Part shown: piece after piece, positions 1 to 64,000 of the stretch | How positions within the stretch are numbered: position 1 is the stretch's first letter | Layout of the letters: each line of letters opens with the position of its first letter | NCBI GenBank assembly: GCA_016124275.1 | Contig: WGOA01000018.1 | Span: forward strand, 1 to 64,000 | DNA from: Bacteroidota bacterium | Lineage (GTDB): Bacteria; Bacteroidota; Bacteroidia; Chitinophagales; BACL12 | Length of the DNA stretch: 64,000 nucleotides | Direction of reading: 5' to 3' | Program-made: the position numbers and the translations under genes | Notes under the pieces: model-generated | What the model was told of the DNA's origin: nothing | What the model saw: only the letters and a program-made list of their open reading frames with translations | Databases searched by the model: none

Positions 1-1616
1 GAGCCATAGCGGCTGATCACTTGCAGGTTGTACGAGCCCGTTTCGCCAAAGAGGATAACGGGTTTAAAGACCGGATTGGAGCCGCCAGGCACGATGGCGT
101 TGGGCACGAAGACCTTGCCGATTTGCTCGGCGCAGGTTTCATTGGAGCGGCTGGTCAGGTTTTCGGTCAGTGCAAGGTCGGGCAGGTCGAGGGTGAAACG
201 GGCCTCGATGCGGTAGCAGAAAACCCCTTCGCCCGAAAGAAAGGCAGAGACGTCATCGGTGTATTGCAGCGCGGTAGACGGAAGCGTGACCAGCAGCGTC
301 CAAATGCCGGCGTCCAGGCGAAAGAGGTCGTAGCCATGCACGGTGGCGTTGGGCAGCTCGAAGGCGTTCCAGGTCAGGTTGTTGCTCAGGCCAAAGGCGG
401 CGTCGCTGCGCAGGCGGATGGTGCGGCCGGCACCGGAGGGCACGAGAGCTCCGCAACTGTCTTCGGTTTGAGCGCGGTAGTAGAGGCCGGCTTCCGTGGG
501 AAAGTCACTGAAGCTGAAGAAGCCGGCAGGTGGCACGGGAAAGTCGCCGCTGCCTCGGATGGACCAGGGCCCAGGCGTACCGCCGCGTTCCAGGCGCCAG
601 CTTTCGCCGTCAGCGAGTGGGTCAGTGTACCATTCCACAACAGCGGAATCGCTGGCGGCCATGGTGGCGTTGCGCAAGTAAACGAAGCGCGAAGGTTGCA
701 CTTTGGTGATGTTGCGGCAATGCGTGTTGGAGCGGGAGAAAACGCCATCGCCCCGCAGCGCGTGAACGCTGACGCAGACGGAATCGCCGTCGTTGACGGC
801 CAGGTTGTAGGCAAACAGGTCGCCGGGAACGCTGGCCACCACGGTTTCGGGCGCGCCGTTGACGGAGGTCACGATGTCGTGGCTGGCTATACCGCCGGGC
901 CATTCGGCGTAAGCATTCCAATTCAGGTTCCAGTTGCCGCAGATGTCCAGGTCCTGCTGCAGCAAAATGGTGGTGTGCGCCGGGTTGGCGAACAAGCCCA
1001 ACGTGCGGCAAGAGTCCAACGCTGCGATGGAATAGGTTTCGGGCTGCGTGTTCACGGCGGCGCCAAGGTCAGTGTACACGGTGTTGAAGCGGCCGTACAC
1101 CGTGTCAATGGGGGTGAATCCAACAACCTGTCGGTAAATAATATAAGAAGTAGTTTCGGGCGAAGGGCTGGGTAACCAGTTCAACTCCGCACCTGTGGGC
1201 ACAACCGTAACATAATCTATAATAGGTGGAACCGGATCGCGGTTGTCTAACGTGTCAGAAGTTGGTGCCGCAAAACCGGGACAATCGTAGTCAGGAATCA
1301 GGTAGTAATACCAGGTGCTGGTCACTCCATCGGCACCAATATGCGTAAACGTGCTGCTGGCTTCGGTCAGCACAGTGCTGAGCAGGCTGTAGGGCCCGTC
1401 CGGCGCAGTGGCTGCCCAGATTTCGTAGCCCTCAAACGGACCGCAGGGGTTGACCGATGGTGTCCAGGTCAAGGAAACATCACCGCTGAGCGAGTTGGTA
1501 GCGCAAAACAGTTCGGGCGGGTTGAGGCTTTGGGCGTGGGCATTGTTGAATAGAAGTAGGCAAACGAAAACAGCGGACAGCGTTGAACTTAAGGTATGGG
1601 CCTTGTTTGATAACAC
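1..1616 (-). CDS. Secreted FN3-like protein with T9SS type B sorting domain (3' end outside window)
   Basis: The reading frame is open from about 1727 to the left edge, so the C-terminus is missing (probably some 40-50 residues). A GTG at 1616 gives a good signal peptide with a hydrophobic core and an AHA/QS cleavage site near residue 29. An ATG at 1727 is in frame but adds 37 residues that do not look like a signal, so I prefer the GTG; this is uncertain. The body has several fibronectin-III-like beta-sandwich stretches (for example LTWTPSVNPCG and LNWNAYAEW) with scattered cysteines. The end reads KVFVPNAIVPGG followed by YNLQVISRYG, which is the gliding-motility-associated C-terminal domain used for T9SS export. 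Function is unknown beyond being a secreted or surface protein. Such cargo usually depends on a PorP/SprF partner; none lies next to it inside the window. Confidence 0.8.
   Translation of the reverse strand, partial: MLSNKAHTLSSTLSAVFVCLLLFNNAHAQSLNPPELFCATNSLSGDVSLTWTPSVNPCGPFEGYEIWAATAPDGPYSLLSTVLTEASSTFTHIGADGVTSTWYYYLIPDYDCPGFAAPTSDTLDNRDPVPPIIDYVTVVPTGAELNWLPSPSPETTSYIIYRQVVGFTPIDTVYGRFNTVYTDLGAAVNTQPETYSIAALDSCRTLGLFANPAHTTILLQQDLDICGNWNLNWNAYAEWPGGIASHDIVTSVNGAPETVVASVPGDLFAYNLAVNDGDSVCVSVHALRGDGVFSRSNTHCRNITKVQPSRFVYLRNATMAASDSAVVEWYTDPLADGESWRLERGGTPGPWSIRGSGDFPVPPAGFFSFSDFPTEAGLYYRAQTEDSCGALVPSGAGRTIRLRSDAAFGLSNNLTWNAFELPNATVHGYDLFRLDAGIWTLLVTLPSTALQYTDDVSAFLSGEGVFCYRIEARFTLDLPDLALTENLTSRSNETCAEQIGKVFVPNAIVPGGSNPVFKPVILFGETGSYNLQVISRYG
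225..238. repeat. Copy of dispersed 14-mer CCCTTCGCCCGAAA
   Basis: Exact copy of the recurrent sequence described in the findings; here it lies inside the coding region of the first T9SS protein. Its core TTCGCCCGAA has inverted arms TTCG/CGAA. Confidence 0.6.
1154..1167. repeat. Copy of dispersed 14-mer (reverse orientation TTTCGGGCGAAGGG)
   Basis: Second exact copy, in the same gene but in the opposite orientation, where it encodes Ser-Pro-Ser-Pro-Glu. Confidence 0.6.
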
Positions 1617-1817
1617 TGGTTTAAGGTTGAAGCCAAATGATAGTACGCAAGTGAGCAAATGCGATAGGCGAAATGAATGTATTGATGCGTGGTCATGAAA
1701 CAAACCGGCGTTACAGCAACATTGCATTCCTTTATATATTTGTATTAAATGTTTATTTAGCATGGTGTTCAAACAAAGACACGCACTTACAATTTTGAGC
1801 CCTTTGCAGGAGTGCGG

Positions 1818-1982
1818 CTACCTTTGACCAACAGGTGTTACTTTATTTTCTAATAGTTTATTTTTTATATACAATTTTAATTCATCAAGTGTCATGTGCT
1901 TAGTTTCCTGACTAATCTTTTCCCGGATTTCACGCATCATTTTGACAGCGTCAAATGGTTCTTGGTTTTCATTCATTTTCAT
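1818..1982 (-). CDS. Small protein, putative antitoxin of the adjacent PIN toxin
   Basis: A 54-residue frame begins with ATG AAA ATG at 1982 and stops with TAG at 1818. It overlaps the last 14 bases of the PIN-domain gene upstream, so the two are almost certainly co-translated. The protein is charged and helical, with the segment DAVKMMREIREKISQET followed by MTLDELKLYIKNKLLE, and has no membrane segment. Short proteins of this look (an MREIREKIS-type helix followed by T-x-E-E-L) often sit directly behind PIN-domain toxins in Bacteroidota and cyanobacteria. I therefore infer an antitoxin role; no DNA-binding motif is obvious. The stretch is much richer in A and T than its neighbours, which suggests horizontal acquisition. 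Confidence 0.65.
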   Translation of the reverse strand: MKMNENQEPFDAVKMMREIREKISQETKHMTLDELKLYIKNKLLENKVTPVGQR

Positions 1983-2433
1983 ATCGAACTAAGTCTTTTG
2001 GGCTTCTAATTTCCAGCATGGAGTATCCAATCTTTAAATTTACTGAATTGTATCCTTTAATTCTATCTAAATTTACAATATGCTTAAAATTCCAACTTGC
2101 CAGAACATCAACTTTGTTTATAGAAGCTAAGGCAATGTGGCGGCAATCTTCTATGCTTGTAATTCCAACTACGTTATTTTCTACATACAAGTTAGCTAGC
2201 TTGATTGCTTCTTCCGTTAACTCAATACGTTCAAAGTAATGAGCCGGGTACTTGAGCAACAATTCCCTTACGTGAATAGGAGCTTCAATAAGTTCCAAGT
2301 CCAGCAGATCAGATACTACGAATTTTACTTCTTGAGCCTCTAGGCGCTGGAAGAGTTTTATGGTTGCTTCTTTGAACTCTTCGTCAAAGTAGCCACCAAC
2401 TACTGAAGTATCTATGTATATTCTTTGAACCAT
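1969..2433 (-). CDS. PIN-domain protein, VapC-like toxin
   Basis: 154 residues starting MVQRIYIDTSVVGGYFDEEF. The N-terminal YIDTSV carries the first PIN-domain aspartate, and later acidic residues (DLELIEAP, then a TSIEDCRHIA segment and an ASWNFKHI motif) match the PIN RNase fold of the type seen in VapC-like toxins. A longer in-frame reading upstream runs into the preceding peptidase gene and is not credible. The start at 2433 lies 13 bases downstream of the end of the M16 gene, so the module may be read from the peptidase transcript. Expected activity is Mg2+-dependent cleavage of RNA, held in check by the overlapping small gene. Family assignment is firm; toxin behaviour is inference. 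Confidence 0.75.
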   Translation of the reverse strand: MVQRIYIDTSVVGGYFDEEFKEATIKLFQRLEAQEVKFVVSDLLDLELIEAPIHVRELLLKYPAHYFERIELTEEAIKLANLYVENNVVGITSIEDCRHIALASINKVDVLASWNFKHIVNLDRIKGYNSVNLKIGYSMLEIRSPKDLVRYENE

Positions 2434-2446
2434 AGAAAATATTGTG

Positions 2447-3760
2447 TTAAACCCCAACCCCATTCGCCCCTGAAACCGCGGCTTCTTCCGGCCAGCCCAC
2501 CACCAGTTCCAGCAGGTCATCCTGAAGCAGGTAGCGTTTGGCCAGGGTTTGCAATTGAACGGGCGTAACGGTGCGAATCGTATCCACGAGCTGCTGCACG
2601 TAGTCCATGGGCAGGTGGCCCTGGAGGATGCCGCGGACGGTGTCGGCAGTGCGGAAGGGGCCGTCAATGGAGCCCAGAATGGTGCCGAGCAGGTAGTTGC
2701 GCACCAGGTCCAGCTCTTCGTCGCCGACGGGAGTGTCGCGGAGGCGCTGCATTTCGGTGTACACTTCGGTGATGGCGGGCTGGCAGACGTGCGAGCCCAC
2801 TTCGGCGCTGATGTAGAAGTAGGAGGCGTCGTCCAGGTGGGTCATACCGGAGTAGATGCCGTAGGTGTAGCCTTTGTCTTCGCGGATGTTGCTCATCAGG
2901 CGCGACCCGAAATAGCCGCCCAAAATGGTGTTGAGCACAAAGAAGCGCCGGTAGTCTTCATGGCTTTTGGCCATGATGGGTTTGGCAAAGCGAAGGGCCG
3001 ATTGCACGGAGCCGGTCTTAACCTGGTGAATGTTCAGCGACGCGGCAGGCTGGGCAGCGGCGTAAGGGGTAGCCGCAATGTGCGTGCGAACGGAGCGACC
3101 AAAGGCGGCTTCGGCAAAGTCCAGGACCTGATCGGTGATGCGGCCGGCGGCAATGAGGAAGGGTTGGCTTTGGGCGATGGTGCGGCGGTGGTGATCCAGA
3201 AGCGACTGTCGCGTGAGGGACGAGAACAATTCGCCCGTCATTTTATAGCCGTAGGGATGCTGGGGCCCGTAGAGCGCCTCGCGCAGGCCGGTGTCAGCAA
3301 GATAATCAACCTTCTGTTCGCGAATTTTGATTTTCTGGCGGTTGTTGCGCACGTAGTTGGCGCATTCTTTTTCGGGGTAGCTGGCCTCGTAAACGATGCC
3401 GTGCACCACCGGCAGCAGACGGTCCAGGAAGCGGTTGAGGCCCTGCAATTGCAGCGTGGTGTAGTCGAAACCGCCGCGCACTTTGAGCGAAGCGCCGTAG
3501 CGTTCTACCGTTTCGGCGATGGCCGTGCCGTTGAGGCCGGGCGCCCCTTCGGTCATGAGTTTGGCGGCGGCGGCGGATACGCCTGGCGCGGTTTCATAGC
3601 GGCGACCGGCTGGAAAGACGGCCTCCAGTTTGAGGATGTCGTCAGCGGCGCCATCAATGGCGTAAAGCGGCACACCGTTGCTCAGCACGTGCTTTTCAGG
3701 GTGCACGAAATGCGCGTCGGTGATGGGGTGCATGAGCGGAGGGGCGGGAAGCTGGGCCAT
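2447..3760 (-). CDS. M16-family peptidase-like protein, non-catalytic subunit
   Basis: 437 residues with the two-lobed insulinase/pitrilysin fold. The usual HxxEH zinc motif is absent from the N-terminal lobe, where the protein reads SAAAAKLMTEGAPGLNG. A C-terminal lobe carries the typical sequence DKGYTYGIYSGM. Bacteroidota commonly encode M16 proteases as a catalytic plus a non-catalytic gene, and the upstream neighbour on the same strand, 78 bases away, has the intact zinc motif. I therefore read this as the substrate-chamber partner in a heterodimer. No clear signal peptide is visible at the start MAQLPAPPLMHP, so it may be cytoplasmic or periplasmic. Confidence 0.85.
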   Translation of the reverse strand: MAQLPAPPLMHPITDAHFVHPEKHVLSNGVPLYAIDGAADDILKLEAVFPAGRRYETAPGVSAAAAKLMTEGAPGLNGTAIAETVERYGASLKVRGGFDYTTLQLQGLNRFLDRLLPVVHGIVYEASYPEKECANYVRNNRQKIKIREQKVDYLADTGLREALYGPQHPYGYKMTGELFSSLTRQSLLDHHRRTIAQSQPFLIAAGRITDQVLDFAEAAFGRSVRTHIAATPYAAAQPAASLNIHQVKTGSVQSALRFAKPIMAKSHEDYRRFFVLNTILGGYFGSRLMSNIREDKGYTYGIYSGMTHLDDASYFYISAEVGSHVCQPAITEVYTEMQRLRDTPVGDEELDLVRNYLLGTILGSIDGPFRTADTVRGILQGHLPMDYVQQLVDTIRTVTPVQLQTLAKRYLLQDDLLELVVGWPEEAAVSGANGVGV

Positions 3761-3838
3761 GGGGGCGGTTTGGCGTTGGGAGAATGTGGATTGAACGTTT
3801 GTTCAGTGTAATGAATGTCAGGAGAAGCGCTGCCGAGC

Positions 3839-5089
3839 TTAACTCAATACTGGTTGCTTGGCGAGATAATGCAGGGTGTTGCACTTCTCAGGCTGCAGCA
3901 CCTCATCGGCCACGCGCTGGATGTCGGCGGCGGTGACGCGGCGGTATTGCTCCATTTCTTCGTTGACCAGCGAAGCGTCGCCGAGCAATTCGTAGTAGGC
4001 CAGTTTCATGGCTTTGCCGAGCACGCTGACGTTACCGAAGGCTTCATAAGCTTCGCTCTGGTTGCGGGCCTTTTCCACCTCTTCTTCGGAAACGGGCTCG
4101 CGGCGCATGCGCTGGAGTTCTTCGTCCAGCGCGGCTTCGGCTTCGGCGCGGTCCACCCCTTCGGCGAACTTGCCTTCTACCACAAACAGCCCTTGGTCAA
4201 ACGAGCCGGTTACGTAGGCTTCCAGGTCGCTGAACAGCTCGTTTTCCATGACCAGTCGGCGATGCAGACGGCCCGATTCACCGGCGCTGAGCGTGTCGCT
4301 GAGCAGGTCGGTGGCGTGGTAATCGGCGTGGGTGCGGGTGCACATGGGCCAGGCGCGGTAGAGCACGTCTACGGGCACGTCGGCTTCAACGGTCATTTGA
4401 CGGGAGCCTCGTTGGAAGGGCTCCATAGGCAGGTTGCGGCGGTTAGGTGTGCCTTGCTCGATGCCGCCAAACCACTTCTGCGCCAATTCCAGCACCTGCC
4501 CGGTTTTCACGCCCCCGGAAACAGCCAAAATGGCGTTGTTAGGGCGATAAAAGCGGTAGAAAAAGTTGCGCACATCGTCCAAACTGGCTTCTTCAACATG
4601 CGAAAGCTCCAACCCGATGGTGGGCCAGCGGTAGGGGTGCACGGTGTAGGCCAGCGCGCGCAGTTTGTGCCAGACGTCGCCGTAGGGTTGGTTGATGTAG
4701 TGTTCCTTGAATTCCTCGCACACCACTTTGCGCTGCACGTCCAGCGAGCGCTCGCTGAAATCGAGCAGGTTCATGCGGTCTGCTTCCAACCAAAACGCGG
4801 TTTCCAGGTTGGCGGCCGGCAACACGTCGTAATAGTTGGTCAGGTCGTTGGTGGTGTAGGCGTTGTTGTTGCCGCCGGCGCGCTGCAGCACCGTGTCAAA
4901 TTCGGGCACGCCCGCGGAACCGCCGAACATCAGGTGCTCAAACAGGTGCGCAAAACCGGTGCGGCCGGCCTCTTCGTCACGCGCGCCCACGTCGTAAAGC
5001 ACATTCACAGCGGCCATGGGGCTGCTCGAGTCTTCGTGTACAAGAATGCGCAGTCCGTTGGCCAGGGTATGTTGGTGGTAGGAAATCAT
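3839..5089 (-). CDS. M16-family zinc metallopeptidase, catalytic subunit
   Basis: 416 residues from ATG 5089 (MISYHQHTLANGLRILVHED). The zinc site HxxEH is present as HLFEH in FAHLFEHLMFGG near residue 48, and a second glutamate about 75 residues later fits the HxxEHx(~76)E pattern. The frame extends upstream without a stop, but that part has no family similarity, while the M16 domain normally begins with a 'LxNGLxV' strand close to the N-terminus, which fixes the start. It is transcribed ahead of the non-catalytic M16 gene. Likely role: degradation of peptides or small unfolded proteins. No signal peptide is evident. Confidence 0.9.
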   Translation of the reverse strand: MISYHQHTLANGLRILVHEDSSSPMAAVNVLYDVGARDEEAGRTGFAHLFEHLMFGGSAGVPEFDTVLQRAGGNNNAYTTNDLTNYYDVLPAANLETAFWLEADRMNLLDFSERSLDVQRKVVCEEFKEHYINQPYGDVWHKLRALAYTVHPYRWPTIGLELSHVEEASLDDVRNFFYRFYRPNNAILAVSGGVKTGQVLELAQKWFGGIEQGTPNRRNLPMEPFQRGSRQMTVEADVPVDVLYRAWPMCTRTHADYHATDLLSDTLSAGESGRLHRRLVMENELFSDLEAYVTGSFDQGLFVVEGKFAEGVDRAEAEAALDEELQRMRREPVSEEEVEKARNQSEAYEAFGNVSVLGKAMKLAYYELLGDASLVNEEMEQYRRVTAADIQRVADEVLQPEKCNTLHYLAKQPVLS

Positions 5090-5169
5090 GGTGGGGGTAA
5101 GCTGTCTTGAACGTTTCGCCAGGTGGCGTGTTTGATCTTGGGCAAGGGTTTTGCGGGCGAAAGGGGTCC

Positions 5170-5184
5170 GTTGCGCAGCGCAAC
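5170..5184. other. Perfect inverted repeat GTTGCGC-A-GCGCAAC
   Basis: Seven-base arms around a single base, in the 183-base divergent spacer between the M16 gene and mqnC. It could be an operator or a short hairpin. No terminator-like T-run follows on either strand. Confidence 0.4.
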
Positions 5185-5204
5185 AGTTGCTGCGGGCCAG
5201 CGAA

Positions 5205-5218
5205 GCCTTTCGCCCGAA
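5205..5218. repeat. Variant copy of the dispersed 14-mer
   Basis: CCTTTCGCCCGAAA, with one mismatch in the outer arm and a perfect TTCGCCCGAA core. It ends 17 bases before the TACCTTTG box of mqnC, roughly where a -33 element would sit. Confidence 0.5.
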
Positions 5219-5235
5219 ACCGTTAGCGGAGGCGC

Positions 5236-5243
5236 TACCTTTG
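5236..5243 (+). promoter_or_regulatory. Bacteroidota -7 promoter element of mqnC
   Basis: TACCTTTG matches TAnnTTTG and lies 29 bases upstream of the mqnC ATG. No clear -33 TTG is found at the usual spacing. Confidence 0.45.
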
Positions 5244-5272
5244 CAAGCGTTAAAGATAATCCCGGCGAAGCT

Positions 5273-6397
5273 ATGAACCTTCAACCGCTCTACCGCAAGG
5301 CCCTCAACCTGGAATGGCTCAGTGTTGAGGAGGGTATACACCTGTTGGAAAAGGCCCCGACGGCCGAATTGATGCATGTGGCCAACCGGCTGCGGATGCA
5401 AAAGAAGCCTGCGGCGGAGGTGACCTGGATCATTGACCGCAACCTGAACACCACCAATGTGTGCGTGGCCAATTGCAAGTTTTGCAATTTCTTCCGGGTG
5501 CCGGGGCACGGCGAGGCGTACATCACGGACCGCGAGACTTACCGGACCAAAATTGCGGAGACCATCCGCTACGGCGGGGAGCAGCTGTTGCTGCAGGGCG
5601 GGCACCATCCGGAGCTGGGCCTGGAGTTTTACGCGCGTATTTTCCGCGAAATCAAGGAGGATTTTCCGAATGTGAAGCTGCACGCACTGGGTCCGCCGGA
5701 GATTGTGCACATCGCGGGACTGGGCGGGCATACCTACGAGCATGTGCTCCGCACGCTGCGCGAAGCGGGCATGGACAGCCTTCCGGGCCCTGGCGCGGAG
5801 ATTTTGGTGGACCGGGTGCGCGCCATTATCGCCACAGGCAAGTGCAACAGCCAGGAATGGCTGGACGTGATGCGCACGGCGCACCAATTGAACATCACCA
5901 CGTCGGCCACCATGATGTTTGGCCACATTGAGACCCTTGAAGAGCGTTTTCTGCACCTGGAGAAGCTGCGGCAGGTGCAGAGCGAAAAACCCGCGCACGC
6001 CAAGGGGTTCATCGCGTTCATTCCCTGGACGTTCCAAGACGTGGACACCACGCTAAAGCGCATTCGCCGGGCCAAAAACGACACTACCGGCGAGGAATAC
6101 ATTCGCATGATCGCGCTTTCGCGCATGTTTTTGCCCAATATTGAGAACATTCAGGCCTCCTGGCTCACGGTGGGCAAGGCCATTGCGCAGGCCTGTTTGC
6201 ACGCGGGTGCCAACGATTTCGGCAGCATCATGATTGAAGAAAACGTGGTGTCTGCAGCCGGTGCGCCGCACCGTTTTACGTCGCGAAGCATTCAGGAGGC
6301 CATTCGCGAGGCGGGTTTTGAGCCGCGCCTGCGCAACCAGCAGTACGAGTTTCGGGCCTTGCCGGAGCTTATGGAAGAGCAGGTCATTACCTACTAA
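5273..6397 (+). CDS. mqnC: Cyclic dehypoxanthinyl futalosine synthase (radical SAM)
   Basis: 374 residues. The radical SAM cluster motif CxxxCxxC is seen as CVANCKFCNFF near residue 64. Downstream blocks LLLQGGHHPELGLEFY, DSLPGPGAEILVDRVR, SATMMFGH and NDFGSIMIEENVVSAAG are typical of MqnC. The enzyme cyclises dehypoxanthinyl futalosine in the futalosine route to menaquinone, so this organism probably makes its respiratory quinone by that route. The frame is open further upstream, but ATG 5273 starts the family-like sequence MNLQPLYRKALNLEWLS and follows the promoter core. MqnE is a related radical SAM enzyme, but the C-terminal RNQQYEFR block and overall pattern favour MqnC. It stands alone here; the other mqn genes are not in the window. 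Confidence 0.93.
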   Translation: MNLQPLYRKALNLEWLSVEEGIHLLEKAPTAELMHVANRLRMQKKPAAEVTWIIDRNLNTTNVCVANCKFCNFFRVPGHGEAYITDRETYRTKIAETIRYGGEQLLLQGGHHPELGLEFYARIFREIKEDFPNVKLHALGPPEIVHIAGLGGHTYEHVLRTLREAGMDSLPGPGAEILVDRVRAIIATGKCNSQEWLDVMRTAHQLNITTSATMMFGHIETLEERFLHLEKLRQVQSEKPAHAKGFIAFIPWTFQDVDTTLKRIRRAKNDTTGEEYIRMIALSRMFLPNIENIQASWLTVGKAIAQACLHAGANDFGSIMIEENVVSAAGAPHRFTSRSIQEAIREAGFEPRLRNQQYEFRALPELMEEQVITY

Positions 6398-6442
6398 TTT
6401 GCGAAAAGATGCGGAAAGGGGCGTCATTCCGGGCTGCTAAGT

Positions 6443-6472
6443 TTGGAATACCCTGCTGTATGGCTACCTTTG
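6443..6472 (+). promoter_or_regulatory. Promoter of the ATP synthase cluster
   Basis: A -33 TTG (6443-6445) and a -7 TACCTTTG (6465-6472) are separated by 19 bases, the classical Bacteroidota spacing. Transcription would begin near 6479, some 40 bases before the atpB ATG. Confidence 0.65.
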
Positions 6473-6521
6473 CAGCGTAAAAAAAAACGCCCGCAACTTG
6501 GCCATTCGAAAATTCCGGACC

Positions 6522-7898
6522 ATGTCAGCTAATCTGTTGATTACCAGTGTTTTCGCTGTTGGTATGGGTGTATTTAGCCCTGTTTTGGCCAGCGCAGAGC
6601 AGGCGGATCACGGCTCGGAGCAACAGCACGCGGTGGATCACGCTGAAACGCATGCTTCGGATGCTCATGGCGCCGTTCATGCGGACGATACGTACGCGGG
6701 CGATGCCCATACCGATGCAGCACATGCTGATGCAGCGCACGGCGACGAGCATGCCGACCATGCCAATGACCCTTGCGCCGCCAGCCACGGCGAGCACGGA
6801 GGCCACGGCGAAGGTTCTGGAGAAGGCTACGATCCCACGCCCATGATTCTGCACCACATTGCAGATGCCAACGAATGGGAGATTTTTCACGGCGCCACCC
6901 TTCCCCTTCCCTGCATTGCTTATATAAAAGGAGAGGGCATCAAGTTCTTCATGAGTTCCAAGCTCGAAGGGGGCCATCGCGCCTACGACGGCTTTATCAT
7001 GAACCACGGCCGTTTGATGCGGGTCGAAGGGGAAGGATTCCCTTCCGGCAAGGTTGATTTGCACAACGACGGCCATTTTATGACCGACGAGGTCACCGGA
7101 AAAGCCCTGCTTTGCTACAACAACCAGGTGTTTACGGCCGGTCGCCACGATCTGGTGCGCGATGGGTTTGCATACCCTTGGTTTGATTTCAGCATTACCA
7201 AGAATGTGGCCGCCCTCTTTCTGGTGGCCATTATCATGGTCTGGATTTTCATGGCGGTTGCCGCGGCTTATCGCCGCCGGGCGGGCATGGCCCCAAAGGG
7301 CTTGCAGGCGTTCATTGAGCCGCTGGTCAATTTTGTGCGCGAAGACATCGCGGTGCCCAACCTGGGCAAAAACGCCGACCGCTTCATGCCCTTCCTGATG
7401 ACGGTGTTTTTCTTCATCTGGATCGGCAACATGATCGGCCAGTTGCCGTTCATCAGCAACCCCAACCTGACGGGCAACATCACGGTAACGCTGGCGCTTT
7501 CGCTGATTACCTTTCTGTTGACCAACATCAACGGCACCAAGTCTTACTGGCACCACAACCTTACTGCTCCGGGCACGCCGGCTTTCGTAAAGCCGATCCT
7601 GATCCCGATTGAAATCTTTGGCATTTTCACCAAGCCCTTCGCCCTGATGATTCGTCTTTTTGCCAACATTACGGCAGGACACATCATCGTGCTGAGCCTC
7701 ACGGCGCTGATTTTCGTATTCGGCAACCTGGGTCAAAGCATCCCGGGCAGCCTGGGAGGGGCGGCCGTTGCCGTGCCTTTTGTGCTGTTCATGGGCTTGA
7801 TTGAATTGCTCGTGGCTTTCCTGCAGGCCTTCATTTTTACCATGCTGTCGGCGTTGTTCATCGGCATGGCGGTTGAAGACCACAGCGAACACCATTGA
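6522..7898 (+). CDS. atpB: F0F1 ATP synthase subunit a with His-rich N-terminal extension
   Basis: 458 residues. A signal peptide (about 1-25, ending LASA) is followed by an unusual segment, residues about 26-105, very rich in His, Asp, Ala and Glu. A soluble domain comes next, and then the membrane core from about residue 225 with five or six hydrophobic helices. The essential stator arginine sits in ALMIRLFANITAGH (Arg378), opposite the c-ring glutamate. Subunit a forms the proton half-channels. A TTG at 6498 is in frame, but ATG 6522 gives the better signal peptide. Bacteroidota AtpB proteins often have a periplasmic extension; the strong histidine bias here is notable. First gene of atpBEFHAG. 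Confidence 0.93.
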   Translation: MSANLLITSVFAVGMGVFSPVLASAEQADHGSEQQHAVDHAETHASDAHGAVHADDTYAGDAHTDAAHADAAHGDEHADHANDPCAASHGEHGGHGEGSGEGYDPTPMILHHIADANEWEIFHGATLPLPCIAYIKGEGIKFFMSSKLEGGHRAYDGFIMNHGRLMRVEGEGFPSGKVDLHNDGHFMTDEVTGKALLCYNNQVFTAGRHDLVRDGFAYPWFDFSITKNVAALFLVAIIMVWIFMAVAAAYRRRAGMAPKGLQAFIEPLVNFVREDIAVPNLGKNADRFMPFLMTVFFFIWIGNMIGQLPFISNPNLTGNITVTLALSLITFLLTNINGTKSYWHHNLTAPGTPAFVKPILIPIEIFGIFTKPFALMIRLFANITAGHIIVLSLTALIFVFGNLGQSIPGSLGGAAVAVPFVLFMGLIELLVAFLQAFIFTMLSALFIGMAVEDHSEHH

Positions 7899-7941
7899 TC
7901 TTCTCATTTTTTAATGATCGCATTTTTTACGGTTCCCCTAA

Positions 7942-8193
<252 letters not shown>

Positions 8194-8204
8194 CATTTCC
8201 CTCG

Positions 8205-8250
8205 AAAAGGCGCTTCCCGGCGGTTGGCCGGGTGCGCCTTTTCTTCTTTT
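8205..8250 (+). terminator. Terminator-like hairpin between atpE and atpF
   Basis: Arms AAAAGGCGC (8205-8213) and GCGCCTTTT (8234-8242) enclose an inner stem CCCGGC/GCCGGG with loop GGTTG, followed by the T-rich cttctttt. It lies inside the operon, so it is probably a partial terminator or an mRNA 3'-end stabiliser that raises atpE (and atpB) output over the distal subunits. Confidence 0.65.
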
Positions 8251-8287
8251 GACCTGACCCCCTTTCCCAAACCGGAAACTCAATCAT

Positions 8288-8803
8288 ATGGCCATTCTAG
8301 CCAATGCTTTCAGCCTGATCACGCCGGATTTCGGCTTGTTCTTCTGGACCATGCTCACCTTTGCGCTGCTCTGGTTTATCCTGGGCAAATACGCTTTTGG
8401 TCCCATTGGCAAATCCCTGCGCGAGCGCTCGGATGCCATTGAGAACAGCCTGAAAATGGCCGAAAAGGCCCGCGCTGAAATGGCCGCGCTTCAGTCTGAC
8501 CACCAGCGCTTGCTGGTAGAAGCTACCGAAGAGCGCAGCCGCATCATCCAGGAAGCCCGCGTGACCGCCAATTCCGTCATGGAAGAGGCCCGCGACCGCG
8601 CCAAAGAAGAAGCGGATCGCATTGTGGCCAGCGCCGCAGAGGCCATCAACAACCAGAAAATGGCCGCGTTGATTGATGTCAAGAACAAAGCCGGCATCAT
8701 GGCGCTTGACATCGCTGAAAAAGTGCTGCGTCGCGAGCTGCAGAGCAAAAACGAACAGGAGGCTTACATCAACAGCCTGGTGGACGAATTCAAACTCAAC
8801 TAA
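8288..8803 (+). CDS. atpF: F0F1 ATP synthase subunit b
   Basis: 171 residues. One N-terminal membrane helix (FGLFFWTMLTFALLWFILG, about residues 12-30) is followed by a long charged coiled coil rich in Ala, Glu, Lys and Arg, the usual peripheral stalk. The LxKxAFGPI sequence right after the helix is typical of Bacteroidota AtpF. It precedes atpH by two bases (TAAGCATG). Confidence 0.95.
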   Translation: MAILANAFSLITPDFGLFFWTMLTFALLWFILGKYAFGPIGKSLRERSDAIENSLKMAEKARAEMAALQSDHQRLLVEATEERSRIIQEARVTANSVMEEARDRAKEEADRIVASAAEAINNQKMAALIDVKNKAGIMALDIAEKVLRRELQSKNEQEAYINSLVDEFKLN

Positions 8804-8805
8804 GC

Positions 8806-9363
8806 ATGTCTTCGATTCGCCTTGCTAATCGCTACGCCAAAGCCATCATGGACCTGGCCCTCGAAAAGGGCCAGCTCGATGTGGTCACGGCTGATATGCG
8901 CATGTTGAGTGACACCATGCGTGCGCATGCGGATTTGACCATGTTGCTGCGCAGCCCCATCATTCACCCGGCCAAGAAATTGCCCATTTTGCAGAAGGTG
9001 TTCACCGGACGCGTGGATGCCATCCTGATGAATTTCATGGAGATTCTGGTGCGCAAACACCGCGAATCTCACCTGCCGGAGATTGTCAAGATTTACCTGG
9101 AGCGCTACAACGAGCTCAAGAACATCAAGGCAGTGCGCATTACGACGGCGCAGCCGATTGACGCCGGACTGAAAGACAAGATTGCCGAAAGCCTGCGCGA
9201 GTCGGCTTCCGCTACCGTTGAATTGGAATCGGTGGTTGATCCGGAATTGATTGGCGGATACATCATCCGCTACGGCGACAAGCAATACGACGCCAGCGTC
9301 ATTCGCAACTTGCGCCGGCTCCGGAAAGAGTTTGAACAGAACACCTACGTCAAGAAATACTAA
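8806..9363 (+). CDS. atpH: F0F1 ATP synthase subunit delta
   Basis: 185 residues with the OSCP/delta fold: an N-terminal helical bundle beginning RLANRYAKAIMDLALEKGQ and a C-terminal domain ending IGGYIIRYGDKQYDASVI, which matches the conserved 'GGfvlrigd..iDaSv' block. It joins F1 alpha to the b stalk. It starts two bases after atpF and is followed by a 63-base spacer containing a small GGGGC/GCCCC hairpin before atpA. Confidence 0.95.
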   Translation: MSSIRLANRYAKAIMDLALEKGQLDVVTADMRMLSDTMRAHADLTMLLRSPIIHPAKKLPILQKVFTGRVDAILMNFMEILVRKHRESHLPEIVKIYLERYNELKNIKAVRITTAQPIDAGLKDKIAESLRESASATVELESVVDPELIGGYIIRYGDKQYDASVIRNLRRLRKEFEQNTYVKKY

Positions 9364-9426
9364 GAAATTGCCCGGGGCATTGCGCCCCTTCGACATACGC
9401 TGCACCCAGCCCGAAAAAACCAAGTC

Positions 9427-11013
9427 ATGGTAGAAGTAAAACCCGACGAAATATCTGCTATTCTCCGGCAGCAACTTTCCAACTTTCAATCCGCCGCAGA
9501 TTTGGAGGAAGTTGGTTCTGTTCTCCAGGTGGGGGACGGAATTGCCCGCATTTACGGCCTGACCAATGCCAAGGCGGGTGAATTGGTGGAGTTCGAAAAC
9601 GGCGTTCGCGCCATCGTGCTCAACCTGGAAGAGGACAACGTCGGGGTTGTGCTCATGGGTCCTTCTGATGCCATCAAAGAAGGCAACACGGTTAAGCGCA
9701 CCGGCATTATTGCCTCCATTCGCGTGGGCGAAGGCATGTTGGGCCGCGTGGTGAACACCCTGGGTGAGCCGATTGACGGCAAAGGCCCGATCGCCGGAGC
9801 GCTGTACGAAATGCCGCTGGAGCGCAAAGCTCCCGGGGTTATTTACCGCCAGCCGGTGAACGAGCCGCTGCAAACGGGCATCAAGAGTATTGACGCCATG
9901 ATCCCGATTGGCCGCGGCCAGCGCGAGTTGATCATCGGCGACCGCCAGACGGGCAAATCCGCTATTGCCATTGACACCATCATCAACCAGCGCGAGTTCT
10001 ACGAGCGCGGCGAGCCGGTGTTCTGCATCTACGTGGCCATTGGTCAGAAAAACTCGACGGTGGCGCAGGTCAGCAAGACGCTGGAACGCTACGGCGCCCT
10101 TCCCTACACCGTGATTGTGGCCGCTTCGGCTTCTGATCCCGCCCCGCTCCAGTTTTACGCTCCTTTTGCCGGTGCCGCCATCGGTGAATTCTTCCGCGAC
10201 ACGGGTCGTCCGGCACTGATTGTGTACGATGATTTGTCCAAACAGGCCGTGTCTTACCGCGAAGTGTCGCTGTTGCTGCGCCGCCCTCCAGGTCGCGAAG
10301 CTTACCCCGGTGACGTGTTCTACCTGCACTCCCGCTTGCTGGAGCGCGCTGCCAAAATCATCAACAACGACCAGATTGCCAGCCAGATGAACGATTTGCC
10401 GGAGAGCATCCGCCCGATCGTGAAAGGCGGTGGTTCGCTGACGGCACTGCCCATCATTGAAACGCAAGCTGGTGACGTGTCGGCTTACATTCCCACCAAC
10501 GTAATTTCCATTACGGACGGTCAGATTTTCCTGGAATCCAACCTGTTTAACTCGGGTGTTCGCCCGGCCATCAACGTCGGTATTTCGGTATCGCGCGTAG
10601 GGGGTAATGCACAGGTTAAGTCCATGAAGAAAGTGGCCGGTACCCTCAAATTGGACCAGGCGCAGTATCGCGAACTGGAGGCCTTCGCCAAATTCGGTTC
10701 TGACCTTGACCCCGCCACCATGTCCGTGCTCGAAAAGGGCAAGCGCAACGTGGAAATCCTCAAGCAGGGCCAGTTCCAGCCAGTAACCGTGGGCAACCAG
10801 ATTGCCATGATTTACCTGGGTACGCAAGGGCTGCTCCGCGACGTGCCGGTAGACAAAATCCGCGAGTTTGAGGGCCAGTACCTCAGCCACATGGAGTCGC
10901 ACCACCCCCAGGTGCTTAAAGACCTGGCCGCTGGCAAATACAGCGATGAGTTAACCGGCGTGTTGGCCAAAGTGGCCAAAGAGATGACGGTCCAATACAA
11001 GAAAACTGCCTAA
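9427..11013 (+). CDS. atpA: F0F1 ATP synthase subunit alpha
   Basis: 528 residues. The Walker A-like loop GDRQTGKS is at about residues 171-178, the arginine-finger region is [11 protein letters not shown], and the N-terminal beta-barrel begins near [14 protein letters not shown]. Length is normal for the family. Alpha subunits form the hexamer with beta, but atpD (beta) and atpC (epsilon) are not in this cluster; in Bacteroidota they commonly lie in a separate atpDC pair. Confidence 0.97.
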
Positions 11014-11022
11014 TCCCGCCCT

Positions 11023-11916
11023 ATGTCAGGCAAGCTAAAGGAAGTACGCACGCGGATCAGCTCGGTGACCTCTACCCAGCAGATCACCAAGGCCATGAAA
11101 GTGGTTTCCGCGGCCAAATTGCGCAAAGCGCAGGACGCGATCCTGCGGATGCGCCCTTATGCCGTCAAAATGACGAGCATCCTGGCGAACCTGGCGGAGG
11201 CAACCAAGGGCGAAGTGAACATCCCTCAGGCCGAAGCACGTCCGGTGCGCAAAGTGTTGATCGTGGCCATTACGTCCGATCGCGGGTTGTGTGGCGGCTT
11301 CAACGCAAACGTAATCAAGCAGGTGCGCCTGCTGGCCCGAACGGAGTATGCTGATCAGTCCATCCGCGGCGACCTGCACATCATGCCCATTGGCAAGAAA
11401 TCGGCTGATGCGTTCAAACGCAACGATTTTCCCCTGATCCTGGATTTTGCGGGCATGTTCAGCGGGCTGAGTTTTGAGAAATCGAAAGAAGCTGCCGACT
11501 ACCTCAAGACCGCCTTCGCCGATGGCCGCTACGACCGGGTCGTGGTGGTGTACAACAGCTTTAAGAACGCGGCTACGCAGATTCTTTCGGTGGAACAATT
11601 CCTGCCCATCAGCAAGTTTGACGACGACAAAAAGGGCGCGAGTACGACCCAGACCGAGTTCATTTTTGAGCCAGACCGCGAAACGATGGTGGCCGAATTG
11701 GTGCCGCGTATCCTCAACACGCAGTTCTTCCGCTACCTCCTGGACTCAAATGCTGCCGAACACGGCGCGCGGATGACCGCCATGGACAAGGCCACGGACA
11801 ATGCCGGGGAATTGCTTAAAGAACTCAAGATTTCTTACAACCGCGCACGCCAGGCCGCCATTACCACCGAGTTGACGGAAATTGTCAGCGGGGCTGCCGC
11901 GCTCTCCGAAGGCTAA
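11023..11916 (+). CDS. atpG: F0F1 ATP synthase subunit gamma
   Basis: 297 residues. N-terminal helix SGKLKEVRTRISSVTSTQQ with ITKAMKVVSAAKLRKAQ, a central Rossmann-like part with SDRGLCGGFNANV, and the C-terminal helix NRARQAAITTELTEIVSGA, all diagnostic of the rotary shaft. It starts nine bases after atpA and is the last ATP synthase gene before scpB. Confidence 0.96.
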   Translation: MSGKLKEVRTRISSVTSTQQITKAMKVVSAAKLRKAQDAILRMRPYAVKMTSILANLAEATKGEVNIPQAEARPVRKVLIVAITSDRGLCGGFNANVIKQVRLLARTEYADQSIRGDLHIMPIGKKSADAFKRNDFPLILDFAGMFSGLSFEKSKEAADYLKTAFADGRYDRVVVVYNSFKNAATQILSVEQFLPISKFDDDKKGASTTQTEFIFEPDRETMVAELVPRILNTQFFRYLLDSNAAEHGARMTAMDKATDNAGELLKELKISYNRARQAAITTELTEIVSGAAALSEG

Positions 11917-11936
11917 GGGCTGCGGCTTCTTTACCC

Positions 11937-12815
11937 GTGCAGGATCTGGACAAACATATTGAGGCCATCTTGTTTTCGTCGGACCATCCGGTGCCGGTGG
12001 CTGATTTGGTCAATTCGCTCAACCGGGCGTTGGAATTGGAGTTGGATGCCCATGTGGTCATCAACCACTTGGAAACGTTATTGCAGAAGTACGAAGAGGA
12101 TTTCTTCCCCTTCAAAATTGTGCACACCGGCGGTGGCTATCGCTTCCTGACCAAGGAGCCTTACCACGCTTCGGTTTCGTCTTTTCTGAACATCAAGTCC
12201 AAGCGTCGCCTCTCTACGGCGGCCATGGAAACGCTGGCCATTATCGCCTACCGGCAGCCCATTTCCAAGTCGGAGATCGAGAACATTCGCGGCGTCAATT
12301 GCGATTACTCCATCCAGAAATTGCTGGAGCGCGAGCTGATTGAAATCACCGGCCGCTCCGAAAGCCCGGGCAAGCCGCTGCTGTACTCCACCAGCGGTGG
12401 TTTCATGGACTATTTCGGCATCAATTCCGTGGACGAGTTGCCCAAACTGCGCGAGTTTGAAGAGGGAGGGGACTCCATCGGCGTGCCGGCTGAGGCACTG
12501 GAGGATGAGGTTAGGCTCGGTGAGGAGGAGGCCAAGCCCGAAGACGCTGACGGGCAACTGGGCGAGCAGGATGCGGCGGCCATGGCCCAAGACGAGGCTG
12601 AAGCCATGACGGGCGAAGGGTCTGGCGCGGAAGAAGCAACGGAAGATTCGGTCGAAGGGGCCGATTCGGAAGAGGCAGCGAATGATTCGGTCGAAGAGGC
12701 TGATTCGGAAGAGGCAGCAGAGGATTCAGTCGAAGAGGCTGATTCGGGAGAAGCGGCAGAGGATTCAGTTGATCTGCCGACCGATGCGGATCCCGACGAC
12801 GAAACGGCCCGTTGA
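11937..12815 (+). CDS. scpB: SMC-ScpAB complex subunit ScpB with acidic repetitive tail
   Basis: 292 residues from GTG 11937, only 20 bases after atpG, so probably in the same transcript. Residues 1 to about 175 are the two winged-helix domains of ScpB (MDxHIEAILFSS-type start, then TAAMETLAIIAYRQPISKSE and LLERELIEITGR). ScpB works with ScpA and SMC in chromosome compaction and segregation. The C-terminal third is an acidic tail of Glu, Asp, Ala and Ser that contains about three and a half copies of a 13-residue unit. Such a tail is probably disordered and variable in length. Confidence 0.92.
   Translation: MQDLDKHIEAILFSSDHPVPVADLVNSLNRALELELDAHVVINHLETLLQKYEEDFFPFKIVHTGGGYRFLTKEPYHASVSSFLNIKSKRRLSTAAMETLAIIAYRQPISKSEIENIRGVNCDYSIQKLLERELIEITGRSESPGKPLLYSTSGGFMDYFGINSVDELPKLREFEEGGDSIGVPAEALEDEVRLGEEEAKPEDADGQLGEQDAAAMAQDEAEAMTGEGSGAEEATEDSVEGADSEEAANDSVEEADSEEAAEDSVEEADSGEAAEDSVDLPTDADPDDETAR
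12645..12776. repeat. Tandem 39-bp repeat in the scpB tail
   Basis: Units beginning GATTCGGTCGAAGAGG-type start at 12645, 12684, 12723 and 12762, exactly 39 bases apart; the last is partial. The unit is a multiple of three, so copy-number change keeps frame. It encodes DSVEEADSEEAAE-like units. Confidence 0.85.
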
Positions 12816-12945
12816 GGGTAGGCCTTGGTGGTTGAACGCTATCGCTCCAAGCTGAACGAAAATTTCCAGCAATTTCTTAGCTTTCGTATTGCCGCAGCGA
12901 TGCCGTTGCCGGTAGACGGGAGTTTTTCCCCCGGAATTTTAAGCC

Positions 12946-13926
12946 ATGGCTAAACGACCTGCCCGTAAATCAAAAGAACCCTTCCACGGAAAGACAGCAA
13001 AGGGTATGGTCAAGAAGGCTGCGCCTCCGCGCAAAGCCAAGGAGGAGCTGAAGCCCGAAAAGCGCCGTGCTCCGGCGGCTACCAAGCCAGCCGAAACTGC
13101 CGACATCATGCGGCTGAACCGTTTTCTGGCCCACGCGGGTGTTGCGTCGCGGCGAAAGGCAGATGAACTGATTGCCGATGGGCAGGTGACGGTGAATGGC
13201 GAGGTGGTGCTGGAAATGGGCAGGAAGATTCTGCCCGGAGATAGAGTAGAGCACCGTGGAAAACTGTTAAAACCGGAATGTTTCATATATGTTTTGTTGA
13301 ATAAGCCTCGCGGATTTTTGACCACAACCTCCGATGATCGCGGCCGAAAAACTGTGATGGAATTGGTGGAGCGTGCCGGAAGCCGCCGCATTTATCCCGT
13401 CGGGCGACTTGACCGCAATACGTCAGGATTGTTGTTGCTGACCAATGACGGGGAGCTGGCTGAGGCTTTGATGCACCCGCGTTACGAGGTGGAAAAGGTG
13501 TACGCCGCCAAGCTCAACGAGCCCTTGCGCGACGAACATTTTGAAGCACTCAAGAAGGGTGTTGTGCTTGAGGATGGCCCGGTTCGCCTGGATGAAGTGG
13601 CTTTCCCGGATTCAAAGGATCATACGGAGGTTGGGGTGTCGCTGCACAGCGGCCGCAATCGTGTGGTTCGCCGCATTTTTGAGCACCTTGGCTATGAGGT
13701 GGATAAACTGGACCGCGTTGTCTATGCCGGTCTGACCAAAAAGGACCTACCCCGGGGCAAATGGCGCTTGCTCAGCGAAGAGGAAGTGCGGCTGCTCAAG
13801 CATTTTCGAAAGCCGATTGGACCTGGAGCCGCGACAGGGGCAAACAAAGGGAAAGTGGTGGCCAAGGGCAACAACAGCGCCCCGCCTAAATTAACTGCTC
13901 CGCCAAAGCGCCGAAAGCTGGACTGA
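12946..13926 (+). CDS. 23S rRNA pseudouridine synthase, RsuA/RluB family
   Basis: 326 residues. A Lys/Arg-rich N-terminal tail (about 1-50) precedes an S4 RNA-binding domain (MRLNRFLAHAGVASRRKADE, about 54-110). The catalytic domain has the active-site aspartate in GRLDRNTSGLLLLT (Asp156) and the typical HSGRNRVVRRIFEHLGY block. The C-terminus is again basic. Best fit is RluB (uridine in 23S rRNA helix 80), but RsuA/RluE/RluF cannot be separated by eye. The gene follows scpB after 130 bases; scpB-rluB adjacency is common in bacteria. Confidence 0.88.
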   Translation: MAKRPARKSKEPFHGKTAKGMVKKAAPPRKAKEELKPEKRRAPAATKPAETADIMRLNRFLAHAGVASRRKADELIADGQVTVNGEVVLEMGRKILPGDRVEHRGKLLKPECFIYVLLNKPRGFLTTTSDDRGRKTVMELVERAGSRRIYPVGRLDRNTSGLLLLTNDGELAEALMHPRYEVEKVYAAKLNEPLRDEHFEALKKGVVLEDGPVRLDEVAFPDSKDHTEVGVSLHSGRNRVVRRIFEHLGYEVDKLDRVVYAGLTKKDLPRGKWRLLSEEEVRLLKHFRKPIGPGAATGANKGKVVAKGNNSAPPKLTAPPKRRKLD

Positions 13927-14029
13927 CCGGCCCTGCGAGCGTGCCTAAGGGCGTTGCGCCCCCTTCCCGGTTGCAAAGAGTATTCCGTTTGTGCTAACTT
14001 GATTTATTGTTCGCCTCAAAACTCTCCCT

Positions 14030-17000
14030 GTGAAATTGTCCTTTCGCGCAGTTTTGGCTGCAGGTAGCCTGGCTGTCCTGGCTGCTGCAATGGTAATCAA
14101 GTCTCCTTTCCAGAATCCAGCTGCCCATCCCGGTGCGGATTCAGCCAATGCCACAGCTGCGCAAGCAGTGCAGTCCGATCCAGGCAAGCTCAACAGCAAG
14201 CACGAGCCCGCTGACCACTACTACGCCATGCGCAGCTGGCCAGATGGTCAGTTTTCGTTGGCAGCCTACACTCGCGGGTTGGAGCAAGCCCGCGCGGATT
14301 ATCAAGCCATTCGCCAAACGGAAATCGCCCGCGGAGGCGGAGCCAGTTGGCAATTGGAAGGCCCAAAGAACATCGGAGGCAGGATTAACACCATTGCAGT
14401 GGACCCCACAGACCATGACATTATCTATGTTGGCTGTGCGGCAGGGGGGATTTTTAAAACCATCGATGGTGGCGCTAATTGGGTGCCCATCTTTGACGAT
14501 CAACTTTTTCTACCCATCGGTGATATTGAAATAGATCCAAGCGACCATAATATTATTTATGCCGGAACCGGTGACCCCAACGTAAGCGGTTTTCCTTTTA
14601 TTGGGGATGGACTGTACAAGAGCACGGATGCCGGAGCCACCTGGACCTACCTGGGCCTTGCCGAAACGCGCATAATTTCCCGGGTTCGGGTGCATCCGCT
14701 TGACCCTAATCTTATTTATGTTGGAGCCATGGGCCTTCCGTTTGAAAAAGACGGCAATCGCGGGTTGTACAAGAGTACCGATGGGGGTGCAAGTTGGTCT
14801 CGCGTGTTGCACATATCCGATTCCACCGGCATTGCTGACTTTATCATTGACGAAACAGATCCGAACCGCGTTTGGGCAGCGGGCTGGGACCGACTGCGAA
14901 GCAATTTCTATACCATTGTCTATGGTCCGGGAGCGATCATTCGCCGGACTACCGATGGCGGCGGCAGTTGGACCACCCTGAGCGGCGGTCTTCCCACCGG
15001 TTTTCAGTGTCGCATTGGCTTGGACCAGGACCCGGCGAATCCCAACCATATTTTAGCGCAGTACATTGGCACTGACCTGGAAACACAAGGGGTGTATGAG
15101 AGCTTTAATGGAGGCAACAGTTGGTTGCCCTACAACGTCAGTGGATTGAACAGCAGTTCAGCCATGGGCGGTTTTGGCTGGTATTTTGCCAAGGTTCGTT
15201 TTAACCCGTTCGTGCCAAACCAAGTATGGGTCTGTGGGGTCAACTTGTGGCGAACCTCCAACAGCGGCAGCAGCTGGACCAACATGACTCCACTGGGTGA
15301 TGTCCACGCCGACAAACACGACCTTGTTTTTCTCAGCGCCACAGAAGCACTCCTGGCCACCGATGGCGGCTTGTACCGCACCACCACCAGCGGCACCACC
15401 TGGACGGACATTGACGATATTCCCAACACCCAGTTTTACCACGTGCAACTGAACCCGCACTTGCCTGGCGACTACTGGGGCGGCGCCCAGGACAACGGCA
15501 CCAGCCGGGGAAGCATCGCCTCACCGGGCGACTGGATTCGCATGTTTGGAGGCGACGGATTCCACACCGAGTTCAATCCGGACGACCCCGAAATCGTCTT
15601 TGTAGAAACCCAGAATGGCGACATTTGGTATTCCAATGATGGTGCTGCCGGCTTTGACTGGATTTCATCCAGCATACCGTTTTTGGACAGGCGCAATTGG
15701 AGCATGCCCTATATTCTGTCTCCACACGATCCAACGCGGGTCTATGCCGGAACCTATCGCCTGCATCGCGCCACCGGAGCTTTTCCTGTGTTCAGCCCGC
15801 TTAGCGGTGACCTGACCAAGGGCGTTTTGACCGAGCCGCGCTTCCATACAATTACCAGCATCCGCGAAAGTCCTGTCACGGAAGGTCTGCTCTACACCGG
15901 CGCTTCTGATGGACGCGTCAACCGCAGCAGCGATGGCGGCAGCGGTTGGACGGTAATTGATGCAGGGCTCCCCAACCGGTATGTCACGGATTTGGAATGT
16001 TCGTTCCAAAACGAGAATGCCGTTTTCGTCACCCACAGCGGCTACAAGGACAATGACTTTTCGCCTTTGGTGCATTACAGCATCAACCGGGGTGCCAGCT
16101 GGACTCCTATTCAAGGCGATTTACCCGCGTTGGGCATCAATGATCTGGAGGTTTATCCCGGCAATGACTCCATCGTATTCGTGGCCAATGACGGCGGGGT
16201 GTACTACACGCTCAACTTGGGCTCCACCTGGGCGCGATTGGGCAGTGGCATGCCAGTAGTTAACGTATATGACATTGAGATTGACCTTCGTCTCGGCAAG
16301 CTGGTAGCGGGCACCCATGCCCGTTCCATGATGAGCCTTGAACTGGCTGATTTAATTCCAAGCCAGCTCGCGCCAGAAGTAGCCAGTTTGGTAGAAGTTT
16401 GTGCGGGCGAAAGTGTTCCGTTGCTCGCTGCAGGTGCTGTGGTTTATTCCTGGAGTCCTGCGCTGGGCCTGAGCTGCAGCGACTGCCCCGATCCTGTTGC
16501 CTCTCCTACGTCCACCACCACCTACACCGTCACCTTCAACGACGGTTTTGGCCATACGGACACCCGCGAAGTGACCGTGCAAGTGAATGAGTTGCCAGCC
16601 GTGCCCGTCATTTCTCAAACCGATGAAACGCTCTTTGCCGCCGGTGATTTTGGATCGTATCAATGGTTTCTGGAAGGCGTGTTGATTCCCGGGGCAGATA
16701 ACAATTCCTATGTGCCAACTGCCAATGGACTGTACACGGTTCAGTTCACCTCTCCGGCGGGTTGCAGCAGCGTATCTGAGCCGTTCTCCTTTAGCATCAG
16801 CGGTCTGGAGCAAGCGCAAAACTGGACCTTGAACTGGAGCGTTTCGCCCAACCCATTTGCTGACCAGATCTGGGTCAATTTGCCTCCGACAGCGGCATCG
16901 GGCACGTATCGCTTGCGATGGTATGATGCCCGTGGCCGCTTATTGTTGGAAACGCAAAAGCCTGCGGGAAGGCATGCGCTGAATGCTACTGACTGGGCTC

Positions 17001-17074
17001 CCGGGATTTACTACCTTCGAGCCGATGCATTTGGAAGAAGTCAAACCATTAAGCTGGTTCGGAGCGGGGATTAA
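14030..17074 (+). CDS. Secreted Asp-box beta-propeller protein with T9SS type A sorting domain
   Basis: 1014 residues from GTG 14030. A signal-like hydrophobic N-terminus (FRAVLAAGSLAVLAAAMVI) leads into a sortilin/VPS10-like propeller of about nine Asp-box repeats, for example KTIDGGANW, KSTDGGASW, RTTDGGGSW and RSSDGGSGW (about residues 120-730). A PKD/Ig-like part (SWSPALGLSCSDC ... STTTYTVTF) comes next, and finally the type A sorting domain (WSVSPNPFADQIWV ... APGIYYLRA) over the last 80 residues. It is expected to be exported by T9SS and attached to or released from the surface. Asp-box proteins include glycosidases and binding proteins; no catalytic residues could be assigned. Confidence 0.88.
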   Translation: MKLSFRAVLAAGSLAVLAAAMVIKSPFQNPAAHPGADSANATAAQAVQSDPGKLNSKHEPADHYYAMRSWPDGQFSLAAYTRGLEQARADYQAIRQTEIARGGGASWQLEGPKNIGGRINTIAVDPTDHDIIYVGCAAGGIFKTIDGGANWVPIFDDQLFLPIGDIEIDPSDHNIIYAGTGDPNVSGFPFIGDGLYKSTDAGATWTYLGLAETRIISRVRVHPLDPNLIYVGAMGLPFEKDGNRGLYKSTDGGASWSRVLHISDSTGIADFIIDETDPNRVWAAGWDRLRSNFYTIVYGPGAIIRRTTDGGGSWTTLSGGLPTGFQCRIGLDQDPANPNHILAQYIGTDLETQGVYESFNGGNSWLPYNVSGLNSSSAMGGFGWYFAKVRFNPFVPNQVWVCGVNLWRTSNSGSSWTNMTPLGDVHADKHDLVFLSATEALLATDGGLYRTTTSGTTWTDIDDIPNTQFYHVQLNPHLPGDYWGGAQDNGTSRGSIASPGDWIRMFGGDGFHTEFNPDDPEIVFVETQNGDIWYSNDGAAGFDWISSSIPFLDRRNWSMPYILSPHDPTRVYAGTYRLHRATGAFPVFSPLSGDLTKGVLTEPRFHTITSIRESPVTEGLLYTGASDGRVNRSSDGGSGWTVIDAGLPNRYVTDLECSFQNENAVFVTHSGYKDNDFSPLVHYSINRGASWTPIQGDLPALGINDLEVYPGNDSIVFVANDGGVYYTLNLGSTWARLGSGMPVVNVYDIEIDLRLGKLVAGTHARSMMSLELADLIPSQLAPEVASLVEVCAGESVPLLAAGAVVYSWSPALGLSCSDCPDPVASPTSTTTYTVTFNDGFGHTDTREVTVQVNELPAVPVISQTDETLFAAGDFGSYQWFLEGVLIPGADNNSYVPTANGLYTVQFTSPAGCSSVSEPFSFSISGLEQAQNWTLNWSVSPNPFADQIWVNLPPTAASGTYRLRWYDARGRLLLETQKPAGRHALNATDWAPGIYYLRADAFGRSQTIKLVRSGD

Positions 17075-18266
17075 TGCTCAGAAACATAGCCCCGCGCTGC
17101 TCCTGATTAGCCTGACCCTCCTGGTCAGCGGTTGCCGGACTGCCCAGTTGGGCGAGGATTGGCCCAGCCAAAAACTGACCGTTTGTGCCGGACCGGAAGA
17201 CTTGGTTCTGGACACCTTTAGGACAGAGCCCAGGCTGCTGGTTTCCTGCGATGCCCGCCGGACAGAGGAGCCACAGCAAGCCGGAATTTGGTCGCTGGAT
17301 CTGACCAGCAGCCATACGGTGGAATTGCCTCGCTTCGGCGAGCCAGAGCCGTTCGTGTTTCACCCACACGGCCTTGATCTGGTCCGGCAGCCCCTGCCTG
17401 ATGGTGTGCAAGGCGCGGCACCAGCTGCTCAACCTGCAGAGGCTGCGCCAGGCGAAGAACCCCTTCGCCCGAACCTGAACGAGGCTGTGCCCTTGCTCTA
17501 TGTGATCAGCCACGACGATGCCAACAACGTGCACAGCGTGTTGGTGTACCGTGTTTTTGATGACCGCCTGCAGTACCTCCGCTCCTGGACCGACCCGTTG
17601 CTGAACTCGCCCAATGCCGTAGCGGTTTTGGACGACGGCACGCTGTTGGTAACCAACGACTCCGGCAAGCGCGGCAACAGGTTTGAGGCGCTTTTTAAGC
17701 GCAAAAAGTCAACCGTGGTGGCCTGGAATGCTTTTAAGAACCGCTGGTGGGTGGTTGCCGATCAATTGGCTTATGCCAACGGCATTGAAACCCGGGGCAG
17801 CGAAGTGTACGTGGCCACGACCCGGCAGAGCCGCGTTTTCAGCTACCGCTGGGACGGTGAAAGCCTCCTGGACCGGCGCGAATTGGCCAAAGTTCCCGGC
17901 GCGGATAACCTGCGTTGGGACGGCAATGATCTGCTGGTTGCCGGGCATCCCAGCATACTGGCTTTTGTGCGGCATGCCGGATCGGCGCAGAAGAAATCGC
18001 CGATTGAGGTTTGGCGCGTTGCAACCGGACTGCATGAAGGTCCTGGGCCAAGCGGAACAGCTGCGCCGACCAACCCGACCAACCCGACCAACCCGGCTAC
18101 CCCGGGAGCACAACCCACCCCTTCCACCCGGCAGCCAGCACCTCAACTTATTTTTGCCAACGATGGCCATACCATCAGCGGTGCGGCTACGGCGTTGATC
18201 TGGGCCGGACATTTGTACCTTAGCCAGGTATTTGACCCCTTTGTGCTCAAGGTTGCGTTGCCTTAA
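17025..18266 (+). CDS. Lipoprotein with SMP-30/arylesterase-like beta-propeller
   Basis: 413 residues if ATG 17025 is used, overlapping the preceding gene by 50 bases. A lipobox LVSG-Cys follows the hydrophobic run ALLLISLTLLVSGC. Blocks such as SPNAVAVLDDGTLLVTNDSG and YANGIETRGSEVYVATTRQS, and the end GHLYLSQVFDPFVL, resemble six-bladed paraoxonase/strictosidine-synthase-like propellers. A Pro-Thr-Asn-rich stretch (about 350-375) is encoded by a short repeat of accaacccg. Likely a periplasmic or outer-membrane lipoprotein, perhaps a lactonase or hydrolase. The exact start is uncertain. Confidence 0.75.
   Translation: MHLEEVKPLSWFGAGINAQKHSPALLLISLTLLVSGCRTAQLGEDWPSQKLTVCAGPEDLVLDTFRTEPRLLVSCDARRTEEPQQAGIWSLDLTSSHTVELPRFGEPEPFVFHPHGLDLVRQPLPDGVQGAAPAAQPAEAAPGEEPLRPNLNEAVPLLYVISHDDANNVHSVLVYRVFDDRLQYLRSWTDPLLNSPNAVAVLDDGTLLVTNDSGKRGNRFEALFKRKKSTVVAWNAFKNRWWVVADQLAYANGIETRGSEVYVATTRQSRVFSYRWDGESLLDRRELAKVPGADNLRWDGNDLLVAGHPSILAFVRHAGSAQKKSPIEVWRVATGLHEGPGPSGTAAPTNPTNPTNPATPGAQPTPSTRQPAPQLIFANDGHTISGAATALIWAGHLYLSQVFDPFVLKVALP
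17461..17473. repeat. Copy of dispersed motif in the propeller lipoprotein gene
   Basis: CCCTTCGCCCGAA, with a perfect TTCGCCCGAA core. Here the reading frame over the motif differs from the other coding copies (it encodes Pro-Leu-Arg-Pro), which argues against selection on the peptide. Confidence 0.55.
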
Positions 18267-18721
18267 AGAGGAGCATGTTTGTGACATTTAAAGTTGGCGG
18301 TATGGCCTCCATATTTGCTCATTTAGTCGTTTTTGTTTTAATCTCAAACTTGTTTTTTTGTGACAGGGTTGTTTTAAAGCCCGCGTTAGCCAATGCCCAT
18401 CAATCGTTTAAGCCTGCCCCAGATAAATGAGGCATTAAAGACAGCATCTCTTCATAAGTTGCTCAATTTCAATTAGATATTGGTATAATAAACTTTTTTT
18501 TGTGCAATGCTTGGAGTTCATTTCAAATTGCCGGATATTGAAGATATTCCCGGAGAATCGGGAATGCCCGGTCAATTAGCCCATCAGTTTTCAACCAGAT
18601 TGCTGCGCAATTAACCTGGAATAGAAATCCTTTTTGTGATGGAACAAAACTGGTCGTTTGATCAGCCCATTTCCATACTAAACCACGGTTTGAACCAATC
18701 AGAAAACAACTACAAGCAACC
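18267..18721. other. 455-base AT-rich intergenic region
   Basis: No credible gene on either strand. The stretch is clearly richer in A and T than its neighbours and presumably holds the promoter of the 1711-residue surface protein, though no exact TAnnTTTG core was found close to the start. A short inverted repeat ATTCCC/GGGAAT occurs near 18548-18573. Confidence 0.5.
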
Positions 18722-21700
18722 ATGATCAACACAACAACAAGACAACGCTGGGGGCGATGTCGGTACGGAGCTTTGCTTCTGCTGACTTTGTTCACAACAC
18801 CCGGGTTATTCGCCCAACGGGTAACCACAGGACTCCAGGCCCTTTATTTGTTTGAAGAAGGCACCGGCAGCGTGGTGAATGACGTATCAGGCGTAGGCAG
18901 CCCGTTGAACCTGAACATTAGCCATCCTGGCAATATGACCTGGCTGACCGGTGGGGGATTGCGCGCTAACACCTCCGTTTTAGTTTCGTCGCCAGGCGCA
19001 GCAGATAAACTTCGCACGTCTATTCAGGCTTCCAATGCTTACACCCTTGAAGTCTTTATTGATCCGTTGAACAGTTCGCAAAACGGTCCGGCGCGGATCT
19101 TGACGCTTTCTAACAACCCTGATTACCGCAACTTCACGATTGGACAGCAAAATGCGGATTACATCAGCCGCACGCGTTCAAATGGCAATACCAATGGTAC
19201 GCCAGATTTATGCGCTACCGGCCAGGTAGGCGCAGGCATCCAACACGTGGTGTTTACCCGTGGAACAGATGATGTGGAACGCATCTACGTGGATGGTGTA
19301 CAAGTGGCCAGTTGGACCCGCAGCGGCGATTTTAGCGGCTGGAGTACCACGCACAAGTTTGCGCTGTTTAATGAGTTGACGCAAGATCGCCCCTGGTTAG
19401 GTTCGATGTACCTGGCTGCTGTTTACAGCCGGGCACTTACACTAACCGAAATCAACCAGAACCGCACTGCTTTCTTAGGCGGTGACTGCGCCTCCGGTGG
19501 CGACGTTCAGGCCCCTACCTTCAGTGGTGTACCGGCAAACCTGACCGTTGGCTGCGGAGCCATTCCCCCGGCACCCAGTGTTTGCAACGAAATTGAGACC
19601 AAGTACGCAACCACCGTGCATACCCAGGTAGGCATTGTTGATGCCAGCCATTCTTTGGGTGCTCCGGATGGACAAGGTGCACAGTTTTACGAAAGCGGCG
19701 ACAAAATTGAGTGGACGTTCGGCTCCGTGCTGCCCGCAGGTACGGAAGTTTGCGTAACCTGGCGGCGCCGGGATTACACGGCAACGACGCCGGATCCGGT
19801 CAATGCCAAAGCTTACATCTGGGAAATTTCCGGGGGTACCTATTACCAAACCGAAGTGTTGGTTACGGCCTCAACCAGTTACGTGACCCAATGCTTTACC
19901 CTGAGTTATGCATGCGACCGCGTAAAAATCAAAAACCACGGCGACGCTGTTGATTTCCTGGTGGACGCCATTGGTTACAAAAAGATTAATTGCGTAGCCG
20001 GTCAAATTGTGGTGAGTGACAATTGCGATCTTTTACCCTCGGTTGTCTTTAATGAAGTAACCGGTGTATGTTCAGGGGGAAGCTACGATGTTACCCGCAC
20101 CTGGACCGCAACGGATGCCGCCGGCAATTCGGCAGTGGCCACGCAGGTCATCACTGTGATTGACAACGAGGCACCCGTGTTGAGCGGTGCGCCAGCAGAC
20201 TTAACGGCTGATTGTGGCGCCATTCCCGCTGCGGATGTCTTAACCGCCATTGACGGATGTGGTGGCCAGGTTTGCACCGTGCAGGGCTACAACAACGGCT
20301 CCTACCGCCGCAGCCTCTGGCTGCCGTTGGCGGGCCTCAATGCCAACTACGTTTGGGTTGGGGGAACGGGCAATTTTGAGGTGTACGACAACGGTACTGC
20401 GCATTTGACCGGAACCGTTCAAAACAAAGACAACGCCTCCTGCGGATGGGAAGTGGACGTCTGGTTCAGCGGCGCCTATGATTGGGCTACCTGGTCGGCC
20501 ATGGGCCGCACCTACAAGCCGGGTCCCGGAACCACCGGCACCATTTACGAAACCTGGACGTACTACGAAGTGGACGGATCGCGCTCCAAACTGACGGGCA
20601 CCGGCTGCTTTGCCGGCGATGTGCTCAACCTGACCAACAAGCCCAGCGACTTTAGCATGGGCCTGCAAATCGGCGTAGGGGCCAATGACATGGATGCTAC
20701 CTACGGCATGTCGTTCTGGTTCTACTACACCGGCACCATTTACGGCGCAACGGCCAGTGGCAACGGCGACTTCAACCTGGAAGGCGGATGCACGGGCAAC
20801 GAAAATGCCGGGCTGAACTACGCCTATTGGACCAGCTCCTCCAACATTTCCAGTCTGGCCAGCTTCTTTGCCACTGCCGGAACACCTGCAAAAATCGGTG
20901 TTACCCCCAACGCGCAGAATGCCGACCACCTGGCCATCCGAACGGTGACCGAGAAGTACGTGATCCGTTGGACGGGTGCTATTGAAATTCCAACCACAGG
21001 CGATTATACGTTCTATACCAAGTCGGATGACGGCTCTCGCCTGTACATCGACGGCATGTTGGTGGTCAACAATGACGGTCTGCACGCTGCCGCCGAGGTA
21101 AGCGGTACCAAGCACCTGAGCGCCGGTTGCCACACTATTGAGATCCAGTTCTTTGAGAACACGGGTAGCGAAGTGATGGAAACGCGCTGGCAAGGTCCTG
21201 GCTTAGCAAAGCAGGTTATCCCTAACAGTGCCTTCAGCACATCTTGTGGCGTGACCAGCGGCATTTCGGTGCCAGTGGTATTCAACGAAACCGTTGGTAC
21301 TTGTGCTTCGGGCAGTTATCAAATCGTTCGCACGTGGACGGCCACGGATGCCTGCGGCAACAGCAGCAGCCATACCCAAACCATCACGGTGACGGATACG
21401 GAGGCACCGACCCTGAGCCTGGAGCCTGCCAATATTTCGCTCAACTGCAGCGACCCCATTCCCCCGGTACCTTCCATTTCTGCTACAGATAACTGCGACA
21501 TGGATGTTACCGTCCAGTTCACTGAAGTGACCGTTGCAGGCGTGCTGGAGCGCACCTGGACGGCCACGGATGACTGTGGAAATGCCACGAGCTACACACA
21601 ACAGATTGCGTTGAACCCCGACCTGACCAAGCCTGTGCTGAGCGGTGTTCCTTCGGATGAAACCGTGGATTGCGGCTCTATTCCTTCTGCTGCACTGGTA

Positions 21701-23857
21701 ACCGCCATGGACGATTGTGATGGTCCCCTCATGGTGACTCTGAACGAAACCTATGGTCCTGGTCCCGCTGCCTGCCGGACCATTAACCGCACCTGGACGG
21801 CCACGGATGCTGCCGGAAACTCCATTTCCGCTACACAGCTCATCACCGTGTTGGACAACATTGCTCCGAACCTAGTGGGTGTACCCAATAACCTGAACCT
21901 GAATTGCGGCGAGCCCGCCCCGGCACCTCCGGTGGTTGTTGCACTGGACAACTGCGACGGTTCGGTTAGCGTGATGTTCAGCGAGACCGTCATGGGCGGA
22001 GTGATTACGCGTACCTGGACGGCAACGGATGCATGCGGCAACGGCGCTTCAGCCATGCAGACCATCGGTTTGAACCCGGATACCACCCCACCAGTTCTGG
22101 TAGGAGTACCGGCTGACGTGACGGTGGAATGTGGTCACGAACCCGCTCCAGACACCGTGTTGGCCATGGACGATTGCGACGGCGCTGTCATGGTATCGTT
22201 CAGCGAGGTCATTGACGATGCCCTCTGTGGCAAAACCACAACCCGCACCTGGACGGCTATTGATGCCGCTGGGAATCCAGCGGTAGGCACCCAGGTCATC
22301 ACTTCGGTGGATACCAAAGCCCCCTGGTTTAGCGGCCAGCCCGCAAACCGCACCGTGTATTGCAATGCCATACCGGCGGTTTCTACCACCATCAGGGCTA
22401 ACGATGACTGCGAGGGCTTGCTCCCGCTAACGTTCAGCCAGCGCGAAGAGCCCAGCCTGACGGGTTGCTACGACATCGTTCGCGAATGGCTGGCGGTGGA
22501 CGGGTGCGGCAATGACAAAACCTGGACCCAGCTCATTACCGTGCTGGATACGGTTGCGCCGATGCTCAGCGGTGTTCCAGCGGATCTGACACTGGCCTGC
22601 GGCGAAGAAGTACCTGCTGCAGCCATGGTTTCAGCCAATGACGATTGCAGCGGCGCTGTAAGCGCAGTGCTCAGCGAAACAATGGTGGGCAATGTGATTA
22701 CCCGCACGTGGACGGCCATGGATGCTTGTGGCAACGCAGCTTCCGCTTCACAGGTTATTACGGTGAACACCAATTTGGTCATAGCTAATGTTACGGTCAC
22801 GGCCGCTACCAGCTGTACGGTCAGCAACGGGATGGTGGTCATTGATCTGGATGACGCCAGCGCCGGAACGGGACCTTATACGGTTACCATCAACGGCAGT
22901 TATGTGCTTGGGCCTTTCGCCAGTGAGCCCATTATGATCAACAATGCACCCGGTGGCGCGACCATCAACAGCATTGTAGTGGTTGATGCCGGAGGATGCC
23001 AGGGCAACAATAACCAGACCTATTCCATCGGCGAGCCCGAACTGGAAATCCTGACGGTTGCCATCAATGATGCCGACTGTGCTTCCGGGCTCGGTTCGGT
23101 GGTCATTGACCTGGACGATGCCAAAGCCGGTATGCCTCCTTACCGCGTCAAAATTGGCTCGACGATTTATGGACCCTTCGCCAGCGAACCCATTATGGTT
23201 CACCTGGCTCCGGGTTCCTACACGGCAATAGCGGTCCGCGACAACAAAGGCTGCTTTGACCAGAAACCCGGCACCATCACCATTGATCCGGCCATTGGAT
23301 GCGGCGAATGCCTGCCGCCTTCTGGTACCGGCGAAATTGTGAATGGCCGCCATACGGTGGATCTGTTCTGGAACCTGGTGATTGATGCTACCGGCTACAT
23401 GATTTCCATCCGCGAGGTAGGCACCACGGATTTTCTTGAAATTCCTGTATCCGCGTTGGGCAAGCGCGTTGGCGGCCTGGAGCCCTGCACCACCTATGAA
23501 TGGTGCGTACGCTCCATCTGCGGCGGTGTGCTGTCCGATTGTTCCCCGCTGCGAACCTTCACCACCAGTTGTGAAGGCGCTCCTAAACTGGGCGAAGTGG
23601 ACTTGTTGGAAAGCGACGTTTTCCCAAATCCCACGGCTTCAACCATTAACCTGTCCATCACTTTGGGCAAAGTTGCTGACTTGAGCCTGGAAATCTACGA
23701 CGTGACCGGCATGCTCATTCACGCTGAACAAGCGGGACGCACCGACAGCTACCAGGCTCGTTTTGACCTGAGCGGTCGTGCACCTGGGGTTTACCTGGCC
23801 AAATGGCAGGTAAACGGCCAAAGTATGCTCGAAAAGTTTGTGTACACGGCTGAGTAA
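18722..23857 (+). CDS. Large LamG/PA14/HYR surface protein with T9SS type A sorting domain
   Basis: 1711 residues. A signal peptide ends at LFAQ (about residue 32). A LamG/concanavalin-like domain (LQALYLFEEGTGSVVNDVSG onward) covers about 35-240. Eight HYR-like modules follow, each starting near 'P.LSG.PADLT..CG' and containing W-T-A-T-D-A/C-x-G-N. A PA14-like domain (YTFYTKSDDGSRLYIDG) sits at about 705-840. Two copies of an SprB-type repeat (VVIDLDDA ... GPFASEPIM) follow, then a fibronectin-like domain, and finally the type A sorting domain (VFPNPTASTINLSI ... APGVYLAKW). This architecture is typical of carbohydrate- or surface-binding adhesins. It is monocistronic, closed by the terminator at 23886. 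Confidence 0.88.
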   Translation: MINTTTRQRWGRCRYGALLLLTLFTTPGLFAQRVTTGLQALYLFEEGTGSVVNDVSGVGSPLNLNISHPGNMTWLTGGGLRANTSVLVSSPGAADKLRTSIQASNAYTLEVFIDPLNSSQNGPARILTLSNNPDYRNFTIGQQNADYISRTRSNGNTNGTPDLCATGQVGAGIQHVVFTRGTDDVERIYVDGVQVASWTRSGDFSGWSTTHKFALFNELTQDRPWLGSMYLAAVYSRALTLTEINQNRTAFLGGDCASGGDVQAPTFSGVPANLTVGCGAIPPAPSVCNEIETKYATTVHTQVGIVDASHSLGAPDGQGAQFYESGDKIEWTFGSVLPAGTEVCVTWRRRDYTATTPDPVNAKAYIWEISGGTYYQTEVLVTASTSYVTQCFTLSYACDRVKIKNHGDAVDFLVDAIGYKKINCVAGQIVVSDNCDLLPSVVFNEVTGVCSGGSYDVTRTWTATDAAGNSAVATQVITVIDNEAPVLSGAPADLTADCGAIPAADVLTAIDGCGGQVCTVQGYNNGSYRRSLWLPLAGLNANYVWVGGTGNFEVYDNGTAHLTGTVQNKDNASCGWEVDVWFSGAYDWATWSAMGRTYKPGPGTTGTIYETWTYYEVDGSRSKLTGTGCFAGDVLNLTNKPSDFSMGLQIGVGANDMDATYGMSFWFYYTGTIYGATASGNGDFNLEGGCTGNENAGLNYAYWTSSSNISSLASFFATAGTPAKIGVTPNAQNADHLAIRTVTEKYVIRWTGAIEIPTTGDYTFYTKSDDGSRLYIDGMLVVNNDGLHAAAEVSGTKHLSAGCHTIEIQFFENTGSEVMETRWQGPGLAKQVIPNSAFSTSCGVTSGISVPVVFNETVGTCASGSYQIVRTWTATDACGNSSSHTQTITVTDTEAPTLSLEPANISLNCSDPIPPVPSISATDNCDMDVTVQFTEVTVAGVLERTWTATDDCGNATSYTQQIALNPDLTKPVLSGVPSDETVDCGSIPSAALVTAMDDCDGPLMVTLNETYGPGPAACRTINRTWTATDAAGNSISATQLITVLDNIAPNLVGVPNNLNLNCGEPAPAPPVVVALDNCDGSVSVMFSETVMGGVITRTWTATDACGNGASAMQTIGLNPDTTPPVLVGVPADVTVECGHEPAPDTVLAMDDCDGAVMVSFSEVIDDALCGKTTTRTWTAIDAAGNPAVGTQVITSVDTKAPWFSGQPANRTVYCNAIPAVSTTIRANDDCEGLLPLTFSQREEPSLTGCYDIVREWLAVDGCGNDKTWTQLITVLDTVAPMLSGVPADLTLACGEEVPAAAMVSANDDCSGAVSAVLSETMVGNVITRTWTAMDACGNAASASQVITVNTNLVIANVTVTAATSCTVSNGMVVIDLDDASAGTGPYTVTINGSYVLGPFASEPIMINNAPGGATINSIVVVDAGGCQGNNNQTYSIGEPELEILTVAINDADCASGLGSVVIDLDDAKAGMPPYRVKIGSTIYGPFASEPIMVHLAPGSYTAIAVRDNKGCFDQKPGTITIDPAIGCGECLPPSGTGEIVNGRHTVDLFWNLVIDATGYMISIREVGTTDFLEIPVSALGKRVGGLEPCTTYEWCVRSICGGVLSDCSPLRTFTTSCEGAPKLGEVDLLESDVFPNPTASTINLSITLGKVADLSLEIYDVTGMLIHAEQAGRTDSYQARFDLSGRAPGVYLAKWQVNGQSMLEKFVYTAE

Positions 23858-23885
23858 GCCGGCCAGCAACCTGGCTTCATTTTAA

Positions 23886-23930
23886 CAGAGAAAGCCGCCC
23901 CGCGAAGGGCGGCTTTCTCTGTTTGTGTTT
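23886..23930 (+). terminator. Strong intrinsic terminator
   Basis: A perfect 15-base stem (23886-23900 with 23907-23921), loop CGCGAA, followed by tttgtgttt. It lies between convergent genes and ends the transcript of the large surface protein; it may also stop transcripts from the other strand. Confidence 0.85.
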
Positions 23931-24001
23931 CTGCTTGTGCGGAAAATGCCAGTTACCTACCTCCGCGGCTAGGACCCAAAACTCAAGCTCTGACTCTGAA
24001 C

Positions 24002-24955
24002 TCAAGCCTTCAACAACCCGATTTCAATCAACCGCTCGCGCAGGTAGGCACCTGCCGTAATGTCCTCAAACTGGCGGGGTTGCTCCGCATCAATGCAGGA
24101 GGCCAGGCAGTTGAGCGGCACTTCTGAGCGCGGGTGCAGGAAAAAGGGCACGGAGAGCCGGGACGTGTGCCATTGGTCGCGGGGAGGGTTGACCACGCGA
24201 TGCGTGGTTGACTTTAGCCGGCCGTTGGTGAGCCGTTGCAACATGTCCCCAACGTTCACCACGATCATATCCGGTGTGGTATTGACCGGCACCCATTCGC
24301 CCTGCCTGTTCAGTACCTGCAAACCGTCAGCCGACGCACCGACCAACAGCGTGATCAGGTTAATGTCCTCGTGCTGCTCTGAGCGAATGGATGTGTTGGG
24401 CTCTTCGGTAATGGGCGGGTAGTGGATGGCGCGCAGAATGCTGTTGCCGTTGTGGATGCCCTCGTCGAAATAGTGCTCGTCAAGACCCAGGTGCAGTGCA
24501 ATGGCTTGCAGAAGCAGGCGCCCGCTCTGCTCAAAGTTGCGGTACAACTCCATGCCCGTGCGGTTGAACTCCGGCAACTCCGCCACCTCCAGGTTATCCG
24601 GGTATTCGGTGGGGTCCAGTGCCTCGCTGCCCCCAGGCTGGCCAAACTGCCAGAACTCTTTCAGATCGGGAGCCTCGCTGCCCTTGGCGTGCTCGCGGCC
24701 AAAACTGGTGTAGCCGCGCTGGCCTGCCAATTCAACAATTTCATATTTTTTTTTGGCGTCGCGCGGCATACCAAAAAACGCCTTGACCTGGTGGTAAAAG
24801 CGTTCGACCAAATCGTGATCGATTCCGTGATGGGTCACCGCCACAAAGCCAACATCTTCGTACGCCCGGCCAATGGCTTTAACAAAATCTTGTTTGGTGC
24901 CTGGCTGTTGAAACAGCGCCAGATCCACGACAGGAATTCCAATAGATGAAGCCAT
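24002..24955 (-). CDS. Isopenicillin N synthase-like 2-oxoglutarate/Fe(II) oxygenase
   Basis: 317 residues from ATG 24955 (MASSIGIPVVDLALFQ). The DIOX N-terminal domain (GFVAVTHHGIDHDLVERFY) and the jelly-roll core are present. The iron triad is visible as HED in EQHEDINLITLL and the distal His in KSTTHRVVNP; RLSVPFF supplies the Arg-x-Ser that binds 2-oxoglutarate. These enzymes hydroxylate or desaturate small molecules; the substrate cannot be told. The frame extends 21 codons upstream, but that would place the start at or before the promoter box at 25016-25023. It is divergent from the aldo/keto reductase. Confidence 0.88.
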   Translation of the reverse strand: MASSIGIPVVDLALFQQPGTKQDFVKAIGRAYEDVGFVAVTHHGIDHDLVERFYHQVKAFFGMPRDAKKKYEIVELAGQRGYTSFGREHAKGSEAPDLKEFWQFGQPGGSEALDPTEYPDNLEVAELPEFNRTGMELYRNFEQSGRLLLQAIALHLGLDEHYFDEGIHNGNSILRAIHYPPITEEPNTSIRSEQHEDINLITLLVGASADGLQVLNRQGEWVPVNTTPDMIVVNVGDMLQRLTNGRLKSTTHRVVNPPRDQWHTSRLSVPFFLHPRSEVPLNCLASCIDAEQPRQFEDITAGAYLRERLIEIGLLKA

Positions 24956-24975
24956 GCGGTTGGTGATGGTTTTGC

Positions 24976-24991
24976 CCCGGAACGTTCCGGG
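24976..24991. promoter_or_regulatory. 16-base perfect palindrome in the oxygenase leader (possible operator)
   Basis: CCCGGAACGTTCCGGG lies between the -7 box (25016-25023) and the start codon (24955) of the oxygenase gene, a position suited to repressor binding or to a leader hairpin. Confidence 0.45.
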
Positions 24992-25015
24992 TAAAGCAAA
25001 GCGTAAAACAATAGA

Positions 25016-25044
25016 CAAAGTTAGCCATTAGGCCTGCCAAGCAA
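25016..25044 (-). promoter_or_regulatory. Promoter of the 2-oxoglutarate oxygenase gene
   Basis: On the minus strand TAACTTTG (25016-25023) matches TAnnTTTG, with a TTG (25042-25044) 18 bases upstream. Confidence 0.55.
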
Positions 25045-25126
25045 GGTCTCAAGACCTCACTTTGTGCTATTTTTCCGGGCGAAAGGCTACCGTGGCTGCC
25101 CACAATACCGCTGCGCAACCCCACCC

Positions 25127-26017
25127 ATGGCCCATTCCCCCGACCGCGATACCCCAAGCTTTCCGCATCCCGCACTGGCAGTAGGCTGCATGCGGCTGGG
25201 CAGTTGGGGGGCAGCCTTGAACACGCCAGGCTTGCAGGCCTTTGTGGAAGGCTGCCTGGAATGCGGACTTACGCTTTTTGATCACGCCGACATTTACGGG
25301 CATTACAGCACGGAGCAGGATTTTGGCCGCTTGCTTCAGCAGCAACCCGCGCTGCGGAGCCAGCTGACTCTGATCAGCAAATGCGGCATTCGCATGCCCA
25401 GCCCGAACCGCCCGGACCACGCCATCAAGTTTTATGACAGCAGCCCTGCCCACCTTGTTGCGTCCGTAGAGCAGAGCCTGCGCAACCTCCACACCGATTT
25501 CCTGGACATCCTGCTGCTGCACAGGCCGGACTTGCTCCTGGATCCGCACGCGCTGGCCGAAACGTTTACCGCGCTGCGCCAGCAGGGCAAAGTCCGCGCT
25601 TTTGGGTTGAGCAACTTCCGCCCTTCGCAGGTGCAAATGCTTCTGGCAGTGTATCCGGATCTGGCGTTTCATCAAGTGGAATTTTCTCCGTTGCAGCCCG
25701 CCGCTTTTCTGGACGGAACCCTGGACCAATGCCAGGAGCGCGGTTTGCGCCCGATGGCCTGGTCGCCGCTGGCCGGAGGAAAACTTATGGAACACGCAAA
25801 ACTTCAGGCCATTTGGCCGGAACTTTCACAGCGCTATGACGCCAGCCCGGAAAGCCTGGCCTATGCCTGGTTGTTGGCCCACCCTGCCGGCATCATTCCG
25901 GTAACCGGCACTACCCGTCTGGACCGAATCCGCGAAGCTGCCCGGGCTCGGTCTATTCTGTTAACCCGACAAGATTGGTACCGCGTCTGGTCAGCGGTGC
26001 AGGGAGAGGTGGCGTAA
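25127..26017 (+). CDS. Aldo/keto reductase
   Basis: 296 residues from ATG 25127 (MAHSPDRD). The catalytic tetrad of the family is visible: Asp and Tyr in DHADIYG, Lys in LISKCGIR, and His in LLLHRPD. The NADPH-binding end is present as IIPVTGTTRLDRI. The closest architecture is the YdhF-type predicted oxidoreductase. The substrate is unknown. It is divergent from the oxygenase gene and convergent with asnS, from which it is separated by 44 bases. Confidence 0.9.
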   Translation: MAHSPDRDTPSFPHPALAVGCMRLGSWGAALNTPGLQAFVEGCLECGLTLFDHADIYGHYSTEQDFGRLLQQQPALRSQLTLISKCGIRMPSPNRPDHAIKFYDSSPAHLVASVEQSLRNLHTDFLDILLLHRPDLLLDPHALAETFTALRQQGKVRAFGLSNFRPSQVQMLLAVYPDLAFHQVEFSPLQPAAFLDGTLDQCQERGLRPMAWSPLAGGKLMEHAKLQAIWPELSQRYDASPESLAYAWLLAHPAGIIPVTGTTRLDRIREAARARSILLTRQDWYRVWSAVQGEVA

Positions 26018-26061
26018 CAAAAATTAGGGTAGCATGTTCAGCTAGCCAATGCACTGCGCCC

Positions 26062-27600
26062 TCAAGGCCGCAAACGCCCATAAGCCCGCGGAAACGGAAT
26101 CGCCTCCCGAATGTGGCGCGTACCCGCCATCCAGGTAACCAGGCGCTCCAGACCGAGCCCAAAACCAGCATGCGGCACGGAGCCGTAACGGCGCAGGTCC
26201 AGGTACCACTGGAACGCCTCCACCGGCAATTTGTGTTCCTCAATCCGGTGCAAGAGCAGGTCCAGGTTGTCTTCGCGCTCCGCGCCGCCCACAATTTCGC
26301 CGTAGCCTTCCGGGGCTAAAAGGTCCACCCCTTTCACGTACTCGGGGTGTTCCGGATCGCGTTTCATGTAAAACGCTTTGATGGCGGCGGGCCAGCGGTA
26401 CACCATGACCGGGCGGTCAAACAAGCGGGTCAGCACCGTCTCATCCGAGCCGCCAAAATCTTCGCCGCGCGGAAAATTGCGCGCGGATTCAAGCCACTGC
26501 GGGATGTTTCCGGTCTTTTCTTCCAGCTCTTTGTTGGTGGCAATAAGCTGATCAATCCGGCTTCGGTTGAAGTTGATTTCCCCTTTTTTCAGCGAGCCCG
26601 TAGCAATGGCCTCCTCTCGCCGGGCAATGTCGGCGGTGTTTTCGGCAATTTGCTGTTTCAGCTCGTCCAGATCCTGTTGCATAACAGCCAGGCTGTTGCG
26701 GCCATCCACTTCCTTTTCGCCCCGAATAATGGACACCGCATCCTCATACGTCACTCGGGGGAAGGGCTTTTGCACGTTTTGCAACGGCGCGAGGTTGCGC
26801 TCCAGGATGGCGAGCTCTTTCGCGCAGCCTTCCAGGACGTCCTGCGTCACAAAGACGATAAAGTCCTCAATCAGGTCCATGTTGCGGTCCAGGTCGTAAA
26901 ACGCCATTTCCGGCTCAATCATCCAGAATTCGGACAAATGGCGGCGCGTTTTGCTCTTTTCAGCCCGAAAAGTGGGGCCAAACGTGTAAATCTTGCCATG
27001 GGCCAGTGCAAGCGCTTCGCCATACAACTGGCCGCTTTGGCTCAGGTAGGCCGGCTCCCCGTAAAAATCGGTTTCGAAGAGGGTCGTGGTGCCCTCCACC
27101 GCGTTGCCCGTAAAAATGGGCGGGTCAAGCTGCAAAAAGCCGCGCTCCTGAAAAAATCGGTGAATGGCAAACACGATCCGGTTGCGCAGGCGCATCATGG
27201 CCCACTGCTTTTGGGAACGCAGCCAGAGGTGGCGCTGGTCCATCAGAAATTCTACCCCATGAGCTTTACGCGAAATGGGATATTCCGGCCCGGCCTGAAT
27301 GAGTTCCAGCCCGCTTACCGCCACTTCCATCTCGTTCATGCGCTCGTTGCGCACCACGACCCCGTGCACCACCACGGAGTTTTCCAGGGCTAACTCGCTG
27401 GCCAGGGCAAACGTTTCTTCGGAAACCTGGTCTTGTGTAACCACGGTTTGGGCAAAACCGCTGCCGTCCCGGAGGCCCAGAAACACAATGCCTTTGCTGT
27501 CCCGGCGAAATGTCACCCAACCCTTTAGGGTTATGGGTTGCCCTTCGCGCGAACCCAAAGCATCAATGTACACGTATTTTTCAGTCTCAGAGGAACTCAT
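26062..27600 (-). CDS. asnS: Asparaginyl-tRNA synthetase with coiled-coil insertion
   Basis: 512 residues from ATG 27600. The N-terminal OB-fold anticodon-binding domain (ITLKGWVTFRRDSKGIVFL) is followed by the class II core: motif 2 as TFGPTFRAEKSKTRRHLSEF, and motif 3 as GFGLGLERLVTW near the end. It charges tRNA-Asn. Residues about 293-375 form a mostly helical insertion (MQQDLDELKQQIAENTADIA, LKKGEINFNRSRIDQL) that standard AsnRS of about 465 residues lacks, between the helical catalytic blocks. I believe similar insertions exist in other Bacteroidota AsnRS, but cannot verify this here. Confidence 0.95.
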   Translation of the reverse strand: MSSSETEKYVYIDALGSREGQPITLKGWVTFRRDSKGIVFLGLRDGSGFAQTVVTQDQVSEETFALASELALENSVVVHGVVVRNERMNEMEVAVSGLELIQAGPEYPISRKAHGVEFLMDQRHLWLRSQKQWAMMRLRNRIVFAIHRFFQERGFLQLDPPIFTGNAVEGTTTLFETDFYGEPAYLSQSGQLYGEALALAHGKIYTFGPTFRAEKSKTRRHLSEFWMIEPEMAFYDLDRNMDLIEDFIVFVTQDVLEGCAKELAILERNLAPLQNVQKPFPRVTYEDAVSIIRGEKEVDGRNSLAVMQQDLDELKQQIAENTADIARREEAIATGSLKKGEINFNRSRIDQLIATNKELEEKTGNIPQWLESARNFPRGEDFGGSDETVLTRLFDRPVMVYRWPAAIKAFYMKRDPEHPEYVKGVDLLAPEGYGEIVGGAEREDNLDLLLHRIEEHKLPVEAFQWYLDLRRYGSVPHAGFGLGLERLVTWMAGTRHIREAIPFPRAYGRLRP

Positions 27601-27620
27601 GGCATGTCTTTTGCAGCCGC

Positions 27621-27651
27621 CAAAATTACGGGGAAATGACGGGGCGTTCAA
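27621..27651 (-). promoter_or_regulatory. Promoter of asnS
   Basis: Minus-strand TAATTTTG (27621-27628) fits TAnnTTTG, and TTG (27649-27651) lies 20 bases upstream. The start codon follows about 20 bases after the -7 box, giving a very short leader. Confidence 0.6.
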
Positions 27652-27779
27652 AGGTCATCTTTTGCAGCGTTATCCAGGCTCAACAATACCTTTCTGCACC
27701 CACACAAGGGCCTTAAAGCTTGCCTAACTTTCCGCTCCTTATGGCCAACTTTCTGTTTTCGGTGTAATTTAACCGCACT

Positions 27780-29228
27780 ATGCTGCGCCAGCGTCTAAGT
27801 CAGAAACTCCTCCAGAAGCTATCGCCTCAGCAGATTCAGCTTATGAAACTGCTGCAGGTGCCTACGGCCTCGCTTGAAGAGCGCATCCAGGAAGAACTGG
27901 AAGTCAATCCCGCCCTGGAAGAAGGGGGGCTTGATGACTCTGCGGACGATTACCAGGATACGGACGAAAGCGGAGAATCGGAGAACGACAGCCTGGGCGA
28001 AGACCTCAACCTGGACGACTATTTCTCTGAAGACGACGATTACGATTCTTACCGAACCCGATCGGAGCGCGACCCCAACGAGGAGGAGCGCACCGTTCCT
28101 GTCGCGGTTACGGAGTCTTTTCAGGAGCGCCTGGCCAGCCAGTTGGGCATGGTGGAGTTAGATTCCCGCACCTTCGCCATAGCCGAGCAGCTGATCGGCA
28201 GTTTGGACGAAGACGGTTACCTGCGCCGGGAGCTGGATGCCATTGCCGACGACCTGGCCTTCAGCCGCAACATTACCGTTGAGGCGGGCGAACTGGAGCA
28301 TGCCCTGCTCATCGTGCAAGGGCTGGAGCCTGCCGGCATCGGCGCCCGCGATTTGCGGGAATGCCTGTTGCTGCAACTGCACCGCAAGCCCGAAAATCCC
28401 ATCATTCGGCTAGCCATTCGGGTTTTAGAGGAGCAGTTTGATGAGTTTTCCAAGAAGCACTACGAGCGCATGCAGCGCATGCTCAAGGTTGAAGAAGACG
28501 AGATCAAGCTGGCGCTGGGGGAAATTCTCAAATTGAACCCCAAGCCCGGGGGAACGGGAGGTGAGTCCAAGCAAAACCAGTACATCATCCCGGATTTCAC
28601 CATACTGAACAACTCCGGGGTTCTGGAACTGCTGCTGAACTCGCGCAATGCCCCAGAACTGCGCGTCAGCCATTCGTTTAAAGACATTTACCAGGCGTAC
28701 AAAGCCAGCCCCAAGAAAGACAAGCGCACCCGCGACGAAATTTTGTACATCAAGCAAAAGATGGACTCCGCCAAGTGGTTCATTGATGCCATTCGCCAGC
28801 GGCAGCAGACGCTTTACAACACCATGGCCTCCATTGTGGAGCTTCAGGAGGAGTTTTTCCTGACCGGCGACGAAACCAACCTCCGCCCGATGATCCTCAA
28901 GGACGTTGCAGAGCTGACGGGGCTTGACATTTCCACCATCAGCCGGGTGGCCAACAGCAAATACGTCGCCACGGAGTTCGGGACCTTTCCCCTGAAATAC
29001 TTCTTTTCAGAATCCCTGACCACCGACAGCGGCGAAGAGGTGTCCACCCGCGAGGTCAAGCGCATTTTGTCGGACATGATCGGGGCCGAAAACAAGCGCC
29101 GGCCGCTCAGCGACCAGAAACTCACCGAGATTTTACAGGAAAAAGGCTATAACATTGCGCGGCGTACGGTGGCCAAATACCGCGAGCAACTGAACATTCC
29201 GGTGGCTCGTCTGCGCAAGGAGTTATGA
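27780..29228 (+). CDS. rpoN: RNA polymerase sigma-54 factor
   Basis: 482 residues. The N-terminal glutamine-rich activator-interacting region I (LSQKLLQKLSPQQIQLMKLLQ) is followed by an acidic linker (about 50-110) rich in Asp and Glu. Then come the core-binding domain, the helix-turn-helix (LTGLDISTISRVANSKYVAT) and the C-terminal RpoN box ARRTVAKYRE. It directs transcription from -24/-12 promoters with AAA+ enhancer-binding proteins, none of which is in the window. The stop codon overlaps the next start (ATGA). Confidence 0.97.
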   Translation: MLRQRLSQKLLQKLSPQQIQLMKLLQVPTASLEERIQEELEVNPALEEGGLDDSADDYQDTDESGESENDSLGEDLNLDDYFSEDDDYDSYRTRSERDPNEEERTVPVAVTESFQERLASQLGMVELDSRTFAIAEQLIGSLDEDGYLRRELDAIADDLAFSRNITVEAGELEHALLIVQGLEPAGIGARDLRECLLLQLHRKPENPIIRLAIRVLEEQFDEFSKKHYERMQRMLKVEEDEIKLALGEILKLNPKPGGTGGESKQNQYIIPDFTILNNSGVLELLLNSRNAPELRVSHSFKDIYQAYKASPKKDKRTRDEILYIKQKMDSAKWFIDAIRQRQQTLYNTMASIVELQEEFFLTGDETNLRPMILKDVAELTGLDISTISRVANSKYVATEFGTFPLKYFFSESLTTDSGEEVSTREVKRILSDMIGAENKRRPLSDQKLTEILQEKGYNIARRTVAKYREQLNIPVARLRKEL

Positions 29229-29851
29229 TCATTTTCAGCTTTCTGGCCCGTTTTTTCTCGACGGTTTTCCACCCTTTGCTCATTCCCACCTACGGGTTTG
29301 CTATCTACCTCTTTGGAAACCGCTACCTGTTTTCCGCCTATGCCTTGCCCCAAAAGGGCTTTGAATTGTTCCGCGTATTGCTGCTGACGGCGTTTTTTCC
29401 CGCGTTCAGCATCGTGCTGATGGCGGCGCTCAAGTTCATCGAGCACACCAACCTTCGCCGGCGCGAGGACCGGATTTTGCCCTACATCGCCACCGGTTTT
29501 TTCTACATCTGGGCCTATGTGGTGTACCAGCGAACCCAGGAACCCGCTGTTTTTCAGGCAATTCTGCTCGGCGCGTGCATTTCTGTGTTCGTCGGGCTGT
29601 TGGTCAATTCACTTTGGGGGAAGGTGAGCATGCACACGAGCGGTGTTGGTGCTTTAGCCACGACAGCGATGTTTCTGGTCCCCATGGTCTCCGACAACAT
29701 CACCTGGGTCTTCTATACAGTAGTTCTGGCGGCGGGCCTGGTCGGGAGCAGCCGTTTGGCGCTTAAAGCCCACACCGGAAAAGAAGTGCTGGCCGGCTAT
29801 TTCGTGGGCTACCTGAGCGCCTACGCGGGCTTTGCCATCGCGCTGCGCTGA
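29225..29851 (+). CDS. PAP2-like integral membrane protein
   Basis: 208 residues, five or six hydrophobic helices. The gene overlaps rpoN by four bases and is probably co-translated. A degenerate phosphatidic-acid-phosphatase signature is visible: an LRRREDRILPY block in place of KxxxxxxRP, MHTSGVG in place of PSGH, and SRLALKAHTGKE, which fits SRxxxxxHxxxD with Asp replaced by Glu. It may be a lipid phosphatase (for example acting on undecaprenyl or phosphatidyl phosphates), or it may have lost activity. There is no obvious functional link to sigma-54 apart from the shared transcript. Confidence 0.65.
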   Translation: MIIFSFLARFFSTVFHPLLIPTYGFAIYLFGNRYLFSAYALPQKGFELFRVLLLTAFFPAFSIVLMAALKFIEHTNLRRREDRILPYIATGFFYIWAYVVYQRTQEPAVFQAILLGACISVFVGLLVNSLWGKVSMHTSGVGALATTAMFLVPMVSDNITWVFYTVVLAAGLVGSSRLALKAHTGKEVLAGYFVGYLSAYAGFAIALR

Positions 29852-29956
29852 GGTTTTTAGCCCTTCCCAACCCTGTCACATGTTGCGGGTTCGTTATATG
29901 GCATAGGGTTGCTCGGCCCAATACATTGCATCGGGATTTCATATCTCCCCAACCCG

Positions 29957-32161
29957 ATGAAACGAACTTTCCTTTTCGTCCTCATGGCCTCTTCGCTGGG
30001 GGTCTTTGGTCAACGCGCTAAGCTGGAGAAAGCCGATAAGCTCTTCAACAGTTATGCCTTTTATGAAGCTGCCGGACTCTACGAGCGAATTCTTGAGAAA
30101 GAAGACATCACGCAGGCCAAAATCAACCTGGCCGAGTGCTATCGCCTGACCCAGGACTTTGAAAAAGCGGAGTTCTGGTACAGCCAGGCTGTTGGAAAAT
30201 CCAGCATCAACCCCATTTTCAAGCTGTACTACGGCCAGATGTTGCAAAGCAATGGCAAGTGCCAGGAAGCGGAATACTGGTTCCGCGAGTATGCCCGTTT
30301 GCGCCCGGAAGATTCCCGGGGAATCCGCTTTGAGGCCGCCTGCGACCAAATGGTGGGCTACTACAGCGATGAAGGGCGCTACACCTTAGCGCCGCTTGCC
30401 TTTAACACCCCCTTCTCCGATTTTGCGCCGGCCTTTTACGAAGGCGGGCTCGTTTTTGTTTCAGCCCGCGAAGATGGTCGCGGTGGCGACCAGGTAAGTG
30501 CCTGGAGCGGTGAGCCTTTTCTGGACCTTTTTTATGCGGTGGAGACCGATCAGGGCTTCCGCGAGCCGGAGCGCTTTGGTGGCACTGCATTGAACAGCAA
30601 GCACCACGAAGGGCCCTTGTCTTTCAGCGCAGATGGACAGAAAATCTTTTTTACCCGCAACAACAGCGTCAGCGAATCGGTCAAAGAAGAAAACGCGCGC
30701 ACCGTGCGCCTCAAAATTTTCACCGCAGAGCGCAGCGGTCGCAACAACTGGGGCAAGGTTGAAGAACTGGATTTCAACAGCGGCGACTATTCCAATTCAG
30801 CGCCCGCGTTGCTGGCCACTGGCGACGTGATGGTGTTCAGTTCCACCATGCCCGGTGGTTTTGGTGGCTCTGATTTGTACATGAGCAAACTGGTAGAAGG
30901 ACGTTGGTCAAAACCTGTTAACCTGGGTGGCGGCATCAATACAGAAGGCGACGAGATGTTCCCCTTTCTGCATGCCGACAGCACCTTGTACTTTTCCTCT
31001 GACGGCCATGCCGGTTTAGGCGGTCTGGACGTTTTTTACGCTGATCCTGAAGAAGGATCCTGGCGCAAGACCCAGAACATGGGCTGGTCCTTGAATTCGC
31101 GCTGGGATGATTTCGGGCTCATCTGGGACCAGGACCGGACCAAGGGATACTTTGCCTCCAACCGCCCCGGAGGCTCCGGTGGTGACGACCTCTATACCAT
31201 GACGCACAACTGGGTCCGGGTCAACGGTCTGGTTGTGGATGCCCTGACCAACGAGCCACTGCCGGGAGCGGACGTGCGCATTATCGGCGGCCCTTCTGAC
31301 AAGAACCTGGTGGCTGACGAAAAAGGTGAGTTCGCCCTTGATCTGCCAAAGGACATCGCAGTGGCTTTATTGGCCAACCACGAAGGGTATGCCAATGGCC
31401 GCAAAGAAATTCAAACCCCGCTGTTGGGTGCCACGGAGACGATTCTTATTCCCCTGGAATTGGATCGCATTAAAATCAACATTCACGCGCTGGACAGCGA
31501 GACCCGCAAACCCATTCCCGGCGTTTCGTTTACCTGGGACAACAGTTGTTCCGGCACCTCAGACCGCTTTGAAAGCAATGACCAGGGCCGCCTGAGCATG
31601 CCCATATCCCGCTCTTGCGATTACACCCTTGGCGCTCGCGTAGAGGGTTATGCTGATGCTGTATTGCCGGTGAGCCGCACCGCACTTGTCCGGGATTCTG
31701 AGACCGATGTGTTTGTTGAACTGAACCCTGTGCATACGGGCATGACGGTGGAATTGCACAACATCTACTACGACTTTGATGAGGACTTCATCCGCCAGGA
31801 TGGCGAGCAGGACCTGATTCAACTGGCGGAGTTTATGCGCCGCAACGCCGGCATCACCATTGAACTGGGTTCGCACACGGATGCCCGAGGCAGCAAGGCT
31901 TACAACCGCAAGTTGAGCCAGCAGCGCGCAGAATCGGCGGTTGCCTACCTGGTTAAGTTGGGTGTGGAACCCGAGCGCGTTGTGGCCATGGGCTACGGCG
32001 AATCGGAAGTGCGCAACCGCTGTGCAGATGACGTGACCTGCACTGATCAGGAGCACCAGTTCAACCGCAGAACCCAGTTCCGCATCACCGGCATGAACCA
32101 GGAAATCAACAGTACGGACAAAGAGCAGATTCCGGTCAATACGGGCAAGCGAGCTAAATAA
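29957..32161 (+). CDS. PorE-like protein: TPR, PD40 propeller, carboxypeptidase-regulatory and OmpA domains
   Basis: 734 residues from ATG 29957, giving a signal peptide that ends VFGQ near residue 19. Domains in order: TPR-like helices (about 22-130), a beta-propeller with PD40 motifs (SFSADGQKIFFTRNNS, YFSSDGHAGLGGLDVFY; about 140-415), a carboxypeptidase-regulatory fold (VNGLVVDALTNEPLPGA; about 420-505), and an OmpA peptidoglycan-binding domain (about 596-710) with SHTDARGSKAYNRKLSQQRA. This is the architecture of PorE, the T9SS-associated protein that links the outer membrane machinery to peptidoglycan, though paralogues with this layout are numerous in Bacteroidota. It is 11 bases upstream of a PorP/SprF gene, which supports a joint role. 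Confidence 0.85.
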   Translation: MKRTFLFVLMASSLGVFGQRAKLEKADKLFNSYAFYEAAGLYERILEKEDITQAKINLAECYRLTQDFEKAEFWYSQAVGKSSINPIFKLYYGQMLQSNGKCQEAEYWFREYARLRPEDSRGIRFEAACDQMVGYYSDEGRYTLAPLAFNTPFSDFAPAFYEGGLVFVSAREDGRGGDQVSAWSGEPFLDLFYAVETDQGFREPERFGGTALNSKHHEGPLSFSADGQKIFFTRNNSVSESVKEENARTVRLKIFTAERSGRNNWGKVEELDFNSGDYSNSAPALLATGDVMVFSSTMPGGFGGSDLYMSKLVEGRWSKPVNLGGGINTEGDEMFPFLHADSTLYFSSDGHAGLGGLDVFYADPEEGSWRKTQNMGWSLNSRWDDFGLIWDQDRTKGYFASNRPGGSGGDDLYTMTHNWVRVNGLVVDALTNEPLPGADVRIIGGPSDKNLVADEKGEFALDLPKDIAVALLANHEGYANGRKEIQTPLLGATETILIPLELDRIKINIHALDSETRKPIPGVSFTWDNSCSGTSDRFESNDQGRLSMPISRSCDYTLGARVEGYADAVLPVSRTALVRDSETDVFVELNPVHTGMTVELHNIYYDFDEDFIRQDGEQDLIQLAEFMRRNAGITIELGSHTDARGSKAYNRKLSQQRAESAVAYLVKLGVEPERVVAMGYGESEVRNRCADDVTCTDQEHQFNRRTQFRITGMNQEINSTDKEQIPVNTGKRAK

Positions 32162-32172
32162 TAGTATTTATT

Positions 32173-33096
32173 ATGCGTAACATTTTTTTACTTATTGTTT
32201 TGCTGGTTGGCTTGTCGTCAACACTCGTTGCGCAGCAGGAAGCGCGCTATGCGCAGTTTCTTTTTCACAAGCTAGCCCTTAACCCCGGTTATGCCGGAGC
32301 CCGGGACGTGCTCTCTATGGCTGCCTTGTACCGCCATCAGTGGACCGGGATTGACCAGGCTCCCAGAACGCTGGCGCTCAGCCTTCATGCCCCCCTTCGC
32401 CAGGAACGGCTTGCCCTCGGATTTCAATTGGTCCACGACCGCCTGGGCTTGGCTACAAGCACAGGCCTCTACTCGGATTGGGCTTACCGCATTCCTGTGG
32501 GCAAGGGCAAACTTTCCATAGGTCTGCAGGCCGGTTTGGTCAATCAACAGTTAGCCCTCACCAGCGCTGTGCCGTTGGATGGCAACGATCCCTTCCTCCA
32601 GCGCAATCAAAACCATTGGTTTCCCAATGCTGGTGCCGGCCTGTACTACGCTTCTAAAACCTGGTACGCCGGTTTAAGCGCTCCACAATTGACGCAAAGC
32701 AGCATCACCGATCTGGCGGGCTCGCAAGCCAGTCAATCCCGGCACTATGCGGCCATGGGTGGTTATGCCTGGAAGATCAACCCCGATGTAAAACTTCATC
32801 CACAAGCGCTGCTGTTGGTGGCAGAAGGGGCCCCTGTTCAGGCAGAAGGCAACCTGAGTGTGCTAATCTCCGAGCGCTTCTGGACGGGTGTCGGTTACCG
32901 CAGCTCGTCCACAGCGGTTTTCAACCTCGGGTACGAAATGGTTTCCGGGTTGCGCTTCGGCTATGCCTACGACCTGACCCTTGGTGCGTTCAGTGCGCAA
33001 ACCGGTGGCAGCCACGAGCTGATGATCGGCATGGACATTGGCCGCAACCCCGCCCGATTCCTGTACCCCCGGCAATTGAGTTCGCCGGTTTTCTGA
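32173..33096 (+). CDS. PorP/SprF-family outer membrane protein (first copy)
   Basis: 307 residues with a signal peptide ending LVAQ. Family marks are ARYAQFLFHKLALNPGYAGA near the N-terminus, RHQWTGIDQAPRTLALS, and the C-terminal barrel strands LRFGYAYDLTLGAF and SHELMIGMDIG. PorP/SprF proteins are 12-14-stranded barrels of the T9SS; SprF is needed for export of SprB-type adhesins with type B sorting domains. Starts 11 bases after the PorE-like gene and ends 54 bases before the giant adhesin, so the three probably form one operon. Confidence 0.92.
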   Translation: MRNIFLLIVLLVGLSSTLVAQQEARYAQFLFHKLALNPGYAGARDVLSMAALYRHQWTGIDQAPRTLALSLHAPLRQERLALGFQLVHDRLGLATSTGLYSDWAYRIPVGKGKLSIGLQAGLVNQQLALTSAVPLDGNDPFLQRNQNHWFPNAGAGLYYASKTWYAGLSAPQLTQSSITDLAGSQASQSRHYAAMGGYAWKINPDVKLHPQALLLVAEGAPVQAEGNLSVLISERFWTGVGYRSSSTAVFNLGYEMVSGLRFGYAYDLTLGAFSAQTGGSHELMIGMDIGRNPARFLYPRQLSSPVF

Positions 33097-33150
33097 TGGG
33101 TCCGCTAAACCCTCCCAACTTTCTCTCCCAACCGGTTTGACGCCGGTGAA

Positions 33151-36100
33151 ATGATTGCTCTGATGAACCGAATGTTACCGCTTTCCAAACCAAGTGCAGC
33201 CTCTTGCAAGCTGGGATATTCCCCATTGGCCTTGCTGCTGATTATTTTAATGGCAGTTATGCCCCGGCAGGTCCATGCCCAGTGCGACATTGAAATCCAG
33301 GGCGGTGGCTGCTGGTTTGTCGCCCCCGAAGTGGATCAGCTGCACGGCGATGCGCCGATTTTTCTGCGCATTACCACGTACACGGAGGCCATTACAGCCA
33401 CGTTGTCCATGCCGGCGCGTCCCAGCTTCACGCCTATTGTCGTCAATATTCCTGCGGGCGGATTCCACAGCATGGATCTGACGCCTTACAAGGCGCTGAT
33501 TGAAAGCTCGCCGTTCAATGCCGTGCTCAACACCGGTTTGTTGTTGGAAGTGACCGGCGTCGCTACTGCATACTATGAAGTGGCCAGTACGGTAAACCCT
33601 GGCATCTTCAACCTCAAAGGTGATGTGGCACTGGGTCGCAACTTTTTCATTCCTGCACAAACCGCTTTTGTCAACAACACCAGTTTGCCCGGTCGAAGTG
33701 GTTTTGTGGTTGTGGCAACGGAAGACAACACACAAGTCACCATCACACCAAAGAACAACATGGTGGGGCATCCTTTGTCGGCAGGTCCATTTACCATCAC
33801 GTTGGATCGGGGAGAGACCTATTCCGCGCTGGCCACGGGCTTTAATCCGGCTGACCGTTTGCACGGTTCAGAAGTTACTTCCACCAAGCCCATCACCGTC
33901 ACCATTTTTGACGACAACGTTTGGGTGCCCGGACACTACGATCTGTGCGGCGACCAGATTGTACCCATTGAGCATATTGGAACAGAATACATTGTGGTGA
34001 GAGGCAATGACGCTACCAATGAACGCATTTATGTTTTAGCCACTCAAAACAGCACACAGGTTTATGTGGATGGCGGCGCAACGCCGGTGGCCACCCTGAA
34101 CCGCGGCCAGCAGTACAGCCGGTCCTTCACCGGAGCCTCGCATTACATTACCACGTCCAAGCCCACCTACGTGATGCACATGGCGGGTATAGGCGGTGAG
34201 TTTGGCCACTCTCAAATGCCTCCAATCGGTTGCAGCGGGGTTTCGGAAATGGGTTTTGTGCGCACTTCTTCAGGCCAGTTTGGCCTGATGATTCTGGTGC
34301 CTACCGGCAGTGAAGATGACTTCATCATCAACGGCAACCCTTCGCTCATTTCAGCTTCCTCGTTTACCACAGTCCCCGGTACCGGCGGGCAGTGGAAGTC
34401 TTATTATTCCAACATCGGGTTGCCAGTGGGCCAAAACTTTGTGAAGAACACCACGGCCAACTTCCACATGGGCATCCTCAACAACCTTGGGGCATCGACC
34501 GTGTACGGTTATTACACCCGCTTCGGACTTTCACAACCTAACCTCGGACCGGATCAGATTGCCTGCAACCGCGATTTGCTTCCGATGACCTTGCAGGCGC
34601 GCATCACGGCTGACGAGTTTTTGTGGTCAAATGGCAGCACGGGCAGTGAGCTGACCGTGACAGAACCTGGTACCTATTGGGTGCGCAGTCGGGCAGGTGG
34701 TTGTACGGATCAGTACGACACCATCACCATCACCAACATTGATGCCCGCCTGATGGGGGCTCGTCAGTTTGATTTCTGTGGAAGTTTTTTGGTTTCCATC
34801 CCAACGAATTTTCCGGGCAGCGATGAGGGTACCTTGACCGTGCACGCCGATTCCTTGAGCGCGGTGAACGGCACCAGCCCCATGGGATCGCTGACCCTGA
34901 CTGCAGAAGGTACGTATTATGTGCGCTTGGAAACCGATTGTGGTTGTTATACGGTTAAGGGCATTGTGTTGCGCTCATTTTGTCCTCCATTGGCCGAAGA
35001 CGATGCCTACACAACCCCGGAAGATGTTGTGATCAACCTGCCCGTGCTGGGCAACGATACAGACCCCGATGGTTCGCTCGTTCCTGGCTCTGTAACAGTG
35101 GTTATTCCCCCGGCACATGGAACGGCAGTGGCCAACCCGGATGGTACCATAACCTATACGCCAAATGCCAACTGGCATGGCACCGATACCTTGACCTACC
35201 AGGTGAGCGACAACGATGGCCTGACTGCCCAGGCACAGGTGCTGATTGCGGTATTGCCGGTGAACGACCCACCCGTTGCCGTGGACGATGCGGCTACTAC
35301 ACCGGAGGACGTTGCCGTAACCATTCCTGTGTTGGCCAACGACAGCGATCCGGACAACCCGATCAATCCCGCTAATGTTACCGTAACGGTGGCTCCGGCA
35401 CATGGAACCGTCGTGGTGAATCCGGATGGCAGCATTACCTATACCCCCAATGCCAATTGGCACGGCACGGAGACCTTTACCTATGTTTATTGCGATGATG
35501 ACGGCGGTTGTGATGCGGCCCTGGTCACCGTAACGGTAACCGACGTGAACGATCCTCCCGTTGCGCTGGATGATGTGGCCAGTACGCCGGAAGACACGCC
35601 ATTGAGTATCCCTGTTCTGGTCAACGACAGCGACCCGGACGGCAGTTTATTGCCCGGCTCCGTGGTGGTGCTCACGCCACCTGTTCACGGTGAAGTGGTG
35701 GTGCAGCCGGATGGCAGCCTGCTGTACACCCCCGATCCTGACTACCACGGTCCGGACAGCCTGGTGTACCAGGTTTGCGACGACGATGGGGCTTGTGCGC
35801 AGGCTACGGTTTCCATTGCGGTAACCGATGTCAACGATCCACCTGTTGCAGTGGACGATGTGGTCAACACGCCAGAGGATACCCCCATCAACATTCCCGT
35901 TTTGGGCAACGACAGCGATCCCGACGGAACGTTGAATCCCGGCAGTGTTGTGGTCGTGGATGAGCCTGCCAACGGCACGGTTGTGGTGAATCCGGACGGA
36001 ACCATCACGTACACCCCCGATTCCAACTACCACGGTCCGGACAGCTTTACCTATCAGGTCTGCGATGACGACGGCGCGTGTGATGTAGCTACCGTTACGG

Positions 36101-39100
36101 TGAACGTACAAGATGTCAATGATCCCCCTGTTGCGGTGGATGATGTGGCCTCTACCCTGGAAGACACTCCGGTGACCACGGTGGTCTTAGGCAATGATTC
36201 GGATCCGGATGGTACCTTGATGCCTGGCTCCGTAACCATTGTTACGGGTCCTGCACACGGCACGGTTTCCGTGAATCCAGACGGCAGCATCACGTATACG
36301 CCCGCGCTGAACTACAACGGCCCGGACAGCTACAGCTACCAGGTTTGCGATGATGACGGCCTTTGTGATCAGGCCAATGTCACCTTGACGGTAGGACCGG
36401 TCAATGATCCTCCCGTTGCGGTGGATGATGTGGAAACAACCCTTGAAGACACGCCGGTAACAGTGGATGTGCTCATCAACGACAGCGATCCGGACGGTCC
36501 GTTGGATCCCTCCAGCGTCACGGTGATCAGTGGTCCCTTGCACGGCTCGGCCTATGCTGATCCTATTACGGGCGAAGTGATTTATACCCCTGCGCCAGAT
36601 TGGTTCGGAACCGATGTGCTGACTTACCAGGTCTGTGATTTTTACGGTGCCTGCGACCAGGCCACCATCACCATCACGGTTGGTGATGTCAACGATCCGC
36701 CGATTGCAGTGGATGATGCGGCATCAACTCTGGAAGACACACCGGTGAACATCGCTGTGCTGGGCAACGACAGCGATCCGGATGGAACGTTGGTGCTCAG
36801 CTCGCTGGTGGTCATCAGCGGCCCTTCGAACGGAACCATCACTGTTCTGCCCGACGGTACAATAACCTATGTTCCCGGCCTGGACTTTAATGGCTCAGAC
36901 AACTTTACCTACCAAATTTGCGATGATGACGGTGCTTGCGACCAGGCTGTGGTGACGGTCAATGTTGGCGATGTCAACGATCCTCCCATTGCGGTAGATG
37001 ACGCTGCCAGCACACCAGAAGATACGCCGGTGACTATTCCCGTGCTGGTGAATGACAGCGATCCGGATGGAACCTTGGTGCCCGGTTCGGTGACCGTGGT
37101 CAGCGGTCCTGCGCATGGCACAGTCACGGTGAATCCCGATGGCAGCATTACCTATACCCCTTCGTTGAACTACCACGGCCCGGACAGTTTTGTGTACCAG
37201 GTCTGCGATGACGACGGCGCTTGTGATCAGGCCACGGTGAGCATCAGCGTTGGTGATGTCAACGACCCGCCCATTGCTGTGGACGATTCGCGCAGCACAC
37301 TGGAAGATGTGCCGGTTATCATACCCGTACTGGACAACGACAGCGATGTGGACGGAATTTTGGTACTGGGAAGTTTGAGTATTGTAACGCCTCCGGCACA
37401 TGGTACGGTGGTCGTCAATGCTGACGGAACGATCACCTATACGCCCAACCTGGACTACTTCGGCACGGATGCGTTCGTCTATCAAATTTGCGACGATGAC
37501 GGTGCTTGCGATCAGGCCACCGTTAGCATTAACGTCGGCGATGAAAACGACCCGCCCATTGCCGTCGATGACGTGGTGGTTACCCCGGAGGACACTCCGG
37601 TTACAACCCCGGTATTGGTCAACGACAGCGATCCAGATGGCGTTTTGGTGTCCGGTTCGGTGAGCATCGTCAGTCCGCCTGCCCACGGTTCGGTGGTTGT
37701 GAATCCTGATGGCTCCATCACCTACACGCCCAATGCCAACTACCACGGCCCGGACAGCTATACCTACCAGGTTTGCGATGATGACGGTGCATGCGATGCT
37801 GCGCTGGTGAGCATTACGGTAACGGATGTGAACGATCCTCCGGTTGCTGTGGACGATGCGGTGACTACGCCAGAGGATACGCCTGTGCTGATTTTGGTGT
37901 TGAACAACGATTCTGATTCCGATGGAAGTTTGGTTCCCGGTTCAGTGAGCATCGTTAGCGGTCCGGCACATGGAACCGTGCTCATCAATCCTGATGGCAG
38001 CATTACCTACACGCCCAATGCCAACTACCATGGCCCGGATGCCTTCAGCTACCAGGTTTGCGATGACGACGGCGCCTGCGACCAAGCTACCGTAACCATT
38101 TCTGTGTTGGATGTGAACGATCCACCGCTGGCTGTTGACGATGCAGTGGTTACCCCTGAAGATACGCCGGTAACCGTAACGGTTTTGGTTAACGATAGCG
38201 ATGCAGACGGCGTGCTGGTCATTTCCTCCGTAACCCTTGTTACTCCGCCACTTCACGGAACAGTAGTATTGAACCCTGACGGAACGATTACGTATTCACC
38301 GGATTTCAATTACCACGGTCCGGACAGTTTTGTGTACCAGGTCTGTGACGATGACGGTGCTTGCGATGAAGCTACCGTAACCATTTCTGTGTTGGACGTC
38401 AACGACCCGCCGTTTGCCAATGATGATATTGACCATACCTCAGAAGACGTGCCGGTAACGACCGAAGTTCTGGCCAATGACCACGATCCGGATGGCACGC
38501 TCGATCCTGCTACCGTGGCGATCGTCCTTGCGCCCGCGCATGGAACAGTAGTGGTCAATCCGGACGGTACAATTACTTATACCCCTGATCCAGGCTGGAA
38601 TGGCACCGATCATTACAGCTACCAGGTTTGCGATGACGACGGCGCTTGTGACCAAGCCACAGTAACCATTACGGTCGGCGACGTCAACGATCCGCCGATT
38701 GCGGTAGATGATACCGAGTTTACGCCGGAAGACACCCCGGTTACGACGGTAGTGTTGGGCAACGACTACGACACGGACGGTTTCCTTGTACCGGCTTCCG
38801 TAACTATTCTGGTTGCACCGAGCCATGGCACACTGGTGGTGAATCCTGACGGCAGCATTACCTACTCGCCGGAACCGGATTGGTTCGGCACGGATGCTTA
38901 TACTTACCAGGTCTGCGATGACGATGATGCGTGTGATGCAGCTGTGGTAACCATCACGGTAGGTGACGTCAACGATCCGCCGATTGCTGTGGACGATACC
39001 GACTTCACGCTGGAAGACACACCCGTCACGACCACCGTGCTGGCCAACGATCACGATCCTGACGGTTGGCTGGTTCCCGGCAGCGTTACGATTCTTATCG

Positions 39101-41523
39101 CTCCAGCGCATGGAACGGTCGTGGTGCATCCCGATGGGACCATTACGTATACCCCTTCGCCCGGTTTGTTTGGCGTAGATGTTTATACCTACCAGGTGTG
39201 CGACAATGACGGCCATTGCGATGATGCAGAGGTGACCATTACGGTGGGTGACGTCAACGATCCTCCAATCGCGGTTGACGACCTGGTTAGCACCGCTGAA
39301 GACACGCCGGTAACCGTTCCTGTTATGGCCAACGACAGCGATTCCGACGGATTTCTGGTGCCGTCATCAGTCAGTATTCTGGACGCGCCCAGCAACGGGT
39401 TGGCCAGCGTGAACCCCGATGGCAGCATCACGTTCTACCCGAACCCGGATTGGTACGGCACGGATACGCTGGTGTACCAGGTCTGTGATGACGATGGTGC
39501 CTGCGATCAGGCCTTGGTCATCATCAGCATTGGCGATGTCAACGATCCGCCGATTGCGGAAGATGACATCATCAGTACCCCGGAAGATATTGCCGTGGTG
39601 ATTCCGGTGTTGATCAACGATTACGACCCGGATGGTTACCTGGTACCCGGCAGTGTCACCATACTAACGCCACCTGCTCATGGTACGGTAACGGTCATGC
39701 CAGACGGCACGACTGTGTACACGCCTACCCCGGACTTCAACGGCAACGATTCTTACACCTACCAGGTCTGCGATGATGACGGACTCTGCGACGACGCTAC
39801 GGTAACCATTGTGGTTGGCGATGTGAACGACCCGCCAGTGGCGGTGGACGACGCGCTGCCCGGCAGCGAGGATACGCCGATCAACGTGGTGGTCTTAGCC
39901 AACGACTACGACATTGACGGGGTACTGGTGCCCGGTTCCGTCGTGGTGCTTACGGCTCCGCTGCATGGAACCACCGTGGTACTCGCAGACGGTAGCGTAA
40001 CCTATTCCCCCGATTTGGATTGGAACGGCGTGGATTCGTTCCGCTACCAGGTGTGCGACGACGACGGCCTTTGCGACGACGCCTGGGTAGTCATCAGCAT
40101 AGGAACAGTTGTGGACGGTCCGGTGGCGGTCAATGACCTGATCACGACGCCCGAAGACAGTGCCATCACGGTGGACCCACTCGTGAACGATTCTGATCCC
40201 GACGGCGACCTTGACCCCACTTCGGTGTCCATCATCAGCGGTCCTTCGAATGGAACGGCCAGCGTGGATCCGGCAAACGGAAACGTAACCTATACACCCA
40301 ATACAGATTGGTACGGTCTGGATACCATAGTGTATGTTGTGTGTGACCTGACCGGCCTGTGCGACAGCGCGCTCATCATCATTTTGGTTACGCCAGTTCC
40401 GGATGCTCCGGTGGCTGTTGACGACTACGCCACTACGCCTGAAGATGTGCCGGTTACCATTGACATCCTGGCCAACGACTTTGATGTGGAGACGGACATC
40501 AATCCCGGCTCGGTCACGATTCTGACCGATCCTTTGAACGGCAGCGTGACGGTTAACCCGGACGGTACGGTTACCTACACGCCGGGTGCAGGGTTCTTCG
40601 GCACGGACAGCTTCCGCTACCAGGTTTGCGATTTCACAGACCTTTGCGATGATGCCTGGGTTTTTGTAACAACAGGCGAAGTGCCGGTTGCGCTCGTGGC
40701 GGTTGACGATGCGGCTTCCACGCCGGAAGAGCAACCCGTCGTGATTCCTGTCCTGGTCAATGACCTGCCCGGTGACTACCCGATTGTTCCCGGCTCCCTG
40801 GATATCCTAACGGATCCGGAGAACGGCACCTTGAGCGTGGATCTGGTCACAGGAGTGGTTACCTATACCCCCTTTGACGACTGGTGCGGAACAGACGGCT
40901 TTGAATACCTGATCTGCGACAGCTGGGGTTATTGCGATACCGCCTGGGTGACCATCACCGTTGCTTGTGTCGATCTGGTAGCCAACGATGATGTGGCATC
41001 CACCCCTTCCGGTGAGCCGGTGGCCATTGTTATTCTGGCCAATGATTCCCCCAATGCTGACCCGGACTGCGTGACACTTCTTACCACGCCGTTGCACGGC
41101 ACAGTGGTCATCAACGCGGATGGTTCGGTGCTTTATACGCCAGAGATTGGCTATGTGGGCACCGACTGCTTTACCTATGAAGTTTGCGACAGCCTGGGTG
41201 TAGAGCGCGATGATGCGCTGGTTTGCATCACCATGGCTGAAGTGGACATCATTATCCCGGAAGTGTTTACCCCCAACGGCGACGGGTTCAACGAGACCTT
41301 TGAAATCATCGGGATCGAGCAATTCCCCAACAACCAGTTGATGGTCTTCAACCGCTGGGAGAACCTGGTGTACCAGGCCGATGGCTACGCCAGCCAGTGG
41401 GATGGCATCAACATGACCAATGGCCAGCAATTGCCGGATGGCACCTACTTCTATGTCCTGGTGCTGGATCCCAAGCAAAAGGACAGCCCCATCTTTAAGG
41501 GATTCGTGGCTATACAGCGTTAA
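33151..41523 (+). CDS. Giant T9SS type B adhesin with IgGFc-binding-like head and 22 cadherin-like repeats
   Basis: 2790 residues. A signal peptide ends at HAQ near residue 44. Residues about 90-490 resemble the IgGFc-binding protein N-terminal domain (GFVVVATEDNTQVTITP, GTEYIVVRGNDATNERIYVL, YVMHMAGIGGEFGHSQMPPI). A cysteine-containing Ig-like linker follows. From residue 615, 22 tandem domains of about 95 residues run to about residue 2700. Each has an AVDD..STPEDTPVT start, a Ca2+-type loop NDSDPDG, HGTVVVNPDGSITYTP, YQVCDDDGACDQATV and a DVNDPP linker. The last 85 residues are the gliding-motility-associated sorting domain (VFTPNGDGFNETFEI ... LPDGTYFYVLVL). It resembles SprB in logic: huge, repetitive, type B, and flanked by PorP/SprF genes. 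It is predicted to be a surface adhesin for gliding or attachment. Confidence 0.92.
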   Translation: MIALMNRMLPLSKPSAASCKLGYSPLALLLIILMAVMPRQVHAQCDIEIQGGGCWFVAPEVDQLHGDAPIFLRITTYTEAITATLSMPARPSFTPIVVNIPAGGFHSMDLTPYKALIESSPFNAVLNTGLLLEVTGVATAYYEVASTVNPGIFNLKGDVALGRNFFIPAQTAFVNNTSLPGRSGFVVVATEDNTQVTITPKNNMVGHPLSAGPFTITLDRGETYSALATGFNPADRLHGSEVTSTKPITVTIFDDNVWVPGHYDLCGDQIVPIEHIGTEYIVVRGNDATNERIYVLATQNSTQVYVDGGATPVATLNRGQQYSRSFTGASHYITTSKPTYVMHMAGIGGEFGHSQMPPIGCSGVSEMGFVRTSSGQFGLMILVPTGSEDDFIINGNPSLISASSFTTVPGTGGQWKSYYSNIGLPVGQNFVKNTTANFHMGILNNLGASTVYGYYTRFGLSQPNLGPDQIACNRDLLPMTLQARITADEFLWSNGSTGSELTVTEPGTYWVRSRAGGCTDQYDTITITNIDARLMGARQFDFCGSFLVSIPTNFPGSDEGTLTVHADSLSAVNGTSPMGSLTLTAEGTYYVRLETDCGCYTVKGIVLRSFCPPLAEDDAYTTPEDVVINLPVLGNDTDPDGSLVPGSVTVVIPPAHGTAVANPDGTITYTPNANWHGTDTLTYQVSDNDGLTAQAQVLIAVLPVNDPPVAVDDAATTPEDVAVTIPVLANDSDPDNPINPANVTVTVAPAHGTVVVNPDGSITYTPNANWHGTETFTYVYCDDDGGCDAALVTVTVTDVNDPPVALDDVASTPEDTPLSIPVLVNDSDPDGSLLPGSVVVLTPPVHGEVVVQPDGSLLYTPDPDYHGPDSLVYQVCDDDGACAQATVSIAVTDVNDPPVAVDDVVNTPEDTPINIPVLGNDSDPDGTLNPGSVVVVDEPANGTVVVNPDGTITYTPDSNYHGPDSFTYQVCDDDGACDVATVTVNVQDVNDPPVAVDDVASTLEDTPVTTVVLGNDSDPDGTLMPGSVTIVTGPAHGTVSVNPDGSITYTPALNYNGPDSYSYQVCDDDGLCDQANVTLTVGPVNDPPVAVDDVETTLEDTPVTVDVLINDSDPDGPLDPSSVTVISGPLHGSAYADPITGEVIYTPAPDWFGTDVLTYQVCDFYGACDQATITITVGDVNDPPIAVDDAASTLEDTPVNIAVLGNDSDPDGTLVLSSLVVISGPSNGTITVLPDGTITYVPGLDFNGSDNFTYQICDDDGACDQAVVTVNVGDVNDPPIAVDDAASTPEDTPVTIPVLVNDSDPDGTLVPGSVTVVSGPAHGTVTVNPDGSITYTPSLNYHGPDSFVYQVCDDDGACDQATVSISVGDVNDPPIAVDDSRSTLEDVPVIIPVLDNDSDVDGILVLGSLSIVTPPAHGTVVVNADGTITYTPNLDYFGTDAFVYQICDDDGACDQATVSINVGDENDPPIAVDDVVVTPEDTPVTTPVLVNDSDPDGVLVSGSVSIVSPPAHGSVVVNPDGSITYTPNANYHGPDSYTYQVCDDDGACDAALVSITVTDVNDPPVAVDDAVTTPEDTPVLILVLNNDSDSDGSLVPGSVSIVSGPAHGTVLINPDGSITYTPNANYHGPDAFSYQVCDDDGACDQATVTISVLDVNDPPLAVDDAVVTPEDTPVTVTVLVNDSDADGVLVISSVTLVTPPLHGTVVLNPDGTITYSPDFNYHGPDSFVYQVCDDDGACDEATVTISVLDVNDPPFANDDIDHTSEDVPVTTEVLANDHDPDGTLDPATVAIVLAPAHGTVVVNPDGTITYTPDPGWNGTDHYSYQVCDDDGACDQATVTITVGDVNDPPIAVDDTEFTPEDTPVTTVVLGNDYDTDGFLVPASVTILVAPSHGTLVVNPDGSITYSPEPDWFGTDAYTYQVCDDDDACDAAVVTITVGDVNDPPIAVDDTDFTLEDTPVTTTVLANDHDPDGWLVPGSVTILIAPAHGTVVVHPDGTITYTPSPGLFGVDVYTYQVCDNDGHCDDAEVTITVGDVNDPPIAVDDLVSTAEDTPVTVPVMANDSDSDGFLVPSSVSILDAPSNGLASVNPDGSITFYPNPDWYGTDTLVYQVCDDDGACDQALVIISIGDVNDPPIAEDDIISTPEDIAVVIPVLINDYDPDGYLVPGSVTILTPPAHGTVTVMPDGTTVYTPTPDFNGNDSYTYQVCDDDGLCDDATVTIVVGDVNDPPVAVDDALPGSEDTPINVVVLANDYDIDGVLVPGSVVVLTAPLHGTTVVLADGSVTYSPDLDWNGVDSFRYQVCDDDGLCDDAWVVISIGTVVDGPVAVNDLITTPEDSAITVDPLVNDSDPDGDLDPTSVSIISGPSNGTASVDPANGNVTYTPNTDWYGLDTIVYVVCDLTGLCDSALIIILVTPVPDAPVAVDDYATTPEDVPVTIDILANDFDVETDINPGSVTILTDPLNGSVTVNPDGTVTYTPGAGFFGTDSFRYQVCDFTDLCDDAWVFVTTGEVPVALVAVDDAASTPEEQPVVIPVLVNDLPGDYPIVPGSLDILTDPENGTLSVDLVTGVVTYTPFDDWCGTDGFEYLICDSWGYCDTAWVTITVACVDLVANDDVASTPSGEPVAIVILANDSPNADPDCVTLLTTPLHGTVVINADGSVLYTPEIGYVGTDCFTYEVCDSLGVERDDALVCITMAEVDIIIPEVFTPNGDGFNETFEIIGIEQFPNNQLMVFNRWENLVYQADGYASQWDGINMTNGQQLPDGTYFYVLVLDPKQKDSPIFKGFVAIQR
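34993..41250. repeat. Array of 22 tandem approximately 285-bp coding repeats
   Basis: Each unit encodes one Ig/cadherin-like domain of about 95 residues. Units 3-17 are the most alike; unit 1 and units 18-22 are more diverged, and the last three lose the DVNDPP linker. Identity is imperfect at DNA level, so this is an old array and not a recent expansion. Confidence 0.9.
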
Positions 41524-41570
41524 GCGCGCGCGATAAGCGCGGGCTGCAGCCCCAGCTTAAGCATCCATGA

Positions 41571-41610
41571 CCCCCCGAGCAGGTAAATCCTGTTCGGGGG
41601 GTTTTCTTTT
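41571..41610 (+). terminator. Intrinsic terminator of the adhesin operon
   Basis: Stem CCCCCCGAGCAGG with CCTGTTCGGGGGG (one G-U pair), loop TAAAT, followed by TTTTCTTTT. It begins 48 bases after the adhesin stop codon. Confidence 0.88.
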
Positions 41611-42140
41611 GGGCATGGCTAAAACCCTTTTCCGGTGTTAGGCCCATCGTTTCAGACGAGCGCAGCTTGTGAGCGCGCAGCTTTTCCCTGAATTCTATTG
41701 GTTAGTCAGGCCAACAGGCCTTGTTTTTACCCGCCGTGGAGTGGGTTGTGACGCCGTTTTGCTGCGTTCTGTTTCGGGCGAAGGGGCTTGGTTTGCTGGC
41801 ACAAGGGCTCCTTTTATCCACCACCGGCATTTTTTTTCGCTGCATGCGATGCAGGCCATTCTGAGTGCCCGAGGTTTATGCATGCATCCCAGAAATGTAT
41901 GTCGCTGCCCTTGACAAGTGGGCAGGAGAAATCAATCTTGACAGTAGGATCGAAAAAGTGCCGGGATTGTTGCTCCAAAATGTTTGCACGCCAGAAACAC
42001 CAAAAGCGTCAAAAACCAGCATTAAATGCCTGACTCCGTGACACCGAAACGCCATTCGGGGGGAAAGGGACGGTTCCATTTCTTTAACAACCAAACAAAC
42101 ACAAGCACCATGAACAGCACATAAACATTGCCCAGCATAC
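41611..42140. other. 530-base intergenic region before the second sprF-like gene
   Basis: No convincing gene is seen on either strand. It holds an exact copy of the dispersed 14-mer at 41772-41785 and presumably the promoter of the downstream gene; the last 60 bases are rich in A and C. No exact TAnnTTTG box was found near the start codon. Confidence 0.5.
41772..41785. repeat. Copy of dispersed 14-mer, intergenic
   Basis: Exact TTTCGGGCGAAGGG in noncoding DNA between the adhesin and the second PorP/SprF gene, showing that the motif is not merely a codon-usage effect. Confidence 0.6.
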
Positions 42141-43076
42141 ATGAATCGAATTTTACTTGCGCTACTCCTTGCTTTTGCCGCCAGCCCTCTGTTTGCCCAA
42201 CAGGAGGCCATGTACACCCAGTACATGTTCAACAAATTACTCATCAATCCAGGATATGCCGGCAGCCGGGCTGCTACCAGCATTACCATGCTCTACCGCG
42301 ACCAATGGACAGGGTTTAACGGAGCACCGAGAACCGGAACCTTTAGTGTTCACGGGCAATTGAAGAACCCAAAAGTGGCTCTGGGCATGACGGTCATCAA
42401 CGACCGCCTCGGCCTCCAGAACCAGACCGGGATCTACGCCAACTATGCGTATCGCCTACCCCTCGGCGATGGCCGCCTGAGCTTTGGGGTGCAAGGGGGC
42501 TTTGACCACTACGAAGTGGCCCTGAGCACTGCGGTGCACATTGACGCTGGTGACCCCAGCCTGGCAGCCGATCTGAGTACCTTCAGCCCCAACGTGGGTG
42601 CCGGAGTGTACTACCAGAGCGAGGAGTTCTACGCCGGGGTTTCCGCACAGCGCCTGATCGAAAACGATCTGAGCGGACGGACGCTTCTCAGCGAGGACAA
42701 CGCCTTTGCCCGTCAGTCCAGGCACCTCAATGCCATGATGGGCGGTGTGGTGGACATCAGCGATGGTGTCAAGTTCCGGCCTGCTGTGTTGGTCAAGTAC
42801 GCTCCGGGGGCCCCGGTTCAGGCGGACTTCAACGCCAGCTTCCTGTTTGTGGAGCGCTTCTGGGCCGGGGTCAGTTACCGAACCAATGCCTCTATTGACG
42901 GCATGGTGGAGTTCCAGGTCAACCGCCAGTTGCGCGTAGGCTATGCCTACGATCACCAGATCAACGAAGTGGGCCCTTACACCACTGGCTCGCACGAAAT
43001 CCTGGTAGGCTTCGACCTGGACTTTGGGCGCAACCGGATTGTTACGCCCCGAATGATGGCACCGCGTTACTTCTAA
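42141..43076 (+). CDS. PorP/SprF-family outer membrane protein (second copy)
   Basis: 311 residues. Signal peptide ends PLFAQ; mature protein begins QEAMYTQYMFNKLLINPGYAGS, the family signature, with YRDQWTGFNGAPRTGTFSVH after it and closing strands LRVGYAYDHQINEVG and SHEILVGFDLDFG. It is transcribed separately from the adhesin operon because a strong terminator and 530 bases intervene. In Flavobacterium johnsoniae sprF lies directly after sprB, so this downstream copy is the positional counterpart; the upstream copy may serve the same or another cargo. Confidence 0.93.
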   Translation: MNRILLALLLAFAASPLFAQQEAMYTQYMFNKLLINPGYAGSRAATSITMLYRDQWTGFNGAPRTGTFSVHGQLKNPKVALGMTVINDRLGLQNQTGIYANYAYRLPLGDGRLSFGVQGGFDHYEVALSTAVHIDAGDPSLAADLSTFSPNVGAGVYYQSEEFYAGVSAQRLIENDLSGRTLLSEDNAFARQSRHLNAMMGGVVDISDGVKFRPAVLVKYAPGAPVQADFNASFLFVERFWAGVSYRTNASIDGMVEFQVNRQLRVGYAYDHQINEVGPYTTGSHEILVGFDLDFGRNRIVTPRMMAPRYF

Positions 43077-43084
43077 AGGAAACC

Positions 43085-43858
43085 TTAGAACGGATTGAAC
43101 GAAATGCCCACTTCCAGTGCATTTGCCGTAGGACCCTGGCCGTCTTCAAAGACATCTGACAGGCCGTAGAAGGCGTGCACGTTTACAGCACCATAGCCCA
43201 ACCTTCCCGTAACGCCGTAGCGGAAGGATTGAACATTCAGAATACGGGACTCCTTGTACTTGACGTAATCCGTGTTGGCCGGATAGGCGCCTGCTCGGGT
43301 ATCATCCCCTACGTACTTGGTGTGGCTGTTGATCAGCAACCCTGCTTTAAACCCGGCGGCAATTTTGAAACGCTTGCCCTTGTCGTTAGGGTTGGTGCGG
43401 ATGCGAAGCTCAACCGGAACTTCTACATACGTCAGGCTGATCTTGTTCTTCTTGTAGTCCAGATCGGCTGGGAAAGGAACAATTTCGGTAACCCCGTAGG
43501 CAGCGGCGTTGGAATCAGCGTTGACCGCCAGAAAAGACTCGTGGAAAATGTTGGAATTGCTCAACCCAATACCTGGAGCCAGCGCCACATTGTCTGTGCC
43601 GAGTTGCAGGTCGTAGTAGAAGTAGAAATTGAATCCGCGCGACTTGGCCTGAACGTTTAGGGCGTCTGGAGTATTGAGCCAGGAGTTCCAGTTTAACTCC
43701 AACACCAGACGGTCGCGGGAATCGGAAGTGGCGGTAGACAGCGAAAAAGGTTCAACTTCTTCGGAGCCATCCGTCGCCGTTGCTTCATCGGTATCGTCCT
43801 GGGCAAATGCGGAAAAACCGGAGGCCAGCAGGAACAGGGAGAGCCATAATTTTCTCAT
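43085..43858 (-). CDS. Outer membrane beta-barrel protein (OMP_b-brl family)
   Basis: 257 residues from ATG 43858; signal peptide ends SAFAQ. An acidic stretch (DDTDEATATDGSEEVEPF) precedes alternating strands such as GFNFYFYYDLQLG, SLTYVEVPVELRIRT and FKIAAGFKAGLLIN, ending ANALEVGISFNPF with a terminal Phe typical of outer membrane barrels. It resembles the PorT-like barrel superfamily, but I see nothing that makes it PorT itself. It is convergent with the second PorP/SprF gene, eight bases apart. Confidence 0.82.
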   Translation of the reverse strand: MRKLWLSLFLLASGFSAFAQDDTDEATATDGSEEVEPFSLSTATSDSRDRLVLELNWNSWLNTPDALNVQAKSRGFNFYFYYDLQLGTDNVALAPGIGLSNSNIFHESFLAVNADSNAAAYGVTEIVPFPADLDYKKNKISLTYVEVPVELRIRTNPNDKGKRFKIAAGFKAGLLINSHTKYVGDDTRAGAYPANTDYVKYKESRILNVQSFRYGVTGRLGYGAVNVHAFYGLSDVFEDGQGPTANALEVGISFNPF

Positions 43859-43863
43859 GGGCA

Positions 43864-43891
43864 CAAAGTTAGGCGCATTACGGCAGATCAA
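43864..43891 (-). promoter_or_regulatory. Promoter of the outer membrane barrel gene
   Basis: Minus-strand TAACTTTG (43864-43871) with TTG (43889-43891) 17 bases upstream. The -7 box sits only five bases before the ATG, implying an almost leaderless mRNA if it is used. Confidence 0.45.
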
Positions 43892-43970
43892 TACCCTGGT
43901 CAACGTCACGGCCGGTGGATAATCCAGCAGGCCTGTGTGCCCGATGGGTCAACACGGGCGCACCGAACGC

Positions 43971-44741
43971 TTACGAAATAGGGATTCGCAACGTCACCGT
44001 GGTTCCCTCACCAATGCCGCTCGAGAAACTGGCTTTTCCCCCGGTGGACTGCAAATGCGATTCCAGGCGCTGAAGCCCGCTGTCCCGCACCCGGACCCGG
44101 TTGGTGTCAAAGCCCCGTCCATCATCGCTCACGGTCAGCAACAAGTAATACCCGTTTCGCTCCAGCTGGATGTCCACATGGCGCGCACCTGCATGCCGCG
44201 CCGCGTTGCTCAGCAATTCGCGGGCCATGCGGTAGGTGGCAATCTCCACTTGCTGTCCATAGCGGCCACCGGCAGCGCTTGGCGTGTAGCGGGCCTGAAT
44301 AGAAGCGTTTCTAAAGAACTGGTCGGTCAAATCAGCCAAGGCTGCGTCCAGGCCTTGTTCGGCCAGGACACGGGGCAGCAATTTGTCCGAAAGGGCTTTG
44401 ATGTCGCGGGCGGCGTGCTCCAACCCCTGAGCTATGCGCCGAATTTCAGCACCTTGCTCTGGCGCTTGCTGCGCCGCGCGCTCAGCCAATCGGCTGGCCG
44501 ATAAGCGCATGCCCTGCAACTGCATCCCAATTTCTTCATGCAAGGCGCCACTGAACTGTTTGCGCTCCTCCTCTTGCGTAGCCATGGTCTGCCGCAGGCG
44601 GCTTTCCTGGGCTTCCAATTCCTGGCGAAGGGTATTCTCGCGCGCGCGGCTGCGGAGCAGCATCCAGGCTAACACCGCCACCCCCAGCGAGAGCACCAGG
44701 GCCATACAGGCAACGAGTATCTGGTAATAACCTACCGTCAT
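43971..44741 (-). CDS. Membrane-anchored NarL-type sensor histidine kinase
   Basis: 256 residues from ATG 44741. One N-terminal membrane helix (ILVACMALVLSLGVAVLAW) leads into a coiled coil and the HisKA_3 dimerisation domain, with the phospho-acceptor His in SGALHEEIGMQLQGMR. The ATPase domain has ELLSNAARHAGA (N box), SDDGRGFD (G1) and GIGEGTTVTLRIP (G2). There is no extracellular sensor domain and no receiver domain. Such HPK7 kinases act with a LuxR/NarL response regulator, but none is adjacent, so it is an orphan here. A longer TTG start at 44771 would run into the tRNA terminator. Confidence 0.88.
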   Translation of the reverse strand: MTVGYYQILVACMALVLSLGVAVLAWMLLRSRARENTLRQELEAQESRLRQTMATQEEERKQFSGALHEEIGMQLQGMRLSASRLAERAAQQAPEQGAEIRRIAQGLEHAARDIKALSDKLLPRVLAEQGLDAALADLTDQFFRNASIQARYTPSAAGGRYGQQVEIATYRMARELLSNAARHAGARHVDIQLERNGYYLLLTVSDDGRGFDTNRVRVRDSGLQRLESHLQSTGGKASFSSGIGEGTTVTLRIPIS

Positions 44742-44756
44742 AAGAACAAAAGTGCC

Positions 44757-44791
44757 AGCGCCAAAAAGCAAAACCCTGCGGAAGCAGGGTT
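44757..44791 (-). terminator. Intrinsic terminator of the tRNA gene
   Basis: Stem AACCCTGC/GCAGGGTT (44772-44791) with a four-base loop; on the minus strand it is followed by a T-rich run ending near 44757. It lies six bases beyond the tRNA 3' end and just before the histidine kinase start, so the kinase needs its own promoter or read-through. Confidence 0.75.
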
Positions 44792-44797
44792 ACAGGG

Positions 44798-44870
<73 letters not shown>

Positions 44871-44935
44871 TTAGAACATTCCGGAAGACAAAGATAAGGG
44901 GAACTGCTAAATCCCCCGGATGCTGGGTTAAGGGC

Positions 44936-44943
44936 TATTTTTG
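44936..44943 (+). promoter_or_regulatory. -7 promoter element of the HAD hydrolase gene
   Basis: TATTTTTG matches TAnnTTTG and ends 12 bases before the ATG at 44956, implying a very short leader. Confidence 0.45.
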
Positions 44944-44955
44944 CGCCTCCTGCGC

Positions 44956-45582
44956 ATGAAAGCAATCGTTTTTGACCTTGGAGGCGTTATTCTTCCGCTG
45001 AACCGGCCCCGGGCGGAGGCCGCCTTCCGATCGCTGAACGTTCCTGGCTCAGCCTTGACGGAGCCATTTGATCAGGCGTACGCCGCTTTGGTGGCTGACG
45101 GGTTTTTTGATCAGTTCGAAAAGGGTCTGCTCTCCGTGCAGGAGTTTTTGGCAGCATTGGCCCGGTTGGCTGGGAGCGATGAAACGGTCATAGCGAAGGT
45201 GTGGCAGGGCATACTGGAGCCCATTCCCCCGGAAAATCTGCGTGTTTTGGCCAAACTGGCCCAAAAATACCCGCTGTACCTGCTGAGCAACACCAATGCG
45301 CTGCACATGGACTGGATTTTCAACCATGTGGATCATGCGCACGGGCTGCCGCGCTTTGGCGCGTTGTTTCAGCGCCTGTTTTTGAGTTACGAGCTGCACA
45401 TGCGCAAGCCCGAGCCGATCATTTACCAAACCGTTGCAGAACAAATTGGGCTGAAGCCTGCGGAGCTGATGTTTGTGGATGACCACCCCGAAAACGTGCA
45501 GGCAGGGCGCCAGGCAGGGTGGGGGGCCCTGCTTCATCCGGCCAATGCGCTGCTTGCACAAAGCGTTCAACCTTGGCTTTAA
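44956..45582 (+). CDS. HAD-superfamily hydrolase, subfamily IA (YihX-like)
   Basis: 208 residues. Motif I is IVFDLGGVIL, with the nucleophile Asp followed by Leu-Gly, as in the YihX group, rather than the DxD seen in many relatives. Motif II is LYLLSNTNALH, motif III a Lys in MRKPEPIIYQ, and motif IV LMFVDDHPENVQAG. A helical cap domain lies between motifs I and II. Expected to be a cytoplasmic phosphatase of small phosphorylated metabolites; substrate unknown. The frame opens slightly earlier with TTG, but ATG 44956 fits motif spacing. Confidence 0.88.
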   Translation: MKAIVFDLGGVILPLNRPRAEAAFRSLNVPGSALTEPFDQAYAALVADGFFDQFEKGLLSVQEFLAALARLAGSDETVIAKVWQGILEPIPPENLRVLAKLAQKYPLYLLSNTNALHMDWIFNHVDHAHGLPRFGALFQRLFLSYELHMRKPEPIIYQTVAEQIGLKPAELMFVDDHPENVQAGRQAGWGALLHPANALLAQSVQPWL

Positions 45583-45711
45583 TCGCGGTTTACAGGCGAA
45601 TTTCCTGTAAAGTGTTACGAATTCTAAGTAGCGGACGAAAGGCTTTGGAGCCCTCAGGTCCACCCCTATCTTGTGCTCACCCTGACCCTGATTGTATTTC
45701 CTGTAATCCCT

Positions 45712-45751
45712 AAGAAGAAAGGAGTCGCGATATGCGGCTCCTTCTTTTTTT
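45712..45751 (+). terminator. Intrinsic terminator downstream of the HAD gene
   Basis: Stem GGAGTCGC/GCGGCTCC, extended by AAGAA/TTCTT, with loop GATAT and a T-run (cttcttttttt). It is 130 bases past the stop codon. The 242-base spacer 45583-45824 shows nothing else. Confidence 0.75.
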
Positions 45752-45824
45752 GTGGGGACTAACGCAGATTATGGGTTTTTGGAGATGCCCAATCCGCAGC
45801 CTGTGGTGTGTTGCAGAGGGTCCT

Positions 45825-46361
45825 TTATTCGTTGATTTTGCGGCCGCTGGCGGTGCGGGAGTTGAGGTCCACTTTGTTCAGTTTTCGGACATCCACCAGC
45901 AAAATGGCCCCGGCGCTTTCGGGCGTAGTGCGGTAAACTTTTCCCCCGTATTGAATTTCTCCTACGCGGTGGGTCCAGTCTTTAGCCATTAAAGCGTAAG
46001 CGCCGCCTTCATTTTCGCTGGCGCCAAAGAGCAGATAATCGTTGGATGTGGCTTCAAAGCTGACGGCCATGCGGTCGGTACCGGGCATGTTCATCAACAC
46101 ACCGGGTGTGCCCGCCAAAATGACCACTTCTTCTACGCGGCGGCCGTTCACCATCCTGATTTTGCCACCCACCACTTCGGTTTCGCTATCGCCCATATCG
46201 CGCTGGAGCACGATGTCTTTGGATACATAAAATTGCACGCGCTGCAGCCCCTGTTCATCCAGCCCGGTCTCCTGATGCAGGCGGGTAGTGTAAGGGCTGA
46301 GTTTAAGGGTACAGGAGCTGAGCAACAGGGTTGCGGCGAAGAAAGGAAGCAGGATTTTCAT
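45825..46361 (-). CDS. Lipoprotein of unknown function
   Basis: 178 residues from ATG 46361 (MKILLPFFAATLLLSSC), with the lipobox Leu-Ser-Ser-Cys at residue 17. The mature part has alternating beta strands (RVQFYVSKDIVLQRDM, VVILAGTPGVLMNMPG, DYLLFGASENEGGAYALM) and no recognised catalytic motif. I do not recognise the family; a small beta-rich envelope lipoprotein is all that can be said. It is divergent from the SGNH hydrolase gene. Confidence 0.75.
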   Translation of the reverse strand: MKILLPFFAATLLLSSCTLKLSPYTTRLHQETGLDEQGLQRVQFYVSKDIVLQRDMGDSETEVVGGKIRMVNGRRVEEVVILAGTPGVLMNMPGTDRMAVSFEATSNDYLLFGASENEGGAYALMAKDWTHRVGEIQYGGKVYRTTPESAGAILLVDVRKLNKVDLNSRTASGRKINE

Positions 46362-46480
46362 GGCTTTGGATTTACTGCGTTTGACCCGTAGCAAGGGCCG
46401 TGCCAAAATGTTGTCCGGTCCATTTCAGGCAATTTGGACCAAATGGGATGCTGGCCAAACCGAGTATGACCAGCCGCTCG

Positions 46481-46488
46481 TAAGTTTG
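46481..46488 (+). promoter_or_regulatory. -7 promoter element of the SGNH hydrolase gene
   Basis: TAAGTTTG matches TAnnTTTG and lies three bases before the ATG at 46492. If it is the true promoter, the mRNA is leaderless or the real start is slightly downstream. Confidence 0.35.
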
Positions 46489-46491
46489 AGC

Positions 46492-47184
46492 ATGCTAAAG
46501 GCATTCGTCTTCTTGTTGCTGGCTGCTTCGTTCAGCGGTTGCACCCAGCCGGCTGTGTTCCCGGAGCCCCCCACCCCCCTTCGCTACCTGGCGCTGGGCG
46601 ACAGCTACACCATTGGCGAGAGCGTGGCTACCGAAAGCCGATGGCCCGTTCAGTTAACCGCGGCCCTTCAGCAGCAAGGCCTGCCTTTGGACAGCCTGCA
46701 CATTATTGCGCGGACGGGGTGGCGCACGGATGAGCTGCTGGCAGCGGTTGGCGCTCAAAATTTATCGCCCGATTGGGACCTGGTCTCCTTGCTTATTGGG
46801 GTCAATAACTTTTACCAGGGCCGCCCGATGGACGTTTACGAAGCTGAGTTTCGCGCGCTGTTGGATACCGCTGTGTTTTTGGCCGGGGCAAGACCTGACC
46901 GCGTCTTGGTCGTCAGCATTCCGGATTATGCCTACACGCCTTTTGGCGCGGGGCTTCCCGATCCGCTTGCAGTAAGCAACGGCATTGACTCCTTTAATGC
47001 GGTAAACCGCCGCGTGGCGTTGGAAAAGAACGTCACCTGGATGAACATTACGGATTTGTCGCGGCGAGGGCTGGCGGAACCAGCGTTGGTGGCCCTTGAC
47101 GGGCTTCACCCGAGCGGCCTGCAATACAACCTTTGGGTGCAAGAGCGTTTGGCTCCGGCTGCCGGGTTGCTGCTTGCGCCGTAA
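46492..47184 (+). CDS. SGNH/GDSL-type esterase, lipoprotein
   Basis: 230 residues from ATG 46492. A lipobox Phe-Ser-Gly-Cys follows FVFLLLAASFSGC. Block I is LALGDSYTIGE (nucleophile Ser), block III is LLIGVNNFYQG (oxyanion Gly and Asn), and block V is LDGLHPSGLQYNLWV (Asp-x-x-His). It is a complete active site, so an envelope-located lipase/esterase or thioesterase is likely. The natural substrate is unknown. Confidence 0.9.
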   Translation: MLKAFVFLLLAASFSGCTQPAVFPEPPTPLRYLALGDSYTIGESVATESRWPVQLTAALQQQGLPLDSLHIIARTGWRTDELLAAVGAQNLSPDWDLVSLLIGVNNFYQGRPMDVYEAEFRALLDTAVFLAGARPDRVLVVSIPDYAYTPFGAGLPDPLAVSNGIDSFNAVNRRVALEKNVTWMNITDLSRRGLAEPALVALDGLHPSGLQYNLWVQERLAPAAGLLLAP

Positions 47185-47191
47185 TTGCGGG

Positions 47192-47250
47192 CTTTCGCCG
47201 TTGTTTCGGGCTGGTGCAGCAACTGCGGTCTTGCGCCGTTGTTTGGGGCT
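47192..47250. repeat. Two imperfect direct repeats in the spacer before the sugar dehydrogenase
   Basis: CTTTCGCCGTTGTTTCGGGCT at 47192 recurs as CTTGCGCCGTTGTTTGGGGCT at 47230, 38 bases away, and a shorter third relative lies near 47172 within the end of the SGNH gene. Meaning unknown. Confidence 0.5.
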
Positions 47251-47332
47251 TGGGCTGCAGCTGTTGGCCGGCGCAGCAATCGCCAAGCGGAGCAGCGTTC
47301 CTGAATCGGGTTGTCGTCGTAGTTTTGGCGGC

Positions 47333-48823
47333 ATGTGGGTTTACCCTTTGTTGCGTGGGCGTTGTGCAGGGTCGCTCCTGCTTGTTGCCTTGCTTGTCGC
47401 GAATTCCGCCATTGCCCAGCGCCCTTCGCTGGATGCCTACGCTATTCCGGATCCTGTTCCTCTGGTAGCGGAGGTAGTGGCGCGCAACCTGGATTTGCCC
47501 TGGGATCTGGTTTGGGGTCCGGACAGTCAATTATGGTTTACCGAAAGAACCGGTGCGCTTAAACGCTACGATCCCTCCACAAGAGAAATTATGGTGCTGG
47601 ACACCGTGCCCGGGGTCTTCAATTCCACCGACAATTCCGGACTCCACGCGCTGTTGCTGCACCCGAATTTTGCTGTGGAGCCCTGGATCTACGTCAGTTA
47701 CACCTATACCGAAGACAACCTCCGGCTTTCGCGATTTTGGTACGGTCCGGAAGGGTTGCAGGATGAAGAGATCCTGCTGGAAATGGCGGGGAAGGACTCC
47801 CACAACGGTGCGCGACTGCTGTTGGACCAGACGGGTAAACTGCTCTTCGCCACAGGCGATGCCTATAACCCTTTCTTGCCCCAGGACTCCTTGAGCCCTA
47901 ACGGCAAATTGCTCCGGCTTGAGTTAGATGGAAGCATACCTGTGGATAATCCCTTTCCGGGCAATGCCCTGTACACGCTTGGCCACCGCAATATGCAAGG
48001 CCTGGTGCAGTTGCCCAACGGTGAAATCTGGTCAACGGAGCACGGCGAAGACGCGGACGATGAACTCAACCGGCACATCCCAAGCCGCAACTACGGTTGG
48101 CCCGATGTTGCCGGCGCCTGTGATGCTGCTGACGAAGCGGCCTTCTGCGAAGTTTATGCCGTCGTGGAGCCGCACCTGACCTGGACGCCGACCGCTGGTC
48201 CCAGCGGGCTGGATTATTACGACCATCCGGCTATCCCCCAATGGCAGGGCTGTCTGATCGCGGGCTTTCTAAAACGCCGCGGCGATCCCGGGCAGCGCAT
48301 TCGCGTGATTCAACTGGATGATGACGGCCTGCAGGTTTTGGGTGTTCGCGACTATTTGCACGAAGGTCCGGTGGTGCCTACAGACCTTGGACAGCCCAAC
48401 CAGATTGGCGTTTTTGGCCGCATCCGCGACGTGCTAACCGCCCCGGATGGCAGTGTGTACCTCTGCACGTCCAACCGGGAGTTCAACGGGCAATATGCCC
48501 TTACCGAAGACGACGATCGCATCATCCGCATCTACAATCCCGCGTGGAATCCGGTTCCCTGCCTGGGCGACTGCCTGAGCATTTATCCCAGTCCGGTTCG
48601 CAGCGGCCAGCAACTGTACCTGAAGTTTGGCGAATCCATCACGGGCGCTGCCCGGGTAAGTTTGTTCAATGTTTCCGGCCAGCGCGTTTTGGATGCCCAA
48701 GTCACAACCGGACCTTTTATTATGTTGCCATTGAACGCGCTGTCTCCAGGACCTTACGTATTGGAAGTGATCTATCCGGACGGAAAGCAAATACGGAGCC
48801 GCAAGATTTTGGTGCTTCCCTGA
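47333..48823 (+). CDS. PQQ-dependent sugar dehydrogenase-like protein with T9SS type A sorting domain
   Basis: 496 residues from ATG 47333; signal peptide ends SAIAQ near residue 29. The glucose/sorbosone dehydrogenase propeller (about 40-400) shows LPWDLVWGPDSQLWFTERTG, the His-containing SHNGARLLLDQTGKLLFATG, and EHGEDADDELN with NYGWPDV, all typical of soluble aldose sugar dehydrogenases. A sorting domain (LSIYPSPVRSGQQLYLKF ... LSPGPYVLEV) ends the protein. Expected to oxidise sugars outside the cell if PQQ is available; no PQQ synthesis genes are in the window. Confidence 0.88.
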   Translation: MWVYPLLRGRCAGSLLLVALLVANSAIAQRPSLDAYAIPDPVPLVAEVVARNLDLPWDLVWGPDSQLWFTERTGALKRYDPSTREIMVLDTVPGVFNSTDNSGLHALLLHPNFAVEPWIYVSYTYTEDNLRLSRFWYGPEGLQDEEILLEMAGKDSHNGARLLLDQTGKLLFATGDAYNPFLPQDSLSPNGKLLRLELDGSIPVDNPFPGNALYTLGHRNMQGLVQLPNGEIWSTEHGEDADDELNRHIPSRNYGWPDVAGACDAADEAAFCEVYAVVEPHLTWTPTAGPSGLDYYDHPAIPQWQGCLIAGFLKRRGDPGQRIRVIQLDDDGLQVLGVRDYLHEGPVVPTDLGQPNQIGVFGRIRDVLTAPDGSVYLCTSNREFNGQYALTEDDDRIIRIYNPAWNPVPCLGDCLSIYPSPVRSGQQLYLKFGESITGAARVSLFNVSGQRVLDAQVTTGPFIMLPLNALSPGPYVLEVIYPDGKQIRSRKILVLP

Positions 48824-48850
48824 GCATGGCGGATAAAGCAACCCAGAGAC

Positions 48851-50836
48851 TCAGCGCCCTTTCCAAAGCTTGCGTTGAACGCGCTCGGAATCAATGCCCA
48901 AATCCAGAATGTACAGGCCCGGTGTCCAGGTATCTGCCGTTTGGCGAATAAGGTAGTTGCCCGAAGCAAGCGTTTGGGCCGGGGCATGCGCCACCCGTTG
49001 CCCGGCCGCATTGTAAACGCTCCATTGAACCGATGCTTCAGCACGCAGCAACAGGTTGGCGCTAAAGGAGCTTTCGAAGGGGTTGGGTCCGGCACTCAGC
49101 AGCAGGTTGCCGTTGCCCGGTGCCAGGGCCGTTGTGTCCAGCGGGGGGAGGGGTGGCATTCCCTCAATCGGCGGCGACGGCGTAAAGCTGCGCTGGATTC
49201 GCTGCGTGCCGTTGAGCGATTCCCACAACAACACAGCATTCTCTATGGTATGGTCTGGATTGCTGATGTCTTCCATGTGCCAGAATTCTGCCTGAGCGCG
49301 ATCGGCATTGAGATCGAGCAGCACGTAGCCATGACCGTCCAATTCGCTCCACTTGATGTGCTTGTTGGCCTGCGAAATCAGGAACGAAGCCGAAGCCGAG
49401 CTGCCAAAACCGTAGGTTTCACCTTCGTCAAAATTCTCTCCGGTAACACTGGGTACAAGAAACTCAACGGCCAGCGAGCCTTCGCCGGTTTCGGGGTTGT
49501 AGTTCTCCGGTAAGCGCGGATTGGGGGCCAAATCCAGTGCCATGGACACGTGAAAATCACCGGTTACAACCACAGTATTAGTTATGTTATTGTCATCCAG
49601 GTAGTTGTACAGCGCATCCCGTTCTGCGGTGTAGCCTGCCCAATTTTCAAAAATAATGGGGTCGTCTTCCAGCGCGGAGAGGTGGCCCATCATCACTTGG
49701 TTGGCCAGCACTTTCCACTGGCCGGTTGAGGCGGCCAGACCGCTTTGCAGCCAGGCCATTTGCGCGGGTCCGATCAGGCGGTGATCAGGGCTTTGGTAAA
49801 TGGGATCGCTGGCATCGCTGGCGAAACGATCGCGGTCATACAACCGGGTGTCCAGCAGGAAAACTTCTGCCAAATCGCCGTAGGGCAGCGAGCGCCAGAT
49901 GCGCAGGGAGTCCACCGGATCTTCGCGCAGGGGCAGCCATTCATAGGCGGCTTTGATGGCGGCCCACTTGCGATCGCGGTAGCTGCCAAACTCCTCATCG
50001 TGCCGCAAACTGGTATCGCGCAGGGCATCAACCACAATGTCGTGATCGTCCCAAATGGTGGAAAACGGATGCACCTGGTGAACCCGTTGTAAATCCGGAT
50101 CCAGGCGGTACTGCGAGTAGCGCGCGCGGTAATCCTGCAGCCTGTAGATCTCCGCATCGGGCTCGTGTGTGCGGTCATCCGGACCACCGCCCCCTTCGTA
50201 AAAGTAATCGCCCAAATGCAGAATCAAGGCAACGTCATTGCGCGCTGCCAGAGCCGCGTACGCGTGAAAGTATCCAGCCCGGTAATCCGAGCAGGACACG
50301 GCCGCCAGCCGCAAGCGATCCAGGTTGCCCGTGGTGCCTGTTCGGGTTCGCCCGATCACTGACTTTCGCCCGAGTGCCTCAAACTGGTAGTAGTAATGTT
50401 GGTTGGGCAACAACCCTCCAACGTCCACCTTAACCGTGTAATCGCGGGGAGCGTCAGCGAGCAAGCTCCCTTCGGCCAGCACCGGGCTCATGGAAGCCGT
50501 GAGCGCCATGCGCCAGCGCACTGCTATGGGTTCGGGCGAAGGGCTCTCCGGCGTTACGCGAGTCCAGAGGATGACCCCATCCGGCAGCGGGTCACCGGAC
50601 GCAACGCCGTGCAGAAAAGGAGCAAAACTTGTGGCGATTGCCTGCCTGCGGGCGCGCTCGTCGGATACAGGCCCACCTGGGTTCCGGTCTTCCAACAGCT
50701 GAACATCCAGTGGGGCAAAGGTTGGTTCCTGCGCCGACTGTACCCCCTGGCTTTGGGCGGCTGCCATGCTGCAAAGCAACGCGGCGATCAAAAAACGGAA
50801 ACGGATTTTCGGGAGAACGGGAACGCGTTTTATCAT
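48851..50836 (-). CDS. PhoD-family alkaline phosphatase with T9SS type A sorting domain
   Basis: 661 residues; signal peptide ends MAAAQS. The Fn3-like PhoD N-terminal domain (FLHGVASGDPLPDGVILWTR, about 75-170) precedes the metallophosphatase core with SCSDYRAGYFHAYAAL, LHLGDYFYEGGGG, TIWDDHDIVVDA and VVTGDFHVSMAL. These supply the Fe/Ca ligands of PhoD phosphodiesterase/phosphatases. The last 75 residues form the sorting domain (LSAGPNPFESSFSANLLL ... WTPGLYILDL). Likely a secreted phosphate-scavenging enzyme. It is convergent with the sugar dehydrogenase (27 bases apart). No Tat twin-arginine motif is seen, unlike classical PhoD, in keeping with Sec/T9SS export. Confidence 0.92.
   Translation of the reverse strand: MIKRVPVLPKIRFRFLIAALLCSMAAAQSQGVQSAQEPTFAPLDVQLLEDRNPGGPVSDERARRQAIATSFAPFLHGVASGDPLPDGVILWTRVTPESPSPEPIAVRWRMALTASMSPVLAEGSLLADAPRDYTVKVDVGGLLPNQHYYYQFEALGRKSVIGRTRTGTTGNLDRLRLAAVSCSDYRAGYFHAYAALAARNDVALILHLGDYFYEGGGGPDDRTHEPDAEIYRLQDYRARYSQYRLDPDLQRVHQVHPFSTIWDDHDIVVDALRDTSLRHDEEFGSYRDRKWAAIKAAYEWLPLREDPVDSLRIWRSLPYGDLAEVFLLDTRLYDRDRFASDASDPIYQSPDHRLIGPAQMAWLQSGLAASTGQWKVLANQVMMGHLSALEDDPIIFENWAGYTAERDALYNYLDDNNITNTVVVTGDFHVSMALDLAPNPRLPENYNPETGEGSLAVEFLVPSVTGENFDEGETYGFGSSASASFLISQANKHIKWSELDGHGYVLLDLNADRAQAEFWHMEDISNPDHTIENAVLLWESLNGTQRIQRSFTPSPPIEGMPPLPPLDTTALAPGNGNLLLSAGPNPFESSFSANLLLRAEASVQWSVYNAAGQRVAHAPAQTLASGNYLIRQTADTWTPGLYILDLGIDSERVQRKLWKGR
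50530..50543. repeat. Near-exact copy of dispersed 14-mer
   Basis: GTTCGGGCGAAGGG, with a perfect TTCGGGCGAA core, inside the PhoD gene where it again encodes Ser-Pro-Ser-Pro-Glu. Confidence 0.55.
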
Positions 50837-50963
50837 CCCTAAAAGTAAGGGGAATCTGGCGGCTTGATCCGTGGGTTTTTCTGATTAAGCCCGGAGCGCG
50901 TTTAGGCAATGGCCTCCGACCCATCGGAACCGCTTGAAGTCTATGGTCTGCCTCGGTGGCGGG

Positions 50964-51467
50964 CTATCCGAACAAGCCCGGTTGTTCAAGGTCAAGCAGG
51001 GCTTGTTTGCGCCAAAGACCGCCGCTGTAGCCGGTCAGTTTTCCCCCCGCCCCCAACACCCGGTGGCAAGGCACCAACACGGCAATAGGATTGCGGCCAT
51101 TGGCCGCCGCGATAGCCCGAATAGCCGACGCCTGGTGCATCTGCCGCGCTTGCTCCTGGTAACTGCGTGTTTGCCCGTAAGGAATAGTTTGCAACGCCTG
51201 CCATACGGTTTCCTGGAAGGGTGTTCCCGCAAGGTGCAGCGGAACAGAAAAATCCTGGCGCTGGCGGGCAAAATACTCGTCGAGTTGTTGCCGGGCAAGG
51301 GCAAGCACGGCATCGTTTGCTGCCTGCTGGGCTGCAGTCTCTCCAGCATCTGTTGCAGGCTCTGGCGGGCTATCCTGATCCAAAAAATGCAAGGCAGTGA
51401 GTCTGCTGTTGTGCGCGCGGGCCAGCACTTGACCAAGGGGCGTTTTCCAGATAACCTGAGCCGGCAT
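50964..51467 (-). CDS. ogt: Methylated-DNA-protein-cysteine methyltransferase
   Basis: 167 residues. The active-site motif PCHR is present in VLVPCHRVLGAGG, preceded by the helix-turn-helix arginine-finger region (TPFQETVWQALQTIPYGQ, SAIRAIAAANGRNPIA). It removes alkyl groups from O6 of guanine by transfer to the cysteine, in a suicide reaction. Its ATG overlaps the stop of icmF (TAATG, one-base overlap), so it should be translationally coupled to that mutase, which is an unexpected pairing. Confidence 0.95.
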   Translation of the reverse strand: MPAQVIWKTPLGQVLARAHNSRLTALHFLDQDSPPEPATDAGETAAQQAANDAVLALARQQLDEYFARQRQDFSVPLHLAGTPFQETVWQALQTIPYGQTRSYQEQARQMHQASAIRAIAAANGRNPIAVLVPCHRVLGAGGKLTGYSGGLWRKQALLDLEQPGLFG

Positions 51468-54400
51468 TACATGTTGCGGCGGTACTGGCCACCAACTTCA
51501 AAAAGGGCCGCAGTCATTTGCCCCAAGGAGCAATACTTGGCCGCTTCCATGATCACGTCAAAAATATTTTGATTGTGGACAGCTGCCGTTTGAAGGGCCT
51601 TAAGGGCTGCTTCAGCGCGGTCGGCGCGGAACTTGTGCAGGTTGCGCAGCGTCGTGATCTGGTTGCGCTTTTCGTCTTCGGTAGCGCGAATCACTTCATC
51701 GGGAATGATGGTGGGGGAGCCTTTGTCGCTCAAAAACGCATTGACCCCGATGATGGGAAGTTCGCCGGTATGCTTGAGTGTTTCGTAGTGCAGGCTTTCT
51801 TCCTGGATTTTACCGCGCTGGTACATGGTTTCCATGGCCCCGAGCACGCCACCGCGCTCTGCAATGCGATCGAATTCCAGCAACACGGCTTCTTCAACCA
51901 AATCCGTCAACTGCTCGGTAATGAAACTTCCCTGCATCGGGTTTTCGTTGCGCGCCAGTCCTAACTCCTGGTTGATAATGAGCTGAATAGCCATGGCGCG
52001 GCGCACGCTGTCTTCTGTTGGCGTGGTGATGGCCTCGTCGTAGGCGTTTGTATGCAGGCTGTTGCAGTTGTCGTAAATGGCGTACAGCGCCTGCAAGGTG
52101 GTGCGGATGTCGTTAAAGTCAATTTCCTGGGCGTGCAGCGACCGACCAGAAGTTTGTATATGGTACTTGAGTTTGCAGGTTCGGTCGTCTGCGCCGTAGC
52201 GATTTTTCATGGCCTTGGCCCAAATGCGCCGCGCCACACGTCCAATAACGGCGTATTCGGGATCCAGTCCATTTGAAAAGAAAAAGCTCAGGTTGGGTCC
52301 GAAGGCGTTGATGTCCATTCCGCGGCTCAGGTAGTACTCTACGTACGTAAAGCCATTGGCCAGCGTAAACGCCAATTGCGTAATGGGGTTAGCTCCTGCT
52401 TCGGCAATGTGGTAGCCGGAAATAGAAACAGAATAAAAGTTACGGATGTTGTGCTCGATGAAATACGCCTGTACGTCGCCCATCAGGCGCAGCGCAAATT
52501 CGGTGCTGAAGATGCAGGTGTTTTGCGCCTGGTCTTCTTTGAGAATATCGGCCTGAACCGTTCCGCGCACCGATGCCAGCGTGCGCTGTTTGATCTGTTC
52601 GTAAATGTCCGGGTCCAGCACTTCGCTGCCGCTCACTCCCAGCAGGCGCAAACCCAGTTTGTTGTGCCCAACGGGTAGGTCGCCGACGTATTCAGGGCGT
52701 TTCATGCCTTTTTCGGCGTAGAGGGCTTTGATTTTTTCGCTGACTTCGTGCTCCAGACCGTGTTGCAGGATGTATTTGCCGCATTGCTGGTCAATGGCGG
52801 CATTGAGAAAGAAGGCCAGCAACATAGGCGCTGGTCCGTTGATGGTCATGGAGACACTGGTCTTGGGGTCGGACAAATCAAATCCGGAGTACAGCCGCTT
52901 GGCGTCGTCCAGGCAACAGATGGACACACCGGAGTTGCCGATCTTGCCGTAGATGTCCGGGCGGTAATCCGGATCATGGCCATACAGCGTTACCGAGTCA
53001 AAGGCTGTGGACAAGCGCTTGGCCGGCATGCCCAGGCTGAGGTAGTGAAACCGGCGGTTGGTGCGCTCCGGACCCCCTTCGCCTGCAAACATGCGCGTGG
53101 GATCTTCCCCTTCGCGCTTAAACGGATAGATGCCGGCGGTGTAGGGAAACAGCCCCGGCACATTTTCCTGCAGCATCCAGTGCAGCAAATCGCCCCAGGC
53201 TTCAAAACGCGGCAGGCTGACGCGGGGAATGCGCTGATTGGACAGCGACAGCGTGTGCGTTTCAACCACCAGTTCCTGGTCGCGCACTTTGAACGTGAAC
53301 TCGGGGTCGCTGAAGCGCTTGATCAGGCTGGGCCAGCGGTCCAGCATGGCCTGATTTTTTGGGTCGAATTCCAGGGCGGTCTGGTCGCGGGCTGCCTGCA
53401 AAGCCTCCAGAGCGCTTTGGTCCGCACCGCGCTCACGCAGCGTTTGCATGGCCTGGTCCAACGCGTAAAGCTGTTGAGCAACGCGGCGCTGTTCCTTGGC
53501 CCGCAGGTTGTATTGCCGAATGCTGTCGCTGATCTCGGCCAGGTAGCGCACGCGCTTGGGCGGAATGATGAACACTTTTTCGCTCATTTCTTCCGGTGCC
53601 GTGAAATGCGACGGAAGCCCTTCGAACCCCTTTTGCTGCAGCGCCACCATCAGCGATTTGTAGAGCGTGTTGGTGCCCGGATCGTTGAACTGGCTGGCGA
53701 TGGTGCCGAAAACAGGCATGTCGTCCACATCCTGTTCAAAGTGTTTGCGGTTGCGCTGCACCTGTTTGCGCACATCGCGCAGGGCATCGAGGGCCCCGCG
53801 TTTGTCAAATTTGTTGAGCGCCACCAGATCGGCGAAATCAAGCATGTCAATTTTCTCCAGCTGCGTGGCCGCCCCGTATTCCGGGGTCATGACGTACAGA
53901 CTCAGGTCGGCGTACTCGGTGATTTCCGTGTCGCTTTGCCCGATTCCGGATGTTTCCAGAATGACCAGGTCGAAATGGGCGGCTTTCAGGATGGCAACTG
54001 CATCGCCAACGTGTTTGGACAGGGCCAGATTGGCCTGGCGCGTGGCCAGCGAACGCATGTACACCCGGGGATTGTTGATGGCGTTCATCCGAATGCGGTC
54101 GCCGAGCAGCGCACCGCCGGTTTTGCGCTTGGATGGATCAACGGAAACAATGCCCATGTACTTGTCCGGGAAATCCATGAGGAATCGCCGCACCAGTTCG
54201 TCCACCAGCGAGCTTTTGCCCGCGCCGCCCGTGCCGGTGATGCCGAGTACGGGGATGGCGGTTTGTGCAGCGGTTGCGCGAATTTGTTTGAGGTGCGGTT
54301 CAGCCAGGTCCGGGAAGTTTTCGGCCGCGGAGATCAACCGAGCAATGCTGCCGGCATCGCGGGTTTTGAGTTTCCCGATTTCGCCGTTTACGGACTGGCC

Positions 54401-54841
54401 AAGCGGGAAATCGCTTTTCTTAACCAAATCGTTGATCATGCCCTGCAGGCCCATTTCGCGCCCATCGTCAGGCGAGTAAATCCGGCTGACCCCGTATGCG
54501 TGCAGGTCGCGGATTTCGTCGGGCAGAATGACACCACCCCCTCCCCCGAAAACACGGATGTGCCCGGCCCCTTTTTCTTTGAGCAGGTCAACCATGTACT
54601 TGAAGTACTCGTTGTGCCCCCCCTGGTAAGAGGTGATGGCAATGGCCTGCACATCTTCCTGAATGGCGGTATTGACCACGTCCTCTACGCTGCGGTCATG
54701 CCCCAGGTGAATGACTTCGCAGCCACTGGCCTGGATGATGCGGCGCATGATGTTGATGGCCGCATCGTGGCCATCAAACAAACTGGCAGCGGTAACAATG
54801 CGGACGGGATGGGCGGGTTGATAAACGTCGTTGGTGCTCAT
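51467..54841 (-). CDS. icmF: Fused isobutyryl-CoA mutase IcmF (B12 domain, MeaB-like GTPase, mutase)
   Basis: 1124 residues. The N-terminal cobalamin-binding domain has [12 protein letters not shown] (about 22-33) with the lower-ligand His. The central G-protein chaperone domain has a Walker A loop GTGGAGKSS (about 203-211) and NKFDKRG. The C-terminal TIM-barrel mutase domain includes [35 protein letters not shown] and [12 protein letters not shown]. The fusion order B12-G-mutase defines IcmF, which interconverts isobutyryl- and n-butyryl-CoA (some also act on pivalyl- or isovaleryl-CoA) and loads its own cofactor using GTP. A classical methylmalonyl-CoA mutase would have separate meaB and a different domain order. 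No B12 riboswitch was recognised upstream. Confidence 0.95.
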
Positions 54842-54946
54842 GATAGAATCCGGGGGTCAGGTCCGGTGGCATGGCCGGTGACAGCGAAAAAGAGAGGAGG
54901 AGAAGAAACCGAAGCGAAAAGGAAACGCCTAAGAAGGGCACTCCTT

Positions 54947-54954
54947 CAAAGATA
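54947..54954 (-). promoter_or_regulatory. Possible -7 promoter element of icmF
   Basis: Minus-strand TATCTTTG matches TAnnTTTG, about 105 bases upstream of the icmF start; no -33 TTG at proper spacing was found. Confidence 0.35.
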
Positions 54955-55068
54955 CGAAAAAGCCGATGCAGGAGTTGCCCGCATTGCGCCGCTTAACACA
55001 ACCCTAACGTGTTGAAACAGAAAACATTAACCAAGCCCCAAGCAGCTGGTCCCAGCGCCGGCCACGAC

Positions 55069-55905
55069 CTACTCCGCCAATTGCAGGGTAAAGGTGTCGC
55101 TGCTTTCTATGTTAAATATGCCGTTTTCGATGCCGGCATCCATGATGACCGTGCTGGTGATGGACACTTCGCCTGAAACAAACTCCCGTTTTTCCAGGTC
55201 AAAGTAGAACGTCGAGGTACCCGAGCGTTTGAACAGGTATTCACCGGGCATATCCTGGGGAAGGTCCACCTGATCAAGCAGCAATTCGGTATCCAGGCGC
55301 GCGCAGGTGCGGTTCTGGTGTTGGGTAATTTCGGTAAAGGTGGTTTTGACCGTGCCGCCCACGGGCAACACGGAACCCAGGGTATTGAACGGAACCTCCA
55401 GCCCCCGCTCCTCCGTTTCGCCTACCGACAATTGGTCAACAGGCAGGGGAAAGAGGTAGTCAAACAATTGTTGGTTCTGCTCATCCGTGGAATCGGGCTT
55501 GCCGGTTTCCTTCAGGTTTTCCACGGTAATCGGGTCCATTTCTTCGGTCATGGAGTCCAGCAGTACCCCGGTTTGGGGATCGTATTGGTACGCTCGCATG
55601 AGCATGCCTTCCAGGGTCATGTTAGCGCTTCCTCCGCCTGCGGAGATAACCCGCAAGTCAGCGGTTGAAACGGTTTTGTACTGTGAGGTGTCCGCCATCG
55701 GAGTTCCGTCAGGCATCATCATGGCCATGACCGAGTAAGATGCTGAGCGCTGTTCAAATTGGTAGGACCGGGTAGAGGCCTCTGCAAAGTCCCAGCGCAT
55801 GAGTTGAGGCCCTTCAAATTTTGGGTTGTTTTTGCACCCGGCAACACTAAACAGGAAGGCGAGGGAAGCAACAAGCGCTAAAGCGGAAAGGGTTCTGCGG
55901 CTCAT
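55069..55905 (-). CDS. Lipoprotein of unknown function
   Basis: 278 residues with a lipobox Val-Ala-Gly-Cys after ALVASLAFLFSVAGC. The mature part is beta-rich with a repeated strand-turn pattern and a C-terminal half (LEVPFNTLGSVLPVGGTVKT, FYFDLEKREFVSGEVSITS) reminiscent of DUF6263-type or LolA/outer-membrane lipid-binding folds, but I cannot assign a family. It is divergent from the transketolase N-half gene (70 bases). Confidence 0.75.
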   Translation of the reverse strand: MSRRTLSALALVASLAFLFSVAGCKNNPKFEGPQLMRWDFAEASTRSYQFEQRSASYSVMAMMMPDGTPMADTSQYKTVSTADLRVISAGGGSANMTLEGMLMRAYQYDPQTGVLLDSMTEEMDPITVENLKETGKPDSTDEQNQQLFDYLFPLPVDQLSVGETEERGLEVPFNTLGSVLPVGGTVKTTFTEITQHQNRTCARLDTELLLDQVDLPQDMPGEYLFKRSGTSTFYFDLEKREFVSGEVSITSTVIMDAGIENGIFNIESSDTFTLQLAE

Positions 55906-55975
55906 GCCGCGAATATAGGACGCTGCTGGGGATTGTTTGTTTCCCCTTGCAGGGCAGCCGCCCTATCTTCGCGCC

Positions 55976-56818
55976 ATGGCATCTATTGACGAATTGCAGC
56001 AGCTGGCCAGTCAAATCCGGCGCGATATTGTCCGAATGGTTCACGCCTGCCAAAGCGGGCATCCAGGAGGTTCGCTGGGCTGTACGGACTTTTTCACCGC
56101 GCTCTATTTTGAGGTGATGGACCGCAAGCCCGGTTTTGACATGGATGGAACAGGAGAAGACTTGTTTTTCCTGTCGAACGGCCATATTTCGCCGGTTTTT
56201 TACAGCACGCTGGCCCGCAGCGGGTATTTCCCGGTAGCGGAATTGGCCAGTTTCAGGAAGCTGAATTCCCGGCTGCAGGGGCACCCGACCACCCATGAAG
56301 GTCTGCCGGGGGTTCGCGTGGCCTCCGGGTCGCTGGGCCAGGGCCTGAGTGTGGCCATTGGTGCGGCGTTGGCCAAGAAAATGAACGGCGATGATCACCT
56401 GGTTTGGACCTTGCACGGCGACGGCGAATTGCAGGAAGGCCAGATCTGGGAAGCGGCCATGTTTGCGCCCCACAACAAAGTGGATAACCTCATCGCCACG
56501 GTTGACTGGAACGGTCAGCAAATTGACGGCCCTACGGCCAAAGTGCTGAGCCTGGGCGACTTGCGCGCCAAATGGGAGGCGTTTGGATGGGCCGTTCTGG
56601 AAATGGAGGGCAATGAAATGAGCGAGGTGGTTCGCACGTTAATGCAGGCGAAGGCCAATGCTGGCAAAGGTGTGCCCCAGGTTATCCTGATGCGCACGGC
56701 CATGGGCAAAGGCGTCGACTTCATGGAGGGAACCCACGAATGGCACGGCATTGCGCCCAACGACCAGCAGTTGGCTTCAGCGCTGTCCCAGTTGGCGGAG
56801 ACTCTCGGCGACTACTGA
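55976..56818 (+). CDS. Transketolase, N-terminal (thiamine diphosphate-binding) subunit
   Basis: 280 residues from ATG 55976 (MASIDELQQLASQIRRD). ThDP-site blocks are clear: ACQSGHPGGSLGCTD, SNGHISPVFYSTL, ASGSLGQGLSVAIGAAL, and HGDGELQEGQIWEAA with the DWNGQQ that ends the ThDP motif. Split transketolases occur in many bacteria, with the C-terminal half normally adjacent. Here the partner is at 59898, three kilobases downstream on the same strand, after two VWA genes. Acts in the non-oxidative pentose phosphate pathway. Confidence 0.93.
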   Translation: MASIDELQQLASQIRRDIVRMVHACQSGHPGGSLGCTDFFTALYFEVMDRKPGFDMDGTGEDLFFLSNGHISPVFYSTLARSGYFPVAELASFRKLNSRLQGHPTTHEGLPGVRVASGSLGQGLSVAIGAALAKKMNGDDHLVWTLHGDGELQEGQIWEAAMFAPHNKVDNLIATVDWNGQQIDGPTAKVLSLGDLRAKWEAFGWAVLEMEGNEMSEVVRTLMQAKANAGKGVPQVILMRTAMGKGVDFMEGTHEWHGIAPNDQQLASALSQLAETLGDY

Positions 56819-56839
56819 GGTTGTGGTTAGAACCGGTGC

Positions 56840-56854
56840 CCTTCGCCCGGAAAT
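56840..56854. repeat. Variant copy of the dispersed motif upstream of the VWA pair
   Basis: CCCTTCGCCCGGAAA differs from the consensus by one inserted G. It ends 16 bases before TATTTTAA, a poor -7-like element, an arrangement similar to that at mqnC. Confidence 0.4.
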
Positions 56855-56962
56855 TGCCATGCTTTCTCTGTATTTTAACCTACACGGCCCGTTATCCGCA
56901 GGCGCATAAACCATAGCATCGTTTTTTTACTGCTGAGTCTTTCTGGCACGGCTTGGTCAGGG

Positions 56963-58312
56963 TTGCATGCTCAGACGGCGCCTGGTTACCCGGCCAACGG
57001 CAAGTTTTACGAGCCGGAAACCACCCGGATCCTGTTTTTGCTGGACGGTTCGGGGAGCATGAAAGAGACCTGGGACGGCCGAACCAAGTTTGCGGTAGCC
57101 CGGGAGCTGCTGGAAAAGGCCATTGATTCCATTAACCGGCAGAACAAACCCATTGAATTTGGTTTGCGGGTTTTTGGGCACCAAAGCCCGCGCGAGCTCA
57201 AAAACTGCGAAGATTCCCGCCTGGAGGTGCCTTTCGGGCGCAACAATGCTGCGGAAGTCCGGGCGGCCCTGGATCGGATTGATCCTAGGGGTTATACGCC
57301 GATTGCCTATTCGCTCTTCCTTGCCGCGCACGATTTTTCCGGGTCAAAGGAGGCCGTAAATGCCATCATTCTCATTACGGATGGCCAGGAGAGCTGCGCC
57401 GGCGACCCTTGTGCCAGTTCAGAGGCGCTGCGCAATCGCCGCATTTCCCTGAAGCCCTACATCATCGGATTGGGTTTGGACCTTGCGGAGCAAGCGGCCT
57501 TTGATTGTGTTGGCGACTATTACGATGCAGCTGATCCGTTGCGCTTTCAGGAAGCACTGGGCGTGGTCATTTCACAGGCGCTCCGCAACACCACCGTTCA
57601 AGTCAATCTGCTGGACCATCTCGGTCGCGCTTCGGAGACTGATGTGGAATTGACCTTCTACGATGCATACAGCGGCCAGGACTTGTACAACCTGGTGCAC
57701 ACCACTTTGCGCAGCGGCGCTGCCGACACCTTGTACCTTGATCCAGTGGGCAAATACAATGTGGATGCGCACACTACGCCGCCCGTTCGCCGACAAAATG
57801 TGGAATTGGTAGCGGGTCGCCACAACATTATCGCGCTGGATGTTCCCCAGGGCGACCTGGTGTTGCAAGTGGAGGGCAATCCCGGGTTTACCGACCTGAA
57901 ATGCCTGGTTCGCGACCCGGAAACACACGAAATCCTGTACGTCCAGAATTTCAACACGGTGCACCGTTACCTGGCGGGCACCTACAACCTTGAAATCCTG
58001 ACGCTTCCCCGCATTGAAGTGGACGACTTTCCCATTTTGCCGGGTCAGGTGAATCCTTACAAAGTGCCCGCATCAGGGCGCTTGTTGGTGACCACCAACG
58101 AGCCTGGAGTTTTGGGGGTGTTCATCAAGCGGCAACAGGAATTGGTCCGGGTTTACGAGTGGCGCGCGTTCAGCGGCCGTGAGGTCCTGGATCTGCAACC
58201 GGGCGAATACCTTCTGGTGTTTCGGCCCTCAAGAAACAAGAAAATTGACAATACACGGGAGGCTCCGGTTGTGATCTATCCCGCCAAAAGCACCACCCTT
58301 CGCCTGGAATGA
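56963..58312 (+). CDS. Secreted von Willebrand factor A-domain protein (first of a pair)
   Basis: 449 residues from TTG 56963, the only standard start. However, the same frame is open back to 56879 and encodes a fine signal peptide (RRRINHSIVFLLLSLSGTAW, then SGLHAQ) that lacks ATG, GTG or TTG, so the true start is probably a rare codon such as ATC 56894 or ATA 56906. The VWA domain has a complete MIDAS: DGSGSM, Thr in GYTPIAYSL, and Asp in LITDGQESC. Paired cysteines (CAGDPC, FDCVGDYYDA) suggest an extracytoplasmic disulphide. Residues about 200-449 are beta-rich, with repeats around LEILTLPRIEV. Probably a metal-dependent protein-binding protein in the envelope. Confidence 0.85.
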   Translation: MHAQTAPGYPANGKFYEPETTRILFLLDGSGSMKETWDGRTKFAVARELLEKAIDSINRQNKPIEFGLRVFGHQSPRELKNCEDSRLEVPFGRNNAAEVRAALDRIDPRGYTPIAYSLFLAAHDFSGSKEAVNAIILITDGQESCAGDPCASSEALRNRRISLKPYIIGLGLDLAEQAAFDCVGDYYDAADPLRFQEALGVVISQALRNTTVQVNLLDHLGRASETDVELTFYDAYSGQDLYNLVHTTLRSGAADTLYLDPVGKYNVDAHTTPPVRRQNVELVAGRHNIIALDVPQGDLVLQVEGNPGFTDLKCLVRDPETHEILYVQNFNTVHRYLAGTYNLEILTLPRIEVDDFPILPGQVNPYKVPASGRLLVTTNEPGVLGVFIKRQQELVRVYEWRAFSGREVLDLQPGEYLLVFRPSRNKKIDNTREAPVVIYPAKSTTLRLE

Positions 58313-59760
58313 CCGGCTCAGTTGCTGGTCGAACGGAAACGCTTCCCCCGTTGAATGCTTTAACCCGATACCGCAGCACTTGCTTTGCCGCTATGGCTCT
58401 GGCGCTATGCCTTGGGGCTGGGAGCGGAGCGTTGGCGCAACCGGTTGCGGAGGAGCCGGCAGCTAAGCCAGCCACGACGCGCATTTTGTTTCTGGTGGAT
58501 GCCAGCCGGAGCATGACGGATATCTGGGGAACGGGGACTAAAATGGCTGCGGCCCGGGAGGTGATCAGCAAGATTGTGGACACCTTGAGCCAGGTGGACA
58601 ACCTGGAGATCGGGTTGCGGCTCTACGGACATTTGAGTTACCAAAGCGAATACAATTGCCAGGATTCGCGGTTAGAAGTGGGTTTTAGGGCAGGGAATCA
58701 TCAGGCGGTCAAGACTAAAATGGCCGAAATTAAACCCAAGGGCATTACGCCGATTGCGTTTGCACTGGCTCAAAGTGCCAAAGATTTTCCGGAAGAGGAG
58801 GACAGCCGCAACATCATCATCTTGATCACCGACGGGGTGGAGAGCTGCGACCGGGATCCTTGTTACGAGATTGAGTTGTTGCGCAGCAAGAATGTGCTGC
58901 TGCGTGCTTTTGTCATTGGCCTGGCCATGGAGCCGGAGACGCACGGGGTGTTTTCCTGTATTGGGGATTTCTACAATGCCGGGGCCCGCACCGACCTGGA
59001 CCGGGTGATGGAGCGGGTGCTGCAAAAAGTGTTGAGCCGCACGGTGCTGCGGGTAGATTTGTTAGATGAGGCCCAACGCCCATTGGAGACGGACCTGAAC
59101 ATGAGTTTTTACGGGTTGCCGGGTGGCAGGCTTCGCTACAATTTTTACCACACGCTCAACGATCGCGGGGAGCCGGATACCGTTTACGTGGACCCCATTC
59201 TGGATTACCATTTGGTGGTGCATTCCATTCCACCGGTTTCGGTGGACAAAGTGCTGATTGAAAGCAACCAGTACAATGTGGTCAGGATTCCTGCGGCGCA
59301 GGGGGTGTTGCGCCTGGGCACGTTGGGCAACACGTTCAGCTACCGGTTGCAGGCTTTGGTGTACCGAACGGGTAGCCGCGAAACACTGCATGTGCAGGAG
59401 TTTAACACCGAACAGCGCTACCTGACGGGCAAATACGACCTGGAGATTCTGACGTTGCCCCGGCTGGTGGTCCGCGGGATTGCGCTGGAACAGGACAAAA
59501 TCACCACGTTTGAGATCCCCGCTCCGGGCTACGTTACGTTTGTGCACGCCCACGAATTGATCGGGAGTGTTTTTACCACGGTGGACGGGGAGCGGGAAGA
59601 AGTGTACCAACTCAACCCTTTGCCCAGAAACGAAACCATTGCTTTGCAACCTGGATGGTATGAGGTCGTATACCGGGCAAAGCAGAACCGCTCCATGCGA
59701 TCAACCCAGACGCGTGAGTTTGAGGTCAAACCCGGCACAACCTCGTCGCTCAAGTTGTAA
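58309..59760 (+). CDS. Secreted von Willebrand factor A-domain protein (second of a pair)
   Basis: 483 residues; the ATG overlaps the stop of the first VWA gene by four bases (ATGA). Signal peptide covers about 1-44 and ends GALAQ. MIDAS residues are DASRSM, GITPIAFAL and LITDGVESC. Cysteines match those of its neighbour (CQDSR, CDRDPC, FSCIGDFYNA), and both share the C-terminal beta region with FNTEQRYLTGKYDLEILTLP. The two are clear tandem paralogues from duplication and may form a heterodimer. They are unrelated to the transketolase halves on either side. Confidence 0.88.
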   Translation: MTGSVAGRTETLPPLNALTRYRSTCFAAMALALCLGAGSGALAQPVAEEPAAKPATTRILFLVDASRSMTDIWGTGTKMAAAREVISKIVDTLSQVDNLEIGLRLYGHLSYQSEYNCQDSRLEVGFRAGNHQAVKTKMAEIKPKGITPIAFALAQSAKDFPEEEDSRNIIILITDGVESCDRDPCYEIELLRSKNVLLRAFVIGLAMEPETHGVFSCIGDFYNAGARTDLDRVMERVLQKVLSRTVLRVDLLDEAQRPLETDLNMSFYGLPGGRLRYNFYHTLNDRGEPDTVYVDPILDYHLVVHSIPPVSVDKVLIESNQYNVVRIPAAQGVLRLGTLGNTFSYRLQALVYRTGSRETLHVQEFNTEQRYLTGKYDLEILTLPRLVVRGIALEQDKITTFEIPAPGYVTFVHAHELIGSVFTTVDGEREEVYQLNPLPRNETIALQPGWYEVVYRAKQNRSMRSTQTREFEVKPGTTSSLKL

Positions 59761-59783
59761 CTTTCGCTCCTGTTTTACCCGTG

Positions 59784-59804
59784 TACCTTTGGCCCTTAAC
59801 TTTG
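59784..59804 (+). promoter_or_regulatory. Two candidate -7 elements before the transketolase C-half gene
   Basis: TACCTTTG (59784-59791) and TAACTTTG (59797-59804) both match TAnnTTTG. They would allow this gene to be transcribed apart from the VWA pair. No -33 TTG at ideal spacing was found. Confidence 0.4.
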
Positions 59805-59897
59805 GCAGCGCGACTGGCCTTGATGGCGCCCTCAACGTTCGCTGCAAGGTTGGCTGCACCTGTTTTTTCCTCAACCGCTCTTAAAAACCGCTGATTT

Positions 59898-60857
59898 ATG
59901 TGGATGCAATTGGATTACGCTAACGGCAAAGACACCCGCTCGGGCTTTGGCGCCGGCATCCACGAACTGGGCAAAAGGAACCCCAATGTGGTGGCGCTTT
60001 GCGCGGATTTGGCCGGTTCGCTGAAGCTGCAGGATTTCATCCGCGATTTTCCGGAGCGCTACGTGCAATGCGGCATTGCGGAAGCCAACATGATGGGCAT
60101 TGCCGCCGGGCTGACCATTGGGGGAAAGATTCCCTTTGCCACCACCTTTGCCAATTTTGCCACCGGTCGCGTGTACGACCAGGTGCGGCAGTCCATCGCA
60201 TACTCGCACAAAAACGTTAAAATCTGTGCATCGCACGCTGGGCTGACCTTGGGCGAAGACGGGGCGACCCACCAGATTCTCGAAGACCTGGGCATGATGC
60301 AAATGCTGCCCGGTTTTACCGTGATCAACCCCTGCGATTACAACCAGACCAAGGCCGCTACGCTGGCTATTGCCGCGCACCATGGTCCGGTTTACCTGCG
60401 TTTTGGCCGCCCAAAATGGCCCATTTTCACCCCGGCCGATCAAACGTTTGAAATCGGCAAAGCGGTGATGATGAAGCCCGGCACAGCGGTGAGTTTGTTT
60501 GCTACCGGCCACCTGGTGGCCAAAGCCATCGAAGCGGTTAACATCCTGGAGGCTGAAGGCATCAGCGTGGAGCTCATCAACATCCACACCATTAAACCGC
60601 TGGACGAAAAGGCCATCCTGGATTCTGTGCGCAAGACCGGATGTGCCGTCACGGCTGAAGAACACCAGCAACTGGGTGGCCTCGGAAGCAGTGTAGCCCA
60701 GGTGCTGACCCGCCATTTCCCGGTGCCGCAAGAGCTGGTGGCTGTCCAGGACAGTTTCGGCGAAAGCGGAACCCCGGATCAGTTGCTGGTCAAGTACAAG
60801 CTGGATACCCCGGATGTCGTGGCCGCCGTGCGACGTGCGATTGCCCGCAAAGGGTAA
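59898..60857 (+). CDS. Transketolase, C-terminal (pyrimidine-binding) subunit
   Basis: 319 residues. The pyrimidine-binding domain has the catalytic glutamate in YVQCGIAEANMMGIAAG, the PFATTFANF and SHAGLTLGEDGATHQ blocks, and a C-terminal transketolase domain (LINIHTIKPLDEKAI, VTAEEHQQLGGLGSSVAQ). Together with the 280-residue N-half it makes a complete transketolase of about 600 residues. It lies 15 bases before the aminotransferase gene. Confidence 0.94.
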   Translation: MWMQLDYANGKDTRSGFGAGIHELGKRNPNVVALCADLAGSLKLQDFIRDFPERYVQCGIAEANMMGIAAGLTIGGKIPFATTFANFATGRVYDQVRQSIAYSHKNVKICASHAGLTLGEDGATHQILEDLGMMQMLPGFTVINPCDYNQTKAATLAIAAHHGPVYLRFGRPKWPIFTPADQTFEIGKAVMMKPGTAVSLFATGHLVAKAIEAVNILEAEGISVELINIHTIKPLDEKAILDSVRKTGCAVTAEEHQQLGGLGSSVAQVLTRHFPVPQELVAVQDSFGESGTPDQLLVKYKLDTPDVVAAVRRAIARKG

Positions 60858-60872
60858 ACGCCACTGGATGCT

Positions 60873-62057
60873 GTGAACACCCGCGAAATTTTCTTCCGCC
60901 ACCAGGGTCAGACCAGCGCATTCCCGCTGGCCATGGAAATTGAACGGGCTGAAGGGCTGTACCTGTATGGCCGGGAGGGCCGGCGCTGGCTGGATCTGAT
61001 TTCGGGCATCGCCGTGAGCAACATGGGCCATGGGCACCCGCGCATCGTGGCCGCCGTGCAAGAGCAGGCAGCCCGGCACATGCACACCATGGTGTATGGC
61101 GAATTGATTCAGTCGCCGCAAACAGCGTTTGCGGCTAAACTGTTGCCTTTGCTGCCGGCCAGTCTGAATAACATTTATTATGTTAATTCGGGCAGTGAAG
61201 CGGTGGAAGGGGCGCTGAAACTGGCCAAAAGATTTACAGGGCGCACCGAACTGATCGGTTTCAACCAATCGTACCACGGTTCAACGCACGGGGCGATCAG
61301 CATCGGGGGCACCGAAGCCTGGAAAGCCGCTTTCAGGCCGTTGTTACCCGATGTGCGCAACCTGGACTATGGCGTTGTTGATCAACTGTCGGCCATCAGC
61401 GGGCGCACCGCAGCCGTGTTGATTGAGCCGGTCCAGGCGGAAAGCGGGGTCACCCTTCCCCCGAAAGGCTACCTGGAAGCGCTGCGAAGCCGCTGCGCGG
61501 AAACAGGAGCCCTGCTCATTTTTGACGAGTCGCAAACAGGTTGCGGCCGGACGGGAACATTTTTGGCGCTGGAACACAGCGGCGTTGTGCCGGACATTTT
61601 GGTCATGGCAAAAGCGTTTGGCGGGGGAATGCCTTTGGGTGCGTTCATCGCATCGCAGGATGTGATGAAGGTGCTTACCTGCGATCCGGTGCTTGGGCAC
61701 ATCACCACTTTTGGCGGCCATCCCCTTTCGTGTGCAGCCGGTTTAGCTGCATTAACCGCTATGCTGGAAGAGGAGCGCATGGCGCAGGTACCCAAACTTG
61801 AAGCGCAATTTCGGGATACGTTGAAGCATCCTGCCATCAAAGCGCTGCGCTCTTGTGGCCTGTTGATGGCCCTGGAATTGGAGCGCGCAGAAAAGACTCA
61901 GGCGGTCATTGCTGCGGCACTGGATGCCGGGCTGTTGACGGACTGGTTCCTTTACGCGCCGCACTGTGTGCGCATTGCCCCGCCGCTAACGATCACGCCC
62001 GATGAAGTTTCCTGGGCTTGCGCCCGTTTGCTGGAATGCCTGGACAAGGATGGTTGA
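60873..62057 (+). CDS. Class III aminotransferase (ornithine/acetylornithine aminotransferase-like)
   Basis: 394 residues from GTG 60873. PLP-site features: GSEAVEGALKLAKRFTGR, YHGSTHGA, IEPVQAESGV, FDESQTGCGRTG and the Schiff-base Lys in LVMAKAFGGGMPLGAF, followed by TTFGGHPLSCAAGLA. Such genes are labelled aspartate aminotransferase family protein, ArgD or RocD; the exact substrate (acetylornithine, ornithine or another omega-amino acid) cannot be settled by eye. Likely co-transcribed with the transketolase C-half. Confidence 0.88.
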   Translation: MNTREIFFRHQGQTSAFPLAMEIERAEGLYLYGREGRRWLDLISGIAVSNMGHGHPRIVAAVQEQAARHMHTMVYGELIQSPQTAFAAKLLPLLPASLNNIYYVNSGSEAVEGALKLAKRFTGRTELIGFNQSYHGSTHGAISIGGTEAWKAAFRPLLPDVRNLDYGVVDQLSAISGRTAAVLIEPVQAESGVTLPPKGYLEALRSRCAETGALLIFDESQTGCGRTGTFLALEHSGVVPDILVMAKAFGGGMPLGAFIASQDVMKVLTCDPVLGHITTFGGHPLSCAAGLAALTAMLEEERMAQVPKLEAQFRDTLKHPAIKALRSCGLLMALELERAEKTQAVIAAALDAGLLTDWFLYAPHCVRIAPPLTITPDEVSWACARLLECLDKDG

Positions 62058-62104
62058 CCCGGCTGCGCTTGCTGGATAGGTTGTGGATGGGGTCAGGCAA
62101 GCGA

Positions 62105-62515
62105 TCAGTTCACGCGGATGCGCTTGTTCAACTCCGATACATTGCCCTCCCGATCTTCGGCGCGCACGCGCAAAGTCCCAAATTCGCCACTGATGTATAA
62201 GGTGTCCGGGAAAGAAAGGTCCACAAACACTTCGTGGCGGCGGTTGGTCAGGTCAATGGGGGCCGCATAGTCAATGAGCAATTCGCTGGCATCCGGGTAG
62301 CCCTGAAAGTACTCCACCGTGCTGATGTCCTGATCGTCTTCGGTAATGGAAACTACCGTCAGGATTTCGTTCAGGCCAATGGTCAGGGTGTCCGTTGTGA
62401 TGGTATCGCCAGCGGCGTTGCGCAGGCTGATGTTGGGAGCCACTTCGTCTGTCAGGCAAGAAGTGAGGAACACAGAAAGCACTAAAGCGGCGCCGAAGGT
62501 CAGGTTTCGCAGCAT
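62105..62515 (-). CDS. Small lipoprotein with Ig-like fold
   Basis: 136 residues; lipobox Leu-Thr-Ser-Cys after ALVLSVFLTSC. The mature part consists of beta strands with a pattern like bacterial Ig-type domains (TLTIGLNEILTVVSITEDD, GTLRVRAEDREGNVSELN). No known family was recognised. Convergent with the aminotransferase gene. Confidence 0.75.
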   Translation of the reverse strand: MLRNLTFGAALVLSVFLTSCLTDEVAPNISLRNAAGDTITTDTLTIGLNEILTVVSITEDDQDISTVEYFQGYPDASELLIDYAAPIDLTNRRHEVFVDLSFPDTLYISGEFGTLRVRAEDREGNVSELNKRIRVN

Positions 62516-62629
62516 GGGAGGCGGAGTTATAAGCCCGTAAAGATAGGCGTTGCGGGCAACATCTACCTACGGTCCATAGATACGCCCACCAGTGGCAGAC
62601 CGGCCAAGGGCCGGCTGCCTGGCTGTAGG

Positions 62630-62689
62630 TCTTTAGCGGAAGGACAGCGTCTTTAGCGGAAGGACAGCGTCTTTAGCGGGAAGACAGCG
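62630..62689. repeat. Three tandem 20-bp repeats at a gene 3' end
   Basis: TCTTTAGCGGAAGGACAGCG starts at 62630, 62650 and 62670 (the last copy with two changes). The third copy holds the stop codon and last codons of the DUF2141-type gene; the other two lie just beyond it. Confidence 0.85.
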
Positions 62690-63146
62690 TCTCTGCGCCT
62701 GTTTTGGCTTTGGCTTTTACTTCAACCATGTTCAACAACACCGCGCTGGTTTCCGGGCTCAGTTTGAAGGCCACATCGGAGAAACTGGGCGTGCCGATAA
62801 AGGTTCCGGTTTCAGAGAAAACGTAAGACTCCGTGGGGCGGCCGTTTTTGCGGTCCAACGCGCCGTTGCCATTGAGGTCCTGAACCACCATAATAGCGTA
62901 AAAGGCACCGGTTTGCAGCGAAGAAAACTGCAAACTTGCGCGCGTTTGGCCGGCAGCAATGACCTGCTGTTCCAAGGCCGGGGTTTGCTCGTTGATGAAC
63001 TGTGTGCCTGAAGCGTAAAGCATGACCAACGTTGGGGCATTGGATTCGGGAATGCCGTTGACCAAAACGTTCAGGTTTTGCGTTTGCTGGGCGAAAACGG
63101 AGCCACTAAGGGCCAGGATCAGGGAAAAAACGGTTAAAGCTTTCAT
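62673..63146 (-). CDS. Secreted DUF2141-like protein
   Basis: 157 residues from ATG 63146; signal peptide ends SVFAQ. The segment YAIMVVQDLNGNGALDRKN followed by GRPTESYVFSETG, then FSDVAFKL, is the hallmark of DUF2141 proteins ('a..hD.ngng.ld.n..G.P.E..gfs'). The role is unknown; a secreted, small beta-sandwich is expected. It ends in a slipped 20-bp repeat. Confidence 0.8.
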   Translation of the reverse strand: MKALTVFSLILALSGSVFAQQTQNLNVLVNGIPESNAPTLVMLYASGTQFINEQTPALEQQVIAAGQTRASLQFSSLQTGAFYAIMVVQDLNGNGALDRKNGRPTESYVFSETGTFIGTPSFSDVAFKLSPETSAVLLNMVEVKAKAKTGAETLSSR

Positions 63147-63365
63147 GACGGGTACGTCTAAGGTTAAAAAAGGGGTCAAACTCAACATTTAGGTTGCTCG
63201 TGCACGAATGCCCTTCGCCCTAAACGTTTCATTTGCTTCTCCAACATTACGCGGAAGCGGGGGCGCAGCGGATGCCGGACCGGGCTGATGTAGCCGGTAG
63301 CAGGGCATTTGTGGTGAACGGAAAGGCGCTGGGGCGAACGGACCCGGTTTTGGGGCGAATGGCGT

Positions 63366-64000
63366 TCAGGCCAGGTTGCTGATGCCTTCAATCAGGTCCA
63401 GGACATCGCGGCTGCGGGTTCGGGCCACGGGCACTTCAACTGCAGCAGGGCTGAAAAACAGGCGGTAGCCGGAGGCATTTCCGCGCAATTCATCCACGCG
63501 CGCCAGATTGGCTAAAAAAGAGCGGTGTACCCTGACCACTTTTTCGCCAGGCAATTGCTCTTCCAGGTTTTTAAGCGTGAGCCGAAGCATGCGCTGTTGG
63601 GCTTTGCCCGATTCTACCCAGTGAATCCGGCTGTAATTGTCGTCGGCTTCAGCAAAAAGCAGGGCGCCTTTCGGCAGTTCCAGTTGTTCCTGGGTATCGG
63701 CGTGAATAATCCACGAAGGAGGCACCTCAAAGGAGGGCATCCGCAGGTTATAATTCCGGTGAATGAATTCTTCGTACCCGTGCCTTAAGGGAGCCTGCGG
63801 GAATTCGTTGGCCAGCCGTCGGCTACCCAAATGGCGGTTGGCAACCTCCACTTCGCGCAAGGTCTGGGCCAGCATCCGGTTGCGAATCAGAAAAATCATG
63901 GCGCTAACCGGGAAAATGCCAATGGTCAGCACGCGAAACTGCTCCTCCAGCAAATGCTGCCCAAAGGTGTCGTGGCAAGGGTCTCCCAGCACAAAATGGC
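63366..64000 (-). CDS. LytTR-type DNA-binding regulator (5' end outside window)
   Basis: At least 208 residues, open to the right edge, so the N-terminus is missing. One membrane segment (FRVLTIGIFPVSAMIFLI) is visible, followed by a linker and a C-terminal LytTR domain (LLFAEADDNYSRIHWV, KVVRVHRSFLANLARVDEL). Membrane-anchored LytTR proteins without a receiver domain are frequent in Bacteroidota and act as one-component regulators. Target genes are not evident. Confidence 0.82.
   Translation of the reverse strand, partial: HFVLGDPCHDTFGQHLLEEQFRVLTIGIFPVSAMIFLIRNRMLAQTLREVEVANRHLGSRRLANEFPQAPLRHGYEEFIHRNYNLRMPSFEVPPSWIIHADTQEQLELPKGALLFAEADDNYSRIHWVESGKAQQRMLRLTLKNLEEQLPGEKVVRVHRSFLANLARVDELRGNASGYRLFFSPAAVEVPVARTRSRDVLDLIEGISNLA

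Follow-up and report, generated by a model that had tools for sequence, protein, structure and literature searches.

A rearranged PorE/PorP/type B adhesin module with two carrier genes around one adhesin in a Bacteroidota bacterium

Type B substrates of the type IX secretion system (T9SS) are carried and anchored by outer-membrane barrels of the PorP/SprF family, mostly each by its own, and for a subset of them PorE probably provides a link to peptidoglycan (PMC9143113, PMC12618676). The C-tail of SprF bears a Cys-X-Cys motif that is disulfide-bonded to GldK, which allows SprB to move (PMC12635249). F. johnsoniae also has five PorE/PorP/type B operons with cognate carriers, and the substrate Fjoh_3952 is static (PMC12618676). 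PorE-linked operons have been proposed as the static kind (PMC12618676, PMC9143113), and none of the published mobile substrates is encoded in one (PMC12618676). The PorE-PorP-type B complex of P. gingivalis is the known precedent (PMC9143113); Asp576, Asn584 and Arg591 of its PorE bind the DAP of peptidoglycan (PMC7192894). The locus described here is a rearranged version of this module: its parts are ordinary and its layout is unusual.

The window, by which we mean the whole 64,000-nucleotide stretch of DNA that was analysed, carries on its plus strand, in this order, a PorE-like gene (29957-32161, with its ATG start at 29957), a first PorP/SprF carrier gene (PorP1, 32173-33096), the gene of a 2790-residue adhesin (33151-41523), a strong intrinsic terminator (41569-41603, a 15-bp stem with a T-run) and a second PorP/SprF carrier gene (PorP2, 42141-43076), all as a preliminary description of this DNA had it. 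That description also took the first three genes for one apparent operon, and the spacing bears this out: since only 11 nt separate the PorE-like gene from PorP1 and 54 nt PorP1 from the adhesin, they read as one unit, in which PorP1 is probably co-transcribed with both neighbours. The terminator, by far the strongest of the region, lies about 46 nt past the adhesin stop codon, with about 540 nt more to PorP2, and from it we infer that PorP2 is transcribed separately; a search 5' of PorP2 for a sigma-70-like or Bacteroidota-type promoter found none. The adhesin-PorP2 gap of 618 nt is an outlier (the median between cargo and carrier in the surveyed loci is 11.5 nt). A scan of the interval (41524-42140) for a conserved RNA or leader found its sequence not to be conserved, and Rfam gives a single sub-threshold match there, overlapping the terminator. 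The window is otherwise rich in T9SS cargo: type A sorting domains occur in the proteins encoded at 14030-17074, 18722-23857, 47096-48823 (plus strand) and 48851-50836 (minus strand), although two of the four barely exceed the model cut-off.

The adhesin is an acidic protein of 292 kDa that begins with an IgGFc_binding domain, continues with 22 Big_9/tandem-95 repeats of 95 residues and ends in a type B C-terminal domain (CTD; 41239-41523, plus strand), which scores 62.9 bits with TIGR04131 (cut-off 35) and 91.9 bits with CHU_C (cut-off 27) and thus marks the protein as a type B substrate. Pfam finds no SprB repeat family in it, only Big_9/cadherin/CshA and IgGFc_binding matches. Two profile HMMs were trained, with the window's own genome excluded, on CTDs that belong to PRYF-tailed carriers (mostly PorE-linked; the static class) and to Cys-tailed carriers; in a 5-fold test they assigned 90/90 and 15/18 correctly. 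The adhesin CTD scores 92.1 bits with the static-class model against 82.2 with the cysteine-class model (+9.9), and the genome's 26 CTDs divide into 7 of the static class and 19 others. A plasmid search with the N-terminal domain returned distant relatives only, with no PorP annotated beside the best match. N-terminal domains of such adhesins have apparently been swapped among loci (L090:10146-11402, L089:11687-17296 and window 33151-35010).

The PorE-like protein, a putative periplasmic peptidoglycan anchor according to Pfam and NCBIfam profiles, has the domain architecture of PorE (TPR-like, the TPR falling below the Pfam cut-off, PD40 propeller, CarboxypepD_reg and OmpA). To this extent the earlier label of a PorE-architecture protein stands; its scores lie below the NCBIfam cut-offs (387 against 600 bits for PorE, 417 against 620 for CHU_0125), and by these profiles it is not a strict member of the family. 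The closest solved chain to its OmpA domain is the P. gingivalis PorE C-terminal domain 6TOP, and the aligned equivalents of the three DAP-binding residues are conserved. P. gingivalis PorE is a lipoprotein; the window protein, in contrast, has a signal peptide in which a pattern search finds no lipobox. This is the rule for its kind, the lipobox being absent from 113 of 117 PorP-linked PorE-like proteins, which would consequently need a membrane partner. A standalone PorE-like protein encoded on another contig of the same genome (L292:6479-8542, minus strand, contig C7) does have a lipobox, unlike the soluble PorP-linked ones, and is probably the core PorE of the genome.

Both carriers match their family profiles far above cut-off (PF11751 at 237.6 bits and TIGR03519 at 261.2 bits for PorP1; 271.5 and 276.9 bits for PorP2), are 43-44% identical to each other and fall in one genus-level clade of the PorP tree that consists mostly of PorE-linked carriers. 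Neither contains a single cysteine, so the name SprF given to them earlier does not hold: the Cys-X-Cys tail is missing, PorP1 ending in YPRQLSSPVF and PorP2 in TPRMMAPRYF. PorP1 and PorP2 stand outside the clade (SH-aLRT 100) into which the sampled Cys-tailed carriers fall, in a tree that does not include F. johnsoniae SprF. Nor is either one the core PorP of the T9SS, an identity that had been raised for both and is ruled out: the core copy is a separate gene beside gldKLMN on contig C41, and PorP1 and PorP2 lie outside its clade. The predicted structure of PorP2 is a barrel (pLDDT 82) whose best PDB match is 8gl6_F, a chain of the T9SS RemA-CTD complex that we read as PorV (TM 0.64), with FadL next. 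Residues 297-308 of the model have very low confidence, i.e. the C-tail would be free or disordered past the last strand.

The genome encodes SprA, GldKLMN and GldJ, so that both a static and a mobile fate are possible in this organism. Could the protein be an SprB-like gliding adhesin, as the preliminary description named it, moved along the track by SprF-type carriers? The gliding genes and the resemblance to F. johnsoniae SprB/SprF, likewise a giant type B adhesin with a carrier of the PorP/SprF family, speak for it. SprF, however, has its disulfide-forming tail and no PorE neighbour, and the SprB repeats are of another family; here the carriers are cysteine-free, the CTD is in the PorE-linked class, a PorE-like gene is present and the published mobile substrates all come from outside such operons. 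On the cysteine-free carriers, the carrier tree and the CTD class we reject the gliding reading as very improbable, and the SprB-like label with it.

The explanation that best fits what is observed (genes, domains, order, synteny, conservation, tail and CTD classes) is probably that of a statically anchored type B adhesin with PorP2 as main carrier, the carrier tail being docked on the PorE-like protein. The binding partners, the static fate, the carrier choice and the docking are its inferred part. The adhesin would leave by way of Sec and then the SprA translocon; its CTD would be taken up by a dedicated PorP/SprF barrel that keeps it as an outer-membrane anchor, the periplasmic C-tail of the carrier would dock on the soluble PorE-like protein, and the OmpA domain of the latter would grip peptidoglycan, so that the giant fibre would be tied to the wall instead of the gliding track. 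This reading is drawn because the carriers lack cysteine, the CTD is of the PorE-linked class and the PorE-like protein keeps the peptidoglycan-binding residues; the static fate as such is assigned by analogy with F. johnsoniae. In the Fjoh_3952-3951-3950 operon and its four sisters the same three kinds of protein are encoded, and Fjoh_3951 is a PorE-linked carrier without a gliding role, as proposed here for the carriers of the window (PMC12618676). The genes of the static kind of module (PorE-like, PorP, type B cargo) are adjacent in the window too, with their order inverted: the F. johnsoniae operon runs cargo-carrier-PorE, whereas the window runs PorE-carrier-cargo, followed by the terminator and a second carrier. 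With the P. gingivalis PorE-PorP-PG1035 system the locus shares the PorE architecture, the peptidoglycan-binding residues, a PorP barrel and a type B substrate (PMC9143113, PMC7192894), but in P. gingivalis the one core PorP acts as the carrier. A dedicated carrier and anchor set for one type B adhesin, as first described, is thus retained, although not as a self-contained one, the SprA translocon and the GldKLMN motor being encoded elsewhere.

A survey of 208 distinct PorPs shows how far the layout departs from the usual one. For 160 of them the gene immediately 5' encodes a cargo, and 107 of these 160 then have PorE; the orders PorE-PorP-cargo and PorE-PorP-cargo-PorP occur in the window only, in keeping with the earlier remark that two carriers around one cargo are unusual. 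Tandem cargo-carrier arrays (for example CTD-PorP-PorE-CTD-PorP at L100, contig C480 of genome G027, and also L133, L142 and L218) likewise place two PorPs around a type B cargo, but in these the first PorP is preceded by a cargo gene of its own, whereas that of the window is preceded by PorE. Another two-carrier layout, CTD-PorP(PRYF)-PorE-second PorP, the second with an unrelated tail, occurs in three Cytophagales-type genomes (L146, L163, L183).

The unusual order might be an artefact of chance neighbours or chimeric assembly, two unrelated CTD/carrier loci having been joined through the adhesin repeats; this is a draft genome of 96 contigs with a repetitive gene, and the N-terminal domains of the adhesins differ between the two congeners. 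At the DNA level, however, identity between the repeats does not exceed about 75%, and the rest of the genome contains no near-identical copy, which makes joining through them unlikely. The flanks agree with the congener on both sides as well: one contig of the congener (G001) runs asnS-rpoN-PAP2-PorE-PorP1-start of a giant surface protein, and a second runs adhesin end-terminator-PorP2-OMP-kinase, both contigs breaking inside the gene. We regard an artefact as extremely improbable. In the congener the N-terminal part that follows PorP1 is of another type, and PorP1 might have another cargo there; the N-terminal domain encoded after it is FG-GAP, and the IgGFc_binding type is found together with a carrier of its own on a different contig.

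Which carrier the adhesin uses is the central question of the locus, and PorP2 most likely is its main, cognate carrier, to judge from comparative evidence. The CTD and PorP2 are each 74% identical to their congener counterparts, PorP1 lags at 48%, and PorE is 53% identical; three further ortholog pairs likewise show similar divergence of CTD and carrier (60/66, 63/55 and 53/61% identity), this rate matching being based on two genomes and four loci. PorP2 is favoured because it diverges in step with the CTD, which PorP1 does not, and also because it lies 3' of the CTD gene, as carriers do in 160 of the 208 cases, its adjacency and the terminator being kept in the congener. The adhesin is therefore not remote from both carriers in the one congener, as it might have been: its C-terminal part is kept beside PorP2 there. 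Against PorP2 stand its own lack of a 3' PorE gene, the outlying gap before it and the fact that it is PorP1 that shares the apparent operon with the adhesin. Over 104 static pairs, mirror-tree correlations of PorP1 and PorP2 with the window CTD (rho 0.06 and -0.15) did not tell the two carriers apart.

In a functional PorE-PorP1-adhesin operon, PorP1 would instead be the cognate carrier, and PorP2 would serve some other cargo. The tight spacing up to the adhesin and the terminator before PorP2 fit this arrangement, as does the argument of PMC12618676 that a carrier should be produced in stoichiometry with its cargo, and a client in need of a carrier exists: an orphan static-class type B protein with no PorP or PorE nearby is encoded on contig C47 of the same genome (L291:8192-10105). 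Its CTD is the only static one of the genome without a neighbouring carrier. The 7 static CTDs equal in number the static-type carriers with cysteine-poor tails when the core copy is excluded (7: PorP1, PorP2 and those on C92, C64, C73, C49 and C10). But a carrier 5' of its cargo with no CTD gene before it is found at only one other surveyed locus (L271), PorP1 diverges far faster than the CTD, and it is the adhesin-PorP2 adjacency that is conserved; we consider PorP1 an unlikely cognate carrier. That both carriers accept the same CTD, as redundant or dosage copies, is a somewhat doubtful alternative. Related CTD/carrier pairs of F. johnsoniae have been shown to crosstalk, Fjoh_3951 and Fjoh_1646 both acting on one CTD (PMC12618676), and PorP1 and PorP2, with their 43-44% identity, belong to one clade and both keep an invariant PR; the published crosstalk, however, concerns CTDs with 68% identity, the rates of PorP1 and PorP2 differ greatly, and their tails are not alike. 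With PorP2 as the main carrier, PorP1 would be a second, faster-evolving one, and may act as the partner of PorE, as an overlapping or backup carrier, or for the orphan static CTD.

The tails of the carriers follow a more general pattern. Among 110 PorPs from 14 genomes, not chosen by tail, PorE is the neighbour of 29 of the 32 carriers with a PR[YF]F-type tail and of 8 of the 78 with any other tail (Fisher 5e-16); within one genus (G058, G062, G093) the split is 16/16 against 0/13. A PRYF-class query, and hence a biased sample, yielded 79 loci from named genomes with 82 complete carriers; the tail is [ST]PR[YFN]F in 76 of these, and PorE follows in 71 of the 76. All 30 static carriers that were aligned have the PR, and so do PorP1 and PorP2, in which a short extension comes after it. 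Cys-tailed carriers mostly lack PorE, but several do have a PorE neighbour. In four genomes a Cys-tailed PorP directly precedes a gldJ-like gene (L082:5587-8599, which is contig C70 of the window's own genome, and L221, L239 and L243; GldJ identity is confirmed for L082), a position that would suit a track-linked carrier. We found no description of the PRYF tail in a full-text literature search of incomplete coverage. With phylogenetically independent pairs the supported contrasts number just 3-6 (median p = 1), too few to separate the association of tail and PorE from an old split between clades.

One tentative proposal, which we would not yet call probable, is that the C-tail of the carrier is a docking code that decides what becomes of a type B adhesin, with a matching CTD subclass, and that the window holds a static module. 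An invariant PR with an aromatic end ([ST]PR[YF]F and variants) would dock on a soluble PorE-like anchor and make the adhesin static, a cysteine tail would attach to the GldK/GldJ track and make it mobile, and the altered tail of PorP1 (SSPVF) would mark a second carrier with a changed role. The tail pattern, confounded with clade as it is, possibly reflects such a code. The locus thus poses the questions why there are two carriers and whether the tail chooses wall or track, and what deserves following up is the general tail pattern: if the code is true, the fate of many uncharacterised Bacteroidota adhesins would be predictable from a few residues.
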